Assembly (NCBI GenBank): GCA_016215025.1
Contig: JACRMI010000191.1
Location: 1-64,000, forward strand
DNA length: 64,000 nt
Reading direction: 5' to 3'
Source of the DNA: Chloroflexota bacterium
Lineage (GTDB): Bacteria; Chloroflexota; Anaerolineae; UBA4142
Shown: one piece after another, positions 1 to 64,000 of the stretch
Position numbering within the stretch: position 1 is the first letter of the stretch
How the letters are laid out: the number at the start of each line of letters is the position of its first letter
Translations under genes and position numbers: made by a program
The notes under the pieces: generated by a model
Databases searched by the model: none
The model's input: only the letters and a program-made list of their open reading frames with translations
Told to the model about the DNA's origin: nothing

Positions 1-450
1 ATTCGCAAGGATAAATGGTCGGTGTGGTATGGTATAATGTCTTTGGAGTTCTCATGTTTGGCCCTTTCCTTGGCAGGATAGAGCTGATTGTTCATGAGAA
101 CTCTTTTTAGTCAAAAAGTGACTTTTGCTTTATTGCGTTTCTTTACCTTGCGATGGTTTGTGATGAGAGCTGGATTCAAATCGACAGTCAACCCAGCGCT
201 GGCGTCAGAACGGATGGACAACGGATTTTATCGGACAAACGGACGAGAGCAACCTGGGTTCTCCGTTCGTCCGATCGAGTCCGTTCTCCTGTCCGCTTAC
301 ATGTCCATCACCACCAACCTCACACGCAGAGACGAAATTCTTTCACCGGTCGAATATCTCCCAAAATTTGATTTGCATTTTTATTCGCGTGATTAGCGTG
401 ATTCGCAGATAATCTCTCGTTTTTCGCCAAGCGCGAACCCTACCCAAACT
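1..450. other. Leading non-coding stretch, no supportable gene
   Basis: I see no credible gene here. A 102-codon frame (88-396) exists, but its product is a patchwork without motif, signal peptide or good ribosome site, and the DNA reads like the low-information spacer found elsewhere in the window (phrases of the type 'gcgtgattagcgtgattcgc' near 380-405). The stretch ends at the promoter of the E1-like gene. Confidence 0.5.
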
Positions 451-464
451 GGTACCTCGGTACC
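451..464. promoter_or_regulatory. Candidate GntR-type operator, GGTACC-TC-GGTACC
   Basis: Two GGTACC boxes separated by two bases lie directly upstream of, and nearly touching, the -35 hexamer at 467. Each box is self-palindromic and the pair is also palindromic overall. FadR/GntR-type regulators commonly bind short palindromes containing GT..AC half-sites. The next gene carries an N-terminal GntR winged helix, so autoregulation is the natural inference, but binding is not shown by sequence alone. Confidence 0.5.
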
Positions 465-466
465 TA

Positions 467-495
467 TTGACTTTCCCCTGAATTCATCGTATATT
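467..495 (+). promoter_or_regulatory. Sigma70-type promoter of the ubiquitin-like cluster
   Basis: TTGACT at 467-472 is followed after exactly 17 bases by TATATT at 490-495. Five of six bases match the consensus in each box. The predicted start of transcription near 502 gives a leader of about 34 bases to the ATG at 536. No comparably good promoter was noticed between the following genes, although spacers of up to about 210 bases exist. Confidence 0.65.
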
Positions 496-535
496 CGGTT
501 TGCTGGTCTGACCACAGAACCAAAAGGATTGGCTA

Positions 536-2218
536 ATGAAAATTGATCCAGTCTCCCGAAACACTCTCCCGCGTTCGGTCGCCGAGCGCCTCCTGAAACT
601 CATCGCCGACGGCACCATCAAGCCCGGCGACAAAATGCCTTCCGAGCGCGACCTCATGGAACGCCTCAAGGTCGCCCGCTCGACCGTGCGCGAAGCATTG
701 CAAACCCTCTCTACCTCCAACATCATCGAAATCCGTCCCGGTGTTGGCGCGTTCGTCTGTCAAGATGTCCACGATCGCATTCCCGCCGCGCTTGAAGCAA
801 TTCAAAACCCGCATGCACTTCCACCCATCGCCAAATCGACTCTGCCCGATAACGGCAACGGCTCGCATCGCGTTCACATCGCCGGGCTTGCGCCGCTTCC
901 GCCTGCTCCCGACAAGCCGATTCACATTCCCAATTTGAAAACGGATCGGCTCGCCACATTCGAATTTATTTCGTGGTGGGAGCGCAGCAAGGTTCAAGCC
1001 GCGCGCGTGATGGTTATCGGCGCAGGCGCGCTCGGTAACGAAGTGTTGAAGAACTTGGCGCTGATGGGCGTTGGCAATTTATTCATCGTCGATTTTGACA
1101 CCATCGAAGCCGCAAACCTCAGCCGCTCGGTTTTGTTTCGCGCCGAAGACAACGGCAAAAAGAAAGCCGAAGTTGCCGCGCGTCGCGTCAAGGAATTGAA
1201 TCCCGATGTGCATGTCCAATATTTTCACGGCGATGTGAACACCGCCCTGGGTCTCGGTTTATTTCGACGGATGGACGCTATCGTCGGCTGTCTCGACAAT
1301 CGCGAGGCGCGCCTCTCGATCAATCGCTTTGCGTATCGCTTGAACAAACCCTGGGTCGATGGCGCGATTCAAGAATTGTTCGGTCTCGTCCGCGTGTTCG
1401 TCCCCGGTCAAGGCGCGTGCTACGAATGCACCTTGACCGAGCAAGCCCGCCGCGAAATGTCGCTCCGCTATTCATGCCCGCTCCTCGCGCGGCAAAATAT
1501 TTTGATGGGCAAGGTCCCCACCACGCCGACCAGTTCGTCGATCATTGGCGCGATGGAAGCGCAAGAAGCGCTCAAGCTGATTCACCACATGCCGGTCAAT
1601 GCCGGTCAAGTTACGCACGTCAACGGCTTGACGAACGATTTTCACACGACGGCGTACACGCCCGCCGAAGATTGCGAAAGCCACTGGGTCTATAGCGAAA
1701 TTACCGAATTGCCCAATCGCAAAGCCGCGACGACGACGGTGCTCGAATTCTTGCGCATCGCGCGCGAACAACTTGGCTCCGATGCGATCATCGAACTCGA
1801 CCAAGAGATCGTCACCCAGCTTGAATGTCATCACTGCGAAACCCTCACCGATGTTTTCAAACCAATCTCGCAAGTCAGTTACAACGATGGCTTGTGCCCC
1901 GGCTGCGGCGAGGTGCGCGAAGTTCACATGGCGCACACGGTCTCGGGCGACGAGCCATTCGTGCATCGCAGCTTGACGGCGGTTGGAATTCCACCGCTCC
2001 ACATCGTCCGCGTCCGCAACGATAAAGAGTACCGCTTCCTCGAACTCACCGGCGATCTCGCCGACACGTTGCACTGGTCGCACTTTGAAGGCGGCGCGCG
2101 GTCTGCTCATGCGAATCGGGTGCGCGTTCATCCGCGTCCGCAAATCAAATTGGGCGATGCTATCGCCGTTAGTACTCCGCCCGAAAAACTCGTCCGTCCA
2201 AAAATCGTCGTGCATTAG
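536..2218 (+). CDS. E1-like ubiquitin-activating enzyme fused to a GntR winged helix
   Basis: A 560-residue protein with an unusual layout. Residues about 10-75 are a GntR-type winged helix (PSERDLMERLKVARSTVREA core). Residues about 150-355 are a ThiF/E1 adenylation domain with the nucleotide loop GAGALG (162-167), the acidic residues after it, a CYEC pair (295-298) and Cys314 in RYSCPLL as a candidate thiolation cysteine. A C-terminal zinc ribbon follows (CHHC 431-434, CPGC 454-457), then an uncharacterised tail ending near an RPQIKL motif. E1 proteins adenylate the C-terminal glycine of a ubiquitin-like protein; the neighbours supply Ubl, E2, RING and JAMM partners. A DNA-binding head on an E1 is unusual and, with the palindrome at 451-464, suggests the enzyme also regulates its operon. 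The ATG has an AAAGGA Shine-Dalgarno. Which cysteine is catalytic is uncertain. Confidence 0.88.
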   Translation: MKIDPVSRNTLPRSVAERLLKLIADGTIKPGDKMPSERDLMERLKVARSTVREALQTLSTSNIIEIRPGVGAFVCQDVHDRIPAALEAIQNPHALPPIAKSTLPDNGNGSHRVHIAGLAPLPPAPDKPIHIPNLKTDRLATFEFISWWERSKVQAARVMVIGAGALGNEVLKNLALMGVGNLFIVDFDTIEAANLSRSVLFRAEDNGKKKAEVAARRVKELNPDVHVQYFHGDVNTALGLGLFRRMDAIVGCLDNREARLSINRFAYRLNKPWVDGAIQELFGLVRVFVPGQGACYECTLTEQARREMSLRYSCPLLARQNILMGKVPTTPTSSSIIGAMEAQEALKLIHHMPVNAGQVTHVNGLTNDFHTTAYTPAEDCESHWVYSEITELPNRKAATTTVLEFLRIAREQLGSDAIIELDQEIVTQLECHHCETLTDVFKPISQVSYNDGLCPGCGEVREVHMAHTVSGDEPFVHRSLTAVGIPPLHIVRVRNDKEYRFLELTGDLADTLHWSHFEGGARSAHANRVRVHPRPQIKLGDAIAVSTPPEKLVRPKIVVH

Positions 2219-2219
2219 T

Positions 2220-2240
2220 AGACAAATTGACAATTTGTCT
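2220..2240. repeat. Perfect 21-base palindrome between E1 and RING genes
   Basis: Ten-base arms (AGACAAATTG and its exact complement) surround a single A. It begins 2 bases after the E1 stop codon and ends 31 bases before the RING start. Related imperfect copies occur at 45122-45140 and 54808-54830, also just upstream of start codons, so it is a member of a dispersed family rather than a site private to this operon. It could fold as an RNA hairpin or act as an operator. Confidence 0.7.
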
Positions 2241-2271
2241 AACCGCATCCCGTTCGGAGCAGCCGCGTAGC

Positions 2272-3189
2272 ATGGAGAACCGTTCAACCACAAATTGGCG
2301 TTTGCGAATTGGTTTCGTACTAAGCGCGATGATCGGCATCGCGTGGGGCTTGCTCCTCGGCTGGACCGAAATTCGCGTCAACGCGTGGCTGTCGCCCTGG
2401 TATGTTCTCTTCGTCGGAATGCCCATCGCATTCTTCGGCAGCATGATCGTCGGCATGGTCGCGCACAGGATGCTCCTAAGCTGGCACAAGTTTGCGCGCT
2501 TGCTGGTCTCACTGCTGATGGTCGCCGTCGGTTTCCCGATCGGCTTGTTGTATGGCGTGTTCGCACATGGATATGAACCTTTTCAATTGATCCAAGAAAG
2601 TGGTCCAACCGTTTGGTATCTCGAATGGGCAATCGCCATCCTGGGTCTTTTCGGCGGCATGTGGCCCCGTTGGACGGTCCCATTTCTAAAATTGTTCGGA
2701 CGCTTCGGCGCATGGCTCTCGCAAGGACCACTCGCCATCTTGCGTTGGATCGGCGATAGAACGCTGGGTACTTTTGAAACTATCGGACACGCAATTTTCT
2801 GGCTGCCGACTCAAGCGTATCGCAAGGTCACATCGCTCTTCCAACGTCCGACGACAACGCGTGAACGCGAAACACCCGCATCTACACCTGCGCCAACAAC
2901 TGCACCTGAACCACCGTCTGCGCCACGACCGCCACGAACGACCACGTTGCGACGCCGCGCGAAAATGCTCAAGCCGCGCAAAGCACCAGTGGTGGCGAGG
3001 AACAATGGACACAATGGCGATTCACTGCGATTGACCGGCGTGGTGGAAGATCGATGTCCCTATTGTTTGGACGTCGTCAAGAAAAAAGATCCGCGGGGCG
3101 TCAAAAAGTGTGAAGTGTGCGGCACTCCGCATCACGCCGATTGTTGGGCAATCACAGGCAAGTGCCAAGTACCACATTTGAATACGTAG
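2272..3189 (+). CDS. Membrane protein with C-terminal prokaryotic RING finger (E3-like)
   Basis: The 305-residue product has about four hydrophobic segments in the first 150 residues, then a soluble, Pro/Thr-rich basic linker (about residues 185-255). The C-terminal 45 residues form a binuclear treble clef: Cys262 and Cys265 (CPYC), Cys280 and Cys283 (CEVC), His287/His288, Cys291 followed by Trp (HADCW) and Cys298, with His303 as a possible last ligand. This CPYC...C..C...HH..CW...C order is the prokaryotic RING signature described for bacterial ubiquitin-like operons. In eukaryotes RING domains hold charged E2 near the substrate, so a membrane-anchored E3-like role is inferred, with the finger most likely cytoplasmic. 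The frame can begin at a TTG at 2227 inside the palindrome, but the ATG at 2272 is the more plausible start. Confidence 0.8.
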   Translation: MENRSTTNWRLRIGFVLSAMIGIAWGLLLGWTEIRVNAWLSPWYVLFVGMPIAFFGSMIVGMVAHRMLLSWHKFARLLVSLLMVAVGFPIGLLYGVFAHGYEPFQLIQESGPTVWYLEWAIAILGLFGGMWPRWTVPFLKLFGRFGAWLSQGPLAILRWIGDRTLGTFETIGHAIFWLPTQAYRKVTSLFQRPTTTRERETPASTPAPTTAPEPPSAPRPPRTTTLRRRAKMLKPRKAPVVARNNGHNGDSLRLTGVVEDRCPYCLDVVKKKDPRGVKKCEVCGTPHHADCWAITGKCQVPHLNT

Positions 3190-3203
3190 AAATTACAAAT
3201 CCC

Positions 3204-3298
3204 TGTCATGCTGAGCGGAGCGAAGCATCCCGTTATCGGCAGAACGAGACCCTTCGCGGAGTTTATACTGAGCGAAGCGAACGTGCTCAGGGTGACAT
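3204..3298. repeat. Dispersed palindromic repeat, family A (tgtcatgctgagcgga type)
   Basis: An imperfect palindrome running from TGTCATGCTGAGCG to a closing GGGTGACA. Homologous elements are at 10044-10126, 23145-23217 and 57797-57878. It sits between the RING and Ubl-E2 genes. The rest of this 210-base spacer (about 3308-3385) is low-complexity, with runs such as 'ccaaccacctaaccaccc' and 'ctatctcactatcgcac'. When translated, such elements give false peptides like CHAERSEASR, so no gene is called here. Confidence 0.75.
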
Positions 3299-3399
3299 CG
3301 CTGAGTTACAAATGATAAATGACAAACCATCCAACCACCTAACCACCCAACTATCTTACTATCTCACTATCGCACTATTGCACCAACTCCGGAGGACTT

Positions 3400-4260
3400 A
3401 TGCCTGATCTCAATGTAACCCTAGTTTTACCCGCTGGTGGAGCACGCACCGCCGATGTGCCTGACGACGTGCCTATCCGCGAACTTTTGCCAGAACTCAT
3501 TTCGGTGCTAGAGTTGCCCACCACCGGTCCCGACGGTCGCCCGATGGGTTATCGCTTGGATAGCAAATCGCTGGGGCGCGAGTTGAAGGAAAGCGAGACG
3601 CTCGCCGAAGCGAAGGTGCCGCAGGGTGATCGATTGATGATTACGGCAGATGTGACCGCGGGCGCTGGCAAATCGCTCGTCACCGCAAGTCCGCGCTTTC
3701 GCCGCCTCAAAGCCGATTACGAAAAATTGCTGGAATTGAAAGCGCACAGCGACATTATCGATTTTGAAACCGTCGATGTGAAACCTGGCTCGCCGCCAGA
3801 AAAATATATCGTCACGTTCAAGTGTAAGAGCATTGTCGGCGTCGATGCGTTCGGCAATCCGAAATTCGGCGACCGTCACCAAGTCGCAATTTATTTGCAC
3901 AACGAATACCCACATCGCTGGCCCGGCTTGAAATGGCTCACGCCGATTTGGCATCCGAACATCAAAGGCGCGAATGGCAGCGTCTGCATCGATGCCGCGT
4001 GGTGGACGGCGGCGCGCTCGCTCGACCGCTTGGTCGTGATGCTGGGCGAGATGGCGCAGTGGAAAAATTTCCACGACGATCCGACCAAGCCGCCCTTCCC
4101 CTGGGATGCCGAAGCCGCCAAGTGGAGCGCGAACTATCGCAAGAAACATCCCGATGCTTTTCCGGTTGATAAGAGTGAACTGTTACGTCCAGAGCGCATC
4201 AAGATCAAGACCGAGCCGGCGGCTCCGGCAAAACCAAGACCGAAGATCAAGTTGAAATAA
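3400..4260 (+). CDS. Ubl-E2 fusion: ubiquitin-like domain joined to a UBC-fold conjugating enzyme
   Basis: A 286-residue protein. Residues 1-88 are a ubiquitin-like beta-grasp domain that matches the free Ubl encoded next at 67 of 88 positions by my count, including the closing TADVTAG. After a short AGKSLV linker, residues about 98-255 form an E2 (UBC) domain with the HPN motif at 185-187 and catalytic Cys196 in GSVCID, the usual spacing. The lysine-rich tail contains RIKIK and RPKIKLK. An E2 takes the activated Ubl from E1 as a thioester and, with the RING, passes it to lysines. The fused Ubl could be a built-in regulator, a docking site, or a precursor cut from the E2 by the JAMM peptidases; the sequence cannot separate these. 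A GGAGG ribosome site lies 6 bases before the ATG. Confidence 0.88.
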   Translation: MPDLNVTLVLPAGGARTADVPDDVPIRELLPELISVLELPTTGPDGRPMGYRLDSKSLGRELKESETLAEAKVPQGDRLMITADVTAGAGKSLVTASPRFRRLKADYEKLLELKAHSDIIDFETVDVKPGSPPEKYIVTFKCKSIVGVDAFGNPKFGDRHQVAIYLHNEYPHRWPGLKWLTPIWHPNIKGANGSVCIDAAWWTAARSLDRLVVMLGEMAQWKNFHDDPTKPPFPWDAEAAKWSANYRKKHPDAFPVDKSELLRPERIKIKTEPAAPAKPRPKIKLK

Positions 4261-4268
4261 CCCCGTTT

Positions 4269-4304
4269 GTAGTGAGCGATTTATCGCTCCATCGCACACT
4301 ACGA
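4269..4304 (+). other. Hairpin between Ubl-E2 and Ubl genes
   Basis: GTAGTG and CACTAC bracket an inner AGCGAT/ATCGCT pair, giving a stable RNA hairpin directly after the Ubl-E2 stop. There is no T-run, so a full terminator is unlikely. It could protect an mRNA end. Confidence 0.4.
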
Positions 4305-4333
4305 ACCAATTCAAATCTTTACGGAGGTGCCAA

Positions 4334-4600
4334 ATGGCAGATGTACCAGTGACCGTGATTCTTCCCGCCGGTGGTTCTCGCACCGCTGAAGTTCCCGACG
4401 ATGTACCTGTGCGCGAGCTGCTCCCCGAACTGACTTCGTCATTGCAACTCCCCACCACGGGACCCGATGGTCGCCCGATGAATTATCGGGTGGATAGTAA
4501 AGCACTTGGACGCGAGCTGCGCGAAGACGAAACGCTGACCGCGGCTGGCGTACCGCAGAACGACCGCCTCATGCTCACCGCCGACGTGACGGCTGGATAG
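4334..4600 (+). CDS. Free ubiquitin-like modifier (Ubl), 88 residues
   Basis: A single beta-grasp domain of 88 residues that ends exactly at ...ADVTAG. It is nearly the same as the N-terminal domain of the adjacent Ubl-E2 protein (about 76% identity by eye). The fold most resembles the YukD/EsaB-like group of bacterial Ubls, an inference from pattern alone. The protein ends in Ala-Gly rather than Gly-Gly, with no residues after the glycine, so it should be ready for E1 activation without trimming. It is the expected substrate of the E1 and E2 in the same operon. A GGAGG Shine-Dalgarno lies 6 bases before the ATG. Conserved lysine is scarce (one, in the DSKALG segment), so chain building would have few sites. 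Confidence 0.85.
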   Translation: MADVPVTVILPAGGSRTAEVPDDVPVRELLPELTSSLQLPTTGPDGRPMNYRVDSKALGRELREDETLTAAGVPQNDRLMLTADVTAG

Positions 4601-4608
4601 ATTTTGTC

Positions 4609-4650
4609 GGGGCGGGTCCTTCGACGGCGCCGTTCAGGATGACCCGCCCC
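4609..4650 (+). other. GC-rich hairpin between the Ubl and FHA-JAMM genes
   Basis: GGGGCGGGTC at 4609-4618 pairs perfectly with GACCCGCCCC at 4641-4650 around a 22-base loop. It begins 8 bases after the Ubl stop and has no T-run. Such a stem could hold the 3' end of an upstream transcript and so raise Ubl output relative to the downstream peptidases. Confidence 0.55.
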
Positions 4651-4666
4651 CCACCACGAGGATTGA

Positions 4667-5752
4667 ATGTATCGCGCGCTGTCGCTCATGCCGCTCAAAC
4701 AAGAAAATACTGCTCCAGTCGTTCACGAACTGAACGCCGATTCGACCAAGATCGGCGCGGCAGATGACAACGCCATTGTGCTTACCGACAAGAGCATCTC
4801 GCCGCATCACTTGGAGATTCGCCACGACGACGGCATCGATCATCTCGTCGTCGACTTGGCAGAACGCTGGCGACGACACGATGCGACCTGGTTCCAGTTT
4901 CGCGATGGCGATGCCTATTGGTGTCCGCGTCATGGCAACGTGAGTCAACTCGACGAACGCAACTGGTGCCCGACGTGCAAACACAAACGTGGCTCGCTCT
5001 GGCTCATTCGCCCGCTTCATCCCGGCGAAACGTTCGACATCGGCAAGGCCTATCGCGCGACCTATCTCTTGCAAGAGCGCGCGCCGAAAATCGAACCGGA
5101 CACCAGCGCAGCACCTGCACCTAAACAACTCTCAATTCCGCCCGCAGAAGAAGCGATTCCTGTCTGTGCGATGCCCTTGGACGATTCAAACCTGTGGCGG
5201 TGGCAGCCCGCAGGCATTCCTTTTCCAATTTTTATGCATCACCGCGTCAATGTGGCGATTACACAACACGCGCGCGAATATTCAGATCGCGAAGTGGGCG
5301 GCGTACTCCTCGGCGATGTGAAACGCGACGAGCACGGACAAATGTACGTCGTCGCAACGCACGCGATCAAAGCTGAATTTGCAGACGAGACGCGCGGGCA
5401 CATCACGTTTACGCACAACACCTGGCTCCAAATTCACCGTGCGCGTGAACGATTACAACCGGATAAAATTATCGTCGGTTGGTATCACACGCACCCTGGC
5501 TGGACGATTTTTCTCTCGCAATGGGATTTATTCATTCATACAAGTTTTTTCAGGGCGCCTTGGCAAATCGCACTCGTCGTCGATCCATCCCTCGACCGGG
5601 CTGGGTTCTTCGTGTGGAAAGATAACCAAGTCAATAGCCCGCATAAACCGATCGAACCATTCCGGCTTGCGGAGATCGATGGATGGGCGGATACAGTTAA
5701 ACCCCGCGTGCGAATCAAATTGACCGATACGGTTTCACCTGTCAAAGGATAA
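4667..5752 (+). CDS. FHA-JAMM (MPN/Mov34) metallopeptidase, deconjugase candidate
   Basis: A 361-residue protein. Residues about 1-135 resemble a forkhead-associated fold (KIGAADDNAIVLTDKSISPHH). An insertion carries CPRHG (86-90) and CPTCKH (101-106), which could bind zinc. After a Pro/Ala linker, residues about 185-325 are a JAMM domain with Glu209 (REVGG), the HxH pair His274/His276 in WYHTHP, Ser284 and Asp287: a complete zinc-peptidase set. JAMM enzymes cut the isopeptide or peptide bond after the Ubl C-terminal glycine. FHA domains bind phosphothreonine, so recruitment of this peptidase to phosphorylated partners is a reasonable inference. The tail holds RVRIKL. The stop is 6 bases before the next JAMM gene, so the two are surely co-translated. 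Confidence 0.85.
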   Translation: MYRALSLMPLKQENTAPVVHELNADSTKIGAADDNAIVLTDKSISPHHLEIRHDDGIDHLVVDLAERWRRHDATWFQFRDGDAYWCPRHGNVSQLDERNWCPTCKHKRGSLWLIRPLHPGETFDIGKAYRATYLLQERAPKIEPDTSAAPAPKQLSIPPAEEAIPVCAMPLDDSNLWRWQPAGIPFPIFMHHRVNVAITQHAREYSDREVGGVLLGDVKRDEHGQMYVVATHAIKAEFADETRGHITFTHNTWLQIHRARERLQPDKIIVGWYHTHPGWTIFLSQWDLFIHTSFFRAPWQIALVVDPSLDRAGFFVWKDNQVNSPHKPIEPFRLAEIDGWADTVKPRVRIKLTDTVSPVKG

Positions 5753-5758
5753 ACACCC

Positions 5759-6409
5759 ATGTCACGCATAAAACTCGCGGAACTTGTTCCGGTTCAATAT
5801 GAGGAAAAACCAATGCCAATCCAAGATTCTCTCAAATGGGCTTCGCGGTACGAAGATCAAGTCGGGTCGCACGTGCAAATCTTTTTCATCCAGTCCGCGC
5901 ACCAAAAATGTGTCGAGCATGTCAATAGCTCGATGGATCGCGAAGTGGGCGGTGTCCTAGTTGGAAACGTTCAATTCGATCCCATCGAATTGCAAACGTA
6001 CGTGACCATCGACGATGTGATTCCGGCGTTGTTCACCAACTCCGGCGAGACGCACGTCACATTCACGCAAAACACCCTGGTCGATTTGAACAGTCGAATG
6101 GACGAATCCTACCCCGGCAAAAGCATCGTCGGATGGTATCACACGCATCCGCGTCTCGGCGTATTCCTGTCGAATCATGACACGTTCCTGCATCGTCACT
6201 TTTTCCCCGACCCAACCCACGTCGCGCTCGTCGTCGATCCGTACTATAGACGTGCGGGATTCTTTTGCTGGCAAAACGGCAAGACACTCGACCCAGCCAA
6301 GTACGTGGGCTTTTACGAAACGAGCGACATGGACGACCACAGTATCGTCGAATGGGAAAATCTAGAGCCGGTAATTCCCGTCGTGCAAGAGCAGCAACAG
6401 GAGAATTAG
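5759..6409 (+). CDS. Second JAMM (MPN) metallopeptidase, stand-alone
   Basis: A 216-residue JAMM protein with the full active-site set: Glu62 (DREVGG), His128 and His130 in WYHTHP, Ser138 and Asp141. It is a clear paralogue of the JAMM domain just upstream, without the FHA head, and begins with SRIKLAEL. The C-terminus is acidic and Gln-rich. Two JAMM enzymes in one operon suggest division of labour, for example Ubl-E2 processing against substrate deconjugation, but nothing in the sequence assigns the roles. Confidence 0.82.
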   Translation: MSRIKLAELVPVQYEEKPMPIQDSLKWASRYEDQVGSHVQIFFIQSAHQKCVEHVNSSMDREVGGVLVGNVQFDPIELQTYVTIDDVIPALFTNSGETHVTFTQNTLVDLNSRMDESYPGKSIVGWYHTHPRLGVFLSNHDTFLHRHFFPDPTHVALVVDPYYRRAGFFCWQNGKTLDPAKYVGFYETSDMDDHSIVEWENLEPVIPVVQEQQQEN

Positions 6410-6414
6410 GGGTT

Positions 6415-6563
6415 GAGACGGGCGAATGAATTCACAGCGACCGCTTCGCGTCACGAAATCCGCCTTCGCGGATTAGACAATAGTCTGCGGACTATAGCTC
6501 CGTTGAGAAGCGGAGTGCGGGCAGACTTTGTGAACTGGTTGCAGCGACTTGAGTCGCCCGGTC
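6415..6563. repeat. Dispersed repeat, family B, copy 1
   Basis: About 145 bases with the blocks GGGCGAATGAATTC, GAAATCCGCC, TAGTCTGC...GCAGACTTTGTG and GTTGCAGCGACTT. The same blocks in the same order occur at 11012-11137. It fills the spacer between the second JAMM and the FHA membrane protein. Confidence 0.65.
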
Positions 6564-6576
6564 CAAGGAGAACCAC

Positions 6577-7434
6577 ATGAGTCTTCGAATGCGAGCGTAC
6601 TATTACGCGATATTGGGCGCGATTGGCGCGTTGATTGGTTGGCGCATTACGGACACGTTGGGCTTTCGCGCACCGAATGTTTACGTCAGCGACATTTTGC
6701 TCGGCGGCATCATCGGCTTGTGCCTCGGCTTGCTCATCGGCGCGAGCGAAGGATTGCTAGGGCAGTCGTGGTTCCGCGCGGCACGTGCGGGCGCAATCGC
6801 AGGCGGCATTGGTTTGGTGGCAGGCGCGATTGGGCTGCCCATCGGCGAATTTTTTTTCCAAGTCACTGGTGGTGAACTCATCGGACGCGCCTTGGGCTGG
6901 GGATTGTTTGGACTGCTCGTCGGCTTGTCGGAAAGTTTCACCAGTCGCACGCAAATGTGGAAAGGCGCAGTCGGCGGTTTGATCGGCGGCTTGGTCGGCG
7001 GTATCGTGCTCTACATTTTGCAATCGGCCGCGGGCGTAACCGCATTCGGCAAGATGCTGGGATTGATCGTGATGGGCGCATCGGTTGGCGTATTCATCGC
7101 GTTGATCGTCGTGATTCTTTCCAAAGCATGGATCGAGGTCAAGAGCGGAAAACTCAAGGGCAATGAATTCATCCTCGACAAGTTCATGCCGGAGCATGGA
7201 CCCGCTGCGATCATCGGCAGCAACGATTTCAAAGCGGACATTGCCCTGCCCGATCCCGGCATGGCTCCGCAGCACGCACGCCTCAAAGGCGCTGGCACGC
7301 ATTTCATGATCGAAGACATGAGCATTGGACAAGGAACGTTCGTCAACGGTCGCAAAGTGGAAATAACGCGACTCACCAACAATGCGGTCATCAAGTTGGG
7401 CAACACCGAGTTGGTTTATCACGAACGACGATAA
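6577..7434 (+). CDS. Polytopic glycine-rich membrane protein with C-terminal FHA domain
   Basis: A 285-residue protein. The first ~185 residues are Gly/Ala/Leu/Ile-rich, with about six hydrophobic segments and repeated GGxxGxxxG patterns of the glycine-zipper kind. Residues about 195-283 form an FHA domain (IGSNDFKADIALPDPGMAPQHARL, then GTFVNGRKV), the usual phosphothreonine-reader pattern. The FHA domain is probably cytoplasmic, making a membrane platform for phosphorylated proteins. Together with the FHA head on the JAMM enzyme it suggests that Ser/Thr phosphorylation is linked to this ubiquitin-like pathway, although no kinase gene is seen here. An AAGGAGA ribosome site precedes the ATG. 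Confidence 0.75.
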   Translation: MSLRMRAYYYAILGAIGALIGWRITDTLGFRAPNVYVSDILLGGIIGLCLGLLIGASEGLLGQSWFRAARAGAIAGGIGLVAGAIGLPIGEFFFQVTGGELIGRALGWGLFGLLVGLSESFTSRTQMWKGAVGGLIGGLVGGIVLYILQSAAGVTAFGKMLGLIVMGASVGVFIALIVVILSKAWIEVKSGKLKGNEFILDKFMPEHGPAAIIGSNDFKADIALPDPGMAPQHARLKGAGTHFMIEDMSIGQGTFVNGRKVEITRLTNNAVIKLGNTELVYHERR

Positions 7435-7522
7435 TTCCTCGCCCTGGCAGGGAGAGGTTAGGTGAGGGTGCAATTAGCCCTCACACAAACCGTCGAACAG
7501 GAGAGGGAGTAGGAGACATCCA

Positions 7523-8758
7523 ATGAAAAGATTACTCTTATCTTTCGTTTTCGCAATCGCATTTTGCTCGCTGGCGGTGTTGAGCGTCAGCGCGCAAGCA
7601 CCGATGAATATTACCGTGACACAAGTTGACCAATCGCGCTTTCCGCAAATCGATGTGTTCGTTTCGGTAACGGATACGAATGGCAATCCGGTACGCAACG
7701 TAGCGCCGAATGCTTTTCAACTCCAAGAAAATGGCAAGCCGATTGCATTGACGGCGGCAACACATGCAGGCGAATCGAACCCGGTCAGCACCGTACTGAT
7801 TATCGATCATAGCGGCAGTATGGCATCGGCTGGAAAGATGACGGCGGCAAAACAAGCCGCGAGCGCGTTCGTCAACCACATGCGTCCCGGCGACAAGACC
7901 GCACTGATTCAATTCGATACCGAGATCGAAACGCTGCAAGCATTCACGGAGGACAAGAATGCACTGCTCGCGGTGATTCAAAAAATCGTGCCGCGTGGCA
8001 ACACGGCGATTTACGATGCGGTCAATCAAGCCGCCAAGTATTTCGAAGCAACGCAAGGCCGCAAGGACATTATTCTCGTTACCGACGGCATGGACAACGC
8101 CAGCAAGATCAATCGCGAGACGATTGTCGATAAGGTGAGCAAGAGCGGATTCTCAATCAACACGATTGGGTTGGGCGCGAAAGGCGCAGGCTATGGAAGC
8201 CAAGATGGGATCGACGAAACCGTATTGCAGGACCTAGCACATGCGTCGATGGGTACGTACTATTATCGCCCCGATGCAGCGCAATTGAGCGAACTGTATC
8301 AACAACTGTCATTCTTGATTCAGAACGAGTACAAACTCACCTACACATCGACCAGTCCGTTGCGCGATGGTGTCAAACGCAACATCGTGGTCACCGCGCC
8401 GGGCGCAGCCGCCACGCAAACGACGTTCAATCCGGGCGGCGTGATTCCCGAAGCTGAATCGCAGCTATCGTCCTGGGTCATGTTCGCAATCGCATTGCTC
8501 GTGTTGCTTGGACTATTCTTCTTGCCGTTGGGCTTGCAAATCGTGCGCGAGCGTGGAGTCAATCTGCCCGCATTGCCAACCCCTCAGGCGGCATTACCCG
8601 CAGCACCGCCCAAACCGAGCCGCGTGAAACTCACCGGCGACGCGCCGACCGCTTCAGCAACAACATCCACCCGCCAGCGCATCAAGATCAAACAGTCGTC
8701 TGGAGCAACGCGTTCGCAGAACACAATGCCCTGGGACGAAGGCGCAGATAAGCACTAG
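7523..8758 (+). CDS. Membrane-anchored von Willebrand factor A (VWA) protein
   Basis: A 411-residue protein with an N-terminal signal peptide (about 1-25, ending VSAQA), an extracytoplasmic N-terminal segment, and a VWA domain from about residue 90 with the MIDAS motif DHSGSM. A transmembrane helix follows near residues 318-340. The cytoplasmic tail is basic and holds RVKL and RQRIKIKQ, like the tails of the Ubl-E2 and JAMM proteins. VWA domains bind protein ligands through a metal ion. Genes of this type accompany FHA and TolB-like proteins in many Chloroflexota operons. The preceding 88-base spacer carries a GTGAGGG/CCCTCAC hairpin. Confidence 0.8.
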   Translation: MKRLLLSFVFAIAFCSLAVLSVSAQAPMNITVTQVDQSRFPQIDVFVSVTDTNGNPVRNVAPNAFQLQENGKPIALTAATHAGESNPVSTVLIIDHSGSMASAGKMTAAKQAASAFVNHMRPGDKTALIQFDTEIETLQAFTEDKNALLAVIQKIVPRGNTAIYDAVNQAAKYFEATQGRKDIILVTDGMDNASKINRETIVDKVSKSGFSINTIGLGAKGAGYGSQDGIDETVLQDLAHASMGTYYYRPDAAQLSELYQQLSFLIQNEYKLTYTSTSPLRDGVKRNIVVTAPGAAATQTTFNPGGVIPEAESQLSSWVMFAIALLVLLGLFFLPLGLQIVRERGVNLPALPTPQAALPAAPPKPSRVKLTGDAPTASATTSTRQRIKIKQSSGATRSQNTMPWDEGADKH

Positions 8759-8861
8759 ACAATTAATTGGACACAGACAAACACAGATAAACACAGATTC
8801 AATATTTTCTAATCAGTGTTCATCAGCGTTCATCAGTGTCCGATGCCCAAAGGAGGCAATC

Positions 8862-9911
8862 ATGCCAAACGCATTTGAGAACATGCCGGATGTCGGCAAG
8901 AAAAAGATGGCGCAATCACAATCTAAACCGAATCGGACTCCGCTCATTATTGGTGCGGTGGGTGGATGTTTATTGTTGTTGCTCTGTGTCGTGCTCGGTG
9001 TTGGGGGTTGGTTCATCTGGTCGTCAACGCAAGCCAAGACTGGAACTGCGGTCACGAATCCGAACGCACCAACCGCTCCTGGTTCGGGACAACCTTCGGG
9101 TGCAAACAATGCAAGCAAGCCGGTTCGCATCGCGGCGAGTGTTGATCGCGGCGCATTCGTCGAACAAAAATTGATCTGGCTGCTCTATTCCGATGGCAGC
9201 GAACCGAAGCAATTGTTGACGCAAGCATCCTCGCCAGTCTTTTCACCCGATGGCTCGATGGTGGCGTACTATCACTGGACGGACGGCATCTATATCGCCA
9301 ATAGCGATGGTTCCAATCCGCGCAAGATTTTGGGTGAAACCAACGCCAAGTATCTGGCATGGTCGCACGATGGCCGATGGATTGCGTTCACATCGCAAAC
9401 GAGCCAGCGAGAAAATGCGCCGACCAACATCGACGCAATCAAAGTCGATGGCACGAGTCGCCGCAATCTCGTCATGGGCGGAACGCAACCGACCTGGTCG
9501 CCGGACGATACGATGATCGCCTTTTCGACATGTCGTGGCTCGGACTGCGGCATCTACATAGCCAGCTCGGCAGGTGGTGACACCGGCACATTGGTGATCG
9601 GCGGTTTAGGCTCCAGTCCGGCGTGGTCGCCGGCCGGGAACAAAATCGTCTATCAAGCCGACACCGATGGTGTTAAGCAATTGTTCGTCGTCAATCCCGA
9701 CGGTAGCGGAAAAAAACAAATCACAAGCGGCACAAATCCGCACGTTGGCGCGCAATGGTCGCCGGATGGCACTACGATTTATTATCGCGCACCCGAAGGC
9801 GGCAACTGGGGCATTTGGAAAATGAATGCCGATGGCAGCAATCCAACGCGCATCGCGAACGATTTTCCGCCGGTCGATTGGGCATATGAACGATTAGCCC
9901 TGGGCAAGTAG
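8862..9911 (+). CDS. Membrane-anchored TolB-like beta-propeller protein
   Basis: A 349-residue protein with a short cytoplasmic N-terminus, one transmembrane helix (about 27-55) and an extracytoplasmic Thr/Ala/Pro linker. From about residue 95 there are about six TolB/WD40-like blades recognisable by FSPDGSMVAY, WSHDGRWIAF, WSPDDTMIAF, WSPAGNKIVY and WSPDGTTIYY. Such propellers are usually protein-binding surfaces. It follows the VWA gene after a 103-base AT-rich spacer of the 'acacagataaacacagatt' type and ends in front of a strong terminator, so it is probably the last gene of the operon. The choice of ATG rests on the AAAGGAGG ribosome site just upstream. Confidence 0.75.
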   Translation: MPNAFENMPDVGKKKMAQSQSKPNRTPLIIGAVGGCLLLLLCVVLGVGGWFIWSSTQAKTGTAVTNPNAPTAPGSGQPSGANNASKPVRIAASVDRGAFVEQKLIWLLYSDGSEPKQLLTQASSPVFSPDGSMVAYYHWTDGIYIANSDGSNPRKILGETNAKYLAWSHDGRWIAFTSQTSQRENAPTNIDAIKVDGTSRRNLVMGGTQPTWSPDDTMIAFSTCRGSDCGIYIASSAGGDTGTLVIGGLGSSPAWSPAGNKIVYQADTDGVKQLFVVNPDGSGKKQITSGTNPHVGAQWSPDGTTIYYRAPEGGNWGIWKMNADGSNPTRIANDFPPVDWAYERLALGK

Positions 9912-9925
9912 AAAACAAAAAATAG

Positions 9926-9965
9926 AAAAACCGCCGACTCTTTGCTGAAGAATCGGCGGTTTTTC
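9926..9965 (+). terminator. Rho-independent terminator of the ubiquitin-like cluster
   Basis: AAAAACCGCCGA pairs with TCGGCGGTTTTT over a 15-base loop, followed by further T-rich DNA. It starts 15 bases after the TolB-like stop codon. Confidence 0.85.
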
Positions 9966-10020
9966 TATTTACGCTTGACCTGTCTGCCGATTGGTTTATA
10001 CTTTGCTCGCGTGTCATTGC

Positions 10021-10141
10021 CAGTACTTCACAAAACACTCTTTTGTCATTTCGAGCGGAGCGAGAATTCCCGTTTTTCGGTTGGCATGACGAGATTTCTC
10101 GGTCGCTCCGCTCCCTCGAAATGACAGTTCGTGAAGTACTG
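10021..10141. repeat. Dispersed palindromic repeat, family A, with outer CAGTACTTCAC arms
   Basis: The core at 10044-10126 runs from TGTCATTTCGAGCGGAGCGA to its imperfect complement ending CTCGAAATGACA. It is nested in a further inverted repeat, CAGTACTTCAC (10021) and GTGAAGTACTG (10131). A related element, 'attgcgaggaacga...cccgcaatgacaat', directly follows at about 10142-10252. The 361-base gap between the TolB-like and methyltransferase genes therefore holds a terminator and repeats, with no gene. Confidence 0.8.
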
Positions 10142-10272
10142 ATTGCGAGGAACGATTACAACAAGTGATACAATCGATAGTTGCCAAAGCGACGAAGCCG
10201 CTTCGCGTCCACGCAAGATGGAGATTGCTTCGCTGCGCCCGCAATGACAATTACCAGCCAGGAGGAAAATGC

Positions 10273-10965
10273 ATGGATCATTCGTTGTACGACAAACGCA
10301 AATATCCGATTGTCGATGTGCGCGAAGGCTATGGTGAATGGGTGCAGACATACGAGCAGATCGTGCAAGACGAAATGGACTTGCGTCTGCTTGAAAGGAT
10401 GCAGACCATTGATTGGTCGAAAGCACATCAAGTGCTTGACCTAGCCTGCGGCACCGGACGCATCGGCGCGTGGATTAAGAGTCGTTGCGCTGCCGATATC
10501 GCTGGAGTTGATCTCACGTCTGAAATGCTCGATGTCGCTCGCCGCAAAAATATCTATCGCGCGCTGACCATCGCCGATGTCTCAGACACTGGCTTGCCGA
10601 ACGCGTCCTACGATTTGTGTACGCAATCGCTTGCGGACGAACACCTGCCCAACCTTCGCCCACTCTATCGAGAGACGGCGCGTGTCACCAAACCCAGCGG
10701 CTACTTTGTCCTGGTCGGTTACCATCCCCAGTTTCTGATGCTGGGCACTCCCACCCACTTTGATCGCACGTCGGGCGAGCCGATCACGATTCGCAGCTAT
10801 GTGCATCTGTTGAGCGATCATGTAAAAGCGGCGCGAGCATTCGGCTGGTCGCTCATGGAAATGGATGAGGGATTGATTGATGAAGTTTGGCTGCGCAAGA
10901 AACCAAAGTGGGAAAAATATCTCGGCGTGCCGATCAGCTTTTTGATGGTGTGGCGACATGAATGA
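10273..10965 (+). CDS. Class I SAM-dependent methyltransferase
   Basis: A 230-residue protein with the Rossmann methyltransferase motif VLDLACGTGRIGAWI followed by the acidic end of strand 2 (AGVDLTSEML) and a KPSGYFVLVGY strand near motif III. The substrate cannot be told. The longer frame from 10165 runs through repeat DNA; the ATG at 10273 has a strong AGGAGG ribosome site and is the likely start. Confidence 0.75.
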   Translation: MDHSLYDKRKYPIVDVREGYGEWVQTYEQIVQDEMDLRLLERMQTIDWSKAHQVLDLACGTGRIGAWIKSRCAADIAGVDLTSEMLDVARRKNIYRALTIADVSDTGLPNASYDLCTQSLADEHLPNLRPLYRETARVTKPSGYFVLVGYHPQFLMLGTPTHFDRTSGEPITIRSYVHLLSDHVKAARAFGWSLMEMDEGLIDEVWLRKKPKWEKYLGVPISFLMVWRHE

Positions 10966-10969
10966 AAAA

Positions 10970-10998
10970 AGGGAACGCTGCGACAAGCATTCCCTGCT
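10970..10998 (+). terminator. Possible terminator after the methyltransferase gene
   Basis: GGGAACGCT and AGCATTCCC form a stem with one mismatch, 6 bases after the stop codon. The following TGCTTTATCT is only weakly T-rich. Confidence 0.4.
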
Positions 10999-11011
10999 TT
11001 ATCTACAACAA

Positions 11012-11137
11012 ACGAATGAATTCGCGGCAACTAATTCGCGAAATCCGCCTGCGCGGATTGAGTGTTAGTCTGCCGCGGCTTGTTTCAAGCCGCGGCAGAC
11101 TTTGTGCTGTTGTTGCAGCGATTTAAATCGCCCGTTC
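11012..11137. repeat. Dispersed repeat, family B, copy 2
   Basis: It shares its ordered blocks with 6415-6563: GAATGAATTC, GAAATCCGCC, TTAGTCTGC...GCAGACTTTGTG and GTTGCAGCGA. Here the centre is a perfect CTGCCGCGGCTTG/CAAGCCGCGGCAG hairpin. It reaches the 3' end of the minus-strand PrsW-like gene and may serve as its terminator. Confidence 0.65.
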
Positions 11138-12358
11138 TTACTCCTCAGCTTGCATCCTTAGTTGTGAGATTCGGACGCGCCACGCTTTGACCAATTCGTC
11201 CTCTTCGACGTTTTCGCCTTCTACGTCCACATGCCACTTGCGATACGCCAGTTCGTTCTGCGCGTGCATGATCGCATGACCCACTTTAGGCGGATAATCG
11301 GGAACGGTACGTCCTTTGAACGGGACTTCTTCTTCGATCAGAACGTACTCTTCGGGAGTCACGTACGTATTCACTTCGTCCAACAATTCCTGGCGAATCG
11401 TCTCAATCTCCCATTTCTCATTTCGATAAATACCGATGCCGAGCAGAATGTACGCCCAGAATTGCGACGCGATCGTGCCAAGTGCGGTTGCATACCAAAC
11501 GATCACCGTCGGCGTGCTAGCGAACAATAAACGCTGCCCCGTCAACGCGCGCACAACTTCGTTGATGACTTTGGTTCCGACCGAGTTCGCCAACATGTTC
11601 GCAAAGATCGCTAGCGCAATGCCAATTAAAGGACCCAGCCAACGCATTCGCGGACGATGCGTTTGACGCGCCAAGCCAAAGCCAGCGCCCATCAATGCAC
11701 TATAAATAAAGTGTCCATTAACGCCGAGGAAAACAAATTGCAGCGCGGCGAGCGACAGAAATGGTGGCGTTCCGCTATAAGCAAATTCGTCGAGGAGAAA
11801 GATCGTGTACTGACCGGCGTTGAATCCCAAGCCCACCATCGCACCGAAAAGGACGCCATCGCGCAGGTCGGCAAAATCGGAACGTAACAGCCAAAAGAGG
11901 ACAAAGATGGCAATGCCTTTGACGACTTCTTCGACCAAGGGCGAGGTGAAAACCGAGGCGAAAGTTTCAGCCGAAAGTCCGAACACAGTTCCGCCGGATT
12001 GTTTTGCAACGCGTAGGATAAACCCGTAGAGCGAGTTGCTAAAAACGAGTGACATGCTCGCGCTAACGACTGCGCCCCACAACGCCGCGCCAATCAGCAG
12101 TAGTGGTGATTCGTGTTGGCGACGATCGAGAAACCACACGACAAAAACTGCGGGCACGCTGGCGATCACCGCAATGAGAGTTCCAAACGTAAATGCTTGG
12201 ATCATGCGGACCGAGCCACCGTAAAGGGGCCAGATCAAATTGTACGCGCCAACGGCGAGCATGAAAAGAAAGAATAGTCCGAAAAGCACAGCATTCGCTG
12301 GACGACGCAACGGGGAGCCAGCCAAGAATCGTTTTGTCTCCAATGCCATATCTTGCAT
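11138..12358 (-). CDS. PrsW-family intramembrane metalloprotease
   Basis: A 406-residue protein with about eight to nine hydrophobic segments. It shows the PrsW pattern: SPLVEEVVKG with adjacent glutamates, DGVLFGAMVGLGFNAGQ and a later NGHFIYSALMGAGFG with a membrane histidine. PrsW proteins are glutamic/metal-type membrane proteases that in Bacillus cut an anti-sigma factor. The charged ~90-residue C-terminus is cytoplasmic and of unknown role. AAGGAG lies 6 bases before the ATG. No sigma factor gene is adjacent, so the substrate is open. Confidence 0.75.
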   Translation of the reverse strand: MQDMALETKRFLAGSPLRRPANAVLFGLFFLFMLAVGAYNLIWPLYGGSVRMIQAFTFGTLIAVIASVPAVFVVWFLDRRQHESPLLLIGAALWGAVVSASMSLVFSNSLYGFILRVAKQSGGTVFGLSAETFASVFTSPLVEEVVKGIAIFVLFWLLRSDFADLRDGVLFGAMVGLGFNAGQYTIFLLDEFAYSGTPPFLSLAALQFVFLGVNGHFIYSALMGAGFGLARQTHRPRMRWLGPLIGIALAIFANMLANSVGTKVINEVVRALTGQRLLFASTPTVIVWYATALGTIASQFWAYILLGIGIYRNEKWEIETIRQELLDEVNTYVTPEEYVLIEEEVPFKGRTVPDYPPKVGHAIMHAQNELAYRKWHVDVEGENVEEDELVKAWRVRISQLRMQAEE

Positions 12359-12464
12359 AGAATCTCCTTCGGTTCCGTTTCGGCTATTCTACACATTTCA
12401 GTTTCAAGTGCAAATAGAGCAGAGGTCACATCAAATCGCCAAGTCGAACGACTTGGCATTTCGA

Positions 12465-15400
12465 TTAGTCACTTTTGCCATTGGGGTGACATGCCACGCA
12501 ATTGGTCAAGTTGGTAATTTTCTTCTCGGCGTGCTTTTTCACTATTTCAGTTTGGTTGTGGCAACCATAACACGTATAGGCAGGTGGACTGCTTGGATGG
12601 CACTTGCTGCACTGGTTATTTGCGTGACCATGTGTCGTTGGGAACGTATGCTTGAAATTCGCCGGTTTCCACGCCATCGTCGTATGACATTGCGAACACT
12701 GTCCCGAATAGTGATTGGCGGGACGCTTGTTCGCATGACAGCTTTGGCAGTCCGTAAAGCCGCTGTGATTGAACGTCGCCGGTTTCCACGCGGTTGTAGT
12801 GTGACATGACGAACACTGACCTTGATAGTGGTTCGGTGGACGCTTTGCCAAGTGACAGCTTTGGCAATCGGTTTGCCCCGCATGATTGAAGGTCGCCGGC
12901 TTCCATGCAGTCGTCTTATGACATTGCGAGCATTGACCCGCATAGTGATTCGCAGGTTTATTTTTTGTGTGACAACTCTGGCAGTCCGGAAAACCGGTAT
13001 GATTGAACGTCGCCGGTTTCCACGCGGTTGTGGTATGGCACGACGAACACTGACCGGTATAGTGATTCGGCGGACGCTTGCTCAGGTGACAACTCTGACA
13101 ATTGGTTTGTCCGGTGTGATTGAATGTTGCCGGTTTCCACGCGGTTGTCCTGTGACACTGCGAACATTGCCCCGCATAATGGTTCGCGGGTTTGTTTTTC
13201 GTATGGCAACTTGCACAATCGGTTTGTCCGGTATGGTTGAACGTCGCCGGTTTCCAAGCCGATGTAGTGTGGCACGACGAACACTGACCGGCGTAATGGT
13301 TCGGTGGACGCTTGGTCAAGTGGCAGCTTTGGCAATCGGCCTGACCGGCATGATTAAAGGTCGCCGGTTTCCACGCGGTCGTTTTGTGACATTGCGAGCA
13401 TTGACCGGTGTAATGGTTCGCCGGTTTGTTTTTCGTGTGACAACTCTGGCAGTCCGTGAAACCGGTGTGATTGAACGTCGCCGGTTTCCATGCGGTTGGA
13501 GTATGACACGTCGAACACTGGCCGGCGTAATGGTTCGCGGGCTTGTTCTTGGTATGGCAGCTTTGACAATCTGCTCCTGGCGTATGATTGAACATGGCAG
13601 GTTTCCATGCGCCGGTCGTATGACACGTCGAACACTGGCCTTGATAATGATTCGGTGGACGCTTGTTTAGATGGCAAGACTGGCAATCAGTCTTGCCGGT
13701 GTGATTGAACGTCGCCGGTTTCCAAGCCGATGTGGTATGGCAGGTCGAGCATTGACCGGCATAGTGGTTCGCCGGTTTGTTTTTCGTATGACAACTCTGA
13801 CAATCAGTCTTGCCGGTGTGATTGAACGTCGCCGGTTTCCAAGCCGATGTGGTATGGCACGACGAACACTGACCATCGTAATGATTCAATGGTTTTTTGT
13901 TGGCATGACAGCTTTGACAATCAAGCTGCCCAGTGTGATTGAAAGTTGCCGGCTTCCACGCCGTCGTCGAATGACACGTCGAGCATTGCCCTTGATAGTG
14001 GTTCAGCGGTCGAACATTGCTGTGACAAGTCTGACAATTGGCGGTTGGTGTGTGTTTGAAATTAGCGGGTTTCCACGCCGTCGTCATATGACATTGCGAG
14101 CATTGACCGGCGGCATGATTCGCCGGTTTTTTGTTGAGATGGCAACTCTGGCAATCGGTTTGTCCGGCATGAGTGAACGTCGCCGGCTTCCACGCCGTTG
14201 TGGTATGACATGACGAACATTGCCCTGTGTAATGGTTCGCTGGTTTCTTGTTCGTATGGCAGCTCGCGCAATCCGTTTGTCCGGCATGGTTGAACGTCGC
14301 CGGTTTCCACGCACTCGTCGAGTGACATTGCGAACACTGACCCGCAAAGTGATTGGGGGGCTTTTTGTTCGTATGACAACTTGCGCAGTCGGTTTGACCA
14401 GCGTGATTGAACGTCGCCGGTTTCCACGCGTTGGTCGTGTGACACGTCGAACATTGACCGGCGAAATGCTGCGGCGGACGACCGTGGCAAGCTTGGCAAT
14501 CGACGAAACCGGTGTGGTTCATCTTGGCGTTGCTCCACGTTGCCGTCGTATGGCACAGCGAACATTGACCGGCGAAATGGTTCGCGGGTTTCTTTTTCGT
14601 ATGGCAACTCGCGCAATCGGTTAGCCCCGTGTGGTCCATCTTCGCGGGCTTCCACGCCGCGGTGGTATGACACGTCGAGCATTGACCCGCAAAATGATTC
14701 GCCGGTTTATTTTTGGTATGGCAACTCGCGCAATCGGTTTGCCCCGCGTGATTAAAGTGCGCGGGTTTCCAGACTGTGACCGAGTGACAATCAGAACACT
14801 GACCCGCAAAGTGATTCGCCGGTTTCTTGTTCGCGTGACAACTCGCGCAATCGGTCAAGCCAGCATGATTGACCTTGGCAGGTTTGAACGCGACGGTGGT
14901 ATGGCAACGTTCGCATTGCTGTCCATATAGTTTTTTATGCGGGTCTTGATGGCACGAGGCGCAATCGCGCGGCGTTCCGGCATAGCTGCCATTCGCATGA
15001 CATTTCTCGCAAGTGACGGTCGCATGTGCGTCATTTAATGGAAACGAGTGTTTGAATCCTGACGGGAGTGGAATCGCACGGGGATCGACCGAACTATTGA
15101 ACGGCGATGCTGATGCGATTTGAATCGGGAGATCGAGCGTCAAGTCGGCCAACGCGCGCAAATCATCGGCGGTGATATTGGGGTCTTCGCTCGCCAACTG
15201 AATCTTTTCGGCTTTGTCGTTGAACTTGGCGAGCACACCTTCGTCGTTCGACAACGAACTCGACGAGAGAATCTGCTTTGCCCCGGCAATCCAATTGGCA
15301 ATCGCGCGCAAGTACGCGCTGCGTTGGTTTGTTGGCAAATCAGCGATTGCGATCAAGGCACGATTCACCGCCTCGTCGAAATAGCCGAGCGCGAGAATTT

Positions 15401-15656
15401 CGTACGGCGTGGCAATGCGTGCGCTCAAGTCATTCAATCGATGCGGGACGCGATTGACGATTTCCTGAATGCGCGTGGCATCATCGCGCGCCATTGAAAT
15501 GTTGAGCGCTTCAGTGGAAAGACGAACAGGGAATAGGGAATCGCCCGGCAAGGCATGCTCGATGATCGTTTGGGCAGCGGCGAGACTTGCCACACCGATC
15601 AGCAGGATAATAAGGATGGCAGAGCCAAAGAGCAGGAAAATTCGGGACTTGACCAT
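12465..15656 (-). CDS. Giant multihaem cytochrome c with 44 CxxCH motifs
   Basis: A 1063-residue exported protein. Residues 1-28 are a signal/anchor (KSRIFLLFGSAILIILLIG). Residues about 30-180 resemble the DUF5667 helical domain (ALPGDSLFPVRL). The rest is CxxCH haem-binding sites; I count 44. Hits 4-41 are arranged as 19 tandem units of about 39 residues, each with two CxxCH sites and a WKPA(T/K)FNH segment whose histidine could be a distal ligand. The start codon is chosen at 15656 because its ATG overlaps the oxidoreductase stop (TGATG); the frame extends upstream into that gene. It is probably the last, extracytoplasmic carrier of the electron-transfer operon, able to move electrons over a long distance. 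Confidence 0.88.
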   Translation of the reverse strand: MVKSRIFLLFGSAILIILLIGVASLAAAQTIIEHALPGDSLFPVRLSTEALNISMARDDATRIQEIVNRVPHRLNDLSARIATPYEILALGYFDEAVNRALIAIADLPTNQRSAYLRAIANWIAGAKQILSSSSLSNDEGVLAKFNDKAEKIQLASEDPNITADDLRALADLTLDLPIQIASASPFNSSVDPRAIPLPSGFKHSFPLNDAHATVTCEKCHANGSYAGTPRDCASCHQDPHKKLYGQQCERCHTTVAFKPAKVNHAGLTDCASCHANKKPANHFAGQCSDCHSVTVWKPAHFNHAGQTDCASCHTKNKPANHFAGQCSTCHTTAAWKPAKMDHTGLTDCASCHTKKKPANHFAGQCSLCHTTATWSNAKMNHTGFVDCQACHGRPPQHFAGQCSTCHTTNAWKPATFNHAGQTDCASCHTNKKPPNHFAGQCSQCHSTSAWKPATFNHAGQTDCASCHTNKKPANHYTGQCSSCHTTTAWKPATFTHAGQTDCQSCHLNKKPANHAAGQCSQCHMTTAWKPANFKHTPTANCQTCHSNVRPLNHYQGQCSTCHSTTAWKPATFNHTGQLDCQSCHANKKPLNHYDGQCSSCHTTSAWKPATFNHTGKTDCQSCHTKNKPANHYAGQCSTCHTTSAWKPATFNHTGKTDCQSCHLNKRPPNHYQGQCSTCHTTGAWKPAMFNHTPGADCQSCHTKNKPANHYAGQCSTCHTPTAWKPATFNHTGFTDCQSCHTKNKPANHYTGQCSQCHKTTAWKPATFNHAGQADCQSCHLTKRPPNHYAGQCSSCHTTSAWKPATFNHTGQTDCASCHTKNKPANHYAGQCSQCHRTTAWKPATFNHTGQTNCQSCHLSKRPPNHYTGQCSSCHTTTAWKPATFNHTGFPDCQSCHTKNKPANHYAGQCSQCHKTTAWKPATFNHAGQTDCQSCHLAKRPPNHYQGQCSSCHTTTAWKPATFNHSGFTDCQSCHANKRPANHYSGQCSQCHTTMAWKPANFKHTFPTTHGHANNQCSKCHPSSPPAYTCYGCHNQTEIVKKHAEKKITNLTNCVACHPNGKSD
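12640..14930 (-). repeat. Tandem 117-base repeats coding for di-haem units
   Basis: About 19 consecutive copies of a 117-base unit (39 codons). Units differ mostly in a short KNKPANHYAG/KRPPNHYQG segment that alternates along the array. One unit near 14480 is shortened (GRPPQH replaces the longer spacer). Such arrays are prone to unequal recombination and to collapse in assemblies, so the copy number is the least certain feature of this gene. Confidence 0.85.
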
Positions 15657-17026
15657 CAAACTCCCAGGGGGTACGCCGGCAACCGCACCGGTGTTCGTCG
15701 CCAGCGCTCCCAAAAGCCCCGGAGCGTTTGACTGAGCGACGCGTTGTTTGTGTTTTGCAACTGTGATCGAATCGATGAAATATCTATTCGGTTACCCACC
15801 AAATCCCGCAATGGGTCCGTTATGTCCTGAACTCCTAGAATGAGTGCACCAGCAATTTGATTTCCGCGCAATACTAGACGAATCGAATTGTCGCCTTTGT
15901 GACTCCACGCGCTGGTGTAGGGTCCGCCGGGTCGCGCCCACCACACTTCGGACGAGCCGCGCGATTGATATTGCAGCGTTTCATTTTCGTCGTCGGCACT
16001 GCGATTGCCCGTCCCAGCTTGTCCGATTGACGTGACATGCACCCCGAATATTAACGCCGCATTGAACGGCACATCCTTGATGTAGGCGGCGCGCGCACCG
16101 ACCATGTTCGCGCCAGCCATGCGACCGGCAGCTATCGCCGAGGGCCACAAATCGTCCACACGGTATTCGCCCGACCAATGATCGAAAACTTGCGCCGCAT
16201 CCCCCGCCGCGAAAATATTGGGCGCAGATGTTTCCAAAAATTCGTTGACGACGATTCCTCGATCAATTCTCAATCCAGCATTCTTTCCCAGCATAACATT
16301 TGGTCGCACGCCGATTCCCGCGCCGACAAGATCGCACGGAATGAATTGACCGCTCGTCGTCTTAACCGCCGATACACACCCATGCGCTCCAATAATCTCT
16401 GCGATTTCTTCGTTGTAATGAATGTGAATGCCCGTCATGCGCGCGTGACTCTCGATGATTTGCGATTCGTCGTTTGTCAACAGCGCCGACCAAATCGTTT
16501 TCTTGCGCAACAGGTAATGCACCGTCAAGCCGCGATGTGCCAAACCCTCCGCCATTTCCATCGCCGTGATGCCGCCACCAACGACAACAGCAGTCCGCGC
16601 ACCGGTTTGCACGCGGCGCAAAATATCCTGCACGTTCTTGAGCGTATCGAGATAAACGACGCCGTCGAGTTGGCTGCCGGGAAAAGTCGCCGGGACCGCT
16701 GTTGCACCGGTAGCAAGCAGCAATGCGTCGTACGGCAACAATTTGCCATCCGCCAATTCGATCACTTGTCGATCGGGATGAATCGCCGCGACGCGCGCAA
16801 ACATCAATTCCAAACCACGTTCGGCATAGTATTCCCGCGTGCGACAGAAAATGCGACTATCCGGTATTTCGCCCATCAACACGTACGCCAAACCAGGACG
16901 CGAGTACATCGGATACGGTTCGTCCGTGATGATCGTGATTGACGCAAACGGGTCATGGCGGCGAATCTCTTCCGCTGCCGTCATGCCAGCCGCTCCATTT
17001 CCAATGATGAGGTGTCGAGTGGGCAT
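15656..17026 (-). CDS. FAD/NAD(P)-dependent oxidoreductase (NirB/rubredoxin reductase-like)
   Basis: A 456-residue flavoprotein. It has the FAD dinucleotide loop GNGAAG at the N-terminus, a central NAD(P)H loop GGGITAME (about 148-155) and the second FAD motif NIFAAGDAAQ (about 275-284), as in the Pyr_redox_2 family. The last ~50 residues are not recognisable. It starts 3 bases after the iron-sulfur gene and its stop overlaps the start of the 44-haem gene, so it is firmly in the operon. It probably links NAD(P)H to the iron-sulfur protein; there is no signal peptide, so it is cytoplasmic. Confidence 0.82.
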   Translation of the reverse strand: MPTRHLIIGNGAAGMTAAEEIRRHDPFASITIITDEPYPMYSRPGLAYVLMGEIPDSRIFCRTREYYAERGLELMFARVAAIHPDRQVIELADGKLLPYDALLLATGATAVPATFPGSQLDGVVYLDTLKNVQDILRRVQTGARTAVVVGGGITAMEMAEGLAHRGLTVHYLLRKKTIWSALLTNDESQIIESHARMTGIHIHYNEEIAEIIGAHGCVSAVKTTSGQFIPCDLVGAGIGVRPNVMLGKNAGLRIDRGIVVNEFLETSAPNIFAAGDAAQVFDHWSGEYRVDDLWPSAIAAGRMAGANMVGARAAYIKDVPFNAALIFGVHVTSIGQAGTGNRSADDENETLQYQSRGSSEVWWARPGGPYTSAWSHKGDNSIRLVLRGNQIAGALILGVQDITDPLRDLVGNRIDISSIRSQLQNTNNASLSQTLRGFWERWRRTPVRLPAYPLGV

Positions 17027-17029
17027 ATC

Positions 17030-17848
17030 TTAATGGACCTGGGTCTTGATCTGATCGATAGAAATAAATTGTTCGGGTGGAATCGACGGCGGTTCGGTAT
17101 CCATCGTATGTTCGTGCGTCGATTGGTTGGACTGTGTCACCGCATCGTACAAAGCTGGGTTGAGCTGCACGAGTCTTTCGTCGGCGGGCAATCGCAGCAT
17201 CGCACCGGTTGGACATTCTTTCACGCACGCGCTCTCGCCGTATCCGCGACAGAGATCGCACTTGTCGGCGCGGAATTTCGAGACGGGCAAAGTCGGATAC
17301 GTTTCAAAGCGCAATGTGCCGCGCGGACATTTCGCAACGCACAGGCCGCAGCCAATGCAGCGCTCATCATCGACGGTGCGTCCTTCGCGCGCATACTCGC
17401 GCACTTGGATGCCGACGGGACAATTGAATCCGCAAATTCCGCATTGAACGCAGCGCGTCGCGTCGGTCGCAATATGGAAATTGGCAGGCGCTTGTTTGCT
17501 TTCGCCGAACGCTTGCGCCAGAATCGATTTGAAGAAACCTTGGCGCTCTTCATGCTCGCGCGGCAACAGTTTTACTACGCCGTATGGACACGCCTGCACA
17601 CATTTATTGCAGCCGCGACACGCATCCGACACAAACGTTTTGCCTTCGTGGCGGCGCATTCCGTCGAGATGACAGGCGTTGACGCAAGGCGTGTCGGGAC
17701 AATTGCGGCACACGTCGGGAAGTTGATAGCGACCAAAGCGCGCGCCCGCCATGGTCATGCGCGCTCGCCCATGGCGATTCTCGCAAGCTGTGACGCACGC
17801 CTTGCAATCGATGCATTTGGCTAGATCACGTACAAGTACTTCTCTCAT
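17030..17848 (-). CDS. Poly-[4Fe-4S] ferredoxin-type electron-transfer subunit
   Basis: A 272-residue protein with six cysteine clusters: CIDCKACVTAC, CRNCPDTPCVNAC, CRGCNKCVQACP, CVQCGICGFNCP, CIGCGLCVAKCP and CDLCRGYGESACVKECP. This resembles DmsB/HycB/NrfC-type subunits but with more clusters than the usual four. No Tat or Sec signal is visible, so it is cytoplasmic or bound to the membrane subunit. It lies 89 bases after the 12-haem gene, a spacer with GC-rich inverted repeats. Confidence 0.85.
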   Translation of the reverse strand: MREVLVRDLAKCIDCKACVTACENRHGRARMTMAGARFGRYQLPDVCRNCPDTPCVNACHLDGMRRHEGKTFVSDACRGCNKCVQACPYGVVKLLPREHEERQGFFKSILAQAFGESKQAPANFHIATDATRCVQCGICGFNCPVGIQVREYAREGRTVDDERCIGCGLCVAKCPRGTLRFETYPTLPVSKFRADKCDLCRGYGESACVKECPTGAMLRLPADERLVQLNPALYDAVTQSNQSTHEHTMDTEPPSIPPEQFISIDQIKTQVH

Positions 17849-17864
17849 TTTGGTTTATCTTTTA

Positions 17865-17936
17865 GTACCGTGAGCGATTTGTGGCGCGAGCAGCTTGCTC
17901 GCGATGATTGGTGACGCGAGCGAGCCGCTCGCGCTA
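17865..17936. repeat. GC-rich inverted repeats between Fe-S and 12-haem genes
   Basis: Two near-palindromes in a row: GCGCGAGCAGCTTGCTCGCG and GCGAGCGAGCCGCTCGCG. Both form strong hairpins in either strand and fill the 88-base spacer inside the operon. They may set the relative output of the cytochrome and iron-sulfur genes. Confidence 0.6.
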
Positions 17937-18953
17937 CTACTCTTTCTTTTTGCCCGTCGCATGACACTTTAAACAATTCTGATAATCGGGAATATTCGCT
18001 TTGATATGGACGGTTGCCATATTTTTTTGCGTATGTTCGTGACAACTATAGCAGGTGTTAGTTGCGTAATTCGTCGGATGGCAAACTTTGCAATCCGAAT
18101 CTTTGCTCTTGTTGCCATGATCGAACGGAAACGAGTGCTTGATAAGTCGAGCGGGACGCCAACCCTGAGCAGTATGGCACGCGGCGCAATTGGTACCGAA
18201 TTGTCCAAGATGCACCTTGGGATCGGCGTGACACGCCACGCAATTGGTCGGCGTGCCGCGATAGCGATCCTTCACATGACATTTCGTGCACGCGACGTTA
18301 GCATGTTTGCCGTCAAGCGCAAACACCGTTGCATGATCGAAATCTTTTAATCGATCCGTACCATCGTGGCACGCGACGCACGCTTCGCCCATCTGTTTGC
18401 GATGATCGGCGATGAACATCGCATCTTTTTCTTGGTGACACTTGACGCATGCGGCGCGGACATTCGCCGATTCGATCTTTTGGTCTTGCCCAAACGCATG
18501 ACACGCACGACATGTCAGCGCGGTCTGATTGTAGTCGCGTTGATGATTGATCAGGGAAAAGCCAAATTGATTGTGCGGGAAAACATCGGGCGAGGTACGG
18601 GTGAGATTGGCAGTACGCCCTTTATGATCGACATGACATGCAGCACAATCGGTCGCGTTGCGCAGGACTCCGTGAATGCCTTGCGCTTGCGTGATTTGAT
18701 CGCGCACGTCATTGTGACATTGGACGCACTGCTCTGCGTCGGGTCCGTGAAACGGCGTGTGACACAAATCACAGCGCGTTTCGAAATCGGCATGAGAAAC
18801 AAAATTTTGAATCGGTCGCGCTTGAGGATGATCGGCGGAAAGCGCGCCAGGAGAAAATGGCGTACCGCCTGCGACCGCGACAATGGCTAACAAACACGTG
18901 ACCAAGATGAGCGTCGCGCCACAACCCAAAACCGATCCCAGGTGCTTGGTCAA
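17937..18953 (-). CDS. Dodecahaem cytochrome c (12 CxxCH)
   Basis: A 338-residue exported cytochrome. An N-terminal hydrophobic segment (about 10-28) is followed by 12 CxxCH sites that I count (CDLCH, CVQCH, CAACH, CRACH, CVKCH, CVACH, CTKCH, CVACH, CAACH, CKVCH, CYSCH, CLKCH) and many extra histidines for bis-His ligation. The C-terminal part (KHSFPFDHG...CKVCHP...CYSCH) is like the end of the 44-haem protein, so the two share ancestry. The start is TTG, immediately after the TAG of the b-type subunit gene (TAGTTG). Confidence 0.85.
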   Translation of the reverse strand: MTKHLGSVLGCGATLILVTCLLAIVAVAGGTPFSPGALSADHPQARPIQNFVSHADFETRCDLCHTPFHGPDAEQCVQCHNDVRDQITQAQGIHGVLRNATDCAACHVDHKGRTANLTRTSPDVFPHNQFGFSLINHQRDYNQTALTCRACHAFGQDQKIESANVRAACVKCHQEKDAMFIADHRKQMGEACVACHDGTDRLKDFDHATVFALDGKHANVACTKCHVKDRYRGTPTNCVACHADPKVHLGQFGTNCAACHTAQGWRPARLIKHSFPFDHGNKSKDSDCKVCHPTNYATNTCYSCHEHTQKNMATVHIKANIPDYQNCLKCHATGKKKE

Positions 18954-19757
18954 CTAGAATCCAAATCCTTTGAAGAATAATGCTGCGATAACGTGAATAA
19001 AAGCCGCCGTGAATAAGGTTGCGCCGAGCGGAACATGCACCAAGCGCCAAATACCCATCCAGCGCTGCACTAATCCCAACGATGCAATCTGTCGTTCGAG
19101 CTGGCGATGGCGGCGCAATACTTGCTCGAGTTGACCAAAGCGCGCGCGCTCGCTCCGTTCCAGGGTACGCAGCACTGAATGAACACGTTGACGATAAGCA
19201 TAGTCTTGCCACGAACGCGTCAAGAGTCCGACCCAGTCATCCGCTTTCGGTGCTGCGGCATTTACGGCGAGAGCTTGCGCCACCGCCGGTCGTTGCGCGA
19301 CCCAGCGTTCCAATTCTGCTTGCAAGACAGCCGCACGCGATGCCAGCTCATCCCGGCTCACTTCGACTCCGGCGCGGGTGTGCGGCACCGAAGTATAAAT
19401 ATAACGACCGATAAATCCGCTGAGAACGACAACCCCTGTCATCAGCAAAGCAAATCCAGCGAGTCCACCTACGGCAAATGCGCTGTGCAACAAAACCAGG
19501 AACGGACCGACGATACCGGTAAATATATGGAACGATAACCAAATGCGAAGCGAACCAACCCAGTGGAACCAACGGACACGTTTGCGAAGTGTATAAACCG
19601 TTTCAGTCACCAACATCAACGACATGCCGACAATGCCGATGAAATGTCCAAAGGAATTGCCACCCGACGGTGCACCGAAGAATGCGTAGATGGCGTATGC
19701 CGCCGCGAGGATAAAGCACGCGATAAACGCAAGCCATAATTCAAGATGCTCTTCCAA
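18954..19757 (-). CDS. Cytochrome b-like membrane subunit
   Basis: A 267-residue protein with four to five hydrophobic helices (about 8-26, 38-55, 75-93, 97-118, 235-262). Histidines occur inside helices in HFIGIVGMSL, WLSFHIFTG, VLLHSAF, RLVHVPLG and AAFIHVIAAL, suitable for b-haem ligands. Between the helices a ~100-residue charged, Arg-rich helical domain is inserted, probably cytoplasmic. It resembles cytochrome b561/ferric reductase-like quinol-oxidising subunits, a call by pattern only. The start is a TTG with AGG upstream. It is the first gene of the operon, before the 12-haem cytochrome. Confidence 0.7.
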   Translation of the reverse strand: MEEHLELWLAFIACFILAAAYAIYAFFGAPSGGNSFGHFIGIVGMSLMLVTETVYTLRKRVRWFHWVGSLRIWLSFHIFTGIVGPFLVLLHSAFAVGGLAGFALLMTGVVVLSGFIGRYIYTSVPHTRAGVEVSRDELASRAAVLQAELERWVAQRPAVAQALAVNAAAPKADDWVGLLTRSWQDYAYRQRVHSVLRTLERSERARFGQLEQVLRRHRQLERQIASLGLVQRWMGIWRLVHVPLGATLFTAAFIHVIAALFFKGFGF

Positions 19758-20007
19758 TAACCTGCCATCCCAATTTGTTTGGCGACAGTATATATTATTT
19801 CTCAGACCTACAAGTTAAATCCAGCTTAAATTGAATTACGAATCGAATAGTACCCTGGGACTAGCAAACAAAAAAACATAGACGATTCACGCTGAATGAT
19901 CGTCTCTTTAGCAAACGACTTTCCGAATCAAAAATTACTGATAGCTGCACGTTTTCATGGTTCGAGTAACAGAACACTCTCAAAGCTCAAATATTACTTG
20001 TTCTTTT
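19758..20007. other. Divergent intergenic region with a minus-strand leader hairpin
   Basis: About 250 bases between the cytochrome operon (-) and the binding-lipoprotein operon (+). At 19880-19905 the arms AGACGAT/ATCGTCT enclose an inner TTCA/TGAA. On the minus strand this stem is followed by ATG and seven T residues (19870-19876 on the + strand are A), so it reads as an intrinsic terminator placed upstream of the first cytochrome gene, as an attenuator would be. Nothing else was recognised. Confidence 0.45.
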
Positions 20008-20036
20008 TTGTGATTGAGTAACATTCGCAGTATAAT
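20008..20036 (+). promoter_or_regulatory. Promoter of the binding-lipoprotein operon
   Basis: TTGTGA at 20008-20013, a 17-base spacer and a consensus TATAAT at 20031-20036. Transcription should begin near 20043, which excludes the frame start at 20014 and supports the ATG at 20086. Confidence 0.65.
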
Positions 20037-20085
20037 GAATTTGGAGTTCTTGTATGCAAAAATTCGTATGCTGACGAAAGGAAAA

Positions 20086-21096
20086 ATGAAGCGGATTCGG
20101 TTGCCATCGCAGCTAGTTAGAGTGATTACGCTTGTATCACTGTTCGGCACAATGCTTGGCTTGCTAGGTTGCCAGAGTAGTTATTCGGGCAAGCTGGAGC
20201 CGATCACGATTGGTATGGAATCGACGGCTGTCAACGCTCTCATTTACATCGCCGCAGAACAAAACTATTTTGCACAGAACGGACTGAATGTCACCCTCAA
20301 AGAATATCCATCGGGGTTAGCTGCCGTCAATGGAATGCTAAAGAACGAAGTAGATTTGGCAACGGCAGCCGAGTTTGTCCTCGTCGGCAAAGCGTTTGCG
20401 CAAGAGGACATTCGCGCGCTCACCAGCATAGACCGATTTCAACATATCTCTTTGATCGGGCGAAGAGACCGGGGGATCGATCAGGTATCTGACCTTAAAG
20501 GGAAAAAAATCGGGGTGCCGCTCCAAACCGCCGCCGAATTTTATCTCGGTCGCTTTCTCGATTTGAACGGCATGAATATTCAGCAGGTCACGCTCGTGAA
20601 TGTCAGTCCCCCCGATTCAGTGAATGCGCTTGTCAACGCCACCGTCGATGCCGTGATTGTGTGGCAACCCAACGTCAGAGCTATCGAGGATCGGCTGGGT
20701 AACGGCTTGATCAAGTGGAAGGCACAAAAAGAGCAATTCGCCTATTGCACACTGATGAGTACAGACAAGTGGATCTCAGGTCACCTCGAGTTGGTCAAGC
20801 GCTTTCTCAATGCGCTCATTCAGGCAGAAAACTTTTACCAGAGTCGTGCGAAGCAAGCCCAGTCTATCGTGCAAAAGCGACTTGAATATGACGATGCTTA
20901 CATGGCAGTCATCTGGCAAGAACACCAAATATCGATCTCACTCGACCAATCGCTGATTCTCGCGTTGGAAGACCAAGCCCGTTGGATGATTAGGAATAAT
21001 CTCACCGACGAGAAAACCACGCCAAATTTTCTGGATTATATCTCGGAGAAAACAATCCAAGCACTCAAACCACAAGCCGTGAATATCATTCGATAA
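20086..21096 (+). CDS. NitT/TauT-type substrate-binding lipoprotein, copy 1
   Basis: A 336-residue SsuA/NMT1-like periplasmic-binding protein with a lipoprotein signal ending LLGC. It shows the family start (KLEPITIGMES...LIYIAAEQNYFAQNGL) and the inner blocks SDLKGKKIGVPLQTAAEFYLGRFL and VDAVIVWQP. ATG 20086 is preferred for its GAAAGG ribosome site, the signal peptide it gives and the promoter position. Two paralogues follow directly. No permease or ATPase gene lies nearby, so either the transporter is elsewhere or the proteins act as sensors for the kinases downstream. The ligand is unknown. Confidence 0.82.
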   Translation: MKRIRLPSQLVRVITLVSLFGTMLGLLGCQSSYSGKLEPITIGMESTAVNALIYIAAEQNYFAQNGLNVTLKEYPSGLAAVNGMLKNEVDLATAAEFVLVGKAFAQEDIRALTSIDRFQHISLIGRRDRGIDQVSDLKGKKIGVPLQTAAEFYLGRFLDLNGMNIQQVTLVNVSPPDSVNALVNATVDAVIVWQPNVRAIEDRLGNGLIKWKAQKEQFAYCTLMSTDKWISGHLELVKRFLNALIQAENFYQSRAKQAQSIVQKRLEYDDAYMAVIWQEHQISISLDQSLILALEDQARWMIRNNLTDEKTTPNFLDYISEKTIQALKPQAVNIIR

Positions 21097-21103
21097 AAGA
21101 CAA

Positions 21104-22123
21104 ATGGACAAATATCGTTTTCCACAATTGCATGAAATCGTTCAACGTCTAGTCCTGCTCCTCGTGTGGATTTTAATTGTGAGTGGCGCAGCGTCTTGTT
21201 CGCCGCCTATTTTCGGCAAGCTGGAACCTATTACTATCGGCGCACCTCCGCTTGAATCATCTGCTTTGATTTATATTGCCGACCACGAGGGCATGTTTGC
21301 CAACTATGGCATCCAAATGACGATGCGTGATTATGAGACTGGGGCAGCTTCGCTCAACGGGCTTGACGCAGGAGAGGTGGACATTGCCGTACCTGCCGAA
21401 TACGCTCTTGTCGGCAAGGCGTTTGGCAAGGACAAGATTTGCGTATTGGGCAGTATCGGTAAATCACAGTACTTTTACATCGTCGCCCGAGAGGACCTGG
21501 GGATTGCGAATTTTGCCGACCTCAAGGGGAAAAAAATCGGAGTCGTGCGTAATACGATTGCAGAATTTTACCTTGGACGATTTCTCGAACGACGCGGCAT
21601 CTTGGCAAGCCAAGTGACCCTGGTCGATGTGAATATTGCAGACTCTGAACAAGTGATCCTCTCCGGCAATGTCGATGCGATCATGACGCGACCACCCTAC
21701 ATCATCCCCATTCAAGAACGCCTCGGCGATAGTGCCTTGGTCTGGGAGGCGCAAAACCTCCAAGCGCTCTACGCGGTCTTGATCGCACGAACTGATTGGA
21801 TTGCCGATCATCCGGAACTGCTGCGTCAGTTTTACCGCGCGCTCGTTCAGGCGGAAGAGTATCTCGTCCGTCATCCATCCGAAGCAAAATCGATTGTTCA
21901 AACGAGGTTAAAGCTAGATGATGCTTACATGGCAGCCGTGTGGTCTCAAAATCAGTATGCGCTCTCGCTTGATCAATCGCTCATCATCGCCCTGGAAGAC
22001 GAAGCGCGCTGGATGATCAAGCATAATCTCACCAATGAGAAAACCACGCCGAATTTCACGGAATATATTTGCGAAGATGCGCTCAAGGCAGTTAAACCAG
22101 AAGCTGTGAATATTATCCGTTGA
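21104..22123 (+). CDS. NitT/TauT-type substrate-binding lipoprotein, copy 2
   Basis: A 339-residue paralogue of the preceding gene, with a lipobox GAASC, the same KLEPITIGAPPLESSALIYIAD opening, ADLKGKKIGVVRNTIAEFYLGRFL, and the shared ending VKPEAVNIIR. It starts 7 bases after the previous stop. Where copy 1 has VWQP at the ligand-cleft strand, this one has TRPP, so the copies may differ in ligand. Confidence 0.82.
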   Translation: MDKYRFPQLHEIVQRLVLLLVWILIVSGAASCSPPIFGKLEPITIGAPPLESSALIYIADHEGMFANYGIQMTMRDYETGAASLNGLDAGEVDIAVPAEYALVGKAFGKDKICVLGSIGKSQYFYIVAREDLGIANFADLKGKKIGVVRNTIAEFYLGRFLERRGILASQVTLVDVNIADSEQVILSGNVDAIMTRPPYIIPIQERLGDSALVWEAQNLQALYAVLIARTDWIADHPELLRQFYRALVQAEEYLVRHPSEAKSIVQTRLKLDDAYMAAVWSQNQYALSLDQSLIIALEDEARWMIKHNLTNEKTTPNFTEYICEDALKAVKPEAVNIIR

Positions 22124-22134
22124 AGGAAGGAAGA

Positions 22135-23139
22135 ATGACAGCGAGTTATTTGCGCTCAAGCCGATGGGCACTTTGTAAAGCAACAATATGGGCGCTGGCT
22201 TTCGTCTTATCATCCTGCACCAGCCCTGCCAGCCAGATGGAAACGCTAACGCTCGGCGTTCCGCCCCTAGAGCAAGCCGCACTGATATATGTCGCAGACG
22301 CGCAGGGATTTTTCGCGCAGCAAAATCTCAAGATTTCGATCACAGATTATGATACCGGCGTAAGCGCCATCGATGCATTATTGAAAGGTGATGTAGACAT
22401 TGCCGAGGCAGCCGAGTTTCCATTTGTCCGAGCGGTCTTTCAAAAAGAGCCGATCACGATCATGGCCAGCAACGACAAATTCGAGAATGATTTCATCGTC
22501 GCGCGAAAAGACCGGGGCATCGCAAAGATTGCAGACCTCAAAGGGAAAAGAATCGGCGTAGCTCGACAGACGATTGCAGAATTCTATCTTGGGCGCGCGC
22601 TCAATTTGCAGGGCATTAACATTCAAGAGGTTACTCTGGTCGATGTCAAACCCGCGCAATTTGTAAACGCGATGACGAGTGGTCAGGTCGATGCGATCAT
22701 CGCTTGGCAACCCTACGTCCATCAAATTCTAGCTCAGAAGAATATTGATCTGATTTCTTGGAACGCGCACAGCCGCCAGGCAGCGTACAGCATTCTCATC
22801 GCACGCCGTGAATGGATCAAGCAGCACTCGGACACCGTGCAACGATTTCTGAAATCACTGGCGGCAGCGGAAGACTATCTCATTCACAACCCGAACCAAG
22901 CCAAAGCGATCGTGCGACAACGTCTGAACTATGACGAGACCTACATGGTCAGCGTTTGGTCACAGCACCAAATCGTTCTTGCGCTCGAACAATCGCTCGT
23001 GATTGCCATGAAAGACGAAGGACGGTGGATGATCCAAAATCAACTAACGACAGTCAAAGAATTACCGAATTTTCTGGACTATGTAAACGAAGACCTGCTT
23101 CAAGTCGTCAAGCCGCAAGCAAGCAGCCTAATCCGATAA
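22135..23139 (+). CDS. NitT/TauT-type substrate-binding lipoprotein, copy 3
   Basis: A 334-residue third paralogue with lipobox LSSC, ADLKGKRIGVARQTIAEFYLGRAL and IIAWQP. The frame can begin at a TTG overlapping the previous stop (22120), but the ATG at 22135 follows an excellent GGAAGGA site and gives a normal signal peptide. The C-terminal VKPQASSLIR matches its neighbours, which shows tandem duplication. A family A repeat follows at 23145-23217. Confidence 0.82.
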   Translation: MTASYLRSSRWALCKATIWALAFVLSSCTSPASQMETLTLGVPPLEQAALIYVADAQGFFAQQNLKISITDYDTGVSAIDALLKGDVDIAEAAEFPFVRAVFQKEPITIMASNDKFENDFIVARKDRGIAKIADLKGKRIGVARQTIAEFYLGRALNLQGINIQEVTLVDVKPAQFVNAMTSGQVDAIIAWQPYVHQILAQKNIDLISWNAHSRQAAYSILIARREWIKQHSDTVQRFLKSLAAAEDYLIHNPNQAKAIVRQRLNYDETYMVSVWSQHQIVLALEQSLVIAMKDEGRWMIQNQLTTVKELPNFLDYVNEDLLQVVKPQASSLIR

Positions 23140-23144
23140 TGCCC

Positions 23145-23217
23145 TGTCATGCTGAACAGGTGAAATATCCCGTTCTGGCGGGACAAGACTCTGCGTGGAG
23201 TTTACGGGCGGCATGAG
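23145..23217. repeat. Dispersed palindromic repeat, family A, degenerate copy
   Basis: It starts with TGTCATGCTGAACAGG and holds the same inner block as 3204-3298 (ATCCCGTTCTGGCGGGACAAGACTCTGCG), ending near CATGAGAC. It lies between the last binding protein and the kinase gene. Confidence 0.6.
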
Positions 23218-23270
23218 ACACAAAGAACTTGGAATGACAAGCCGCTGATTAGGAACGAATCGAGTAACCT

Positions 23271-26200
23271 ATGAAAATTAGAACCCAATTTTTCATCACG
23301 ATGGCTCTTTTCTTTGCTCTCCTCACCATCATTGGGTCATCATTGTTTATCACGAACCAACAGGTCAATCACTGGCGGAAGCAAGAAGACATTGCTCATA
23401 GCGTCGAGCGAGACGCGCGCGATCTGAGCTATCTATCGAATGACTATTTGCTTTATCGAGAAAGCCAGCAGCGTGCCCGTTGGGAAGTAAAATACGCCGA
23501 ATTGACCCAAGACATTGCCAATTTGCAAGTTGACACCCCGGAACAACAAGCGATTCTGAACAACATCAAGTCAAATGGACAGCGATTGCAAGCCGTCTTC
23601 AACGATGTCGTCGCTCTCTTCCAAAGCACGCCCTTCACGCGCGATACCACCACCGAACTCAGCTTCATTCAGGTCTCTTGGAGCCGCATGGAAGTTCAGA
23701 ATCAGGCGATGATTTTTGATGCGCTCCTGCTGGCGCAGAAAACACATGAACAGCAAGAGCAAGCCCAGTCGACGAACCTGCTGATGCTGTTCGGCTTGGT
23801 CGCCATTTTTGGTATTTATTTCATCAATAATTATTTATTCATTTATCGAAATCTGTTGAACGCCATGGCCGAACTGTCCGCTGGGACGCGCGTCATCGGG
23901 TCGGGCAATCTAAATTTCAAGATTCCAGTGCAGCACAAGGATGAGATCGGGGAATTATCCCTCGCTTTCAATCAGATGACCGCCAATCTGAAGCAAGTGA
24001 CGGCGAGCAAAGCGGAGCTTGAAAAAGAAATCACCGAACGCATCATCGCCGAGGAGGCACTCGCGGCAAGCGAAGAACGTTTCGCCACCACGCTCGCAAG
24101 TGTTGGCGACGCGGTCATTGCGACGGATACCGAGCGCCGGATCACGTTTATGAATCGCGTTGCGGAACAGTTGACCGGTTGGACGATCCAAGAGTGCTTG
24201 CTCAAACCGGCGCAAGATGTGTTTAATATTATCAACGAAGAGACACGCAAGCAGGTGTCAAGTCCTCTCGACCGCGTGGTTAAGGAAGGGACAATTGTCG
24301 GTCTCGCCAACCATACAGTTTTAATCCGACAAGATGGAGTCGAATTACCAATTGACGACAGTGCCGCTCCGATTCGAGACCGCCGTGGCAACATCACCGG
24401 AGCTGTGCTGATCTTCCGCGACATCACGGAACGCAAAAAGACGGAAAAAGAATTGGCGCGACTGGCTTCCTTTCCTCTGCGTAATCCGCACCCCACTGTC
24501 GAAACGGATTGGACTGGCTGTTTACATTATATCAATCCAGCCGCGCACCACATATTCCCCGACCTCGAACAAAAAGGGGCGGATCATCCATGGTTTATGG
24601 ATTGGCAGGCGGCGACACAGACATTCCGCGAAGGCAATCTTACTCCAATCATCCGGGATGTTACTCTAGGTGAACGATCCTACCAACAGGTGCTGTACTA
24701 TTTGCCGGACATTGAGCGCATCCGGATCTATGGCATGGACATTACCGAACGCAAACGCGCAGAAGAGGCGCTGCGTGAGAGCGAACGCCGCGAGCGTGCG
24801 CGCGCGGAAGAACTAGCGACCTTCTTGGATATGGCACCGACTCCTGTGTTTATCGTCCACAACCCGGAGGGCAATCGCATCACAGGCAACCGCGCTGCGG
24901 ATGAATTTCTGCGGAATCCTCGCGGCGCGGAAGCTTCGCTGAGCGCGCCCGCCGAAACAAGACCCCAACATTTCAGAGCAGTCAAGGATGGGCGAGAATT
25001 GACCACCGACGAACTGCCCGCCCAGCGCGCCGCACGCGGTGTCCAAGTCAAAGACTTTGAGTTCAGTCTGGTCTTTGTCGATGGCACAACGCGCAACGTC
25101 GTGGGCTACGCCACGCCGTTGCGGGATGAACAGGGGCAACCGCGCGGCGCAGTTCACATCCTGGTAGACATCACCCAACGCAAAGGCGCAGAAGAGGCGC
25201 TCCGGGAAAGCGAAGAAAAGTACCGCAACCTTTTCACGAACATGACGGAAGAAGTGCATTTCTGGAAACTCATCCACAACGAAGATGGCACGATCAAGAC
25301 GTGGCAACTTGTAGACGCCAATCCACCTACTCTCAAGACCTGGGCAAAACCGCTCGAAGAAATCCGAGGCAAGACCATGGATGAAATCTTTGGGCCCGGC
25401 GCTACGGAGCATTACATGCCAATCGTGCAGAAGGTGATGAGCGAAGGTGCGCCGTATTCCTACGAAGACTATTTTCCAAACCTGGACAAATATTTCCGGT
25501 TTACGACTGTGCCACTGGGCGATCATTTCATCACGACCGGCGCAGACATCACTCAGATCAAAAAGGCAGAGATTGCGTTACGCGAGAGTGAAGAACGGTT
25601 CCGTCTTGTACTGAAGAACGCGCCGGTGGTTGTCGCCAACTTGAACCGCGATCTTAAATACACCTGGGTATTCAACCCCCGCGGCGGTCTTACGCCTGAC
25701 GAAGTTATCGGAAAGCGCGTAGGACTATCCACCGACCCAGAAGCGACTCGGAGAATCACGGAATCTTTGGAACAACTGCTAGACAGCGGCATTCCCACGT
25801 CCTGGGAAGGGGAGTCGAAGGGGAACACCGGTTTGTTGTCCTTCGAGACCTATGCCGAACCTCTCAGAAACGTGGATGGCGCAATCACAGGTATTGCGCT
25901 CGTCGCGCTAGACATCACCGAACGCAAGCGTGCGGAAGAAATTCTACGGAAAAGCGAGCAGCGCTACCGCTCGTTGTTCGAGAACATGCTCAACGGGTTT
26001 GCGTATTGTCGGATGCTTTTCCTGAATAATGTCCCGCAGGACTTTACCTACCTTGCTGTAAATCGCGCCTTTGAAACATTGACCGGTTTGCAGGATGTCG
26101 TCGGGAAACAGGTCACCCAGGTGATTCCAGGGATCAAGGAGTCAAACCCGGAACTGTTTGAGATCTATGGCAGGGTAGTTTTGACCGGCAAGCCGGAATA

Positions 26201-27083
26201 CTTTGAGACCTACGTGGCACCATTAGGCAGCTGGTTCTCTATTTCTGTTTACAGCCCAGAGCCGGAACACTTTGTCGCTATATTTGACAACATCACCGGA
26301 CGCAAGCAGGCGGAACACGCTATCCGTCAACTCAACGAACAACTCGAACAACGTGTGACGGAACGCACGGCGGAACTTGAAGCGTCTAATCGTGAACTCG
26401 AGGCGTTCGCCTATTCCGTCTCCCACGACCTGCGCACGCCCCTCCGCGCCATCGACAGCTATTCGCGCATCTTGCTCGAAGACTATGGATCCAAACTGGA
26501 CGACGAGGGCAAGCGAATTTGCAACGTCGTTAGCAACCAAGCGCAGCGCATGGGCCAATTGATCGACGAATTGCTCACGTTCTCGCGACTGGGACGCGCG
26601 GAAATGAGCGCCACCTCCATTGATATGACGCTCCTCGCCACTTCTGTCTTCAATGAACTCACCACACCCGCCAGTCGCTCGCGCATCGATTGCCGCATTG
26701 GCCCGTTGTTGCCGGCAATCGGCGATCCAACTTTGCTGCGCCAAGTCTGGACGAATCTAATTTCCAACGCGCTCAAATTCTCTGGACGCTGCGAACGCGC
26801 TGTGATCGAGATCGAGAGTAAGCAAGATCAGACCAAAGTCATCTACTCGGTGCGGGATAATGGTGCAGGATTCGACATGCGGTATGTCAATAAATTGTTT
26901 GGCGTGTTTCAACGCTTGCATAGTGAACGCGAGTTTGAAGGCAACGGGGTTGGTTTGGCCAATGTCCAACGGATCATTCATCGGCACGGTGGACACGTGT
27001 GGGCGGAAAGCCAGCTCAATCAGGGCGCGACCTTTTATTTTGCGCTGCCGTTAGCGCGCAGTGCGCCGTCACCCGAAGCGTGA
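23271..27083 (+). CDS. Membrane multi-PAS sensor histidine kinase
   Basis: A 1270-residue kinase. Two transmembrane helices (about 9-28 and 172-192) flank a ~140-residue extracytoplasmic helical sensor. A HAMP domain follows (about 190-245), then about six PAS/PAC units in series (each ending in a DITERKRAEE-type motif), a coiled coil (QLNEQLEQRVTERTAELEASN), a HisKA domain with His1052 in SVSHDLRTPLRAIDSY, and a HATPase with NLISNALKFS, DNGAGFD and GNGVGLANVQRI. The phosphorylation and ATP sites look intact. The PAS 'FPLRNPHPTVETDWTG' block is a divergent unit. The receiver gene downstream is the natural partner; the binding lipoproteins upstream may supply the outside signal. Confidence 0.9.
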   Translation: MKIRTQFFITMALFFALLTIIGSSLFITNQQVNHWRKQEDIAHSVERDARDLSYLSNDYLLYRESQQRARWEVKYAELTQDIANLQVDTPEQQAILNNIKSNGQRLQAVFNDVVALFQSTPFTRDTTTELSFIQVSWSRMEVQNQAMIFDALLLAQKTHEQQEQAQSTNLLMLFGLVAIFGIYFINNYLFIYRNLLNAMAELSAGTRVIGSGNLNFKIPVQHKDEIGELSLAFNQMTANLKQVTASKAELEKEITERIIAEEALAASEERFATTLASVGDAVIATDTERRITFMNRVAEQLTGWTIQECLLKPAQDVFNIINEETRKQVSSPLDRVVKEGTIVGLANHTVLIRQDGVELPIDDSAAPIRDRRGNITGAVLIFRDITERKKTEKELARLASFPLRNPHPTVETDWTGCLHYINPAAHHIFPDLEQKGADHPWFMDWQAATQTFREGNLTPIIRDVTLGERSYQQVLYYLPDIERIRIYGMDITERKRAEEALRESERRERARAEELATFLDMAPTPVFIVHNPEGNRITGNRAADEFLRNPRGAEASLSAPAETRPQHFRAVKDGRELTTDELPAQRAARGVQVKDFEFSLVFVDGTTRNVVGYATPLRDEQGQPRGAVHILVDITQRKGAEEALRESEEKYRNLFTNMTEEVHFWKLIHNEDGTIKTWQLVDANPPTLKTWAKPLEEIRGKTMDEIFGPGATEHYMPIVQKVMSEGAPYSYEDYFPNLDKYFRFTTVPLGDHFITTGADITQIKKAEIALRESEERFRLVLKNAPVVVANLNRDLKYTWVFNPRGGLTPDEVIGKRVGLSTDPEATRRITESLEQLLDSGIPTSWEGESKGNTGLLSFETYAEPLRNVDGAITGIALVALDITERKRAEEILRKSEQRYRSLFENMLNGFAYCRMLFLNNVPQDFTYLAVNRAFETLTGLQDVVGKQVTQVIPGIKESNPELFEIYGRVVLTGKPEYFETYVAPLGSWFSISVYSPEPEHFVAIFDNITGRKQAEHAIRQLNEQLEQRVTERTAELEASNRELEAFAYSVSHDLRTPLRAIDSYSRILLEDYGSKLDDEGKRICNVVSNQAQRMGQLIDELLTFSRLGRAEMSATSIDMTLLATSVFNELTTPASRSRIDCRIGPLLPAIGDPTLLRQVWTNLISNALKFSGRCERAVIEIESKQDQTKVIYSVRDNGAGFDMRYVNKLFGVFQRLHSEREFEGNGVGLANVQRIIHRHGGHVWAESQLNQGATFYFALPLARSAPSPEA

Positions 27084-27185
27084 GGCGCGATCAAGTGCAA
27101 CATGTTTGGAACCATCGGAGCGACCCATGCTTCAAATTCTAAAAAACGTTCAGCAAGACAATGTGTGATGGAAAGGCAATAGATT

Positions 27186-27635
27186 ATGAATGAGTTAGAT
27201 ACAGTTCAAGTGTTACTCGTCGAAGACAATCCTCAAGATGCTGAGTTGACGATGCGTACTCTCAAAAAACGCAACTTGGCAAACCATCTCCACTTGGTCG
27301 AAGATGGGGCAGATGCTCTCGACTTTATGTTTGCGCAGGGCAAGTACTCGGAACGGAATCCAGCCCATATGCCCAAAGCCGTGCTGTTGGACCTAAAACT
27401 GCCGAAACTGAATGGACTCGAAGTGCTTCGCGCGCTCAAGGCGGACCCGCGAACGAGTTCTGTCCCAGTGATCATCATTACGTCCTCGGCGCAAGACCCC
27501 GACATTGAAACGGCTTACAAGTTAGGGGCGAACAGTTACGTCGTCAAGCCAGTCAATTTCGATGCGTTTTCCGAAGCGATGAGTACCGTTGGCTTTTATT
27601 GGCTATTGATCAATCAGCCAGCGACACCGAGGTAA
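27186..27635 (+). CDS. CheY/Rcp1-like single-domain response regulator
   Basis: A 149-residue receiver with the acidic pocket (VEDNPQD), phospho-acceptor Asp69 in [14 protein letters not shown], the conserved Thr/Ser (IITSSAQ) and Lys in [10 protein letters not shown]. It has no output domain. The fold resembles Rcp1, the receiver partner of bacteriophytochrome-type kinases, which matches the kinase core of the upstream protein. It ends 2 bases before the start of the hybrid kinase. Confidence 0.88.
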
Positions 27636-27637
27636 TT

Positions 27638-30600
27638 ATGCCCGATCCAATACGGCTGCTTTTGCTGGAAGACAATCCAATCGATGCAGAGCTGGTAACG
27701 CACAATTTGCGTAAAGCTGGATTGCAATTCGACCTGGAGTGCGTGGACACCGAGGCGGATTTTACCGAGCAATGCCAAGCGAATTGTCCCGACCTGATCT
27801 TGGCCGATTTTTCCCTGCCCGCCTTCGACGGTTTTTCGGCGCTTTTAATTGCCAAGCGCATTTGTCCGCACGTTCCATTCATTTTCGTTTCCGGCGTTAT
27901 GGGCGAAGAGAATGCCATCGCTAGTTTGCAACTTGGCGCAACGGACTATGTGCTCAAACAACGAATAACGCGGCTGCCATCGGCGGTGACGCGCGCGCTA
28001 CGTGAAGCGCAGGAGCGGCGAGACCTTCAGCGGGCTGAGCAAGAGTTGGCGCAAAGCCAACAGCTCAAGACTGAAATCGTGGAAAGCATTCGCGATGGAT
28101 TATTTACGTTGGATTACGCGTGGCGCTTTACCTACGTCAACCATCGCGCGCTTGAAATCCTGGGCAGTGATGCCGCGCAATTGATCGGAATAAATCTGTG
28201 GGACAAGTATCCAGAGTTTTTGGGCACGCCGCTGGAGAGGCATTATCGCCAAGCGATGATGGAGCGCGTACCCTCGAGCTTTGAAACCCAGGTTGCTCGC
28301 ACGGGTGCCAGCTACGCTGTGCGCGTGTATCCATCGGTCGAAGGCATCTCGGTGTATTGGATCGATATTACCGAACGCAAGCAAGCCGAAGAGGCGCTGC
28401 GCACCAGTGAAGCTCTTTTACGCGCGGTCTTGGAAAATAACCCCAATCCCATATTCTTAAAGGATCGCGCTGGTCGTATGCTGCTGGCAAATCCTGCGAC
28501 GTTCGCCGTCGTCGGCAAGCCAGGAGAAGCCGTGATTGGCAAGACTGACGCCGAGTTTTTCGACGATCCAGCCACAGGTCAAGCCATCATGGAGAACGAC
28601 CGACGTATCATGGAATCTGGTAAGGTAGAGGCTGTCGAGGAGAGTGTGCTTGCGGCGGAGGGAGCGCGCACCTACATTGCCACCAAGGCACCTTATCGGG
28701 ATGCGAACGGCCAAGTCATCGGTATTATCGGGGTGGCACACGAGATAACACAGCGCAAGCGCACAGAAGAGGCGCTGCGTCAGAGCGAACTCCGGCTAAA
28801 AACAGCCCAAGAGATTAGCCACCTCGGTTCCTGGGAACTTGATCTCCAGAATGACAGCTTGACGTGGTCGGATGAAGTGTATCGAATCTTTGGCTTGATG
28901 CCTCAAGAGTTCGGCGCGACGTACGAAGCATTTCTCGAACATGTCCATCCGGATGACCGCGCCGCCGTCGATGCGGGCTACTCTAGTTCGGTGCGCGAAG
29001 GACGCGATACCTACGAGCTTGAACATCGAGTCGTCCGCCAGGCCACCGGCGAGATTCGCCATGTGCATGAAAAATGCGAACACGTGCGAGACACTACGGG
29101 CAAGATCATTCGATCAGTCGGCATGGTGCATGACATTACGGAACGCAAGCAAGCCGAACTGGCGTTGCAACAAAAAGCAGAGCGGGACGCCGCGCTCGCG
29201 CTCATCACGCAAACCATCAATCATGCGGGGTTCGATCTTAAAGCACTGTTCAATGTCGTCGCAGAGTCTATTGGCGAAACACTTGGCGAGGTCTGTGATG
29301 TGACGCTCCTCTCCAGCGACAAATACCGGCTTGAACCCCAAGCTTTATTCAGCCGTCCGCAAATAGCAAGCCAAGAATTTCACGACATCTTTCCTGCATT
29401 ACCCTATCAGGTGCAGGCAGGAATTGTGGGGCAAGTTGTTCAAACCAAGCGCCCCATTCTCTTGAGCCAAATCAATGGCGAATCATTGCGTCAGTCGATA
29501 GATTCGGCGCATGTGCCTCTCATCGAACATTCTGGAATGCGCAGTCTCGTCGTCGTACCCATCGGAAATGAAGGGAATGTGATGGGCGCATTGGCAGTGG
29601 CGCGTTTCGAATCCCAGAAACCTTATACCGAACAAGACCTCTTGTTCTTGCAATCGATAGCCAACAACACTGCGCTCGCGATTATTAACGCGCGCTTGTA
29701 TCATCAGGTGCAAGATGCGCGCGCCGTGCTTGAACAACGTGTCATTGAACGCACAGAGTCGGAACGCAAGCAGCGGATGCTTGCCGAAATGTTGCGGGAT
29801 GCCAGCGAGGCATTCAGCCAGACCTTGGACTTGGGCAAAGTCAGCGCGGCGCTCTTGGAACATCTCGCCCACAACGTGCCGTACGACAGCGCGCATGTCA
29901 TCCTCATCGACAGTCCAAACAAGGCGCATCTTCAAGCGACCTGTAACATCTCCAATGGCAGCCTGTCGATTTTAACAGAGTCTTCCAGTTTCGATGTCGA
30001 AACGGTGCCGGTCTTGCAAGGGATCGTCAAATCGGGGACCAGCCGATTCATCGCGAACGTTCAGCAAGCGAACGACTGGAAAGCTTGGCATCATTACGAC
30101 CAGATCGCCAGTTGGTTAGGCATTCCGCTCATAGCCAACAATGGGGTGATCGGAGTATTGTCGTTGCACAAAAGCAAATATGCTTTCTTCACGGACGAGT
30201 ATATTCGTTTAGCCGAGGCACTCGCTTTACCTGCTGCGGTTGCGATTCAGAATGCGTTGTTATATTCAAAGGTCACGGAAGCGCACGATCAACTGGGTAT
30301 AGTATCGCGTCAATTGATGGAAGCGCAAGAGAACGAACGGCGCGAGGTTGCGCGCGAATTGCATGATGAGATCGGTCAGGTGCTCACCGCCGTGCGGACC
30401 AATCTCCAAGTCTTGCGCATCACGCACGATGATCCATCGACGAACAAACATCTGGAAGACAGCATGACGATTGTCGATCATGCGATCGACGAAATTCGTT
30501 CCCTGTCGCTCAATCTCCGCCCATCGATTCTCGACGAGTTCGGGCTGGTAGCGGCACTTGAATGGTATTTGGAGCGCCAAGCCGAACGCACGGGTTTGGA

Positions 30601-30967
30601 AATCGAATTGAAAGTAGAATCTGAAAATTTGAGAGCGCCCGCCTCATTGGAAACGACTTGTTTCCGCGTTATCCAATCGGCGCTAACAAATATTATCCGC
30701 CATGCCAAAGCAACGCGAGTTCAAGTCACCGTGCGGCAGTATCCGACAGAAGAATCCGAATCAGCGCAAAGTTGCCAGATCGAGATCGCGATTCGTGATA
30801 ATGGAGTAGGATTTGATGTGCCCAGTGCGTTGGAGCGGGCACGGCGCGGTGGGAGTATGGGTTTGCTGGGTATGCTGGAGCGTGCGCGATTAGCGGGCGG
30901 TCGATTCGAAATCGAATCCACGCCTGGACAGGGAACAGAGATTCATTTGTTGGTACCGTCACCCTAA
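27638..30967 (+). CDS. Receiver-PAS-GAF hybrid histidine kinase (HisKA_3 type)
   Basis: A 1109-residue soluble protein. It has an N-terminal receiver (Asp57 in LADFSLPAFDG), about three PAS/PAC units (about 145-520), two GAF-like regions (about 530-690 and 745-880), and a NarX/DesK-type kinase core with His909 in VARELHDEIGQVLTAVR and a HATPase ending in DNGVGFD and GGSMGLLGMLERARLAGG. The longer frame from 27599 overlaps the receiver gene; the ATG at 27638 lies just after its TAA and has a GAGG site, so it is chosen. A HisKA_3 kinase usually works with a LuxR-type regulator, and none is adjacent on this strand. Confidence 0.88.
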   Translation: MPDPIRLLLLEDNPIDAELVTHNLRKAGLQFDLECVDTEADFTEQCQANCPDLILADFSLPAFDGFSALLIAKRICPHVPFIFVSGVMGEENAIASLQLGATDYVLKQRITRLPSAVTRALREAQERRDLQRAEQELAQSQQLKTEIVESIRDGLFTLDYAWRFTYVNHRALEILGSDAAQLIGINLWDKYPEFLGTPLERHYRQAMMERVPSSFETQVARTGASYAVRVYPSVEGISVYWIDITERKQAEEALRTSEALLRAVLENNPNPIFLKDRAGRMLLANPATFAVVGKPGEAVIGKTDAEFFDDPATGQAIMENDRRIMESGKVEAVEESVLAAEGARTYIATKAPYRDANGQVIGIIGVAHEITQRKRTEEALRQSELRLKTAQEISHLGSWELDLQNDSLTWSDEVYRIFGLMPQEFGATYEAFLEHVHPDDRAAVDAGYSSSVREGRDTYELEHRVVRQATGEIRHVHEKCEHVRDTTGKIIRSVGMVHDITERKQAELALQQKAERDAALALITQTINHAGFDLKALFNVVAESIGETLGEVCDVTLLSSDKYRLEPQALFSRPQIASQEFHDIFPALPYQVQAGIVGQVVQTKRPILLSQINGESLRQSIDSAHVPLIEHSGMRSLVVVPIGNEGNVMGALAVARFESQKPYTEQDLLFLQSIANNTALAIINARLYHQVQDARAVLEQRVIERTESERKQRMLAEMLRDASEAFSQTLDLGKVSAALLEHLAHNVPYDSAHVILIDSPNKAHLQATCNISNGSLSILTESSSFDVETVPVLQGIVKSGTSRFIANVQQANDWKAWHHYDQIASWLGIPLIANNGVIGVLSLHKSKYAFFTDEYIRLAEALALPAAVAIQNALLYSKVTEAHDQLGIVSRQLMEAQENERREVARELHDEIGQVLTAVRTNLQVLRITHDDPSTNKHLEDSMTIVDHAIDEIRSLSLNLRPSILDEFGLVAALEWYLERQAERTGLEIELKVESENLRAPASLETTCFRVIQSALTNIIRHAKATRVQVTVRQYPTEESESAQSCQIEIAIRDNGVGFDVPSALERARRGGSMGLLGMLERARLAGGRFEIESTPGQGTEIHLLVPSP

Positions 30968-31275
30968 CGATGTGCGATACTCATCCAGATACACGAGGAA
31001 CTAGACAGAGGATGTGCGCCGACAAATGCGGAAGGTGATCGTAGGGGAAGGTCTCACAAAATGAAATGACGCTCTCCCGTGTGTCACCATTGGTAGAGCG
31101 TCCAAAGACGATTATAGATATTGTGCCCCCATGGGAATTTGGGGGCTCAAAGTATCATTTGGGTTCCGTGTGGATCCAAAGTCGAGTGAAACCTGGGGAG
31201 ATATCCAATTTTCTGTCTCTCGGGAGATATCCTGCGAAGGCTGGCGAAACAGTCTCAGCCTTCACAAGAAACCTT
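30968..31275. other. Intergenic region with inverted repeats, no gene
   Basis: Converging transcription units meet here. GACGCTCT (31068-31075) and AGAGCGTC (31095-31102) form one stem, and GCCCCCA/TGGGGGC near 31124-31147 forms a second. Neither has a long T-run. The plus-strand frame 31066-31443 runs antisense through the GIN-domain gene and has no motif, so it is not annotated. Confidence 0.5.
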
Positions 31276-31986
31276 TTACCTTTGGCTAACAACGCCGAGA
31301 CCATGGACGCCCTTGGTCAGCTTGGGATTGCCGATATATTCGATAAACCCGATTCCATTTATCGTCGCGTTGAGTTCATCACTCACACGAACGATGGCAG
31401 CCCCGGCACCGTTGTTCGTAACCATCGCGCGTTTGCACTCTAAATTCTCCGAGTTGTGCGCACCGGTACCGCTGAGCGTCACAGACAGCTGATCCACTTT
31501 GCCAGTTAATTTGACGGCGCCTGCACCGCTGATAGTAACAGCCATCTGGCTGGCTTCGATACCCCTACCCTCCAGAGCCACTGCACCATTCAATTCGATA
31601 GAATTCAAATCCTTGACAGTCAGCCGGAACGTGAGATCTTTCAGATTGTTCGGAACCACCTTCGGTTTAAATTCAATCATCAGTTTCCCATCGCGCACTT
31701 GTGTCTCGATGTACGGCAGGAAATTGTCATCGGTTGTGATGGTCAGTGATTCTGTGCCTGTCTGATCAATGAATACTCTGCCAGCGCCGTTCACGACCAA
31801 GCCACTAAACTCGCTCACACTGCGGGATTCAATCACGACATTGCCAGAACCGGTAACGCGCGTCATTGATGTTGGATCGAACGATGTGATGTTGAATCCG
31901 CAGGCGGTCAACAAGAATACACTCAGCCATCCGATCACAGCAATCCAGTTCTGTCGCTTGAGTCGTTGCCAGCCCCACCTCTTCAA
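31276..31986 (-). CDS. GIN-domain (DUF2807) lipoprotein
   Basis: A 236-residue exported protein with a basic N-terminus, a hydrophobic segment and lipobox LTAC. The rest is a beta-helix-like repeat domain rich in VSGAGAVKLTG and LNGAVALEG turns, starting with VTGSGNVVIESRSVSEFSGLVV, as in the putative auto-transporter adhesin head GIN family (DUF2807). The role is unknown; such proteins often accompany envelope-stress two-component systems, as here. Confidence 0.8.
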   Translation of the reverse strand: MKRWGWQRLKRQNWIAVIGWLSVFLLTACGFNITSFDPTSMTRVTGSGNVVIESRSVSEFSGLVVNGAGRVFIDQTGTESLTITTDDNFLPYIETQVRDGKLMIEFKPKVVPNNLKDLTFRLTVKDLNSIELNGAVALEGRGIEASQMAVTISGAGAVKLTGKVDQLSVTLSGTGAHNSENLECKRAMVTNNGAGAAIVRVSDELNATINGIGFIEYIGNPKLTKGVHGLGVVSQR

Positions 31987-32013
31987 TCGCTGAATGAGTA
32001 ATCCCGCAAAAGT

Positions 32014-32193
32014 CTACTCGTCGATGCAGACAAGCATGTTCATTGCGACCGAGAGTAACTCCTGGCTGAATCTAGCGACGAGCATCAGCTGGAGCGCCGC
32101 TAACGCAGAGTAGCTGACGACAGCGACCAGGATGCCAAGATTGAGAACGATGATTGGCAGAGCGGAATAGACCCAGAGTTTCTCTTGTCGCAT
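32014..32193 (-). CDS. Small single-helix membrane protein, 59 residues
   Basis: A short frame starting MRQEKLWVYSALPIIVLNLG, with one hydrophobic helix (about residues 8-40) and a short polar end. A GAGG element lies 5 bases before the ATG. It sits in line with the CPBP gene upstream and the GIN gene downstream, 27 bases apart from the latter. There is no known family; coding is inferred from the ribosome site, hydrophobic profile and operon position only. Confidence 0.5.
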   Translation of the reverse strand: MRQEKLWVYSALPIIVLNLGILVAVVSYSALAALQLMLVARFSQELLSVAMNMLVCIDE

Positions 32194-32290
32194 GAATCCT
32201 CTACGATGCGGGAGCGCGTCGGTGATTGGATTCCGACCACCGACGCTATCGATTTTACTTGTTCCTTCTCATGCCGCTGTGGTCAAGTCG

Positions 32291-33160
32291 TCATGTCCCG
32301 ATGGCGGGAATCCTTGCCTTTGGTATTGCCTCACCGCGTCGGCGTCTGATGAGGTCTTTCGCTCCAAAGATCAGCACAACGGGGACGACCACGATCAGTA
32401 ATGCCCAGTTATGATATAGCAGATATGAATCGGGTATCACCATCAGCGTGCCTATACCGTTACTCAACGCGTGAGCCAGCATCACCGGCAAAAGTTTCCC
32501 GCCAGTGTTGTTAAAGAGCCATGCATACAAGATGCTGGCGAGAATTACCTGCAGAGCGAATGCCCAAAAGCTATCGTCCCGTCTGGGATTTCCAGGGGGA
32601 AGAAGCCAGTTGCCCAGATGGATTAGACCCCAAAAGATGCCGACCACTAGTCCGGAAGCCAGGGCACTCCACTTGGCTTGCAGACGAGGCAGAAGGTAAC
32701 CGAACCAGCCAAAATCCTCCCGGAATCCATTAAAGATCGCGAACAGAAAAGCACCGGGGAACAGCGCCAGCGTTTCATCGAAAGGTCCAAAGATCGGGAA
32801 AAAGGGAGTGCCATCCCTCACAGCCGCGAATAGCTTGACGATCAGGAACACGACGGGCCAGATCAGCAAGGCGATCAGCAGCCACTGGATGCTCACGTGG
32901 CGGGTCCAGAGCCGTCCCCAAAGGTCCGTGACGCCCTGTTTCCCATCGGAGATGGCAGTCAGCACAAACGCCGTAATCGTGGCACCAAAACCCAAGATGA
33001 ACAACGCCACGATAAAGCCCGGCGATTCCTCCCACGGCAGGATGCGGAAGCTGAAGAGCATGCAAAGCACGATCAACAGTACCGGGTTAATCAGGAGATA
33101 GATTAACACGTAGCGAAGCTTTGGACTCTTTACTTTGTATCCGACTGTTTGAGTATTCAT
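32291..33160 (-). CDS. CPBP-family membrane protein (CAAX protease homologue) with altered motif 1
   Basis: A 289-residue protein with about seven to eight hydrophobic segments. It fits the CPBP (Rce1-like) family: GYLLPRLQ after motif 1, GIFWGLIH (His181) and LLPVMLAHALSN (His230). Motif 1 normally reads EExxxR; here it is Glu148-Asp149-FGW-Phe153, so the second acid is Asp and the arginine is lost. Glu148 and both histidines remain, so activity is possible but not certain. Ribosome site AAAGGA. Confidence 0.78.
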   Translation of the reverse strand: MNTQTVGYKVKSPKLRYVLIYLLINPVLLIVLCMLFSFRILPWEESPGFIVALFILGFGATITAFVLTAISDGKQGVTDLWGRLWTRHVSIQWLLIALLIWPVVFLIVKLFAAVRDGTPFFPIFGPFDETLALFPGAFLFAIFNGFREDFGWFGYLLPRLQAKWSALASGLVVGIFWGLIHLGNWLLPPGNPRRDDSFWAFALQVILASILYAWLFNNTGGKLLPVMLAHALSNGIGTLMVIPDSYLLYHNWALLIVVVPVVLIFGAKDLIRRRRGEAIPKARIPAIGT

Positions 33161-33269
33161 TTGAGTATCCTTTCAGCTGGGTTGACTCGATCAAGCCAAA
33201 TCCAAGATCAATTTTCTGTCCTTGCGCGTCGGCGACACATCAGCCACCGACGCGCAAGAGAATTGCTGC

Positions 33270-33701
33270 TCATGCATGTCGCGGTGCAGTTTCAAGACGT
33301 TGCTTAGGCGATGCCAAATAGTTTGCGGTCGCATTCTGCATCAGCACGAGGATCGTGTAGATGCCGACGAATGCGCAAACGACCAGTACCGGGAGCGCCA
33401 GGTCGTCGCGAAGAAAAGCCACGGCAAGACCAGCCATCTGCACCACAACGCCGACGATACCCAGGAAACGCGCCCATGCTTTGTGTGCGCGCAAACCCAA
33501 GCCGGCAATCAAGCCCGGGATCGCCGCCAAGACCATCGCTGTAGGGAATGCCAAAGCGCCAGCCAGAAGATATGCCGGGGCACCCAGTGACAATGCAATG
33601 GTTAACAAGTACACCAGTGCATTTAGACCGTTAGTTGCGATAAGCAACCACGCCGCGATGGGAACATGCACCTGCAATTGCCGTTCATTCAACGTTTTCA
33701 T
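33270..33701 (-). CDS. Four-helix membrane protein of unknown function
   Basis: A 143-residue product with about four hydrophobic helices and short charged ends. The start at 33701 (MKTLNERQLQV) is chosen for a perfect AAAGGAG site 8 bases upstream. I do not recognise the family. It is the first gene after the two-component genes and has its own leader containing the palindrome at 33735-33761. Confidence 0.65.
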   Translation of the reverse strand: MKTLNERQLQVHVPIAAWLLIATNGLNALVYLLTIALSLGAPAYLLAGALAFPTAMVLAAIPGLIAGLGLRAHKAWARFLGIVGVVVQMAGLAVAFLRDDLALPVLVVCAFVGIYTILVLMQNATANYLASPKQRLETAPRHA

Positions 33702-33734
33702 TTTGTTATCTCCTTTGAATTTGACCAGCATTTT

Positions 33735-33761
33735 GATCAACCGGTCCCTGTTCGGTTGATC
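33735..33761. promoter_or_regulatory. Perfect inverted repeat upstream of the four-helix protein gene
   Basis: GATCAACCG and CGGTTGATC are exact complements, 9 bases apart, about 34-60 bases before the ATG at 33701 on the minus strand. Size and position fit a dimeric repressor operator, perhaps TetR-like, or a leader hairpin. No regulator gene of that type is in the window. Confidence 0.45.
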
Positions 33762-33927
33762 CTTCTACAGTCATCATAGCGCAGGTCGATGCAAAACACA
33801 CGAGTCTGAAGGGGTGTTCCCGAATGGTTAGAGACAGATTTGTCAACGTATCCTGAGATAGGTTTGCCCCCTCCAAAGTATATCCGCCAATCTGCCAACA
33901 TAGATGTATCCTGCAACTAAAAAGTAA

Positions 33928-33962
33928 CGGGGTTGGCAGCCTAAAAAAAGCCGACAACCCCG
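33928..33962 (-). terminator. Hairpin after the response-regulator gene
   Basis: On the minus strand GGGGTTG...GGC, a T-rich loop and GCC...CAACCCC form a stem about 20 bases after the regulator stop codon, followed by GTTACTTTTT. It probably ends the two-component transcript. Confidence 0.5.
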
Positions 33963-33981
33963 CATTGACATCAATCGGTTT

Positions 33982-34647
33982 TCACTCCTCGCGGTGGACA
34001 ATTCCCTCCTGCCAGGCATATGCCGCCGCCTGCGTGCGGTCCACCAGATGCAATTTGCTGAGAATGTTGCTGACATGCCCCTTGACGGTCCCCACACTGA
34101 TCACGAGTTGCTCGGCGATTTTGTCATTGGTATATCCCTTGGCAATCAGTTTGAGCACTTCTAGTTCGCGTTCGGTCAATGCCATGATGGGAGTCTCCGC
34201 GTCAGGTGCCAGACTGCGGAAGGTTTTGATGACGCGTGCCGCGATCCGAGGGTGAAGTGTGGCTTCCCCACGCGCCGCGCGGCGGATGGCTTCAAGAAGT
34301 TCCGTCGCTCTCACGTCCTTGAGCAGATATGAGATCGCGCCCGCCTGCAGGGCTGGGAAAACATATTCGTCCTGATGGAAAGAGGTTAGGATGACGATCT
34401 GCGTACGCGGACTAACATTCTTAACCCGACGCGTCGCTTCGACGCCGTCCATATCCGGCATCACCAAATCCATCAACACCACATCGGGGATGAATTCCTG
34501 AGCCAGCCGCACAGCCTCTGCCCCTGAGCCTGCCTGCGCGACTAGCGAAATATCGGGCTGGGCTTCCAGGTAACTGCTGGCACCGCGACGCACCATTTCG
34601 TGGTCGTCAACGATCATGACGGTGATGGGTTCATTTTGATCTGACAT
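33982..34647 (-). CDS. NarL/LuxR-type response regulator
   Basis: A 221-residue regulator. The receiver has VDDHE, Asp60 in VVLMDLVMPDMDG, TSFHQDE and the LLKDVRA lysine. A LuxR helix-turn-helix (LTERELEVLKLIAKGYTNDKIAEQL...VGTVKGHVSNILSKL) covers about residues 150-212. It starts 13 bases after the kinase stop and is its cognate partner. It may control the membrane-protein genes downstream on the same strand. Confidence 0.9.
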   Translation of the reverse strand: MSDQNEPITVMIVDDHEMVRRGASSYLEAQPDISLVAQAGSGAEAVRLAQEFIPDVVLMDLVMPDMDGVEATRRVKNVSPRTQIVILTSFHQDEYVFPALQAGAISYLLKDVRATELLEAIRRAARGEATLHPRIAARVIKTFRSLAPDAETPIMALTERELEVLKLIAKGYTNDKIAEQLVISVGTVKGHVSNILSKLHLVDRTQAAAYAWQEGIVHREE

Positions 34648-34660
34648 GACGCCTCCTTCC

Positions 34661-36169
34661 TTAACTCGATCTTGGCAGCGCTACCACGATCCGGGTGCCC
34701 CGCCCAGGCTCGCTCGCCACTGAAAAACTTCCGCCCAACGATTCAGCGCGTTCCTGCATCGAATGCAGTCCCAGCCCGCTGTGTGGTGCACTCGTGTTAA
34801 AACCGCGTCCATCATCCTTGATAACCAGTGTGACAGAATCTTTTCCATAGTCAATGGATATATCTGCCTGGCTGGCAGCACTATGACGGGCGATGTTTGC
34901 CAATGCCTCCTGTGCGATCCGAAACAGCGTTTCGCGCGTGACTGGTAACAACACATCATCGCTTCCTTCCATATGGACGTTCATTTTGATCCCGCTTCGA
35001 CGAGACCATTCCAACCCATACCCTTTCAGTGTCTCGGAAAAGTCCTCCCCATCCATGGATTGGGGGCGCAGTTCGTCCACAAGATTAGTGAGTTCCCTGC
35101 GGACCGAATCGACCAACGTATCCGCCTCCGTCAGGTGTTTTTTGGCCTCCTGTGGATCGCGTTCGTATATGGTGAGGGCAGTACCCAATTCAAAAGAGGC
35201 AGCCAAGGCTTGTTGTTTGGCACTGTCGTGCAAGTCCCGTGCAAGGCGGTTGCGTTCCTCCGAGACAGCCATATCCTGCCGCCGGCGTAACAGGCTTTGC
35301 AGTTGTCTCGCCATCTTATTCAATCGCTGGGCAAATTGTGAAATTTCATCTCCCGTGTTGTCGTCAATATACCTTGAGAAATCGCCCTCGCTCCATAGAT
35401 CAGTGGTGGAGGATAATCGGCTAAAACGTGTCGCCAGTCCATGCGCAAAATAGGAACCGAAGAGCGCGCCCATGAGCCCGTTACCCAGCAGAAAGAAGAA
35501 CAGGCTCCAGATGGCAAGGCTCAGAGTATATGCAGGAATATCCTCCTCGGTTGGTATGGCGTCGAAAATGATCACAACGACTCCCACAACCTGATCCTCA
35601 TATCTTTTGGCGCGGTTGAAGACCGGAGCGGCGAACACGATTTTTTGGTTTGGCACAAGTTCGGTATACAAATGCTTTGGAGTAGTATCGCCAGCCTGCG
35701 CGGCGCGGAAAGGAACTTCCAAACCTGGAACCTGCCTAGGGTCAAACAAGCGCCCAATCGCAGAACCAATAAGAGGGTCGTCTGGGACAGAGGTCCCCAG
35801 CAGGATTCCGTCCGGGCTAAATATCAATATTCGAATCGAAGCCTTGGCTGTCACCGAGAAATCGAGAGCGCCGATTCGAAATAGAGGAACCTTATTGATG
35901 TTTGACTCAGGGTCTTTCAAGTACACGTTGAGCAATTCTGTATCCACCGGCGATTGGGAAAGAAGTTGAACCCACATGGGGTAGGTGCTCGACATGCGGC
36001 TGTTCATCCAGGCATCGATCATTTGATCAGGAGTAAAGTATTGAACAGGTACAAATATTTGGGTGAAAGCAATTCCTCCCAATATCAGTGTGATGACCAG
36101 CAATGCGCCCACCGTCACCAGGGTGTAACTCAAGGTCAGTTTCCAGCGAAGTTGACGAAAGATTTCCAT
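34661..36169 (-). CDS. Sensor histidine kinase, HisKA_3 type
   Basis: A 502-residue kinase with transmembrane helices at about 14-36 and 213-240 around a ~175-residue extracytoplasmic sensor. A HAMP domain (about 240-295) precedes the HisKA_3 helix with His314 in RLARDLHDSAKQQ and a HATPase (DDGRGF, SGLGLHSMQERAESLGG). The type and its neighbours (GIN protein, CPBP protein, small membrane proteins) resemble LiaS/VraS-like envelope-stress systems, an inference from context. Confidence 0.88.
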   Translation of the reverse strand: MEIFRQLRWKLTLSYTLVTVGALLVITLILGGIAFTQIFVPVQYFTPDQMIDAWMNSRMSSTYPMWVQLLSQSPVDTELLNVYLKDPESNINKVPLFRIGALDFSVTAKASIRILIFSPDGILLGTSVPDDPLIGSAIGRLFDPRQVPGLEVPFRAAQAGDTTPKHLYTELVPNQKIVFAAPVFNRAKRYEDQVVGVVVIIFDAIPTEEDIPAYTLSLAIWSLFFFLLGNGLMGALFGSYFAHGLATRFSRLSSTTDLWSEGDFSRYIDDNTGDEISQFAQRLNKMARQLQSLLRRRQDMAVSEERNRLARDLHDSAKQQALAASFELGTALTIYERDPQEAKKHLTEADTLVDSVRRELTNLVDELRPQSMDGEDFSETLKGYGLEWSRRSGIKMNVHMEGSDDVLLPVTRETLFRIAQEALANIARHSAASQADISIDYGKDSVTLVIKDDGRGFNTSAPHSGLGLHSMQERAESLGGSFSVASEPGRGTRIVVALPRSS

Positions 36170-36878
36170 TTTTGCCTACTCGCGTGATCTTTTATTTGTA
36201 CATGACTTTTCAACGGTGATAAGCACTCTTATAGACAACATGTCTTTACAGAATGCATTGCCGAGAGACACTTGTTATGCGTCCTTAGCATATCACAAAT
36301 CGGATACCATGAAACCTGTCTTGGGTAATGTTTTTTCCCCTCTTGGGGCGGGTTTTCATACGGAGGCACCTTAGTCGAGCTTTTGGATCAACCGCAAGCG
36401 TGTGACCAATCTGCAACGCAGAGGCAGAATTGGGTAACGTGAGGAAAAGAATTGGCTCAGGCATCCAGTTTCTTCTGAAAAAACGCAATCTCTCCAAGAG
36501 TCCCCTGCAGATTGAAAAACAAAAAACACCTGCCGAAGACACGAAATTTCGTACCTAATCAGGCAGGTGCTCTACCTTGTCGAGTCAGTCTAGAATCGCT
36601 GGAACGTCGTTGTCCCATAATGTCACCCTCTTGGCAGTCATCCACAGCCAGCTGAGTATCAGAGACAAAGCCAAGTCTTACGCGTTCAATAATATTACAC
36701 TTCCCCTCGCCTGCCAATCCTTCAGCGATCCTACCTCCTGACACGCTTGGCGTTTGACCGCCGGTTCGATGAGTGCCAAATAGATCGGGCACGCAACCAA
36801 CTTAACCGCATCGCTGAAAATGCAAAACGCTCAAGCGAAAACAATCACTCGAGCGCTCAATCTATCTTATTCGTGTGT
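36170..36878. other. Intergenic region of ~700 bases, one terminator, no gene
   Basis: Only short frames without motifs or ribosome sites occur. The one recognisable element is the hairpin at 36520-36569. Confidence 0.5.
36520..36569 (-). terminator. Terminator-like hairpin, minus strand
   Basis: On the minus strand CACCTGCC and GGCAGGTG flank an inner palindrome (ACGAAATTTCGT) and are followed by TTTTTTG. It lies about 310 bases beyond the tRNA-Glu gene and could end that transcript. Confidence 0.5.
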
Positions 36879-36950
36879 GCCTCCACGGAGATTCGAACTC
36901 CGGTCTTAGCCTTGAAAGGGCTACGTCCTAGTCCCCTAGACGATGGAGGC
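36879..36950 (-). tRNA. tRNA-Glu (UUC)
   Basis: A complete 72-base cloverleaf: acceptor GCCTCCA paired with TGGAGGC, discriminator A, D arm TCGTCTAGGGGACTAGGA, anticodon stem TAGCC/GGCTA around loop CTTTCAA (anticodon TTC), and T arm CGGAG-TTCGAAT-CTCCG. The 3' CCA is not encoded. Confidence 0.9.
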
Positions 36951-36957
36951 AAATAAA

Positions 36958-37021
36958 GGGAATTCGAATCCCAGTCTTGGCCTTGAAAGGGCCACGTCCT
37001 AGTCCCCTAGACGATGGGGGC
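36958..37021 (-). pseudogene. 3'-truncated tRNA-Glu copy
   Basis: A second tRNA-Glu (UUC) starts at 37021 with acceptor GCCCCCA, the same D arm, and anticodon stem GGCC/GGCC around CTTTCAA. Its T arm ends at TCCC, and the 3' acceptor half (expected TGGGGGC) is missing: the sequence goes straight into TTTATTT and the intact gene 8 bases away. It cannot form an acceptor stem as written. It may be a decayed duplicate, or a deletion may have fused two tandem genes. Confidence 0.75.
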
Positions 37022-37134
37022 GTTACTTGCGGAATGCATTCTACTTAAAGTAGAGTAATTGTCAAATCTATTTGATGTGGCTAATTTGCAGCATAGCCGC
37101 TCGTCGGCGACGATTGCGCGCACGAGGCGCTATA

Positions 37135-37953
37135 CTACTTGATGCTGAGACGCACGCGGTAACTAAAGTACCACGGCGATAACTCGTCGCCTAACGTGCG
37201 TTGCGCCAGCGCGCGAAATTCCGGCACGCCAATTTCCTCTTCGGTCATGCCGTTCTTGAGCAGTCCGGCAACACCCCCTTGACTAAGCAGCAACCCCACC
37301 AAACGCTCGGCATTGCCCATTTCGGTATGATGCGCGACGATTTCTTTGACGTAGCGAAATTTGCCGCTGCTTTGCATTCGCGCTAAATGTCCTTCCTTAT
37401 CCCACTGCTTGACGCCGCGATAAAAGCCGCGTGACTCACCAATTTTTTCGCATTCCTCGTCCAGTCGAATGTAGGCGTCTTCCGCTTGCCAATTCATCGT
37501 GGGGGGCCAGTCGCAATCGATGGCGGCAAAAACGCGGCCGGGTCTCAGAATTCGCGCGACTTCGGCAAACGTCGATGTGGGTTCCATCCAATGCAGCGAT
37601 TGCGAACAGGTGACAATGTCAGCGCATTCGTCGATCAGATCAGTTTCGTGCGAATAGCCCGCTTGGTAGCGAACGTGTTCCGCATTCGGCATCGCTGCCG
37701 TTTGCGCTTGAGCAATGCGGCGCATATCGGCGCTTGGCTCAATGCCGATCACGACATCGGCTCGATCCGCCCACATGCGCGTCGATAGTCCGGTACCCGA
37801 GCCAAGATCGACAACCAAGCGGGGTCGGTTGACTTGCGCCAATTGGGTGAGGATATCGATCACAACCGATGGAGGTTGCGGTCGATATTTTTCGTATGTG
37901 TTAGCATAGCCCGTACCAGAAAAACGATCTACGTTAGCGTTTAGATGGATCAT
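37135..37953 (-). CDS. Class I SAM-dependent methyltransferase
   Basis: A 272-residue protein with motif I VVDLGSGTGLSTRMWA, then VIGIEPSADM and a WMEPTSTFAEVARILRPGRVFAAID region typical of the Methyltransf_11/25 group. The N-terminus (FSGTGYANTYEKYRPQPP) is typical of such enzymes. The substrate is unknown. The following spacer (37954-38071) holds low-complexity inverted sequences such as TTAGAAA/TTTCTAA. Confidence 0.75.
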   Translation of the reverse strand: MIHLNANVDRFSGTGYANTYEKYRPQPPSVVIDILTQLAQVNRPRLVVDLGSGTGLSTRMWADRADVVIGIEPSADMRRIAQAQTAAMPNAEHVRYQAGYSHETDLIDECADIVTCSQSLHWMEPTSTFAEVARILRPGRVFAAIDCDWPPTMNWQAEDAYIRLDEECEKIGESRGFYRGVKQWDKEGHLARMQSSGKFRYVKEIVAHHTEMGNAERLVGLLLSQGGVAGLLKNGMTEEEIGVPEFRALAQRTLGDELSPWYFSYRVRLSIK

Positions 37954-38071
37954 GAAATTGGAGGTTGGATGTTAAAAGTCGGAGGTTAGAAACTAGATAT
38001 TAGATGTTGGAAATTGAATGATAGGAATCAGACCGACTAATTTCTAACTTCCAATTTCTAACTTTTAGCAC

Positions 38072-38728
38072 TTAGACCGGAGGCCAAGGAACCGGGGGCC
38101 AATCTTCCGGCGGTTTTGGAAAAACTCCCGATGAGATCAATTCATCAATGCGTGTGCGCAAAGCTCTCATCTCTCGCGGCGAGAGCAAACGCGACAATGC
38201 TTCGCACAACGGATCGGACCGTTTGAGTTGTTCGCGCAAAGTCTCCAGACCACTTTGCACATCTCGCGGGATCGATTGGTCCACAAAGTCCCAGACTACC
38301 GTTCGCAGTTTGGGTTGCTCGTGAAACGTTACGCCGTGATCGATACACCAAATCTTGCTATCGATCCCAAGTAAGATGTGTCCGCCTTTGCGGTCCGTAT
38401 TGTTGATGATGGCATCGAACGCCGCAATGCGTTTCATTTCCTCACGGTGCTTGTCGCGAAGGGTAAAGAAATGCTGATGGTCGACCATTTCGATATACTC
38501 TTGCACCATGCCCAAACCCTGCGGTCCATCGCGCAAGAGCGTGAATGGAACATTGGGCCAGCCGAGCGCATTGCTCACGAGATATGCCGCGACCTCACGG
38601 AGCGCAAGCGTGCCATCCGGAAAATCCCACAGTGGTCGTTCTCCCCTTGACGGTTTGTAAACGGCGAGCGCTTCACGTCCACCGTCGCGCACAGTTACCA
38701 GAAATGTATAATTTGAACCCCAAGGCAC
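38072..38728 (-). CDS. SCO1664-family protein, N-terminus unclear
   Basis: The readable frame gives at least 218 residues of the SCO1664 family (PI3/PI4-kinase-like fold): WGSNYTFLVTV, AVYKPSRGERPLWDFPDGTLALREVAAYLVS, FDAIINNTDRKGGHILLG and WCIDHGVTFH. The GTG at 38728 falls inside the conserved region. The same frame continues upstream with a family-like TQVRELLTKGKIDVEELV but meets no usual start before a stop. An ATG at 38804 would join it if the six-A run (38789-38794, T on the + strand) were one base shorter. In Actinobacteria this family is encoded beside DUF3090 and a histidine phosphatase, as here. Confidence 0.75.
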   Translation of the reverse strand: MPWGSNYTFLVTVRDGGREALAVYKPSRGERPLWDFPDGTLALREVAAYLVSNALGWPNVPFTLLRDGPQGLGMVQEYIEMVDHQHFFTLRDKHREEMKRIAAFDAIINNTDRKGGHILLGIDSKIWCIDHGVTFHEQPKLRTVVWDFVDQSIPRDVQSGLETLREQLKRSDPLCEALSRLLSPREMRALRTRIDELISSGVFPKPPEDWPPVPWPPV

Positions 38729-38870
38729 GAGTTCTTCGACATCGATCTTGCCTTTGGTAAGTAACTCTCTGACTTGAGTTGCGTCTAGTTTTTTCTTCGT
38801 ACATTCACCTACTATTAAAAGCTCAAAGTGGAAGAATCCAAATTTCCCGGAGAGAAAATTGGATTCAGTT

Positions 38871-40058
38871 TTATGCTAGAGTTGCTTTTTCGCCGTGCCC
38901 ATTGCGCTTGGGGCAAAAATGTCCTTCTGGATCGATGGGACGACCGCACAGTACACAGATTGGGCGACCGGCGGCGACGATGCTTGCCGCATGTCGGGCG
39001 AGTACGCGCAATTGATCCGGCGTTGCCCAGAAACGCACCACATTCGCCACTTCGATCGTTTCATCTTCGGGCAATTCATAGGCAACCAACACGATCATTT
39101 TTTGCTCAGCATCATAACCCAAGCCCAGCTGACCAATTCGAAACAAGGGTTCGACCGGCTGGGATAATTCCATCTCTAACGCGTTGACCAAAACGGAGGG
39201 ATTGCCTACGCCGAGTCGTTCGAGTAATTCGTCGATTCCTTTGGATAGCGCCACGATCTGTTCTTTCTCGGAAATCAGCGTGACAATCGTCATGCCTTGA
39301 CGACCTTGCAAATAAAAAGTCCGCTTGCCGGGCTTGCCAATCGCGCCAACCGTAATGTGCGTCACTGGATTCAAATCGTAGAGAATGTTCGCTTCGGGCA
39401 TCGCCTTGTTTTCCTTTCGCTCGCCTTCTTTATTTTGTTTTTTCTCAGGTTTGAAGGAAGGTAATTTGTCGCTATCGTTCAATCGAAACAGCACGGGGCC
39501 GCGTTCGCCGAAGGAAAACACGGTGACCGATGCCGGGTTGATCACAATCTTGTTGAACTGATTTAAATCCATTCCAAGATAGTGCGCCACAACTGCCTTG
39601 ATCGGATCGGCATGAGAAAAAATGGCAACCACTTGATGCGGATGCTTGGCAACGATTTCGTCAATCGCGGCGACCATCCGCTTTTGAACCTCGTCGATGC
39701 TTTCGCCGCCGGGAGGATGAAATCCGACCGGATGCGCAAGCATCTGTTTCCACTCTTCGGTCTTTTCAAGCTCTCTGACGGTTTTGCCTGTCCAATCGCC
39801 AATGCGCCCTTCGCCCAACGCTTCGACGACATTTACTTCAAGGTGCTGACATTGCGCCACCGCTCTCGCTGTCTCAACAGCGCGGTCAAGTGGACTGGAA
39901 TAGATCGCGTGAATCGGAATCTTGGCTAGTCGGCGCGCCACCGCATCGGCTTCGCGTTGTCCTTGCGCATTGAGATGAACGCCCGACGTCCATCCCGCGA
40001 GACGTCCTTCTTTGACAAAGTCGTTGCTTGCGTGTCGAATGAGAAGCAATGTTGTCAT
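38871..40058 (-). CDS. Histidine phosphatase fused to DUF3090
   Basis: A 395-residue two-domain protein. Residues 1-~210 are a histidine-phosphatase (phosphoglycerate-mutase-like, MSMEG_4193-type) domain with the RHA motif (LLLIRHASND), YSSPLDRAVETA and the second histidine in IFSHADPIK. A lysine-rich linker (KPEKKQNKEGERKENK) leads to a DUF3090 domain (~220-395) that ends in a cysteine cluster (CVLCGRPIDPEGHFCPKRNGH), probably a zinc site. In Actinobacteria these are separate neighbouring genes. The ATG at 40058 overlaps the aldo/keto reductase stop (ATGA). Confidence 0.82.
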   Translation of the reverse strand: MTTLLLIRHASNDFVKEGRLAGWTSGVHLNAQGQREADAVARRLAKIPIHAIYSSPLDRAVETARAVAQCQHLEVNVVEALGEGRIGDWTGKTVRELEKTEEWKQMLAHPVGFHPPGGESIDEVQKRMVAAIDEIVAKHPHQVVAIFSHADPIKAVVAHYLGMDLNQFNKIVINPASVTVFSFGERGPVLFRLNDSDKLPSFKPEKKQNKEGERKENKAMPEANILYDLNPVTHITVGAIGKPGKRTFYLQGRQGMTIVTLISEKEQIVALSKGIDELLERLGVGNPSVLVNALEMELSQPVEPLFRIGQLGLGYDAEQKMIVLVAYELPEDETIEVANVVRFWATPDQLRVLARHAASIVAAGRPICVLCGRPIDPEGHFCPKRNGHGEKATLA

Positions 40059-41038
40059 TGAGTCAATTGCCACGCCGTCAATTCATCTAATAATTTCTTT
40101 TCTTCAACACTCAATCGAAAACCAATCACGCTCAATAGATCGCCGAGTTGGCTCGCCGTATTCGCGCCGATAATCGGGCTGGTGATCGTTGGATTGGAAA
40201 GCATCCACGCAATTGCAACCTGGGCAATCGATTTGTTGTACATGGTGGCAATAGTCTGCATCTCGTCCAACAGTTTCATATTGCGATCATCGTTGACAAA
40301 GCGCGTCATGCGTTCGTTGCCTTCGCCGCGCGCGCCATGCGGCATCGGCTGACCTTTGCGATACTTGCCCGTTAAAAACCCCCCTTGCAATGGCGAATAC
40401 GGAATCACACCAATACCTTCCGCTTCGCACAACGGCATCAGTTCGCGTTCAAACTCTGCCCGCCAAACCAGATTGTAATGCGGCTGAATGGATACAACCG
40501 ATGCCAGACTGTACTTGTCGCTGATCCACAATGATTTTTCAACTTGCCAGGCCGGATAATTCGATAATCCGATGTAGCGTACCTTGCCCGCACGGACCAG
40601 ATCGTCCAGCGCACGCAGCGTTTCTTCCAACGGAGTGGTATCATCAGGCGCGTGACACTGGTAAAGATCGATGTAATCGGTGTGCAAACGACGCAACGAG
40701 TCTTCGGCGGCTTTTATGATATGCACACGCGAGAGTCCATCGCCGTTTGGACCATCCCACATCCGACCGCGCACTTTGGTCGCCAACACGATTTGATCGC
40801 GCGTTTTCCGCGAAGTGTTGAGCCAATTACCAATATACGTTTCGGCGACGCCGCCCGGATTGTTCGGCGCCCAGCGCGAATAAACATCTGCGGTATCGAT
40901 AAAATTGATGCCTGCCTTAAACGCGGTATCAAAGACTTGGTACGCATTCTTTTCGTCCGAAGTCCAACCGAACGTCATCGTACCCAAGCAGAGTTCCGAA
41001 ACTTTGAGACCGGTCCTACCGAGTCTACGATATTCCAT
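40055..41038 (-). CDS. Aldo/keto reductase
   Basis: A 327-residue TIM-barrel NADPH-dependent oxidoreductase. It opens MEYRRLGRTGLKVSELCLGTMTFG and has the catalytic Asp/Tyr region NFIDTADVYSRW, the active-site lysine in LATKVRG, the histidine in YQCHAPD, and GLSNYPAWQ. The C-terminal PIIGANTASQL is the usual NADP-binding segment. It overlaps the Nudix gene by 14 bases and couples to the phosphatase-DUF3090 gene. The physiological substrate is unknown. Confidence 0.9.
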   Translation of the reverse strand: MEYRRLGRTGLKVSELCLGTMTFGWTSDEKNAYQVFDTAFKAGINFIDTADVYSRWAPNNPGGVAETYIGNWLNTSRKTRDQIVLATKVRGRMWDGPNGDGLSRVHIIKAAEDSLRRLHTDYIDLYQCHAPDDTTPLEETLRALDDLVRAGKVRYIGLSNYPAWQVEKSLWISDKYSLASVVSIQPHYNLVWRAEFERELMPLCEAEGIGVIPYSPLQGGFLTGKYRKGQPMPHGARGEGNERMTRFVNDDRNMKLLDEMQTIATMYNKSIAQVAIAWMLSNPTITSPIIGANTASQLGDLLSVIGFRLSVEEKKLLDELTAWQLTQ

Positions 41039-41687
41039 CTATCCCCCGTGTATCTACCTCGATTGATCCTTCGACCTGTTGCAACATCGCGCTAAACTCA
41101 CCGAGAATCATCCCCGTCGCGCCCCACACCTGATGACCGTTAATCGCAAAGAACGGCACGATCATTTTGATACCGCGAAAATCCCAAGTTTCTTCGCCAA
41201 TCGCTTTCTCGTCCGTTAGGACCTTTAAAGGCATTTCGATGATTTCCAACACCTCGCCCGGTTGCGCAACGAGGGTAGGACGTACCGGCGTGAATGCTAC
41301 AAACGGCGTGACGCGGAATCCACTGATCGGAATATAGACCGATGATAATGGTTCGCCTAACACTTGGATGCACTCGATTTCGATGCCCAACTCTTCCGAT
41401 GTTTCGCGCAGGGCGGTTTGCGCTAGCGTTTCGTCATCCTCTTGCGATCCGCCTGGAAGCGAAATCTGCCCCTTGTGTGTCTCGACCGTATCCGTGCGCT
41501 TGGTCAGGAAAAAATGCAAATCGTCTTGACCGGGAAAGAGCAAAATCAACACGCCCGCTTCTTTTAGCTTGGTACCCGGCGGAAGCGGATAAATATCGCC
41601 CGGACGCGGACGCGGCGACATGCGAACCTGGGCAGTCCGCCCCGGACGCGGTAATGCGAGCGCACGACGAACATCATCGACAGTCAT
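41025..41687 (-). CDS. Nudix hydrolase, CoA-pyrophosphatase type
   Basis: A 220-residue protein with a full Nudix box (GGSQEDDETLAQTALRETSEELGI) preceded by LTKRTDTVETHKGQISLPGG, the UPF0035-like pattern of coenzyme A diphosphatases such as NudL. It would split CoA or similar nucleotides to phosphopantetheine and ADP. It is the first gene of the coupled group on this strand. Confidence 0.85.
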   Translation of the reverse strand: MTVDDVRRALALPRPGRTAQVRMSPRPRPGDIYPLPPGTKLKEAGVLILLFPGQDDLHFFLTKRTDTVETHKGQISLPGGSQEDDETLAQTALRETSEELGIEIECIQVLGEPLSSVYIPISGFRVTPFVAFTPVRPTLVAQPGEVLEIIEMPLKVLTDEKAIGEETWDFRGIKMIVPFFAINGHQVWGATGMILGEFSAMLQQVEGSIEVDTRGIDGIS

Positions 41688-41781
41688 AAATGCATTGTAC
41701 CGAAAACGCAGACGTTGGTCAAGCGAGATATTGACACCATCAAAAATCTAGCTTAGAATCACATTAGTTGCGACAAGGACG

Positions 41782-42288
41782 TTGCCAAGGCAGACCTATG
41801 ATTCGGTTACTCATTTGACCCGGTCTGTCTTTTTGTTTCATTCGTTCCAACCACACCTTAGCAGATCAATGCAGATGAAATCTTCCTCCCCCTCTATGAT
41901 TCCCCCTCTGGGTCGGCAGGCGCGTTTCCGGCTCAAGCAATATAAATTTGACATGAACGACTTGGTGGGCTGGACTGAATTCCACGTTTTGCTAAAGCTA
42001 GGCCCGCCGGATGAAAAACGTGCGGGCGCGGAATGGCATACCATCCCACCGTCGAATAACATCATCGTCCGGGACTCGGCTGGAAAGCCGATGAAAGCAT
42101 TCGGGTTCGGACCGGTGCCACACAGGGTCCCTCCTCTTCAATCCTATCAAGCTTGGTTCTATCACAATGTCAGGGGCATGACCTGGATAGTATACTTGAC
42201 GCGAACGTCGCGAATACCAGTGCTAGGTTGGTTTTTACCTCAAGTCGTCGTCGAGGTTTACGCGTACCCAACGAATGCAGTATTTTGA
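41782..42288 (+). CDS. Hypothetical protein, about 120-168 residues
   Basis: I do not recognise it. The C-terminal two thirds (FRLKQYKFDMNDLVGWTEFHVLLKLGPPDEK ... IVYLTRTSRIPVLGWFLPQVVVEVYAY) look like a small mixed alpha/beta domain with a hydrophobic end. The first 40 residues are low-quality and the true start may be the ATG at 41869 or 41875. There is no strong ribosome site at any candidate. The coding call rests on the globular composition of the later part. Confidence 0.45.
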   Translation: MPRQTYDSVTHLTRSVFLFHSFQPHLSRSMQMKSSSPSMIPPLGRQARFRLKQYKFDMNDLVGWTEFHVLLKLGPPDEKRAGAEWHTIPPSNNIIVRDSAGKPMKAFGFGPVPHRVPPLQSYQAWFYHNVRGMTWIVYLTRTSRIPVLGWFLPQVVVEVYAYPTNAVF

Positions 42289-42370
42289 GCTAGTGCGATA
42301 ATCAGATTTCCTGACCCAATGATCAACTATTGATCCAAGATTCGACAGATCACCACGCCTGGAGGTGCAA

Positions 42371-45034
42371 ATGGCAAACCAAACCAAATACTCTCTGTCG
42401 AACAGACGTCGTGCGTGGCTACGTGCCGCAGCCATTGCAGTGGTGTTACTCTTGGCGATCCATCTGAGCAACTCGCTCGCGCTGCGCGTGACGGATGCCG
42501 CACCGCCGGCGCAGATCCACGATGACGTCTGTCGCGTGCTTCCAAAGGATCCTGGGTTAGGCAAGCTGAGCACCGGAGCAATCAGCGGCAATTGCGTTGG
42601 GGAGTATGATTTCACTTACCCCGGTGGACGTCACGTATTCCAATTCATCATTGCGGGCGACAGCAATGTTGCGGACGCCAAGACCGACCTGGGTTATCAC
42701 AAGTCCTGGCATCCTACTGTAGGCGGCGGCTCTCTCGGCGACGAAGGAATCGAGGGCTTTGAAGAAATCACCAATGGCGACCTCAAGTTCAACGAACTTG
42801 TGATTGTGTATCGGCGTGGGACGTGCGTTGTGAACCTATCTGGTACGGTTCGTTCAACAGACGCCGTGCTTGTGGCGCAGGCACGGAAAATCGCGGCGGC
42901 AATTGATGGCGGTATTTCCAAGGTTTGCCAGCCCTATGTCTTTTCATCGTCCTCCGCTCCACCGCCGGACATCGACCTCAGTATCGATCACGTACAAGTG
43001 ACTCAGGCGATTCAAAACGCTGAAAACGGCGTGCCACTCGTCGCGGATCGAACGACGCTCGTCCGCGTATTCATCAAAGTAACTGGCGCTCCCAAGGGTC
43101 CGATCAAAGACGTGACGATTGATGCGTGTGGGATGGGATCATCGTTTCGCGGGATGACCGACAAGTGCGTACCCGCCGCAAACAAAAACACACCTTTTAC
43201 TGCGCCGCTCAACCCGCAGCGCGCAAATATCACCGATACGCTCAACCTTTTTTTGCCGAACGCCATGACGTACGCGAACACGGGACCCGCGCAGGGCGTT
43301 ACTTATCCGCTTGAGTTGTGGATCAACCCCAACAAGACGATCTCTGAGACGAACTATAGCAATAACCGCTATTCGCTTCAATTGACGTTTACGCCACAAA
43401 AGCGTCTGCGCGTCGGCTATTTGCGCGTCGGCTATCAACCGCCTGGGCAAGCCGCGCCCACCTTTCCCTCGGCGAACGTCAGCACGTACGCGCAGTTGAC
43501 GCAGAAACTATATCCTTTACCAGACAACGGTATAGACTATAACGAAATTCCCGTGCGCCGTCCGTATCGCAAACCGCTTTTCGATCCGACCGATCCGCTC
43601 ACCAAAACGTTCGCCTTGGAAGATCAATTCGCCGCAACGTTGCGCAAAGCGTACGATCTATTTACCGGCGACAAGCCGGATCAACTGGTGGCTTGGCTGC
43701 CGACGATTCCCAACCCAATCCCTCCGGGCGTCGGCATCACCACGGGACAATCCGATCCCATGTGGTTCACCTACGGCGATAAAACCAAAGGCACTGGGCA
43801 CATCACCTTCGTCAAAGATTTTGCGCCGCGCGATGCGCTCTTTCGCCAAGCTGTTTTGGCGCACGAGATGGCGCACAACCTGGGACTGCATCATACCAAT
43901 CAAGGCGATGCCTGCGGCGCATGGGACTCCGATAGTTTATGGCCCCACAAAAATTCGCAAATTCAGGAATTCGGTTTCGATACACTGACTCGAAGCATTG
44001 TTCCCAACACGCGCTTTGATGTGATGTCATACTGCATGAACCCAAGCAGTAACATCTGGATTTCGCCGTTCTCATTTACTCAACTCTACAACAGTTATCT
44101 CAACCCGCGTGCGGATACGTCGCGGCAAGTTGCCTTGCTCGCACGCGACCGCTCACTGCATCTTCAAGACATGCTTGCCCAACCGCGCCAAGAGCAACTC
44201 ATCATCAGCGGCGCAATTCGGCGTGATGGAACCGTGGGGCGGCTCGACCCGGCATATCACAGCGCCGACCTAGACCCAGGCGATGCGCTGCCTTCGACAG
44301 GCAATCAATGCATCCGATTAGGTGGCGCAACCAGCACACTTGCGACGTACTGCTTCACGCTACCCTTCCGCGCTCACCAGAGTAATGTCGTTCTCGACGA
44401 GCAATATTTTACGCTCAAAGTCCCCTACCCTGCAGGAACGACGCGCGTCTCGCTGGTGCGCGATAACCGCGAACTCGCCACGCTTACCGCCAGCCCTAAT
44501 CCTCCAACTCTCGCGGTCACATCACCGCGCGCAGGCGAGACCTGGACCGGCGCACAGACATTAACCTGGAATAGTGTTGACGCAGACGGCGGCAAGATGA
44601 CGTATACCGTATTGTATACGCCGAATGGTGGCAAGTCGTGGTATCCACTCGATGTAGATATGACTGATACCCAGTTGGCAATTCAGACTTTGGAAATTGC
44701 CAATGGCGATCAAGTTCAGTTCCGCGTTCTTGCCAGCGACGGACTCAACACCACGCGCGCCGACTCACCACCGATTCAAGTCCGCAATGGAATCGCCCCA
44801 GAGCCAACGGCATCCGCGTCCGGCAACAACACGGCTGCGCCACCGGACTCGACCTTGCTATTGGCCGCCGGACTCGGCGTTGGGTTGTGCGGCGTGTTCG
44901 GCATCCTGGGTATTGCCCTACTGATCGCTATCACACGCCCGCGGAATAAATCGTCCAAACGCAAACCCATGCCGCGTCCTGCCGATTTGCCCGAACGTAG
45001 TTTACGCTCCAAGCCAACTGATTTGCCAAAATGA
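42371..45034 (+). CDS. Secreted metzincin-like zinc metallopeptidase, membrane-anchored
   Basis: An 887-residue exported protein. It has a signal peptide (about 14-38), a helical/beta N-terminal region, CARDB-like segments (ISETNYSNNRYSLQLTF), and near residue 500 the zinc site HEMAHNLGLHH with a Met-turn VMSYC about 60 residues later, as in metzincins. Two beta-sandwich regions follow, then a C-terminal transmembrane helix (about 828-850) with a basic tail. It is likely displayed on the cell surface. GGAGGTG precedes the ATG; a GTG two codons upstream is in frame but inside that ribosome site. Confidence 0.8.
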   Translation: MANQTKYSLSNRRRAWLRAAAIAVVLLLAIHLSNSLALRVTDAAPPAQIHDDVCRVLPKDPGLGKLSTGAISGNCVGEYDFTYPGGRHVFQFIIAGDSNVADAKTDLGYHKSWHPTVGGGSLGDEGIEGFEEITNGDLKFNELVIVYRRGTCVVNLSGTVRSTDAVLVAQARKIAAAIDGGISKVCQPYVFSSSSAPPPDIDLSIDHVQVTQAIQNAENGVPLVADRTTLVRVFIKVTGAPKGPIKDVTIDACGMGSSFRGMTDKCVPAANKNTPFTAPLNPQRANITDTLNLFLPNAMTYANTGPAQGVTYPLELWINPNKTISETNYSNNRYSLQLTFTPQKRLRVGYLRVGYQPPGQAAPTFPSANVSTYAQLTQKLYPLPDNGIDYNEIPVRRPYRKPLFDPTDPLTKTFALEDQFAATLRKAYDLFTGDKPDQLVAWLPTIPNPIPPGVGITTGQSDPMWFTYGDKTKGTGHITFVKDFAPRDALFRQAVLAHEMAHNLGLHHTNQGDACGAWDSDSLWPHKNSQIQEFGFDTLTRSIVPNTRFDVMSYCMNPSSNIWISPFSFTQLYNSYLNPRADTSRQVALLARDRSLHLQDMLAQPRQEQLIISGAIRRDGTVGRLDPAYHSADLDPGDALPSTGNQCIRLGGATSTLATYCFTLPFRAHQSNVVLDEQYFTLKVPYPAGTTRVSLVRDNRELATLTASPNPPTLAVTSPRAGETWTGAQTLTWNSVDADGGKMTYTVLYTPNGGKSWYPLDVDMTDTQLAIQTLEIANGDQVQFRVLASDGLNTTRADSPPIQVRNGIAPEPTASASGNNTAAPPDSTLLLAAGLGVGLCGVFGILGIALLIAITRPRNKSSKRKPMPRPADLPERSLRSKPTDLPK

Positions 45035-45121
45035 CTTCATATCCAAATCGATCAGTGTGACAGGAGTTGTTCATTTGATTGACAGTGCATCAACAAGGGG
45101 ATGAAAACTTGGATGATGTAG

Positions 45122-45140
45122 GGCAAATGTCCAATTTGCC
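45122..45140. repeat. Short palindrome, family of the 2220 element, copy 2
   Basis: GGCAAAT and ATTTGCC arms with 5 bases between. It lies 49 bases before the ATG at 45189. A second short inverted pair, GCAAGT/ACTTGC, follows at once. Confidence 0.5.
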
Positions 45141-45188
45141 AAGCAAGTTACGCTTCGCGACTTGCCCAATATTTTAAAGGGAGCACAA

Positions 45189-46211
45189 ATGTCGAACGAT
45201 AAATTTCGCCAAGCCGAAAACCAATTCTTTTTGCTCAAGGGACAATTAGAAACAAGACGCATCACCCGTGAGCAATTCGACGCCGCACTCAAAGAGTTGA
45301 TGGTCCAAGACACCGATGGTCGCTATTGGACCATTGGCGGTGACACCGGTATCTGGTACGTCCATGATGGCAAGAACTGGGTCAAGGCACAGCCACCAGG
45401 AACAAGTGCGCTTGAATCCTACCACACGCCCCCCGCGACCCAATCGAGAACAAGCTGTTTCATCATTCTCGTCGGCGCTGGTCTGGCTGCGATTGTCCTA
45501 GTCGTAGCGGTGCTGGGTTTGTGGTTCGCATCGAGCCAGGGTCTCGTCAAGATTGGCGCACCTACGGTGACAACTACGCCAACCGTGATTGTCGTACCCA
45601 CGATTGCCACTCAGCCAACACCAGTCGTAGTCGCGCCGACTCTTGCGCCTCCATCGCCAACGTTACCGCAACCAACAACGACCCTCAGCGTACCAACTGC
45701 CACACGCGTTCTGCCGACAATTGCTTTGCCAACTGCCACACGTGTTCTGCCGACAATCGCTTTGCCAACCGCTCCAGCGATACCAACGGCGACAGTGGCT
45801 CGCCTCACCCCAGTGCCCGCGTCGCCGACGACACCGCCGATTCCGCCTGGGCTTTACGTGACGGCTATGGGTATGGACCAGCCGCAACCGGCGCACGGAC
45901 AAATTATTAATTTTACCGTATCATTCTTGAACACGAGTGCCGGTGATGTAAGTGTGAAATGGAAAGTGTACATTTACCGCGCGGACAACCCAGCCAAACC
46001 CAACACCGAGTCTGCCCTAGTTGCGGCAAGTTTTCCGCCGGGCAAGTCCGACCATGTGCCGGTGCCGCTGAATTTCAAAATCGGCGCGACGGGAAACGAC
46101 TGCGATTACTTTTTCGCACGGGTCGATACATTGGACAACAATAATAAACCAACAGACCTAACTGCCTCGGATGGCAAAGTTTTCGAAAAGGGTTTCTCTG
46201 TTTGCAAATAG
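45189..46211 (+). CDS. Single-pass surface protein with Pro/Thr linker and CARDB-like domain
   Basis: A 340-residue protein. Residues 1-~75 form a cytoplasmic domain (FRQAENQFFLLKGQLETRRITREQFDAALKEL, then GRYWTIGGDTGIWYVHDGKNWV), which I associate with a family common in Chloroflexota. A transmembrane helix (about 92-115) is followed by a ~100-residue Pro/Thr/Ala linker with repeats (TATRVLPTIALP) and an outer beta-sandwich (MDQPQPAHGQIINFTVSFLNTS), CARDB-like. The ATG has a GGGAGC site. Confidence 0.65.
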   Translation: MSNDKFRQAENQFFLLKGQLETRRITREQFDAALKELMVQDTDGRYWTIGGDTGIWYVHDGKNWVKAQPPGTSALESYHTPPATQSRTSCFIILVGAGLAAIVLVVAVLGLWFASSQGLVKIGAPTVTTTPTVIVVPTIATQPTPVVVAPTLAPPSPTLPQPTTTLSVPTATRVLPTIALPTATRVLPTIALPTAPAIPTATVARLTPVPASPTTPPIPPGLYVTAMGMDQPQPAHGQIINFTVSFLNTSAGDVSVKWKVYIYRADNPAKPNTESALVAASFPPGKSDHVPVPLNFKIGATGNDCDYFFARVDTLDNNNKPTDLTASDGKVFEKGFSVCK

Positions 46212-46302
46212 TATCCCTAGAGTACGCAGTCCATCTTCGATCTGCAATGGATGTCGCAGCGATCCATTTGGGATGGGTGCAGCGTTTTTTCTGCCAAAAC
46301 GC

Positions 46303-46331
46303 TTGACGTTACATAGGACTTGTGTTATTAT
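46303..46331 (+). promoter_or_regulatory. Promoter of the LysM lipoprotein gene
   Basis: TTGACG at 46303-46308, a 17-base spacer and TATTAT at 46326-46331. Start of transcription near 46338, about 41 bases before the ATG. Confidence 0.65.
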
Positions 46332-46378
46332 ACTGTCGCAACCCGGCGACACCTTATTCCCTATGAGGAGGTTTCGCC

Positions 46379-47209
46379 ATGACCGAGGTCACCTTGGTAA
46401 AGCGTTTCTACGTTCTAGTGCTCATCGTTCTTATGGCAGTTTTCGCCGCAGCATGCACCCGCGAAAAACCTGCCGACACGCCCGTTCCAACTATTGCTGC
46501 GCAACGCACCGTCGTTACCCCGCCGCTCGCTGGTACAGCTGTCGCCGCCGACGTTACTGCAACCATTACGCCAACGCTTGTCTTGACACCGACAACGCCT
46601 GTAGCTCCCGCGGTCACGGTGACGCCAACTCAAGTTGTTGTTGCGCCACCTACACCGGCCGTGACGACACCACCCACAACTAGTCCTGGCACGTACACCG
46701 TGCAATGGGGTGATTGGCTCAGCAAAATCGCCAATCAATTTGGCGTGACGACTCAGCAACTTGTCGCCGCGAACCCAGGTATCAATCCCAACTTTATCTC
46801 GCCCGGCCAAGTGCTCAACATTCCGAGCAGCACCTCGCCCGGATTGACACCGGTTCCACCCACTATTCCGCCGACCGGTCACCCATCGACGTACACCGTT
46901 CAGCGTGGCGATTGGATTTATGCGCTTGCGCGACGGTTTGGCGTGACGGTGGCTGCCTTGCTCGCCGCGAATCCAGGTATCCATCCCAACTTGTTGTACC
47001 CGGGTCAGGTTCTGAGCATCCCAAGTGGCACCACACCGCAACCGGACCCACCACCGCCGTCTGGAAATACGTATACTGTCCAACGAGGCGATACACTCTA
47101 TTCCATTGCCGTACGTTTCAAGACGACGATCATGGCGCTTCAAATTGCCAACAAGCTGGCGAATCCAAACTTTATCTCCCCGGGTCAGGTCTTGACGATT
47201 CCTCAGTAA
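46379..47209 (+). CDS. LysM lipoprotein with three LysM domains
   Basis: A 276-residue exported lipoprotein with lipobox AAAC (Cys26), a Pro/Thr linker, and three LysM repeats beginning TYTVQWGDWLSKIANQFGV, TYTVQRGDWIYALARRFGV and TYTVQRGDTLYSIAVRF (from about residues 107, 170 and 230). LysM domains bind peptidoglycan or other GlcNAc polymers. There is no catalytic domain, so it is likely a cell-wall-binding protein. GAGGAGG ribosome site. Confidence 0.85.
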   Translation: MTEVTLVKRFYVLVLIVLMAVFAAACTREKPADTPVPTIAAQRTVVTPPLAGTAVAADVTATITPTLVLTPTTPVAPAVTVTPTQVVVAPPTPAVTTPPTTSPGTYTVQWGDWLSKIANQFGVTTQQLVAANPGINPNFISPGQVLNIPSSTSPGLTPVPPTIPPTGHPSTYTVQRGDWIYALARRFGVTVAALLAANPGIHPNLLYPGQVLSIPSGTTPQPDPPPPSGNTYTVQRGDTLYSIAVRFKTTIMALQIANKLANPNFISPGQVLTIPQ

Positions 47210-47284
47210 ATCCAAAAGGTCAAACCACCGAGAGGCGCTGTGTCATGCAAATCGATGAGCGCCTCTCTTGCTGTATGGAGTAAA

Positions 47285-47809
47285 ATGGGCGAAGAAATTA
47301 TCCGCAGCGAATATCTTTATCGCGGTCACATTTTAAAATTAAGACTCGATCATACGCGGCTGCAAAACAAACAAGTTGTCCAACGTGAGATCGTCGAACA
47401 TCACGGCGCGGTCGCGATTGTTGCGTTGGATGAGCGTAACAATGTGTTGATGGTACGCCAATATCGATCTGGGGCTGGGCGCGAATTGCTAGAAATTCCT
47501 GCCGGGACGATTGAAGATGGCGAAGACCCCGCCATCTGCGCCACGCGTGAACTAAAAGAGGAAACGGGTTATCATGCATTGCATTGGGACGCGCTCGGAT
47601 ATTTTTACTCTAGCCCCGGTTTCTGTACCGAAAAAATGTACCTCTACCTCGCACGCCAACTTACGCATGGCACAGCCAGTCCAGAAGACGACGAACTCAT
47701 TCAGGTCGAAAAAATTCCCTTGGCAAAGCTGGTCGATCAAATACAACGCGGTGAGATTCTTGATGCAAAAACGATTGTGGGCTTGCTGCGCGTGAATCAA
47801 ATCGTTTAA
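47285..47809 (+). CDS. Nudix hydrolase, ADP-ribose pyrophosphatase type
   Basis: A 174-residue protein with Nudix box GTIEDGEDPAICATRELKEETGY preceded by VLMVRQYRSGAGRELLEIPAG and followed by FYSSPGFCTEKMYLYLA, the pattern of ADP-sugar diphosphatases (NudF-like). It would hydrolyse ADP-ribose to AMP and ribose 5-phosphate. The ATG at 47285 with GGAG is preferred to an in-frame start at 47240. Confidence 0.85.
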   Translation: MGEEIIRSEYLYRGHILKLRLDHTRLQNKQVVQREIVEHHGAVAIVALDERNNVLMVRQYRSGAGRELLEIPAGTIEDGEDPAICATRELKEETGYHALHWDALGYFYSSPGFCTEKMYLYLARQLTHGTASPEDDELIQVEKIPLAKLVDQIQRGEILDAKTIVGLLRVNQIV

Positions 47810-47812
47810 ACG

Positions 47813-47911
47813 GAGACCCTATGGGTTTCTTTGTCTGCTAATCACATTGGTAAACAAAGATCTGTTGCTTGATAAAAACATGGAGTAGCAAAGAAACCTT
47901 TAGGGTCTGGT
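47813..47911. repeat. Imperfect palindromic element, family C, copy 1
   Basis: The outer arms GAGACCCTATGGGTTTCTTTG and CAAAGAAACCTTTAGGGTCT are near-complements around ~55 bases. A related element is at 48471-48563 on the other side of the GNAT gene. Confidence 0.65.
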
Positions 47912-47923
47912 TGAATTTACCCT

Positions 47924-48529
47924 ATGCCGATATTTTGGAACAACCATATCGGTCTGCGACCTTTCGAAGAACCCTTGACCGATACAGAAATTGAAAAAAT
48001 ATATCACTGGAGCCGCGACGATGAGGTTCTGCGCTGGAGTGGAGGTGCGCCAACCGAACTCACCCTCGACGAATTTCAAACGCGACTGCGGGGCGATCAA
48101 AAAAATCAACTGACCCATCGCCGCGCCTTTTTAATTGTCTTGCGCAGCGGTCAAATCATCGGACGCGTCGGCGTGTTCGCCATCGATTGGGAAAAGCGCG
48201 AAGGCGAATTGGGCATTGCGATTGGCGAAACGACGCAATGGGACAAGGGTTATGGTCGCGAAGCAATCCAATTAATACTTGGCAAAATTTTTCAGTCTAC
48301 CTTGCTTGAACGAATCTACCTCTACACCTTTCCCGATAACGTTCGGGCGCAGCGTTGCTTTGCGGCGTGCGGCTTTCATGTGCTCGGCACCGCGCAGCGA
48401 TTCTCGCCCGACCTTGGCGAATACGATGGCGTGGAAATGGAAATTACAAAGCGCGGCTGGCAGCTTATGGAGACTCTAAAGGTTTCTTCGGCTGATGGGA
48501 TTCGTGACAAGACAAGAACTGCAGATTAA
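47924..48529 (+). CDS. GNAT N-acetyltransferase (RimJ/RimL-like)
   Basis: A 201-residue acetyltransferase with the RimL-type fold: IGLRPFEEPLTDTEIEKIYHW, GRVGVFAIDWEKREGELGIAIGETTQWDKGYGREAIQLIL (acetyl-CoA loop) and LYTFPDNVRAQRCFAACGF. It would acetylate a protein N-terminus or a small amine. The last ~19 codons (METLKVSSADGIRDKTRTAD) lie inside a family C palindrome, so the original C-terminus has probably been replaced. Confidence 0.8.
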   Translation: MPIFWNNHIGLRPFEEPLTDTEIEKIYHWSRDDEVLRWSGGAPTELTLDEFQTRLRGDQKNQLTHRRAFLIVLRSGQIIGRVGVFAIDWEKREGELGIAIGETTQWDKGYGREAIQLILGKIFQSTLLERIYLYTFPDNVRAQRCFAACGFHVLGTAQRFSPDLGEYDGVEMEITKRGWQLMETLKVSSADGIRDKTRTAD

Positions 48530-48563
48530 GCATGATACATCTTTGGGAACAATCCTTTAGGGT
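48471..48563. repeat. Imperfect palindromic element, family C, copy 2
   Basis: It begins GGAGACTCTAAAGGTTTCTTCGG and closes with CAATCCTTTAGGGTTTG. It resembles the element at 47813-47911 at both ends and overlaps the 3' end of the GNAT gene. Confidence 0.6.
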
Positions 48564-48585
48564 TTGAATCTTTGGAGAATGCAAA

Positions 48586-49743
48586 ATGAGCGAACGTGAT
48601 TTGTTAATGATTCCTGGTCCGATCAATTTCGACCCCGGTGTACTGCGCGCGATGAGCGCACCCACTGCTGGACACACTGCTCCCGAGTTCGTCGCACTCT
48701 TTGGCGAAACGCTCGATTGGATGAAGCAAGTCTTTCTCGCGCCGAGTGGGACGCCATTTGTCATCGCAGGTTCGGGCACGCTTGCCATGGACATTGCCGC
48801 GAGCAACCTGGTCCAAGCCAGTGATCGCGTCGTCCAAATTTCGACGGGCTATTTCGGCGACCGCATGGTAAACATTTTCGAACGCTACGGGGCAAAGGTG
48901 ACTACGCTTCGCGCAGACGTAGGCGATGTCGTTGCGCTTGATCTCGTCGATGCTGAACTCGCGCGCGTCAAGCCCAAAGTTTTGGCGATGACGCATGTCG
49001 ATACATCGACCGGGGTTTGCGTGGATGTCCACGCTTTTGCGGAGCTGGGACGCAAACACAACGCGCTCGTCGTCGTCGATGGTGTGTGTTCCGTCGGCGG
49101 AATGGAATTGCAACAAGAGGCATGGGGCGTCGACGTAGCATTCACCGCATCGCAAAAAGCGATTGGCGTGCCGCCGGGCCTCGCACTTTTGGTCGCATCG
49201 CCGCGCGCGCTTGAATCGTTCAAGAAGCGCGAGAGTCCAGTCGCGAGTTATTATTCGGATTGGGCGAATTGGCTGCCGATCATGGAAGCGTACCTGGCGC
49301 GGAAAGTCGCGTATTTTGGTACACCCGCAGTGAATCTCGTTTATGCACTGCACGAATCGCTGCGCCAAATTCTCGCCGAAGGCATGGACAAACGCGTGGC
49401 GCGCCACAAGAAAATGAGCGACGCGTTCAAAGCTGGCGTCAACGCTATCGGCTTGAAACAAGTCGCCGTGCGTCCCGACGTGGCGGCGACGACGATGACC
49501 GCACCGTATTTCCCCGACGGCATCGATGCAAAAGTAATCGGCAAGATACGCGAGCGCGGCGTGGTGGTGGCAGGCGGTTTGCATTCCGCAATTCGAGAGA
49601 GATATTTCCGAGTTGGACACATGGGCGTGATTAGCCCGGCGGATATTTCCGCAACACTCTCTGCGATTGAAGGTGCGCTGCTCGCATCGGGCTACAAATT
49701 CGATGTGGGCGCTGGAGTAGCAGCATCAGAAAAAGCAATGTGA
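48586..49743 (+). CDS. Class V aminotransferase (alanine/serine-glyoxylate type)
   Basis: A 385-residue PLP enzyme. It opens LLMIPGPINFDPGVLRAMSAPTAGHTAPEF, has VVVDGVCSVGGMEL and the PLP lysine in FTASQKAIGVPPGLALL, and ends FRVGHMGVISPADI, the pattern of alanine-glyoxylate/serine-pyruvate aminotransferases. It would interconvert alanine or serine with glyoxylate or pyruvate. No partner gene of glyoxylate metabolism is adjacent. Confidence 0.9.
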   Translation: MSERDLLMIPGPINFDPGVLRAMSAPTAGHTAPEFVALFGETLDWMKQVFLAPSGTPFVIAGSGTLAMDIAASNLVQASDRVVQISTGYFGDRMVNIFERYGAKVTTLRADVGDVVALDLVDAELARVKPKVLAMTHVDTSTGVCVDVHAFAELGRKHNALVVVDGVCSVGGMELQQEAWGVDVAFTASQKAIGVPPGLALLVASPRALESFKKRESPVASYYSDWANWLPIMEAYLARKVAYFGTPAVNLVYALHESLRQILAEGMDKRVARHKKMSDAFKAGVNAIGLKQVAVRPDVAATTMTAPYFPDGIDAKVIGKIRERGVVVAGGLHSAIRERYFRVGHMGVISPADISATLSAIEGALLASGYKFDVGAGVAASEKAM

Positions 49744-49752
49744 GTCAACGAT

Positions 49753-49789
49753 GACCTTCCGAGTTACGGCGACTGGGAAGGTCTCTTTA
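49753..49789 (+). terminator. Terminator after the aminotransferase gene
   Basis: GACCTTCC and GGAAGGTC, with an inner AGT/ACT pair, form a stem 10 bases after the stop codon, followed by TCTTTAT. Confidence 0.55.
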
Positions 49790-49885
49790 TAATCCGGTTT
49801 CACGACACTGCGGTTGTTGGAACCAAGCGTTCCTAGCTTTTCACTTTCTAAAGTACTCTAAGGTCTGCACACTAAGGAGAAAAAG

Positions 49886-51289
49886 ATGAAAGCAACAACC
49901 GGCAAGTGCGCGCTTGGAATTATTACGCTGCTCGTTGCTCTTCTTGCCTATTGGCAAGCTACGAGTGCCGACAAAAAAATTGACCAGGGCGAATCGCATT
50001 CTCTTAATGCTCCATCGATTTCGCCCTGGTCAAAAACTTTTGGCGGCACGCTCAATGATCGATTCAACAGCATCGCGCCAACCAACGACGGTGGATCCAT
50101 CGCAGTCGGCTATACTGAATCCTTTAGCGCAACTCGAGACATTTGGGTCGTCAAGCTAGATGGCGATGGAGTCAGCACTTGGCAAAAAACTTTGGGCGGC
50201 GGCAGCACAGACACTGGATCATCGGTCGCGCCAACGAATGATGGCGGTTACATCGTCGCCGGTAGAACCAAATCGTTTGGCGCAGGAAACCGCGATGTTT
50301 GGTTGCTCAAGTTAGACAATTTGGGAAATATCACCTGGCAAAAAACCTTTGGCGGTATCGGCGAAGAAGGCAATCCGCGCATCATTCCAACGACCGATGG
50401 TGGGTACATTTTCGCCGCCGATACGGCTTCATCGGGCGCAGGACTAACCGATATCTGGGTCGTAAAATTAGACAGTTCAGGCAACATCACTTGGCAAAAA
50501 ACTTATGGCGGAACAGGTGATGACTTGCGTGGCACCATCATCCCAACGAGCGATAATGGGTACGTGGTGACTGGCTCACTCGCCGGGGTAGCCTGGTTGA
50601 TCAAACTCGATAGCTCCGGTACGGCCACGTGGCAGAAAACCTACTCGGTCGCAGGTGTTAATCAAAGCCAAATCACCTCACTTGTGCAAACGGGTGATGA
50701 AGGATATATCGCGGGTGGCAGCACTGCACAGTTTGGCGCAGGAGCCAACGATGCGTGGGTGCTCAAGTTGGACAGCTTGGGCAATGTAACTTGGCAAAAG
50801 ACCTATGGTGGAGCAGGCGATGAATTCGTCAGTGCCATTTTGGCTACGTCAGATGGAGGATATATCTTTTCAGCTGACACAACCTCGTTCGGTACCAACA
50901 AAGCGCTGCTCGTCAAATTGGATAGTGTGGGGACTGTCACATGGCAAAAATTTTATGGCGGTTCCGTATACGATTCACCTAATCCAATTTTATCGACGAG
51001 CGATGGGGGCTACCTGGTCATCGGTTATACTCAATCCTTTGGTGCAGGTGGTGAAGATGGCTGGGTCTTTAAGGTCGATGGGAATGGCGATTTGGCGGGG
51101 ACGTGCCCACCGCTCTCTATTAGCTCTGTAACCGCAAACAATTCTTCAGCTACAGCAGGAGACTCGACGATCATACCCAACACATCAGCCGTTTCGCCGA
51201 TCGGCTCAGGTGCGACACCCGTCAATACTTTTATTACACCAGGAAGCACATCTCGATGTATTCTCCACTTGCCACTCGTACTTCGATGA
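49886..51289 (+). CDS. Secreted propeller-like repeat protein
   Basis: A 467-residue exported protein with an N-terminal signal (about 8-27), then about seven to eight units of ~50 residues of the form W(Q)KTFGG...DGGYIVAGxTxSFGAG..DxWVLKLDSxGN. These 'delta-60' type repeats usually build a beta-propeller. The C-terminal ~55 residues are Ser/Thr-rich and end LHLPLVLR, an ending I associate with exported Chloroflexota proteins. Function unknown; cell-surface or released. Confidence 0.75.
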   Translation: MKATTGKCALGIITLLVALLAYWQATSADKKIDQGESHSLNAPSISPWSKTFGGTLNDRFNSIAPTNDGGSIAVGYTESFSATRDIWVVKLDGDGVSTWQKTLGGGSTDTGSSVAPTNDGGYIVAGRTKSFGAGNRDVWLLKLDNLGNITWQKTFGGIGEEGNPRIIPTTDGGYIFAADTASSGAGLTDIWVVKLDSSGNITWQKTYGGTGDDLRGTIIPTSDNGYVVTGSLAGVAWLIKLDSSGTATWQKTYSVAGVNQSQITSLVQTGDEGYIAGGSTAQFGAGANDAWVLKLDSLGNVTWQKTYGGAGDEFVSAILATSDGGYIFSADTTSFGTNKALLVKLDSVGTVTWQKFYGGSVYDSPNPILSTSDGGYLVIGYTQSFGAGGEDGWVFKVDGNGDLAGTCPPLSISSVTANNSSATAGDSTIIPNTSAVSPIGSGATPVNTFITPGSTSRCILHLPLVLR

Positions 51290-51450
51290 GAGTAAGAATC
51301 AACGCATGATGTTTTGACTTTTGACCCGACCGGAATATACTGCGTTTGCAAATCTATTCTTCGCCCCGGAAATTTCATCACACATCCGTTGCTTGACGCA
51401 CGAATAGTCATGCGCAAGTAGCGGGTGTTTGTATTTGACAGGAGACCATC

Positions 51451-51792
51451 GTGGAACCGCCGAATCCGATTCAAGCCGCAATGGAAAAGATGCTGACCGT
51501 GTGTCAAGCTCAGTACGGAAATGCGATCAAGACCTATTGGTTTTACGCTGAAGAAATTTGTCCCTGTTGCACCAAGCGTCAAACGTTGCTTTTCAAACAC
51601 AAGAATGAGAATGCTGTTTCGCTGAATGCGTTCATGTATCGTGAGCGGGGCGTCTTGATCGGCTATACACTTTGTGGACTGTGCATCAGCGAATTGCTTA
51701 AAACATCCAAAAAGCGCCAAACGCTCATGCACGAGAATATCGAAATGAATTTAATTGCGGCGTATCAAAAACATATGTCGCATTTGAACTAA
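51451..51792 (+). CDS. Small cysteine-rich protein of unknown function
   Basis: A 113-residue protein with CPCC (in EEICPCCTKRQ) and CGLC (in TLCGLCISEL), which could form one zinc site. The rest is helical and charged. The start is GTG with a CAGGAGAC site 5 bases away. I do not recognise the family. It sits 11 bases before the phosphotransferase gene and may share its transcript. Confidence 0.6.
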   Translation: MEPPNPIQAAMEKMLTVCQAQYGNAIKTYWFYAEEICPCCTKRQTLLFKHKNENAVSLNAFMYRERGVLIGYTLCGLCISELLKTSKKRQTLMHENIEMNLIAAYQKHMSHLN

Positions 51793-51803
51793 CACGACCC
51801 GCT

Positions 51804-52817
51804 ATGCTTGAAAGACCTGGTGTGTCAGACGAAAAAATCATCGCGTGTTTGCGCGATGATTTTCGATTGAACATTACTCGACTCGTCTTTCTGCCGATTG
51901 GAGCCGATGTAAACACCGCTGTCTATCGCGCCATCGCAGATGACGAATCGGCGTACTTTGCCAAGTTGCGCAGCGGCATCTTCGACGAGACAGCTATAAC
52001 GTTGCCCAAATTTCTCACCGAGCTTGGCATCCAAGAAATCATCGCTCCGCTCTTGACCAAAACAGCGCAGCTCTTCACTACAGTCGATTCCTTCAAATTG
52101 ATTCTTTATCCTTTTGTAGATGGACGCAACGGTTATGAGACAGACTTGGCCGACCACCACTGGCGCGAGCTTGGTTCCGCGCTCAAGCGGATTCATTCGG
52201 CGGAAATACCTTCCACGGTGGCGAATCACATTCAACGAGAAACGTTTTCGCCGCAATGGCGCGAAAGCGTCAAAAAGTCGCTGGGGCGAATCGAGACCGA
52301 CACGTTTGATGATCCCATAGCGACGGACCTCGCCGATTTTATAAAGGTAAAACGCGCCGAAATTTCTCGCCTCGTCGAGCATACCGAACAACTCGCGCAG
52401 GCACTCATCGCTCATTCACCCCACTTCGTTTTGTGCCATTCTGATATTCACGCGGGTAATGTCTTGATCGACTCGAACGATCGATTGTGTATTATCGATT
52501 GGGACAATCCAATCTTTGCGCCAAAAGAACGCGATCTGATGTACGCGGGTGGCGCGCAGTTTGGGTCCAAACGTACGCCGCAAGCAGAAGAGAAATTGTT
52601 TTATGAAGGTTATGGTCCAACCGAGATTGACCCAATCGCTATGGCGTACTATCGTTATGAACGCATCATCGACGACATTGCCGTCGAATGCGAAGCAATA
52701 TTTTCGACAACGATGAACGACGCCGATCGAGCGCAGGAGCTAATCTATTTGAAATCGAATTTTCTGCCCAACAATACTTTAGCTATCGCCTACCACGCTG
52801 AGGAAAATCAAAGATGA
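51804..52817 (+). CDS. APH-type phosphotransferase
   Basis: A 337-residue protein kinase-like phosphotransferase. It has the catalytic loop LCHSDIHAGNVLID and the metal-binding segment CIIDWDNPIFAPKERDLMY, and an N-lobe with YFAKLRSG. Such enzymes phosphorylate aminoglycosides, macrolides, choline or sugars; the substrate cannot be told. Its stop overlaps the start of the next gene (ATGA). Confidence 0.82.
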   Translation: MLERPGVSDEKIIACLRDDFRLNITRLVFLPIGADVNTAVYRAIADDESAYFAKLRSGIFDETAITLPKFLTELGIQEIIAPLLTKTAQLFTTVDSFKLILYPFVDGRNGYETDLADHHWRELGSALKRIHSAEIPSTVANHIQRETFSPQWRESVKKSLGRIETDTFDDPIATDLADFIKVKRAEISRLVEHTEQLAQALIAHSPHFVLCHSDIHAGNVLIDSNDRLCIIDWDNPIFAPKERDLMYAGGAQFGSKRTPQAEEKLFYEGYGPTEIDPIAMAYYRYERIIDDIAVECEAIFSTTMNDADRAQELIYLKSNFLPNNTLAIAYHAEENQR

Positions 52818-53332
52818 ATCGAAAACATTATTCTCCATTTCACTCGCTGATCCAGCGCATGGCCGCGACTCGACTCGTCGCTTCGTTCCTCTCGCATTTT
52901 TTGCATTATATTGATCGCCCTTTGCTCAAATGGACAAACAATCGATTCAGTCTCACTAGTTTTCTTGCTGGCATACCTGTTATCACTTTGACGACGACTG
53001 GCGCCAAAAGCGGCATACGGCGCACCGTTCCGCTGGTGTGCATCTTGGATGGACAAGACCCAACGACATTTGCACTCATCGCATCCAATTGGGGACAACG
53101 ACATTACCCTGCCTGGTATCATAATCTCAAGGCGCATCCGCGGGCGACGTGTTCTATCTTTGGTCAAGCGGCAGAGTACCAAGCGCATGAAGCGACGAGA
53201 GAAGAGTATGGAAAATTTTGGCAAGGTGCAGTGGAGACCTACATGGGCTTTGCACTCTACAAAGAGCGCGCTTGCAATCGCCGCATTCCGATAATGGTGA
53301 TGCGCCCCATCGCAAAGACAAATGAGAAATGA
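52814..53332 (+). CDS. Deazaflavin (F420)-dependent nitroreductase family protein (DDN-like)
   Basis: A 172-residue split-barrel protein with LTTTGAKSGIRRTVPLVCILDG, LIASNWGQRHYPAWYHNLKAHPRATC and a YMGFALYKERACNRRIPIMVM end: the DDN/DUF385 pattern. Members bind F420 or related cofactors. It overlaps both neighbours by 4 bases. Confidence 0.85.
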   Translation: MNRKHYSPFHSLIQRMAATRLVASFLSHFLHYIDRPLLKWTNNRFSLTSFLAGIPVITLTTTGAKSGIRRTVPLVCILDGQDPTTFALIASNWGQRHYPAWYHNLKAHPRATCSIFGQAAEYQAHEATREEYGKFWQGAVETYMGFALYKERACNRRIPIMVMRPIAKTNEK

Positions 53333-53886
53333 CAAACACTTTTTATGCAACCAATCGCACGCAATGGCGTAATTGGCTAAAGAAAAACTACAAGACCAAG
53401 AAAGAAATCTGGCTCGTGTACTATAAAAAGCAATCGGGCAAGCCGCGGCTTGCATACAATGATGCCGTGGAGGAAGCGCTATGTTTTGGTTGGATTGATA
53501 GCACTATCAAGAGTATCGACAGTGAACGATTCGCACAAAGGTTTTCGCCGAGAAAACCTCATAGTTCTTATTCGCAAGCGAACAAAGAACGACTGCGCAT
53601 GTTAATCAAAGAGGGCAAGGTTGCGAAGGAGGTATTAGCGACCGTTGGAAATATTTCGCAGGCGCGCTTTAAGGTCCCGCCGGATATCCTCGAAGCGATC
53701 AAGGCGAACAAAGAAGCGTACAAAAATTTCAAACGATTCTCGCCCACGTACAAACGCATCCGCATCGCTTTCATCGATGGGGCGCGCAAACGTCCAGAGG
53801 AATTCAAAAAACGTCTGCGTTATTTTATCAAGATGACCGAGAAAAATAAGCAATTTGGATTCGGCGGAATTGACAAATATTTCTAG
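53329..53886 (+). CDS. YdeI-family protein
   Basis: A 185-residue protein with the YdeI/OmpD-associated pattern: FYATNRTQWRNWLKKNYKTKKEIWLVYYKK, YNDAVEEALCFGWIDSTIK and RFSPRKPHSSYSQANKERL. In other bacteria members are linked to resistance to antimicrobial peptides; the mechanism is unclear. Last gene of a tightly overlapping trio. Confidence 0.85.
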   Translation: MTNTFYATNRTQWRNWLKKNYKTKKEIWLVYYKKQSGKPRLAYNDAVEEALCFGWIDSTIKSIDSERFAQRFSPRKPHSSYSQANKERLRMLIKEGKVAKEVLATVGNISQARFKVPPDILEAIKANKEAYKNFKRFSPTYKRIRIAFIDGARKRPEEFKKRLRYFIKMTEKNKQFGFGGIDKYF

Positions 53887-53990
53887 CCACAGAATTTCAC
53901 AGAAACACACAGAAAGGATTTCTCGCTCTGCCCGAAATCACAGACTGAGTAGCAAAAAAATTCTGTGGCATTCTGTGTGTTTCTGTGGCT
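53886..53990. repeat. Inverted repeat between convergent genes (CACAGAA type)
   Basis: GCCACAGAATTTCACAGAAAC at the left and its near-complement ending TTTCTGTGGC at the right. It fills the gap between the YdeI (+) and PIG-L (-) genes and could act as a two-way terminator. A related element is at 63364-63440. Confidence 0.65.
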
Positions 53991-53996
53991 TGTTTT

Positions 53997-54695
53997 TCAG
54001 AACTTGATTACTCGAAATCCTTCGGTATAAAACTCTTCGTCCATATCCGCACGCCGCAATCGTTCGCGAATCCGCTTTTCCATTCCTTCCGGGTCTCTGA
54101 CCTGACTTGCATGTTGGCGAATCGCCGCGATCTTGAGCGCAATGGTGCTAGTCACATTCACCCACATATTCGGCTCGGTCGATATACTCAGCCAAATCTC
54201 TTTCACTGTATGTGGTTCTAGACCCTCTGCTAGCAACTCTGGAAAATACATTCGATTTCCTGCCGCAGGAAAAATTGCATCCAACGTGGCTGCACCTGCC
54301 GCACGATGATCGCCGTGATTGATGTTCATATTCGGTCGAATATAGGTCAACGGGTCGGAGGTGATAACGACCTGCGGCTTGAAACGCCGAATCTCGCGCG
54401 CGATTTCGCGGCGCACACCGAGCGTGTTTGATAGCTCACCATCAGGAAAATTCAAAAAGATAATGTCCTTTGCGCCGATCACATCTGCCGCTGCGCGCTG
54501 TTCTACTTGTCGATTCGCGCACAACATTTCGGAGGTCATCTCCGGATCATCGCTTCCCTTGTCCCCACAGGTCAATAACAGATAGCGAATCTCCTTTCCT
54601 TGCTGCGCCCATTTGGCTAATGTCGCGCCGCAAAAAAATTCTGGGTCGTCGGGATGCGCCAATACAACCAAGACGCGCTGTGGTTCGATTTCCAT
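53997..54695 (-). CDS. PIG-L-family deacetylase
   Basis: A 232-residue zinc hydrolase with the metal motif LAHPDDPEFFCGATLAKW and the second site NHGDHRAAGAATLDAIF. Such enzymes remove N-acetyl groups from GlcNAc-type substrates such as GlcNAc-inositol or bacillithiol precursors. No partner glycosyltransferase or ligase is adjacent. Confidence 0.88.
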   Translation of the reverse strand: MEIEPQRVLVVLAHPDDPEFFCGATLAKWAQQGKEIRYLLLTCGDKGSDDPEMTSEMLCANRQVEQRAAADVIGAKDIIFLNFPDGELSNTLGVRREIAREIRRFKPQVVITSDPLTYIRPNMNINHGDHRAAGAATLDAIFPAAGNRMYFPELLAEGLEPHTVKEIWLSISTEPNMWVNVTSTIALKIAAIRQHASQVRDPEGMEKRIRERLRRADMDEEFYTEGFRVIKF

Positions 54696-54773
54696 TTTTG
54701 TCCTCTGCTAAATGAAATAATTCCAACGGGCGCGATTATACCATTCACGCCGAGCAAAAACAAACAATGACTT

Positions 54774-54801
54774 TTGACACGATACCAGAGCGGAATAGAA
54801 T
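54774..54801 (+). promoter_or_regulatory. Promoter of the alcohol dehydrogenase gene
   Basis: A consensus TTGACA at 54774-54779, a 16-base spacer and TAGAAT at 54796-54801. The palindrome at 54808-54830 begins at the predicted start of transcription. Confidence 0.6.
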
Positions 54802-54807
54802 AGACAT

Positions 54808-54830
54808 AGGACAAATTGGAAATTTATCCT
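54808..54830. repeat. Short palindrome, family of the 2220 element, copy 3
   Basis: AGGACAAATT and AAATTTATCCT arms with one mismatch, 13 bases before the ATG. At the RNA level it would be a 5'-end hairpin just before the GAAGGAGA ribosome site. Confidence 0.6.
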
Positions 54831-54843
54831 ACGAAGGAGAACG

Positions 54844-55887
54844 ATGAAAGCTGCCATATTTGAGCAATTTCAACAACCGCTTTCGATTCAGAACGTACCC
54901 GACCCAGTCGCAGCGCCCGACGGCGTAGTGGTCCAAGTCAAAGCCAATGGTATCTGTCGAAGTGATTGGCACGGCTGGATGGGACACGATTCCGATGTAC
55001 ATCTGCCGCACGTGCCAGGACACGAACTCGCTGGAGTCATTAGCGAAGTTGGCAAAGATGTACGGCGATGGAAGCCAGGCGACCGCATAACCGTTCCCTT
55101 TGCCGTTGGCTGTGGCGTGTGTTCGCAATGTCTTTCGGGCAATCAACAAGTTTGCGACAATTATTTCCAGCCGGGCTTTACCGCGTGGGGTTCGTTCGCG
55201 CAGTACGTCGCTATTCGCTACGCCGATGTTAATCTCGTTCGCCTGCCTGACCCAATGGATTTCGTCGAGTCGGCGAGTTTGGGTTGTCGCTTCATCACCG
55301 CATTTCGCGCCGTCGGCGCGCAAGGCCGCGTCGCGCCCGGTGAATGGGTCGTCGTGCATGGCTGCGGTGGTTTGGGTCTCGCCGCGATCATGATCGCACA
55401 CGCGCTCGGCGCAAATGTGATCGGCGTCGATATTCGTGATGAAACGCTCGCATTTGCGAAATCGATTGGCGCGACGCACACACTCAATACGCGCCAAATA
55501 GAAAACCTGACCGATGCAATTTTCGAGTTGACCGGCGGAGGTGCGCACGTTTCGCTCGACACGCTCGGCAGCATCGAAACGTGTCGCAATTCTATTTTAT
55601 CGCTGCGCAAACGCGGACGCCACGTTCAAGTTGGATTAATGGTGGCAGATTACAAAGACGCGCCCGTGCCGATGAATGCCATCATCGCCAAAGAATTGGA
55701 AATCGTTGGCAGTCACGGCATGCAAACACACGCGTACGAACCGATGCTGCGAATGATTCTTGCGCGGCTACTCAATCCCAGGATGTTGATTCGCAAAACT
55801 GTAACGCTCGAAGAATCGATTGGAGAATTGCAAGCAATGGGGGAATACCAAGGCACCGGAGTTACAGTGATCGACAGATTTGAGTAA
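54844..55887 (+). CDS. Zinc-dependent alcohol dehydrogenase (MDR family)
   Basis: A 347-residue enzyme. The catalytic zinc region is CRSDWHGWMGH then HVPGHELAGVI; the structural zinc site is CGVCSQCLSGNQQVC. The NAD loop GCGGLGLAAIMIA is followed by the acidic GVDIRDE, which suggests NAD rather than NADP. The substrate alcohol is unknown. Confidence 0.9.
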   Translation: MKAAIFEQFQQPLSIQNVPDPVAAPDGVVVQVKANGICRSDWHGWMGHDSDVHLPHVPGHELAGVISEVGKDVRRWKPGDRITVPFAVGCGVCSQCLSGNQQVCDNYFQPGFTAWGSFAQYVAIRYADVNLVRLPDPMDFVESASLGCRFITAFRAVGAQGRVAPGEWVVVHGCGGLGLAAIMIAHALGANVIGVDIRDETLAFAKSIGATHTLNTRQIENLTDAIFELTGGGAHVSLDTLGSIETCRNSILSLRKRGRHVQVGLMVADYKDAPVPMNAIIAKELEIVGSHGMQTHAYEPMLRMILARLLNPRMLIRKTVTLEESIGELQAMGEYQGTGVTVIDRFE

Positions 55888-56014
55888 CGAGTACTATTGA
55901 CCGGGCTTGCCAAGTGGTGTAGATTACGAGTGAGCAAAAAACAAACCCGGATTTACAACGGGCTGAAATGCTCCACCCAGTGACCTGTTTGCTGAATTAG
56001 CAACTATGGGCCGC

Positions 56015-56045
56015 AAAACGCCTCTCTTCGAGGCGTTTTTATTTT
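56015..56045 (+). terminator. Rho-independent terminator
   Basis: AAAACGCCT and AGGCGTTTT stem with loop CTCTTCG, followed by TATTTTC. It lies about 125 bases after the dehydrogenase gene and just before the DUF11 gene. Confidence 0.8.
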
Positions 56046-56130
56046 CTCCCAATCACTCGCTTGGCGATTCTAATTTTTGATGTTATATTTGACATTACAG
56101 TTGCTTAGTATTGAGAGCCGAGGATCGACG

Positions 56131-57876
56131 TTGTCAAAATTGGTCGCGTTTGGAGTTTTGTTCAGTATAAGCTTCTTTTCCTTGGTCGCGTTCGTCTCTG
56201 CCAATCATAATTACCCGCGCTCGATAGCCCCTGTTCCGGTTCACGCCTTCACCCCTGCGTCATCATCCAGCATATCTTCTGCTACCCGCAGAATCATTAC
56301 GGAGACATTGCCATCTGTAGCCGACTTGGCCCTTCAGATCCCGGAAACGATTCAGGCAATTCCCGGCGAGATGACCGTCTATACCTTGACAATTCGCAAT
56401 CAAGGTCCTGCCCAAGCCACTGGCGTCGTGCTCAAACATGTATTTGCTAAAGAGGTGACGCCAGTTTCAATCCAACCGACTGAACCTTGGTGCGATCGAC
56501 ACGAACGCTCCACTCGTTGCGGTATCGGCGATGTGCGTCCTGCTGATATGACCTCCATCACAATCGATCTTTCCGTCGGTGGAAGACATACTCAAGTGAC
56601 GAACACGCAACTGGCAGGCGTGACTCTCGATTTGTCTACGCCTATTTGCACAATCGATCTGTCCCAATCCTCGGTCAATTGTCGATTAAGCACGCTGTTA
56701 GCCGGTGCCGATGCGCAGATTCGCATCAATGCAGATCTCGATGCTCAGATCACAGGCACACTCGTCAACAGCGCAACGGTTACGGCAAATGAATCCGACC
56801 CGAACCTCTCGAACAACCACGCAACGGTTACGCTAACGGTTGATACAAGCGCGCGCGTGATTGTCCCTCCCTTGCTCACCTTCAGCGATTTGGTTATTCA
56901 AGCTGAGGGTCCCTCAAACGTCATCGCTGGTCAGCCATTCACGTACACGTACACGATTACGAATCATGGTGAATTGGATGCGACTGGCATCCATTTCGAG
57001 GACGCTCTGCCTTCGACTGCCAACTTTTATTCAGTCATGCCAGGGCTGCCCAAGTGCGACCAACGTGGGAATGATGTCACCTGCTCGTTTTATGAACCAG
57101 ACAGCGGCGAGATCATCACGTTTACACTAGCGATCACCGGCACTTTCGGTCAGCCGCTGAGGGTCACTCCCGATCCACTGATTCCGGGTTTGCCAATTTG
57201 CACAATCTTGAAAGAGCGAACTTGGCTTCGCATCGTCAACTGTGAATTGGGAACGCTGAAACGCGGCAAGTCAACCCAGGTTCAATTAGGTTTTGTCGCC
57301 ATTGGACTGCAGGAGCATGTACTGACGAACGGCGCTTTTGTGCGCGCTCGCGAGACTGAACTCAACTCTGGCGATAATGCGATCACCTCGACGATAGCCG
57401 TGTCGGTCAGATCGGACTTGCAGATTCGTTCCGCGCTTTCGGGTACCGCCACTGTAGGCAAGCCATTCAGTTATACCTTGACTATCGCCAACAACGGTCC
57501 CTCCGATGCGGACGGTATCATACTCACTGACGCCTTGCCGATGCATACGCGTTTTGTTTCGACGATTCTTAGCCCAGGGGACGATTGTCGTCAAGAACAA
57601 AAGGACGCCACTTTGAATGTGGTTTTCTGTCGGCTGAAACCGATGCGCGGAGGAACGACAACCGCCGTAACGCTCATTCTTGCCGTCGACGAACCAATAA
57701 CCAAGTCAATGGTCCACTCTGCGAAGGTCACATCCGATCAAGTCGATCCTAATCCAAGCAACAATGAATTGATCGAGTCAATTCCATTGGGCATGTTGTC
57801 ATTTCGAGCGGAGCGAGAAATCTCTATCTTGCGAATACGAGATTTCTCGTCGGCACAAACCGCCTCCTCGAAATGA
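56131..57876 (+). CDS. Exported DUF11-repeat surface protein with repeat-derived C-terminus
   Basis: A protein of about 581 residues with a signal peptide (LSKLVAFGVLFSISFFSLVAFVSA) and four DUF11-type beta-sandwich units (ATGVVLKHVFAKEV, DATGIHFEDALPSTANF, SDADGIILTDALPMHTRF and the matching SDPNLSNNHATVTLTV, DPNPSNNELIESI strands). The TTG at 56131 with CGAGGA upstream gives the best start; an ATG frame from 56077 adds 18 residues. From 57797 the frame runs through a family A repeat, so the last ~26 residues (from SFRAEREI) are repeat-derived and the natural end is missing. It precedes an FtsX-type transporter. Confidence 0.75.
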   Translation: MSKLVAFGVLFSISFFSLVAFVSANHNYPRSIAPVPVHAFTPASSSSISSATRRIITETLPSVADLALQIPETIQAIPGEMTVYTLTIRNQGPAQATGVVLKHVFAKEVTPVSIQPTEPWCDRHERSTRCGIGDVRPADMTSITIDLSVGGRHTQVTNTQLAGVTLDLSTPICTIDLSQSSVNCRLSTLLAGADAQIRINADLDAQITGTLVNSATVTANESDPNLSNNHATVTLTVDTSARVIVPPLLTFSDLVIQAEGPSNVIAGQPFTYTYTITNHGELDATGIHFEDALPSTANFYSVMPGLPKCDQRGNDVTCSFYEPDSGEIITFTLAITGTFGQPLRVTPDPLIPGLPICTILKERTWLRIVNCELGTLKRGKSTQVQLGFVAIGLQEHVLTNGAFVRARETELNSGDNAITSTIAVSVRSDLQIRSALSGTATVGKPFSYTLTIANNGPSDADGIILTDALPMHTRFVSTILSPGDDCRQEQKDATLNVVFCRLKPMRGGTTTAVTLILAVDEPITKSMVHSAKVTSDQVDPNPSNNELIESIPLGMLSFRAEREISILRIRDFSSAQTASSK

Positions 57877-57878
57877 CA
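57797..57878. repeat. Dispersed palindromic repeat, family A, inside a gene end
   Basis: TGTCATTTCGAGCGGAGCGA at the left and CTCGAAATGACA at the right, matching 10044-10126 almost exactly at both ends. It overlaps the last ~80 bases of the DUF11 gene and one candidate start of the next gene. Confidence 0.8.
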
Positions 57879-57893
57879 AGTAGACTAGTAACG

Positions 57894-60800
57894 ATGGATT
57901 TCTTGCCCTTTATTCTGCGACGTGCCACACGCCATTGGCAAATTCTCCTCACGTTGAGTCTCGGAGTCGTTTTGACGACGGCACTGCTTGCAAGCGGTCC
58001 ACTACTCGTTGATGCAGTCATCGAGATGGGACTGTATCGCACCTTGCAAAGCTCCGGTGCCGTAGAGAGTAATCTGCGTCTCACTACAAACGCTCGCGTA
58101 GACCAAGCTGGGTTTCAGAATCTCAATCGCGACATCCAAACTCTAATGCGGAATGCAGTAGGCGAACATTTGGATCGCATCGCATGGCTGGCTGAATCTC
58201 CATCGATGTTAATTTGGACAGGCAGTCGCGTCACTGAGCGAATCGTTTTTCGTTCTTACGATGGTTTTCAAGATCGAGTCGAGTACGTGGCTGGTGAATG
58301 GTTGCAGAGACCAAGCGATGATCCTCAAGTCATTCGCGTGGTCGTCGGCGATGGAATGGCGCGCTCGTTCGGCTTGCGCGTCGGCGACCGATTGCCGCTT
58401 AGTCAAGCAGAGAACAGCGCAGTGCCAACGGTCTGGATTGAGGTGGTGGGGATCGTGCGTCCGCGCGACCCGCTCGATCCGTACTGGTTCGGCGAATTTA
58501 ACCCCTTGTCCACCAATCAGCCGGGTAGCTACAGTGTGATTGTGTCGGGCGATAATTTTTTCGCAATCGTTAGCAAACTTTTTTTCGGAGACAAGCTCAA
58601 TTTTGCCTGGCACGTATTGTTGCGCCATGATTCCTTTTCCGCCGGCGACACCGAGTCATTCCAGAAACAACTGGCTGCGCTAGATCGTCAGTTATACGCT
58701 CACGTACCTTATGTGATGCTGAGAACGAGTGTCCCGGTTATCCTGGCGAGTTTCCAAAAGCAACTCGATTCGATTCGCTTGCCCCTCTACATTCTGATCG
58801 CAGAAATCATTCTCCTGGGATTGTATTTCGTAACGTTGATCACCGCACTTTCGATGCATCAGGTCGAGCGCGAATTTGCGATCTTGCGCAGCCGGGGCGC
58901 GTTGAGCTGGCAAATCGTTCGCATCCAGCTTGTCGAAGCGATTATTATTCTGGCGATTGCGTTTTTGATCGGACCTTGGGTTGGCGCGAGCTTCGTCAAA
59001 GCTTTGTCGTCGGTCGGACCGCTAGCCGATGTGCGCCAGGTCGCCGATTGGGGATTGCGTCTGAGCCAAAACGCCTGGCTGGCGGCTGGCATCGGAATCC
59101 TGGTATGTCTCGCGGGACTGTTGCTTCCAATTGGTCCGGCGCTGCGACGCAGCATCGTCACGCAGCAACAAATAACCGTGCGCAATTCATCGTCACCTTG
59201 GTGGCAGCGATTATACCTGGATGTGTTCCTCCTGATCGGAGGCATCATCCTACTGTGGCGATTGCGTCTCTACGGTGAGATGACGACCGGTGGTCCGGGC
59301 GGCGCGCGGCTCGATTGGTTGTTGTTGCTTTCGCCAGTCGCTTTACTGCTAGGCACGGCAACCGTTTTGCTGCGCGTGTTTCCCTTGATCCTCCGCGCGT
59401 TCGCTATCCTCGCCGGTCGACAACGTGGGCTTGTCGGCGTGCTAGCGTTGTGGCAAGCGTCACGCAATCCAACTCATGTGGCGCGACTTGTGTTGTTGCT
59501 CACCCTGGCAATCGCGTTAGGAAATCTTTCCACAGGACTGAACTCGACCTTGGATCAAAGCGAGTATGATCGAGCGAACTATGTCGCAGGCACTGATATT
59601 CGGTTAGCTTCAAACAGCGCTGTCCCGCTCGTCGACTTGCAATCTGCGCCCGGCGTACAGCGATTGTCCGGCGCATGGCGCGGTACTGGCACCGTCAATC
59701 TCGAATCAGCGCAAAAGCATCCGGGATTCGATATACTGGCAATCGATCCGGAATCATTCTCGACCGTCACCCAGTATCGCACCGATTTTGCGGACCAGCC
59801 GATGAGCATGCTCCTCAATGAATTGCAAGTTCCAAGAGGACAGAATCCATCGCTGATGGTGTTACCGGGCGAACCAGCCAAGTTCGGATTTTGGCTGCAA
59901 GGCAGAGTCGAAGATAAAGCCGAACAAAATTCGTATCAACGCGGAATCAATGGCGACGATGATGCTGAACGCGTGGGTGTCGCCGCTAAATTGCAGACTG
60001 CTCAAGGAGAATTGTTTACCGTGCGTCTGCAAAGACCCGAAATCACAAGTCAAGCCGCTTTGCAGACTGACCGCTTTACGCTGAACATGAACGTTGGTGG
60101 GCGCGATGTGGAATTGAATTTTCGCCTCAGACCCGACAACAAGGGCTGGCACTATTTCGAAGGTTCGTTGCCGGTTATGCCACCTTCCAGCTATCCGCTA
60201 AACCTGCATTCGCTGTGGTTTGACAATCAAGCGACTCAGCTTGGCGAGCCGATTCCAAAGGCGTTAATCCTCATAGCGGACGATTTGACCGTGGTCGATG
60301 CGAAAACCAAGCAAACTCACATTGTCGAAGACTTTGAAAGCTCGACCCGCCCACTCTTCTTGGGCGTGTTGCAAGGCCTCAGTATGTACTCTGGTGTCGT
60401 CACCTTTGCGGTTGACACTTTTTCACACTCTGGCAAGTTCGGACAACAGATTGAACTCCGCTATAATCGCCCGGTACAGACCTTTCCCATACGCTTACGA
60501 TATGATCTATCAAAAGAACCACTACCCGCACTAGTGAGTCCTACCTTCATCGAGACGACTCAACTAAAAATCGGCGATCTAGTGCGAACCTCGGTCAATT
60601 CAGCGGAAATCGATTTTCGCATTGCGGGCACAGTGCGTTATTTCCCGACGATGTATGAACAGTCGGAATCTGGCTTTGTGATTACTTCACGTGATCGATT
60701 GCTTCCCTTGCTCAACGAAAAATCGCAGTCTCCAATCAACCCGAATGAGGTCTTTATTGATACTGATGGTAGTACTCCAATTGAGACTCTCTCACCTCAA

Positions 60801-61298
60801 ATTCCTCAACTCTCGCAGAGTTGGCGCGCGGAGACCGTACGCCAGACTCTCAAAGCCAATCCGCTCGCACTAGGATTGCGTAGCGTCACGTTACTAGGTT
60901 CCGCTCTAACGTTGGTCCTCAGCTTGGTGGGATTTGCCACACATTTTTATTTGACCACACGCCAACGCGAGATGTTTTTTGGAATCATGCGAGCGCTGGG
61001 TATGTCGTCGCGTCAATTGTACGGCTCGCTTGTGGTGGAGCAAGCGATTCTGATCCTTGCGGGACTCGTCCTCGGCACGGGTTTAGGAACGCTACTCAAC
61101 GAAATTACTTTGCCTCGGCTACCGGTACAGCTCGCCGACCAGCCGCCCGTTCCACCTTTCGTTCCGCGTGAGGATTGGCTGGCGATTGGTTGGCTCTACC
61201 TGGGTTTAGGTATCGCTTTTCTGCTGATGCTCAGTATCGTCACTTCTCTGCTCTGGCGCGCGCGCATTGATCGCATCATGCGGATTGGGCAAGAATGA
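57894..61298 (+). CDS. FtsX/MacB-type ABC transporter permease, large
   Basis: A 1134-residue permease (from 57894). It has an N-terminal helix (RHWQILLTLSLGVVLTTALLA), a large extracytoplasmic part, a central group of helices with REFAILRSRGALSWQIVRIQLVEA (FtsX motif), a second outer domain and a C-terminal group with QREMFFGIMRALGMSSRQLYGSLVVEQ. The two FtsX domains suggest a LolC/MacB-like exporter or mechanotransducer. The frame begins at 57873, but that ATG lies in repeat DNA, so MDFLPFILRRAT at 57894 is preferred; neither has a good ribosome site. Its stop overlaps the next permease gene. Confidence 0.8.
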   Translation: MDFLPFILRRATRHWQILLTLSLGVVLTTALLASGPLLVDAVIEMGLYRTLQSSGAVESNLRLTTNARVDQAGFQNLNRDIQTLMRNAVGEHLDRIAWLAESPSMLIWTGSRVTERIVFRSYDGFQDRVEYVAGEWLQRPSDDPQVIRVVVGDGMARSFGLRVGDRLPLSQAENSAVPTVWIEVVGIVRPRDPLDPYWFGEFNPLSTNQPGSYSVIVSGDNFFAIVSKLFFGDKLNFAWHVLLRHDSFSAGDTESFQKQLAALDRQLYAHVPYVMLRTSVPVILASFQKQLDSIRLPLYILIAEIILLGLYFVTLITALSMHQVEREFAILRSRGALSWQIVRIQLVEAIIILAIAFLIGPWVGASFVKALSSVGPLADVRQVADWGLRLSQNAWLAAGIGILVCLAGLLLPIGPALRRSIVTQQQITVRNSSSPWWQRLYLDVFLLIGGIILLWRLRLYGEMTTGGPGGARLDWLLLLSPVALLLGTATVLLRVFPLILRAFAILAGRQRGLVGVLALWQASRNPTHVARLVLLLTLAIALGNLSTGLNSTLDQSEYDRANYVAGTDIRLASNSAVPLVDLQSAPGVQRLSGAWRGTGTVNLESAQKHPGFDILAIDPESFSTVTQYRTDFADQPMSMLLNELQVPRGQNPSLMVLPGEPAKFGFWLQGRVEDKAEQNSYQRGINGDDDAERVGVAAKLQTAQGELFTVRLQRPEITSQAALQTDRFTLNMNVGGRDVELNFRLRPDNKGWHYFEGSLPVMPPSSYPLNLHSLWFDNQATQLGEPIPKALILIADDLTVVDAKTKQTHIVEDFESSTRPLFLGVLQGLSMYSGVVTFAVDTFSHSGKFGQQIELRYNRPVQTFPIRLRYDLSKEPLPALVSPTFIETTQLKIGDLVRTSVNSAEIDFRIAGTVRYFPTMYEQSESGFVITSRDRLLPLLNEKSQSPINPNEVFIDTDGSTPIETLSPQIPQLSQSWRAETVRQTLKANPLALGLRSVTLLGSALTLVLSLVGFATHFYLTTRQREMFFGIMRALGMSSRQLYGSLVVEQAILILAGLVLGTGLGTLLNEITLPRLPVQLADQPPVPPFVPREDWLAIGWLYLGLGIAFLLMLSIVTSLLWRARIDRIMRIGQE

Positions 61299-63355
61299 TT
61301 CAACTCACTTGGTGGCACCTTGTTCGTCATTGGCGATTAAACCTTGCGGTGTGGCTGTGCCTGACTCTGGCTCTAGTTCTAGCTGCCACTCAATCCGGCT
61401 ACACCGATGCTATTGCCGCGCGCGAATTGAGTCAAACCTGGGATGCTGCGGCTCCTTCCCAACGAAGTGTGCTAGTGACAGGTCCTCGCGACCCGTTCAC
61501 CGACAAGTTGTATGCGAGTTTACAAGAGAAGCTGGGGAGTCTTTTGATGGACCGAATGGTGATTCGCCATGCGGCAATAATTTCAGATCCGCCGGATCCG
61601 GCAGATAGCACAAAAGCTTTCAAGCGTCTCGATGTTTTTTCGTTCGACTTGTTGAGCCAGACCGTGCGGGTCATTGAGGGCAAGCTGCCCGATGCGGTCA
61701 ACTTGGTGCGAGTCCCGGAGCCATGGCGACCACCGCCGATAGAAGCCGTTATCGGGGTGCGTGCTGCCGCACAATCCGGTTTACGCGTTGGCGATCAATT
61801 GATCGCCAGCGGAAAATATCATCGCTTGAACATTGTGGGAATTGTCGAGCCGAACGATCCCCGCGCTGATATTTGGGGCGAGGATTTGAGCGCGTTTGAA
61901 ACAATATCAAACACTCCCTCGCTCATCATCGATTCCTATTCGATGCAAAGTTACTACCCGCAACGACCGATTTTTCTCCACGAGGTGTCTTGGCGGATCA
62001 CGTTAAATCCTCAGCGTATCACCATTGGCAACGTGGACACGCTCCGTTCCGACTTGGTCAATATTCAGACCCAATCGGCAACCGTGCGCGCGGTAACCCA
62101 CACCGGTCTTGTTCAAATTCTTGACGATTATTTGGCGCGGCTATCACGGTTGCGGATCGCGCTCTTTTTGCTCACCGCCCAGACGCTCATGTTTGTGTTG
62201 TACACACTGACGATGCTCGCGTCGTTTGTGGTGAACCGCTCCCATGTCGAATTGACAACACTTTCTGGGCGAGGCGCAAGCGTCTGGCAAATCACTCGTC
62301 TATTTGCCCTGGAGAATCTTATTTTGGCAATGATAGCGATGAGCGCCTGCCCGGCTTTGGCAATTGGCGTGATGCGCCTGTGGAGCGATACATCGTCAAT
62401 CATGTTGTCCAATAACGCATGGATGCTTGCAGGAGTTGTCGCCGTCCTGGGTTGGCTAACGCTCGTCGCGCCGGTTTTTGTCGCCGCACGACGAACCAAG
62501 TCTGAATCACATCTGGCGTACGCCCAGCCACCGCAACCCTCACAAATCCAAAAACGCTATCTCGATTTGTACTTGCTTGCATTTGGCGCACTATTATTTT
62601 GGCAACTCAATCAAGCCAATTCCTTTGTGACTAACCGCTTGGGGAACACCTTGGTAGCTGATCCCATACTCATGATCGGACCTTCACTCTTGCTGGTCGG
62701 CGTAGCGATGGTCTTTTTGCGGCTGCTGCCTTTCTTGCTACGATTGGTCGCTTGGCTTGCTCAAAATCTACAAGGTGCGACCTTCTCTCAGAGTCTGTTA
62801 CACTTGGCTCGCGATCCAGTGCAATCCAGCCAGGTAGTATTATTGGTCAGTCTCACGACAGGAATGATCCTGTTCACCCAGACCTTGGAAAATCACTTGG
62901 CGACGAGTCCTGAGACTATGGGGCGTTATTTGGCAGACGCTTTGCGAACAAATGCACTCGCGCTCGTCCTGTTCAGCGTGATGGTGTTTTTCATGACACA
63001 TCTCTTTGCCATGCAAGAACGAGCAAATGAGTTTGGCATCTTGCGCTCCATGGGTCTTGCGTTTCGTCAGTGGTTGACTTGGCTGATGATAGAAGGCATG
63101 TTGGTGCTGTTCCTCGGATTGATGGCAGGAGTTGTCGTGGGTCTCGGCTTGTCGAACATCATGATCCCGTACCTTTCGCAGGCGCTCACCGGTTGGCAAC
63201 TCGGCCGCACTATCGAGCAGGCGACTGTCAATTGGAGCGTTGTCGTTCAGTCCTATGGTCTCTTGATCGCCGTTTACGGATTGGCTCTCATTCTCTTGTG
63301 GCTGGTTCTCGTTCGCACGCGAGACCATTGGACAATCCACTCTAAGAACGAGTGA
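61295..63355 (+). CDS. FtsX/MacB-type ABC transporter permease, second
   Basis: A 686-residue permease with an N-terminal helix (about 13-32), an outer domain to about residue 280, helices with HVELTTLSGRGASVWQITRLFALENL and a C-terminal group with ERANEFGILRSMGLAFRQWLTWLMIEG. It is a shorter paralogue of the upstream permease; the ATG overlaps its stop codon (ATGA). Together with the ATPase that follows it should form one ABC complex. Confidence 0.82.
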   Translation: MIQLTWWHLVRHWRLNLAVWLCLTLALVLAATQSGYTDAIAARELSQTWDAAAPSQRSVLVTGPRDPFTDKLYASLQEKLGSLLMDRMVIRHAAIISDPPDPADSTKAFKRLDVFSFDLLSQTVRVIEGKLPDAVNLVRVPEPWRPPPIEAVIGVRAAAQSGLRVGDQLIASGKYHRLNIVGIVEPNDPRADIWGEDLSAFETISNTPSLIIDSYSMQSYYPQRPIFLHEVSWRITLNPQRITIGNVDTLRSDLVNIQTQSATVRAVTHTGLVQILDDYLARLSRLRIALFLLTAQTLMFVLYTLTMLASFVVNRSHVELTTLSGRGASVWQITRLFALENLILAMIAMSACPALAIGVMRLWSDTSSIMLSNNAWMLAGVVAVLGWLTLVAPVFVAARRTKSESHLAYAQPPQPSQIQKRYLDLYLLAFGALLFWQLNQANSFVTNRLGNTLVADPILMIGPSLLLVGVAMVFLRLLPFLLRLVAWLAQNLQGATFSQSLLHLARDPVQSSQVVLLVSLTTGMILFTQTLENHLATSPETMGRYLADALRTNALALVLFSVMVFFMTHLFAMQERANEFGILRSMGLAFRQWLTWLMIEGMLVLFLGLMAGVVVGLGLSNIMIPYLSQALTGWQLGRTIEQATVNWSVVVQSYGLLIAVYGLALILLWLVLVRTRDHWTIHSKNE

Positions 63356-63363
63356 ATTTTTTT

Positions 63364-63440
63364 GCCGCAGAATCACACAGTCCGTCACGGAAACCAAATT
63401 TGTTTTTCAGTGTATTTCTGTGCGATTCTGTGGCAGCAGA
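63364..63440. repeat. Inverted repeat, CACAGAA family
   Basis: GCCGCAGAATCACACAG at the left and CTGTGCGATTCTGTGGC at the right. It resembles 53886-53990 and lies between the second permease and the ATPase. Confidence 0.6.
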
Positions 63441-63449
63441 GATGTTGTG

Positions 63450-64000
63450 ATGGAAACCAAACCCTTTGTGCTATGCGATAATCTGGTCAAGATTTATCAG
63501 ATCGCCGAACAAAAAGTTGTTGCGTTGCAAGGATTGAACTTGGAAATCGAGCAAGGCGAAATGATGGCGCTGATCGGTCCATCAGGCGCAGGTAAATCCA
63601 CATTGCTCAACGTGATCGGCGGACTGGACACACCCAGCGCCGGGAAAATTTCGGTGGCAGATTGGGATTTGCTCCGACTAGGTGAACAGGAGCGAGTAAA
63701 ATACAAGCGCGAGGTAGTGGGATTCGTCTGGCAACAACCTTCACGCAATCTGTTGAACTATCTTTCAGCGCGCGAAAATATCGAATTGCCCATGCAACTG
63801 AATAGCGTGAATGCCACCGAACGAAGAAAACGCGCGCTTGAGTTGCTCGACTTGGTGAACTTGGCGAATCGCGCCGAATGGCGTCCCGAGCGTCTCTCCG
63901 GTGGAGAGCAACAGCGAGTAGCAGTCGCCGTCGCGTTGGCAAATAATCCACCATTGCTACTGGGCGACGAGTTGACGGGTCAAGTGGATTCAGAATCGGC
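63450..64000 (+). CDS. ABC transporter ATP-binding protein, LolD/MacB-like (cut by window end)
   Basis: The first 183 residues are in the window. It opens METKPFVLCDNLVKIYQIAEQ and has Walker A GPSGAGKST, the Q-loop FVWQQ, signature LSGGEQQR and Walker B LLLGDELTG: a complete ATPase core up to the D-loop. The family matches the two FtsX-type permeases just upstream. The frame is open to the end of the window. Confidence 0.9.
   Translation, partial: METKPFVLCDNLVKIYQIAEQKVVALQGLNLEIEQGEMMALIGPSGAGKSTLLNVIGGLDTPSAGKISVADWDLLRLGEQERVKYKREVVGFVWQQPSRNLLNYLSARENIELPMQLNSVNATERRKRALELLDLVNLANRAEWRPERLSGGEQQRVAVAVALANNPPLLLGDELTGQVDSES

Follow-up and report, generated by a model that had tools for sequence, protein, structure and literature searches.

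The DNA analysed here (the window) is the 64-kb stretch with which contig C137, part of a 7.74-Mb genome, begins, with related records in Anaerolineae/Chloroflexota. Near its beginning it carries a predicted promoter and an operon of ubiquitin-like conjugation genes, the first of which encodes an E1-type activating enzyme with an N-terminal GntR winged helix (hereafter GntR-E1). The features of this region are as follows.

451-464, unstranded: GGTACCTCGGTACC, a GGTACC pair adjoining the -35 box; the window version of a conserved promoter element, approximately RGTACY-N3/4-KTMCYA
467-472, + strand: -35 hexamer TTGACT (together with the -10 hexamer, 10 of 12 consensus matches; 17-bp spacer)
490-495, + strand: -10 hexamer TATATT (in 29 of 39 loci, 8-13 bp separate the operator from a preceding -10-like hexamer)
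497-522, unstranded: predicted extended operator, in which the outer half-site GGTT (497-500) flanks the core on the left and AACCA (518-522) on the right; half-sites 8 bp apart
504-514, unstranded: operator core TGGTCTGACCA, of the FadR-type GT-N3-AC form; predicted winged-helix site by conservation and spacing
536-2218, + strand: fusion protein GntR-E1 of 560 aa, encoded by the leading gene of the operon (Pfam; homologous loci)
572-757, + strand: GntR winged-helix domain, aa 13-74 (PF00392, E = 7.8e-20)
950-1675, + strand: aa 139-380, the ThiF/E1 adenylation domain, in which Cys314 is the candidate catalytic cysteine (PF00899, E = 5.9e-57)
2272-3189, + strand: membrane protein with a C-terminal prokaryotic RING-like domain (PF14446, E = 2.4e-6, slightly below the cut-off; relative in 33 of 34 loci)
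3400-4260, + strand: YukD-like ubiquitin-like protein (Ubl) fused to E2 (PF08817 and PF00179; 32 of 34 loci)
4334-4600, + strand: free Ubl, C-terminal end ...TADVTAG (PF08817)
4667-5752, + strand: FHA domain and JAB protease (PF00498, PF01398)
5759-6409, + strand: second JAB protease (PF01398)
6577-7434, + strand: membrane FHA protein, syntenic (PF00498; 30 of 34 loci)
7523-8758, + strand: VWA protein, syntenic (PF13519; 29 of 34 loci)

The claim of the initial annotation that an E1 enzyme is fused here to a GntR DNA-binding domain is upheld by Pfam comparison, in which the single ORF 536-2218 contains both PF00392 (70.7 bits, against a cut-off of 27) and the ThiF domain PF00899 (193 bits). 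The fusion is kept in 17 of 396 genomes of the class and in 33 of 34 homologous loci, which rules out an assembly artefact. Pfam detected no FCD domain in GntR-E1, its place being taken by ThiF, and no aminotransferase domain, so that the protein falls outside both the FadR subfamily proper and the MocR subfamily. The DNA contacts of FadR, listed as Glu34, Arg35, Arg45 and Arg49 in PMC4494728, correspond with a residue offset of 3 to E37, R38, R48 and R52, which are invariant in the alignment of 41 fusion proteins. The E1 motifs (GxGxLG, D186, D188, R197, K210, D254, C295, C298 and C314, the choice of the catalytic residues among them being presumed) are likewise present in all 41, unlike the case of an enzyme decayed to a pure regulator, and judging by this conservation GntR-E1 appears to be an intact E1. 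In the residue counts, the E1-only set comprised 13 proteins (L036 has no readable ORF), and L071 and L024 encode truncated E1s. Given that the next-best E1-type matches in the same genome reach identities of just 34% and 32% to GntR-E1, the latter should be the catalytic E1 of the operon.

In a single-chain AlphaFold model, the winged helix and the E1 core are confidently predicted and residues 94-148 have pLDDT values below 50; the linker, counted from aa 75 to the motif at which the E1 begins, spans 51-68 residues across the fusion set. The winged helix thus looks flexibly tethered to the E1 in the model, and such a linker speaks against tight allosteric coupling. The invariant C314 falls within a low-confidence loop (306-328). 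A Foldseek search matched the model to the structures of ThiF, MoeB, UBA5 and UBA3.

Wherever the RING, Ubl-E2, JAB, FHA and VWA genes were found in fusion loci, the fusion gene precedes them; relatives of the JAB proteases are present in 31 of the 34 homologous loci, and in the window Pfam additionally identifies propeller proteins downstream, on the same strand, beside the FHA and VWA genes. The free Ubl ends in Thr-Ala-Gly, that is, with a single terminal glycine, in 31 of 32 complete copies (the L057 copy, cut by the contig end, is not among the 32). The free Ubl of L042 has one extra residue after this motif (TAGA) and would need trimming. In the Ubl-E2 protein (3400-4260), the Ubl moiety carries the same terminal motif followed by alanine or a similar residue, and this junction is likely a JAB processing site. 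Partial PADLOC matches were obtained to the E1-E2, BilD, BilC and JAB models, which are supplied without cut-offs.

At E <= 1e-60, E1 matches were detected in 50 of the 396 genomes of the class; judged by the start coordinates of the matches, the 17 fusion genomes among them include the winged helix, and in the other 33 the match begins at aa 122 or later. A set of 400 genomes of the phylum yielded 12 E1 matches, 10 with the fusion, one (G405) lying outside the class. Nine duplicate fusion loci, identical in their first 300 nt, were removed before counting. The fusion also occurs in the complete genome of a named strain, Pelolinea submarina MO-CFX1. A quick tree, in which the root and the long branches are unsure, would allow the fused form to have arisen once. 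The E1-only operons of Chloroflexota (code family f37) encode orthologous-looking E1s that are 49-58% identical, with Ubl, E2 and JAB genes alongside. A sister E1 that has no winged helix (L115 and L121, genome G278) is part of a larger island, which also holds two RING-like genes as well as Ubl-E2, JAB, VWA and FHA genes. Another E1-only relative, L070, is labelled Nitrospira, with no relatives of Ubl, E2 or JAB found nearby, and represents either transfer or misbinning.

Directly behind the -10 box of the fusion gene, at 504-514, lies the only occurrence of TGGTNNNACCA in the 64-kb window, beginning 8 nt behind the hexamer. Because 46 of 100 shuffled sequences contain at least one such match, the 11-mer alone is unremarkable, and its significance comes from position and conservation. 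The exact motif TGGTCWGACCA is present within 300 bp in 33 of 41 distinct fusion loci and also in L094 (34 of 42), and six more loci have it with one mismatch, so that 40 of 42 fusion loci carry the core with at most one mismatch; it was found in none of 14 E1-only loci. The upstream regions of the fusion genes have a median ungapped identity of only 27%, yet the core is kept. The 41 loci add up to 432,170 bases, in which every one of the 33 exact matches is at the E1 start; L094 has a second match within its gene. In the entire 7.74-Mb genome to which the window belongs, TGGTCWGACCA occurs once. The core is flanked by a third half-site, ACC at +15 to +17, in 39 of 39 aligned operators, and by a fourth, GGT at -7 to -5, in 16 of 39; the window has both, which yields the dyad 497-522. 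According to PMC4494728, sites of the FadR subfamily consist of TKGT/ACMA boxes whose GT and AC are usually separated by 3 nt, and TGGTCTGACCA conforms to this rule. Computationally, a fusion with intact active-site and DNA-contact residues goes with a position-locked operator that is absent where the winged helix is absent. We rejected an RNA hairpin as an explanation of GGTAT...ATACC, given that the right half is constant (ACC, 39 of 39) and the left variable (GGT, 16 of 39), and that the predicted transcription start falls inside the dyad.

A scan of the 396 genomes with the 19-mer TGGTCWGACCANNADACCA produced matches in 13 genomes, 10 of which are among the 17 fusion genomes, each with the match at the E1 promoter; each of the other three matches precedes a GntR gene (Pfam GntR and FCD). 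The genome of the window is not among the 13, its third half-site being GAACCA instead of ADACCA. Seven of the 17 fusion genomes miss the strict 19-mer (G000, G237, G298, G089, G233, G306 and G224); in six of these the departure is a slight one, within the core or the third half-site, and G224 has no core. As a counterpoint, a GntR-FCD regulator encoded elsewhere in the genome of the window, with a similar specificity, could also use 504-514.

The two fusion loci that have no operator core, L015 and L042, are sister rows in the tree, forming one clade with starred support. In both, the tip of the wing reads QAAR, as opposed to RPGV-like sequences in the other proteins, and the core is replaced by CTGGTAT-N7-ATACCAG, which in L015 immediately follows a -10-like box and in L042 lies 165 bp ahead of the start. 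In this clade, comprising two loci only, the winged-helix protein and its operator look like a co-varying pair. A scan of the 396 genomes for the variant palindrome gave background: of the 9 genomes with a match, G224 alone has it at a GntR locus, and in the other eight the locus is not a GntR one; the scan therefore neither supports nor weakens the variant, for which the evidence is L015 and L042.

The GGTACC pair (GGTACCTCGGTACC), described by the initial annotation as abutting the -35 box, indeed ends 2 nt before TTGACT (467-472). The GGTACC-N2-GGTACC arrangement is unique in the 64 kb and did not appear in any of 100 dinucleotide shuffles. The same annotation had proposed that GntR/FadR-type proteins bind this pair and that the E1 regulates its own promoter through it. 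Only part of this proposal stands: regulation by the E1 of its own promoter is very likely, but a role of 451-464 in it is not supported, the GT-AC spacing there being wrong for FadR-type proteins; it is 504-514 that fits. As to homologues sharing both fusion and site, the exact pair is found in 1 of 42 fusion upstream regions, whereas the degenerate form is found in 20 of 42 (shuffled sequences average 0.4), which places 451-464 within a real, conserved element.

When extended with ATTG, this element has 16 occurrences in 19 genomes, compared with 2 for the reversed pattern used as a control; three of the 16 are E1 promoters and 13 precede unrelated genes. The copy in the window has one more spacer base and hence is not among the 16. 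The ATTG suffix was picked after earlier hits, partly from the same genomes; the genomes unseen at that point (G405, G039, G137 and G301) gave 6 matches, against 1 for the control. In two of these, G039 and G137, the element is present in the absence of a fused E1 match. Aptamers of c-di-GMP-I riboswitches follow 7 of the 13 non-E1 copies, with RGTACY-N3-KTMCYATTG preceding the riboswitch in L145 (in the genome of the window itself), L147, L148, L151, L153, L143 and L128; several of the riboswitch-linked copies, in several Chloroflexota genomes, precede small secreted-looking proteins. In view of the copies at non-E1 promoters and riboswitches, we rejected E1-specific ownership of 451-464. A LexA/SOS site (an N4-spaced dyad) was likewise rejected, as the counts per strand in the same genome are 9 for the strict dyad and 13 for its reversed control; a literature search on this reading gave nothing useful.

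Binding of the E1 to the GGTACC pair, as its main or a second operator, is accordingly improbable in our estimate. It is favoured by the conservation of the degenerate form and by G233, G306 and G089, in each of which the copy at the E1 promoter is the sole strict match in the genome, but it is contradicted by the spacing, by the near absence of the exact pair, by the riboswitch-linked and other non-E1 copies, two of them in genomes with no E1 match, and by roughly half of the fusion loci lacking the element or showing no recognisable form of it. The presence of the element at unrelated genes and in fusion-free genomes suggests that another factor probably binds 451-464, which is likelier to be the site of another regulator or a general promoter module.

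We consider it quite probable, from these sequence features, that GntR-E1 is a bifunctional protein, the E1 for the YukD-like Ubl and at the same time an autorepressor that acts on its own operon through the operator 497-522, with 451-464 being separate. ThiF/MoeB-type E1s are dimers, and a GntR-E1 dimer would bind, via its N-terminal FadR-type winged helices, the dyad centred on TGGTCTGACCA (504-514), extend over the predicted transcript from approximately -5 to +20 and thereby block RNA polymerase. The output of the operon would be set by the level of the E1 and possibly also by its occupancy by ATP or Ubl, and the GGTACC pair would be a promoter element belonging to another regulator. Physical binding, repression as opposed to activation, E1 activity and coupling to the state of the E1 are what we infer from the computed features.

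Alternatively, the winged helix might not bind DNA at all and instead serve dimerisation or protein contacts, the site being owned by a separate GntR-FCD regulator. Winged helices can be co-opted, and ordinary GntR-FCD regulators of the class use the same type of operator; nevertheless, this is very unlikely considering that the DNA-contact residues are invariant (41 of 41), the operator tracks the fusion (0 of 14 E1-only operons), its core occurs once in the genome, and one clade shows a joint change of wing tip and operator. That the winged helix serves to anchor the E1 on DNA for the modification of chromosome-bound proteins, the promoter site being one docking place among others, is hardly credible: the active-looking enzyme and the long flexible linker would suit such a role, but there is a single exact site in the genome, directly behind the -10 box of the protein's own gene, as for a single-target autorepressor.

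If GntR-E1 is an autorepressor, several known systems invite comparison. BirA combines a winged helix with a biotin adenylating ligase, and its DNA binding is controlled by the adenylate. By analogy, GntR-E1 would similarly be an adenylate-forming ligase with an N-terminal DNA-binding domain that represses the operon of its own pathway, although the catalytic folds are unrelated and adenylate-controlled binding is only conceivable for GntR-E1. The operon may plausibly be coupled to the charge state of the E1 (Ubl-charged as opposed to free, an idea of the initial annotation), in the manner of BirA. More tentatively, and with the odds somewhat against it, the E1 could be a sensor of its own pathway, such that occupancy by ATP, Ubl-adenylate or Ubl-thioester alters the geometry or availability of the winged-helix dimer, and binding at 497-522 reports free Ubl and ATP and opens or closes the operon. 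In that case, GntR-E1 would be the ubiquitin-like counterpart of BirA.

Among GntR/FadR-subfamily autoregulators of the FCD type (FadR, PdhR, NanR), the winged helix of GntR-E1 is closest to the NanR, PdhR and FadR-type domains. The TKGT-N3-ACMA operator is shared with the FadR subfamily as described in PMC4494728, and the operator of NanR, according to PMC8012715, lies behind the RNA polymerase site, as it does here. The TGGTAT/ATACCA half-sites resemble the repeats of NanR and GabR, and the 8-bp separation of the half-sites in 497-522 recalls NanR-type repeats. The difference is that FadR, PdhR and NanR have an FCD or other ligand-binding domain where GntR-E1 has an active-looking E1. In the MocR subfamily (GabR, PdxR), a GntR winged helix is joined to a dimeric enzyme fold, the aminotransferase fold (PMC4494728), but both this fold and the operators are different, and the E1 is the enzyme of its own pathway, with catalytic residues kept.

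The Bil operons, according to PMC11354881, encode E1, E2, Ubl and JAB together, as in the window. Bub operons can have dedicated repressors, e.g. CapW, CapH with CapP, or CapK with CapS, and the Bub-associated repressors described in PMC13373217 are separate, DNA-damage-responsive proteins. The Bub and Bil systems differ from the present one in that their regulators are separate proteins rather than part of the E1, and in that here the YukD-like Ubl ends in just one Gly and synteny extends to FHA, VWA and RING-membrane genes; the E1-only Chloroflexota operons (f37) differ in having no winged helix and no operator. No description of a GntR-ThiF/E1 fusion was found in the open-licence PMC literature searched. 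If the proposed role is correct, an E1-type activating enzyme doubles as a transcription factor, in a fusion system conserved across many Anaerolineae, and a bacterial ubiquitin-like conjugation pathway would be tied directly to the expression of its own genes, with sensor, regulator and enzyme being one polypeptide, unlike the separate repressors of Bub. Elsewhere in the window, on the minus strand at 36878-37015, there are two adjacent tRNA matches, the second of which is weak and partial.

Follow-up and report, generated by a model that had tools for sequence, protein, structure and literature searches.

A window of 64,000 nucleotides of Chloroflexota DNA (contig JACRMI010000191.1, positions 1 to 64,000) carries genes for an E1, a RING-type protein, an E2 fused to a ubiquitin-like domain (Ubl), a free Ubl and two JAMM proteases, and it is quite probable that together they serve reversible Ubl conjugation at the cytoplasmic face of the membrane, with the E1 doubling as a transcriptional repressor. 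How would such a pathway run? Conjugation itself is predicted from domains and residues: the E1 would adenylate the free Ubl, 88 residues long, at its C-terminal Gly and then hold this Ubl as a thioester on Cys314, from which it would pass to Cys196 of the E2. The membrane RING protein would bring the charged E2 to putative targets near the membrane, and the JAMM enzymes would take the tag off and may also split the Ubl-E2 fusion at the TAG that joins its two parts. For the FHA domains, the probable role is to pick partners marked by phosphothreonine, while a VWA domain would report from outside.

The operon and its relatives

An earlier note, made from the sequence alone, had claimed that the E1, RING, E2, free Ubl and two JAMM genes are adjacent on one strand behind a strong promoter, and this is what was found. 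Every one of the operon genes at 536-8758 is on the plus strand, with Pfam matches for each, and ahead of them on that strand are a sigma-70-type promoter, TTGACT-17-TATATT, at 467-495 (10 of 12 matches) and, at 504-514, at the presumed transcription start, the palindromic putative operator of FadR/GntR type TGGTCTGACCA. The E1 gene (536-2218; N-terminal GntR wHTH plus ThiF adenylation domain, from Pfam, residues and model) is followed by that for a membrane RING protein and putative E3 (2227-3189, probable start ATG 2272; Pfam, ligands, model), the Ubl-E2 fusion with its N-terminal YukD-type Ubl (3400-4260; Pfam, alignment) and the free YukD-type Ubl, ending in ADVTAG-stop (4334-4600; Pfam, relatives). 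Then come an FHA-JAMM protease (4667-5752; Pfam, residues), a JAMM protease with its metal and catalytic residues complete (5759-6409; Pfam, residues), a polytopic membrane protein with a C-terminal FHA domain (6577-7434; Pfam, gene order) and a VWA protein (7523-8758; Pfam, topology, tail motifs).

The neighbourhood comparison across Chloroflexota that the note had proposed gave the seven-gene order E1-RING-Ubl/E2-Ubl-JAMM-FHA-VWA in nearly all of 80 related loci (the best 80 of 217 matches). This conservation exceeds chance by far, though the locus counts overstate significance because the relatives share ancestry and are not independent. The operon is present in 48 of the 396 genomes of the class, the cultured Leptolinea tardivitalis and Pelolinea submarina among its bearers, and its neighbours include ribosomal-protein genes in 20 of 57 cases and lexA in 17 of 57.

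Downstream on the same strand is a gene for a TM-anchored TolB-like beta-propeller (8862-9911; Pfam, gene order), which had been named as a partner. It is probably the last member of the same transcription unit, since a strong, bidirectional-looking intrinsic terminator with a 20-pair stem, to which no strand is assigned, sits 3′ of it at about 9922-9968; among relatives such a partner is rare and mostly confined to near ones. The same holds for the additional FHA-JAMM gene: within the best 80 of 217 relatives it is limited to loci L041-L044, L108 and L117, and the propeller gene is in the equivalent place only in the near relatives L042 and L044.

The modifier, the E2 and the RING protein

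The E2 (UQ_con match 6.4e-10) has the HPN (185-187) and Cys196 attributed to it earlier, both invariant, but that it is a fusion had been overlooked. Its residues 1-88 are a YukD-type Ubl that retains TAG at the junction with the E2 part, and its C-terminus carries a PRPKIKLK motif. The free Ubl is also 88 residues long (YukD match 1.5e-11) and ends in AD[VI]TAG-stop in 73 of 75 relatives. In a tree the fused and free forms are two old lineages, with 1 of 116 tips misplaced. The modifier found here is of the YukD family with a single terminal Gly and is not a ubiquitin with a GG end. This difference from ubiquitin counts against the pathway proposed here, although a single-Gly end is known for UFM1 and ATG12. 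A type VII secretion role for YukD domains was considered and rejected, as the window's genome has no WXG100 protein and no YukD domains beyond the two in the operon.

The RING protein has at least three TM segments and, C-terminally at about 3046-3174, a C4HC2H binuclear domain, the only Prok-RING domain in the genome. It matches Prok-RING_1 at 2.4e-6, a value that improves to 6.5e-8, above the curated cut-off, in a scan of the domain by itself. Its eight zinc ligands, claimed previously, are all invariant in 32 homologues. Is this an E3 of the ubiquitin type? Such activity is suggested by the sequence, and the fold comparison proposed by the earlier note bears on it in part. Sequence and models support the predicted E1, UBC and JAMM folds and, for the RING domain, a binuclear treble clef (AlphaFold, pLDDT 91.7), whose nearest folds in Foldseek are the binuclear treble clefs of PHD, RING and C1 domains; no match was under E 0.001, and so by structure the domain could be RING or PHD-like. 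That it is instead a treble clef of PHD or adaptor type, with the E2 acting on targets directly, is unlikely, though this deserves some weight: its top Foldseek matches, weak in score, are PHD fingers, and the PHD model, too, gives weak matches with 19 of 32 members, although Prok-RING_1 is the best match for all 32. Further points against it are that the RING gene adjoins the E2 gene in nearly all loci (best 80 of 217 relatives) and that the domain has a stretch, CP[YF]CL[ED], like the CPICLE through which RINGs contact the E2.

The E1 and its probable operator

For the E1 (ThiF match 5.9e-57), the GAGALG (residues 162-167) and Cys314 of the earlier description are present, the latter in the crossover loop and invariant across 31 E1s; what that description lacked is the GntR wHTH (7.8e-20) and its putative operator. 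The wHTH occupies residues of about 10-75 and is followed by a linker and the ThiF part at about 139-380, with putative zinc residues C295/C298/C380/H383. A C-terminal domain has a second putative zinc site, C431/C434/C454/C457, and the tail bears IKL motifs. The AlphaFold model resembles UBA5, ThiF and UBA3-NEDD8 in Foldseek, UBA5-type E1s being among the best matches. Its Cys314 loop is modelled at low confidence, as expected for a mobile crossover loop, and its C-terminal region, where the operon class predicted in 2011 would have a ubiquitin-fold domain (UFD), has a confidently modelled mixed alpha/beta fold with the putative zinc site and received no separate Foldseek assignment.

What does a DNA-binding domain do on an activating enzyme? 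TGGTCTGACCA is located about 21-30 bp upstream of the E1 start codon and has no second copy in the 7.74 Mb genome. Across relatives, TGGTNNNACCA is upstream of the E1 exactly in 56 of 69 loci and with at most one mismatch in 65 of 69 (background 0.5% exact, 2.4% with up to one mismatch), and a TATAAT-like box most often ends 8-11 bp ahead of it. Eight other genomes each have few copies, one of them at the operon; a genome-wide regulon was rejected on the single copy here and on numbers of other copies near chance level elsewhere. The domain has what marks the FadR/GntR family, a wHTH with DNA-contacting Arg residues and a TGGTNNNACCA-type site. C-terminally in the E1 there is no ligand-sensing effector domain (FCD, UTRA and so on), and the E1 enzyme occupies that place.

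The E1 is, judging by these sequences, probably the repressor of its own operon. An E1 dimer would, via its GntR domains, occupy TGGTCTGACCA at the transcription start and hold the operon low until Ubl loading, or some other signal, releases it. Another target is conceivable in principle for a fused DNA-binding domain, and the operon's regulator could be a protein other than the E1, but it is improbable that the GntR part is a relic or acts on other genes, given that R38, R48, R52 and E53, the DNA-contacting residues, are nearly invariant and that the promoter palindrome, in 65 of 69 loci and with its single genomic copy, is missing where the GntR part is missing (L037 and L038). A point against autorepression comes from three loci of one clade (L083, L108 and L117), in which the GntR part is retained and the standard operator is missing.

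Membrane partners, shared motifs and known systems

The two JAMM proteins (JAB matches 1.3e-12 and 2e-11) have the Glu/His/His/Ser/Asp set twice, as had been claimed, at Glu62/His128/His130/Ser138/Asp141 and Glu209/His274/His276/Ser284/Asp287; the FHA domain on the product of the first JAMM gene (4667-5752) is a correction to that account. Between its FHA and JAMM parts the FHA-JAMM protein has CxxC pairs, and C-terminally an RVRIKL motif. FHA matches at 6.5e-12 and VWA at 3.2e-20. The VWA protein has a signal peptide, an outside VWA domain with DxSxS, one TM segment at 311-329 and a cytoplasmic tail that bears RVKL and RIKI motifs. That a short basic motif (KPxIKLK-like) is common to E1, E2, JAMM and VWA tails had escaped the first reading. 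Against the means of local shuffles, [KR][IV][KR][LIV] is present in 76 of 80 E2 tails (mean 6.4), 61 of 75 E1 tails (3.8) and 53 of 66 VWA tails (3.7), with a weaker enrichment at JAMM N-termini (22 of 74; 1.3). These motifs probably all bind a single shared partner, for which the acidic Ubl, contacted in a SIM-like manner, is the likeliest candidate. The fuller proposal, to which we would give an even chance, is that the GntR-E1 hybrid is a pathway repressor which reads its own Ubl-loading state and so sets the levels of E2, E3, modifier and JAMM, with the KPxIKLK-type tails bringing E1, E2, JAMMs and the VWA sensor together, either on the acidic Ubl or on one membrane partner.

What would the tag be for? 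A proteasome link was rejected: PF00227 is absent from all 12 operon genomes tested, and in these cells tagging probably does not mark proteins for a proteasome. Studied bacterial E1/E2/JAB operons mostly involve defence or suspected defence (PMC13373217), and the E1 and JAB give a superfamily signal with PADLOC E1-E2, BilD (7.6e-8) and BilC (8e-6) models. Even so, anti-phage defence of the Bil/Bub/CBASS-conjugation kind, with phage or immune proteins tagged, is distinctly improbable. PADLOC gives no match for the E2, Ubl, RING, FHA and VWA parts, including none to E2 and Ubl of Bil/Bub families (the 2023 version may lack Bub models); gene order is stable, often beside ribosomal-protein genes or lexA and not in mobile islands; and the regulator is built into the E1, unlike neighbours of CapW/CapH/CapK type. 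A plain Bil/Bub assignment was rejected, the PADLOC matches being only superfamily-level, as was a mobile or viral origin, viral contigs and phage records holding no E2 relative and a plasmid one distant match only. It is scarcely credible that the Ubl serves as a sulfur carrier or in a cofactor pathway, with the E1 a non-conjugating ThiF/MoeB homologue, as the E1, despite good scores with those models, is far under their curated cut-offs and the operon has a true UBC domain (HPN, Cys), a RING and two JAMMs and no cofactor genes.

Operons of YukD-type Ubl, E1, E2, Prok-RING and JAB were reportedly predicted from gene neighbourhoods by Burroughs, Iyer and Aravind in 2011 (Mol Biosyst 7:2261). 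PMC4197634, which cites this prediction of E1/E2/RING/JAMM operons for bacteria, lists related ones for Actinobacteria, Planctomycetes and Acidobacteria. The shared components are a YukD-type Ubl, an E1 with C-terminal extension, a classical E2, a RING and a JAB, and what differs here is the fixed seven-gene Chloroflexota form, the GntR-E1, the Ubl-E2 fusion, the membrane RING, the FHA/VWA partners and the operator. The present operon has the YukD-type Ubl with exposed C-terminal Gly, the HPN/Cys E2, the Prok-RING encoded with it and the JAB. An archaeal relative, the cascade of Caldiarchaeum subterraneum, was reconstituted in 2017 (PMC5654768, PMC6043591). Its operon likewise has E1, E2, small RING, modifier and Rpn11-type JAMM together, but its modifier is true ubiquitin, synthesised as a GG-containing pro-form, whereas here a YukD-type Ubl ends in TAG and the RING is membrane-located. 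We know of no GntR domain on its E1. The UFM1 pathway (UBA5-UFC1) likewise has a single-ThiF, homodimer-type E1 and a modifier with a single Gly end, but is eukaryotic and its E2 and E3 types differ. Bil, Bub and CBASS Cap2/Cap3 are likewise bacterial, with E1, E2 and JAB handling a Ubl or C-terminal Gly, but have other E2 families, a defence context and separate regulators, CapW, CapH/P and CapK/S (PMC13373217).

The set had been called close to eukaryote-style, and the nearest solved relatives agree: eukaryotic UBE2K for the E2 and UBA7/UBA1/SAE2 for the E1, and archaeal Rpn11-like 6fju for the JAMM, not Bil/Bub/CBASS proteins. It had also been called little studied. That fits an open literature search, which found no paper on this Chloroflexota operon or on a GntR-E1 fusion, but the kind was predicted earlier (Burroughs 2011, cited in PMC4197634) and an archaeal relative has been reconstituted (PMC5654768).

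Here is a compact and complete set, stable in a proteasome-less bacterial lineage, present in cultured species and furnished with a probable regulator of its own and a defined putative operator. We know of no RING in the Bil, Bub or CBASS systems, and to our knowledge the bacterial Ubl systems studied so far are mostly for defence and have no RING E3; nor do we know of an earlier description of a self-regulating E1, a Ubl-E2 fusion or the shared motif. What an E1/E2/RING/JAMM pathway does where there is no proteasome, and how a Ubl pool is sensed, become directly testable with it. If the E1 switches its own operon, as it probably does, this would be a compact non-defence bacterial Ubl system, testable in cultured strains, and, were the fuller proposal true, an experimentally undescribed type of membrane Ubl signalling in bacteria that works without a proteasome.

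A probably self-regulating E1 and its operator

The operon E1 is a GntR-E1 hybrid: its residues 13-74 match GntR in Pfam (7.8e-20) and also solved GntR/FadR structures, and R38, R48 and R52, which we take to be the counterparts of the DNA-contacting residues of FadR, are nearly invariant among relatives. Upstream of the gene is the palindrome TGGTCTGACCA (504-514), 8 bp 3′ of the -10 box and 21 bp 5′ of the E1 start codon. Upstream DNA could be read in 69 loci, counting the window; TGGTNNNACCA is present exactly upstream of E1 in 56 of these and with at most one mismatch in 65, against backgrounds in the same loci of 0.5% and 2.4%, and it is mostly 24-42 bp from E1. The consensus extends to outer half-sites, TGGT.T..TGGTCTGACCA..ATACCA, and a TATAAT-like box, where found, most often ends 8-11 bp upstream, which puts the operator where a repressor would bind. 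Within the 7.74 Mb genome the site is found once; eight other operon genomes have few copies each, one of them at the operon. No operator is present at E1 in L037 and L038, two loci whose E1 is without the GntR part. An E1 dimer would thus repress its own operon, and Ubl loading may be the signal to which this regulator responds. In one clade (loci L083, L108 and L117) the GntR part is kept and the operator altered, e.g., TGGTATACGTGGCATACCA in L117, which offers a chance to test co-evolution between recognition helix and site.

Composition, distribution and relatives of the operon

The operon is at the contig start (the window begins at contig base 1) and runs on the forward strand through E1 (536-2218), the RING protein (2227-3189, its start more likely being ATG 2272), Ubl-E2 (3400-4260), free Ubl (4334-4600), FHA-JAMM (4667-5752), JAMM (5759-6409), TM-FHA (6577-7434), VWA (7523-8758) and a propeller gene (8862-9911), 3′ of which is a 20-pair terminator (about 9922-9968). 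All the domains so named are backed by Pfam. An earlier note had described a complete conjugation set here, and was right; the catalytic and metal residues it named are where it placed them and are invariant across the relatives' alignments. Its interpretation also mostly holds; operons of this kind are already known by prediction.

In the C-terminal domain of the RING protein the ligands C, C, C, C, H, C, C, H are invariant, and Prok-RING_1 was matched in 32/32 such proteins. AlphaFold predicts a small fold with confidence (pLDDT 91.7); its neighbours, with weak scores, are PHD, RING and C1 treble clefs. This domain, together with CP[YF]CL[ED] and gene adjacency, makes the protein a putative E3.

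The E2 or Ubl part was found in 14/400 genomes of the phylum by protein search, and E2 in 48/396 of the class by alignment search. Scanning a single genome from each species yielded 217 loci; of these, the best 80 all come from Chloroflexota, mostly Anaerolineales and related groups, with Leptolinea tardivitalis, Leptolinea sp. HRD-7 and Pelolinea submarina as cultured carriers. The order E1-RING-UblE2-Ubl-JAMM-TMFHA-VWA is kept in almost all loci having enough sequence; the second (FHA-)JAMM is present in only six, and a propeller gene follows VWA in two near relatives. Where flanks suffice, rplJ/L/K adjoin the operon in 20/57 loci and lexA in 17/57. A more distant second form (family f8: L037 6344-16821, L038 3396-12639) has, besides the E1 lacking GntR, separate Ubl and E2 genes, two JAMMs and Prok-RING_1 proteins (two in L037); a dynamin-like GTPase and a CAP-domain protein are encoded close by.

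The best solved relatives are UBE2K for E2 (3.5e-11), archaeal Rpn11-like 6fju for JAMM (3.5e-10) and UBA7/UBA1/SAE2 for E1 (7e-29 to 2e-23), which by fold is near UBA5-type E1s and ThiF. No NCBIfam model scored above its cut-off for E1, RING, E2, Ubl or JAMM, and PADLOC matches were at superfamily level only. None of the 12 operon genomes examined has a proteasome, the window's genome has no WXG100, and searches of viral and phage collections found no relative of E2. In the cyanobacterium Crinalium epipsammum, a mobilizable plasmid carries an annotated ubiquitin-conjugating E2 (NC_019754.1:40563-40970), distantly related (28%) to that of the operon. The prediction of related operons in bacteria dates from 2011, according to PMC4197634, and PMC5654768, in which an archaeal cascade was reconstituted, mentions that bacteria have 'some examples of complete operons'. 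The open-access literature, the key 2011 paper aside, yielded neither an experimental study of the Chloroflexota form nor a report of a GntR-E1 fusion.

Elsewhere in the window, 12465-15713 on the reverse strand encodes a very large multihaem cytochrome, a repeat protein of 1082 aa in which the haem-binding motif CxxCH occurs 44 times, adjoining ferredoxin-type and NAD(P)H oxidoreductase genes; a second protein nearby (17937-18953) has 12 such motifs. At 20014-23139 (forward) are three tandem paralogous lipoprotein-like substrate-binding proteins of about 340-360 aa each, by eye NMT1/THI5-like.

Two modifiers and a shared tail motif

Free Ubl (88 aa) ends in AD[VI]TAG-stop in 73/75 cases, and TAG is retained in the Ubl fused ahead of E2, where the next residue is nearly always small and a variable linker comes after it. 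The duplication is old, as the tree parts free from fused copies with 1/116 tips misplaced. Is the fused copy cut free? JAMM cleavage after TAG would release a second Ubl and E2; equally possibly, the fused Ubl has a non-covalent role. In one locus (L050, genome G011) E2 is without it. In another class of the phylum, YukD-like domains are N-terminal on WD40-repeat membrane proteins (L039 9115-9996, L040 8616-10151), with no E1 or E2 near these genes.

Non-homologous operon proteins have in common [KR][IV][KR][LIV], a motif first defined post hoc, from a few proteins whose tails had been inspected, and afterwards counted throughout: it is in 76/80 E2 C-termini (against a mean of 6.4 and a maximum of 14 in local shuffles, and 4.8% in control ORFs), 61/75 E1 tails (3.8 in local shuffles), 53/66 VWA tails (3.7), 22/74 JAMM N-termini (1.3) and 6/6 FHA-JAMM tails. 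Ubl, an acidic protein with a mean net charge of about -8, lacks it (0/77), and in TM-FHA it is at background level. The simplest reading is a putative SIM-like Ubl-binding motif; it may instead bind TM-FHA or acidic lipids. This motif, the fusion of Ubl to E2, and an E1 that probably regulates itself through the operator lift the operon above a routine new member. The cellular role would more likely be membrane signalling or quality control than defence.
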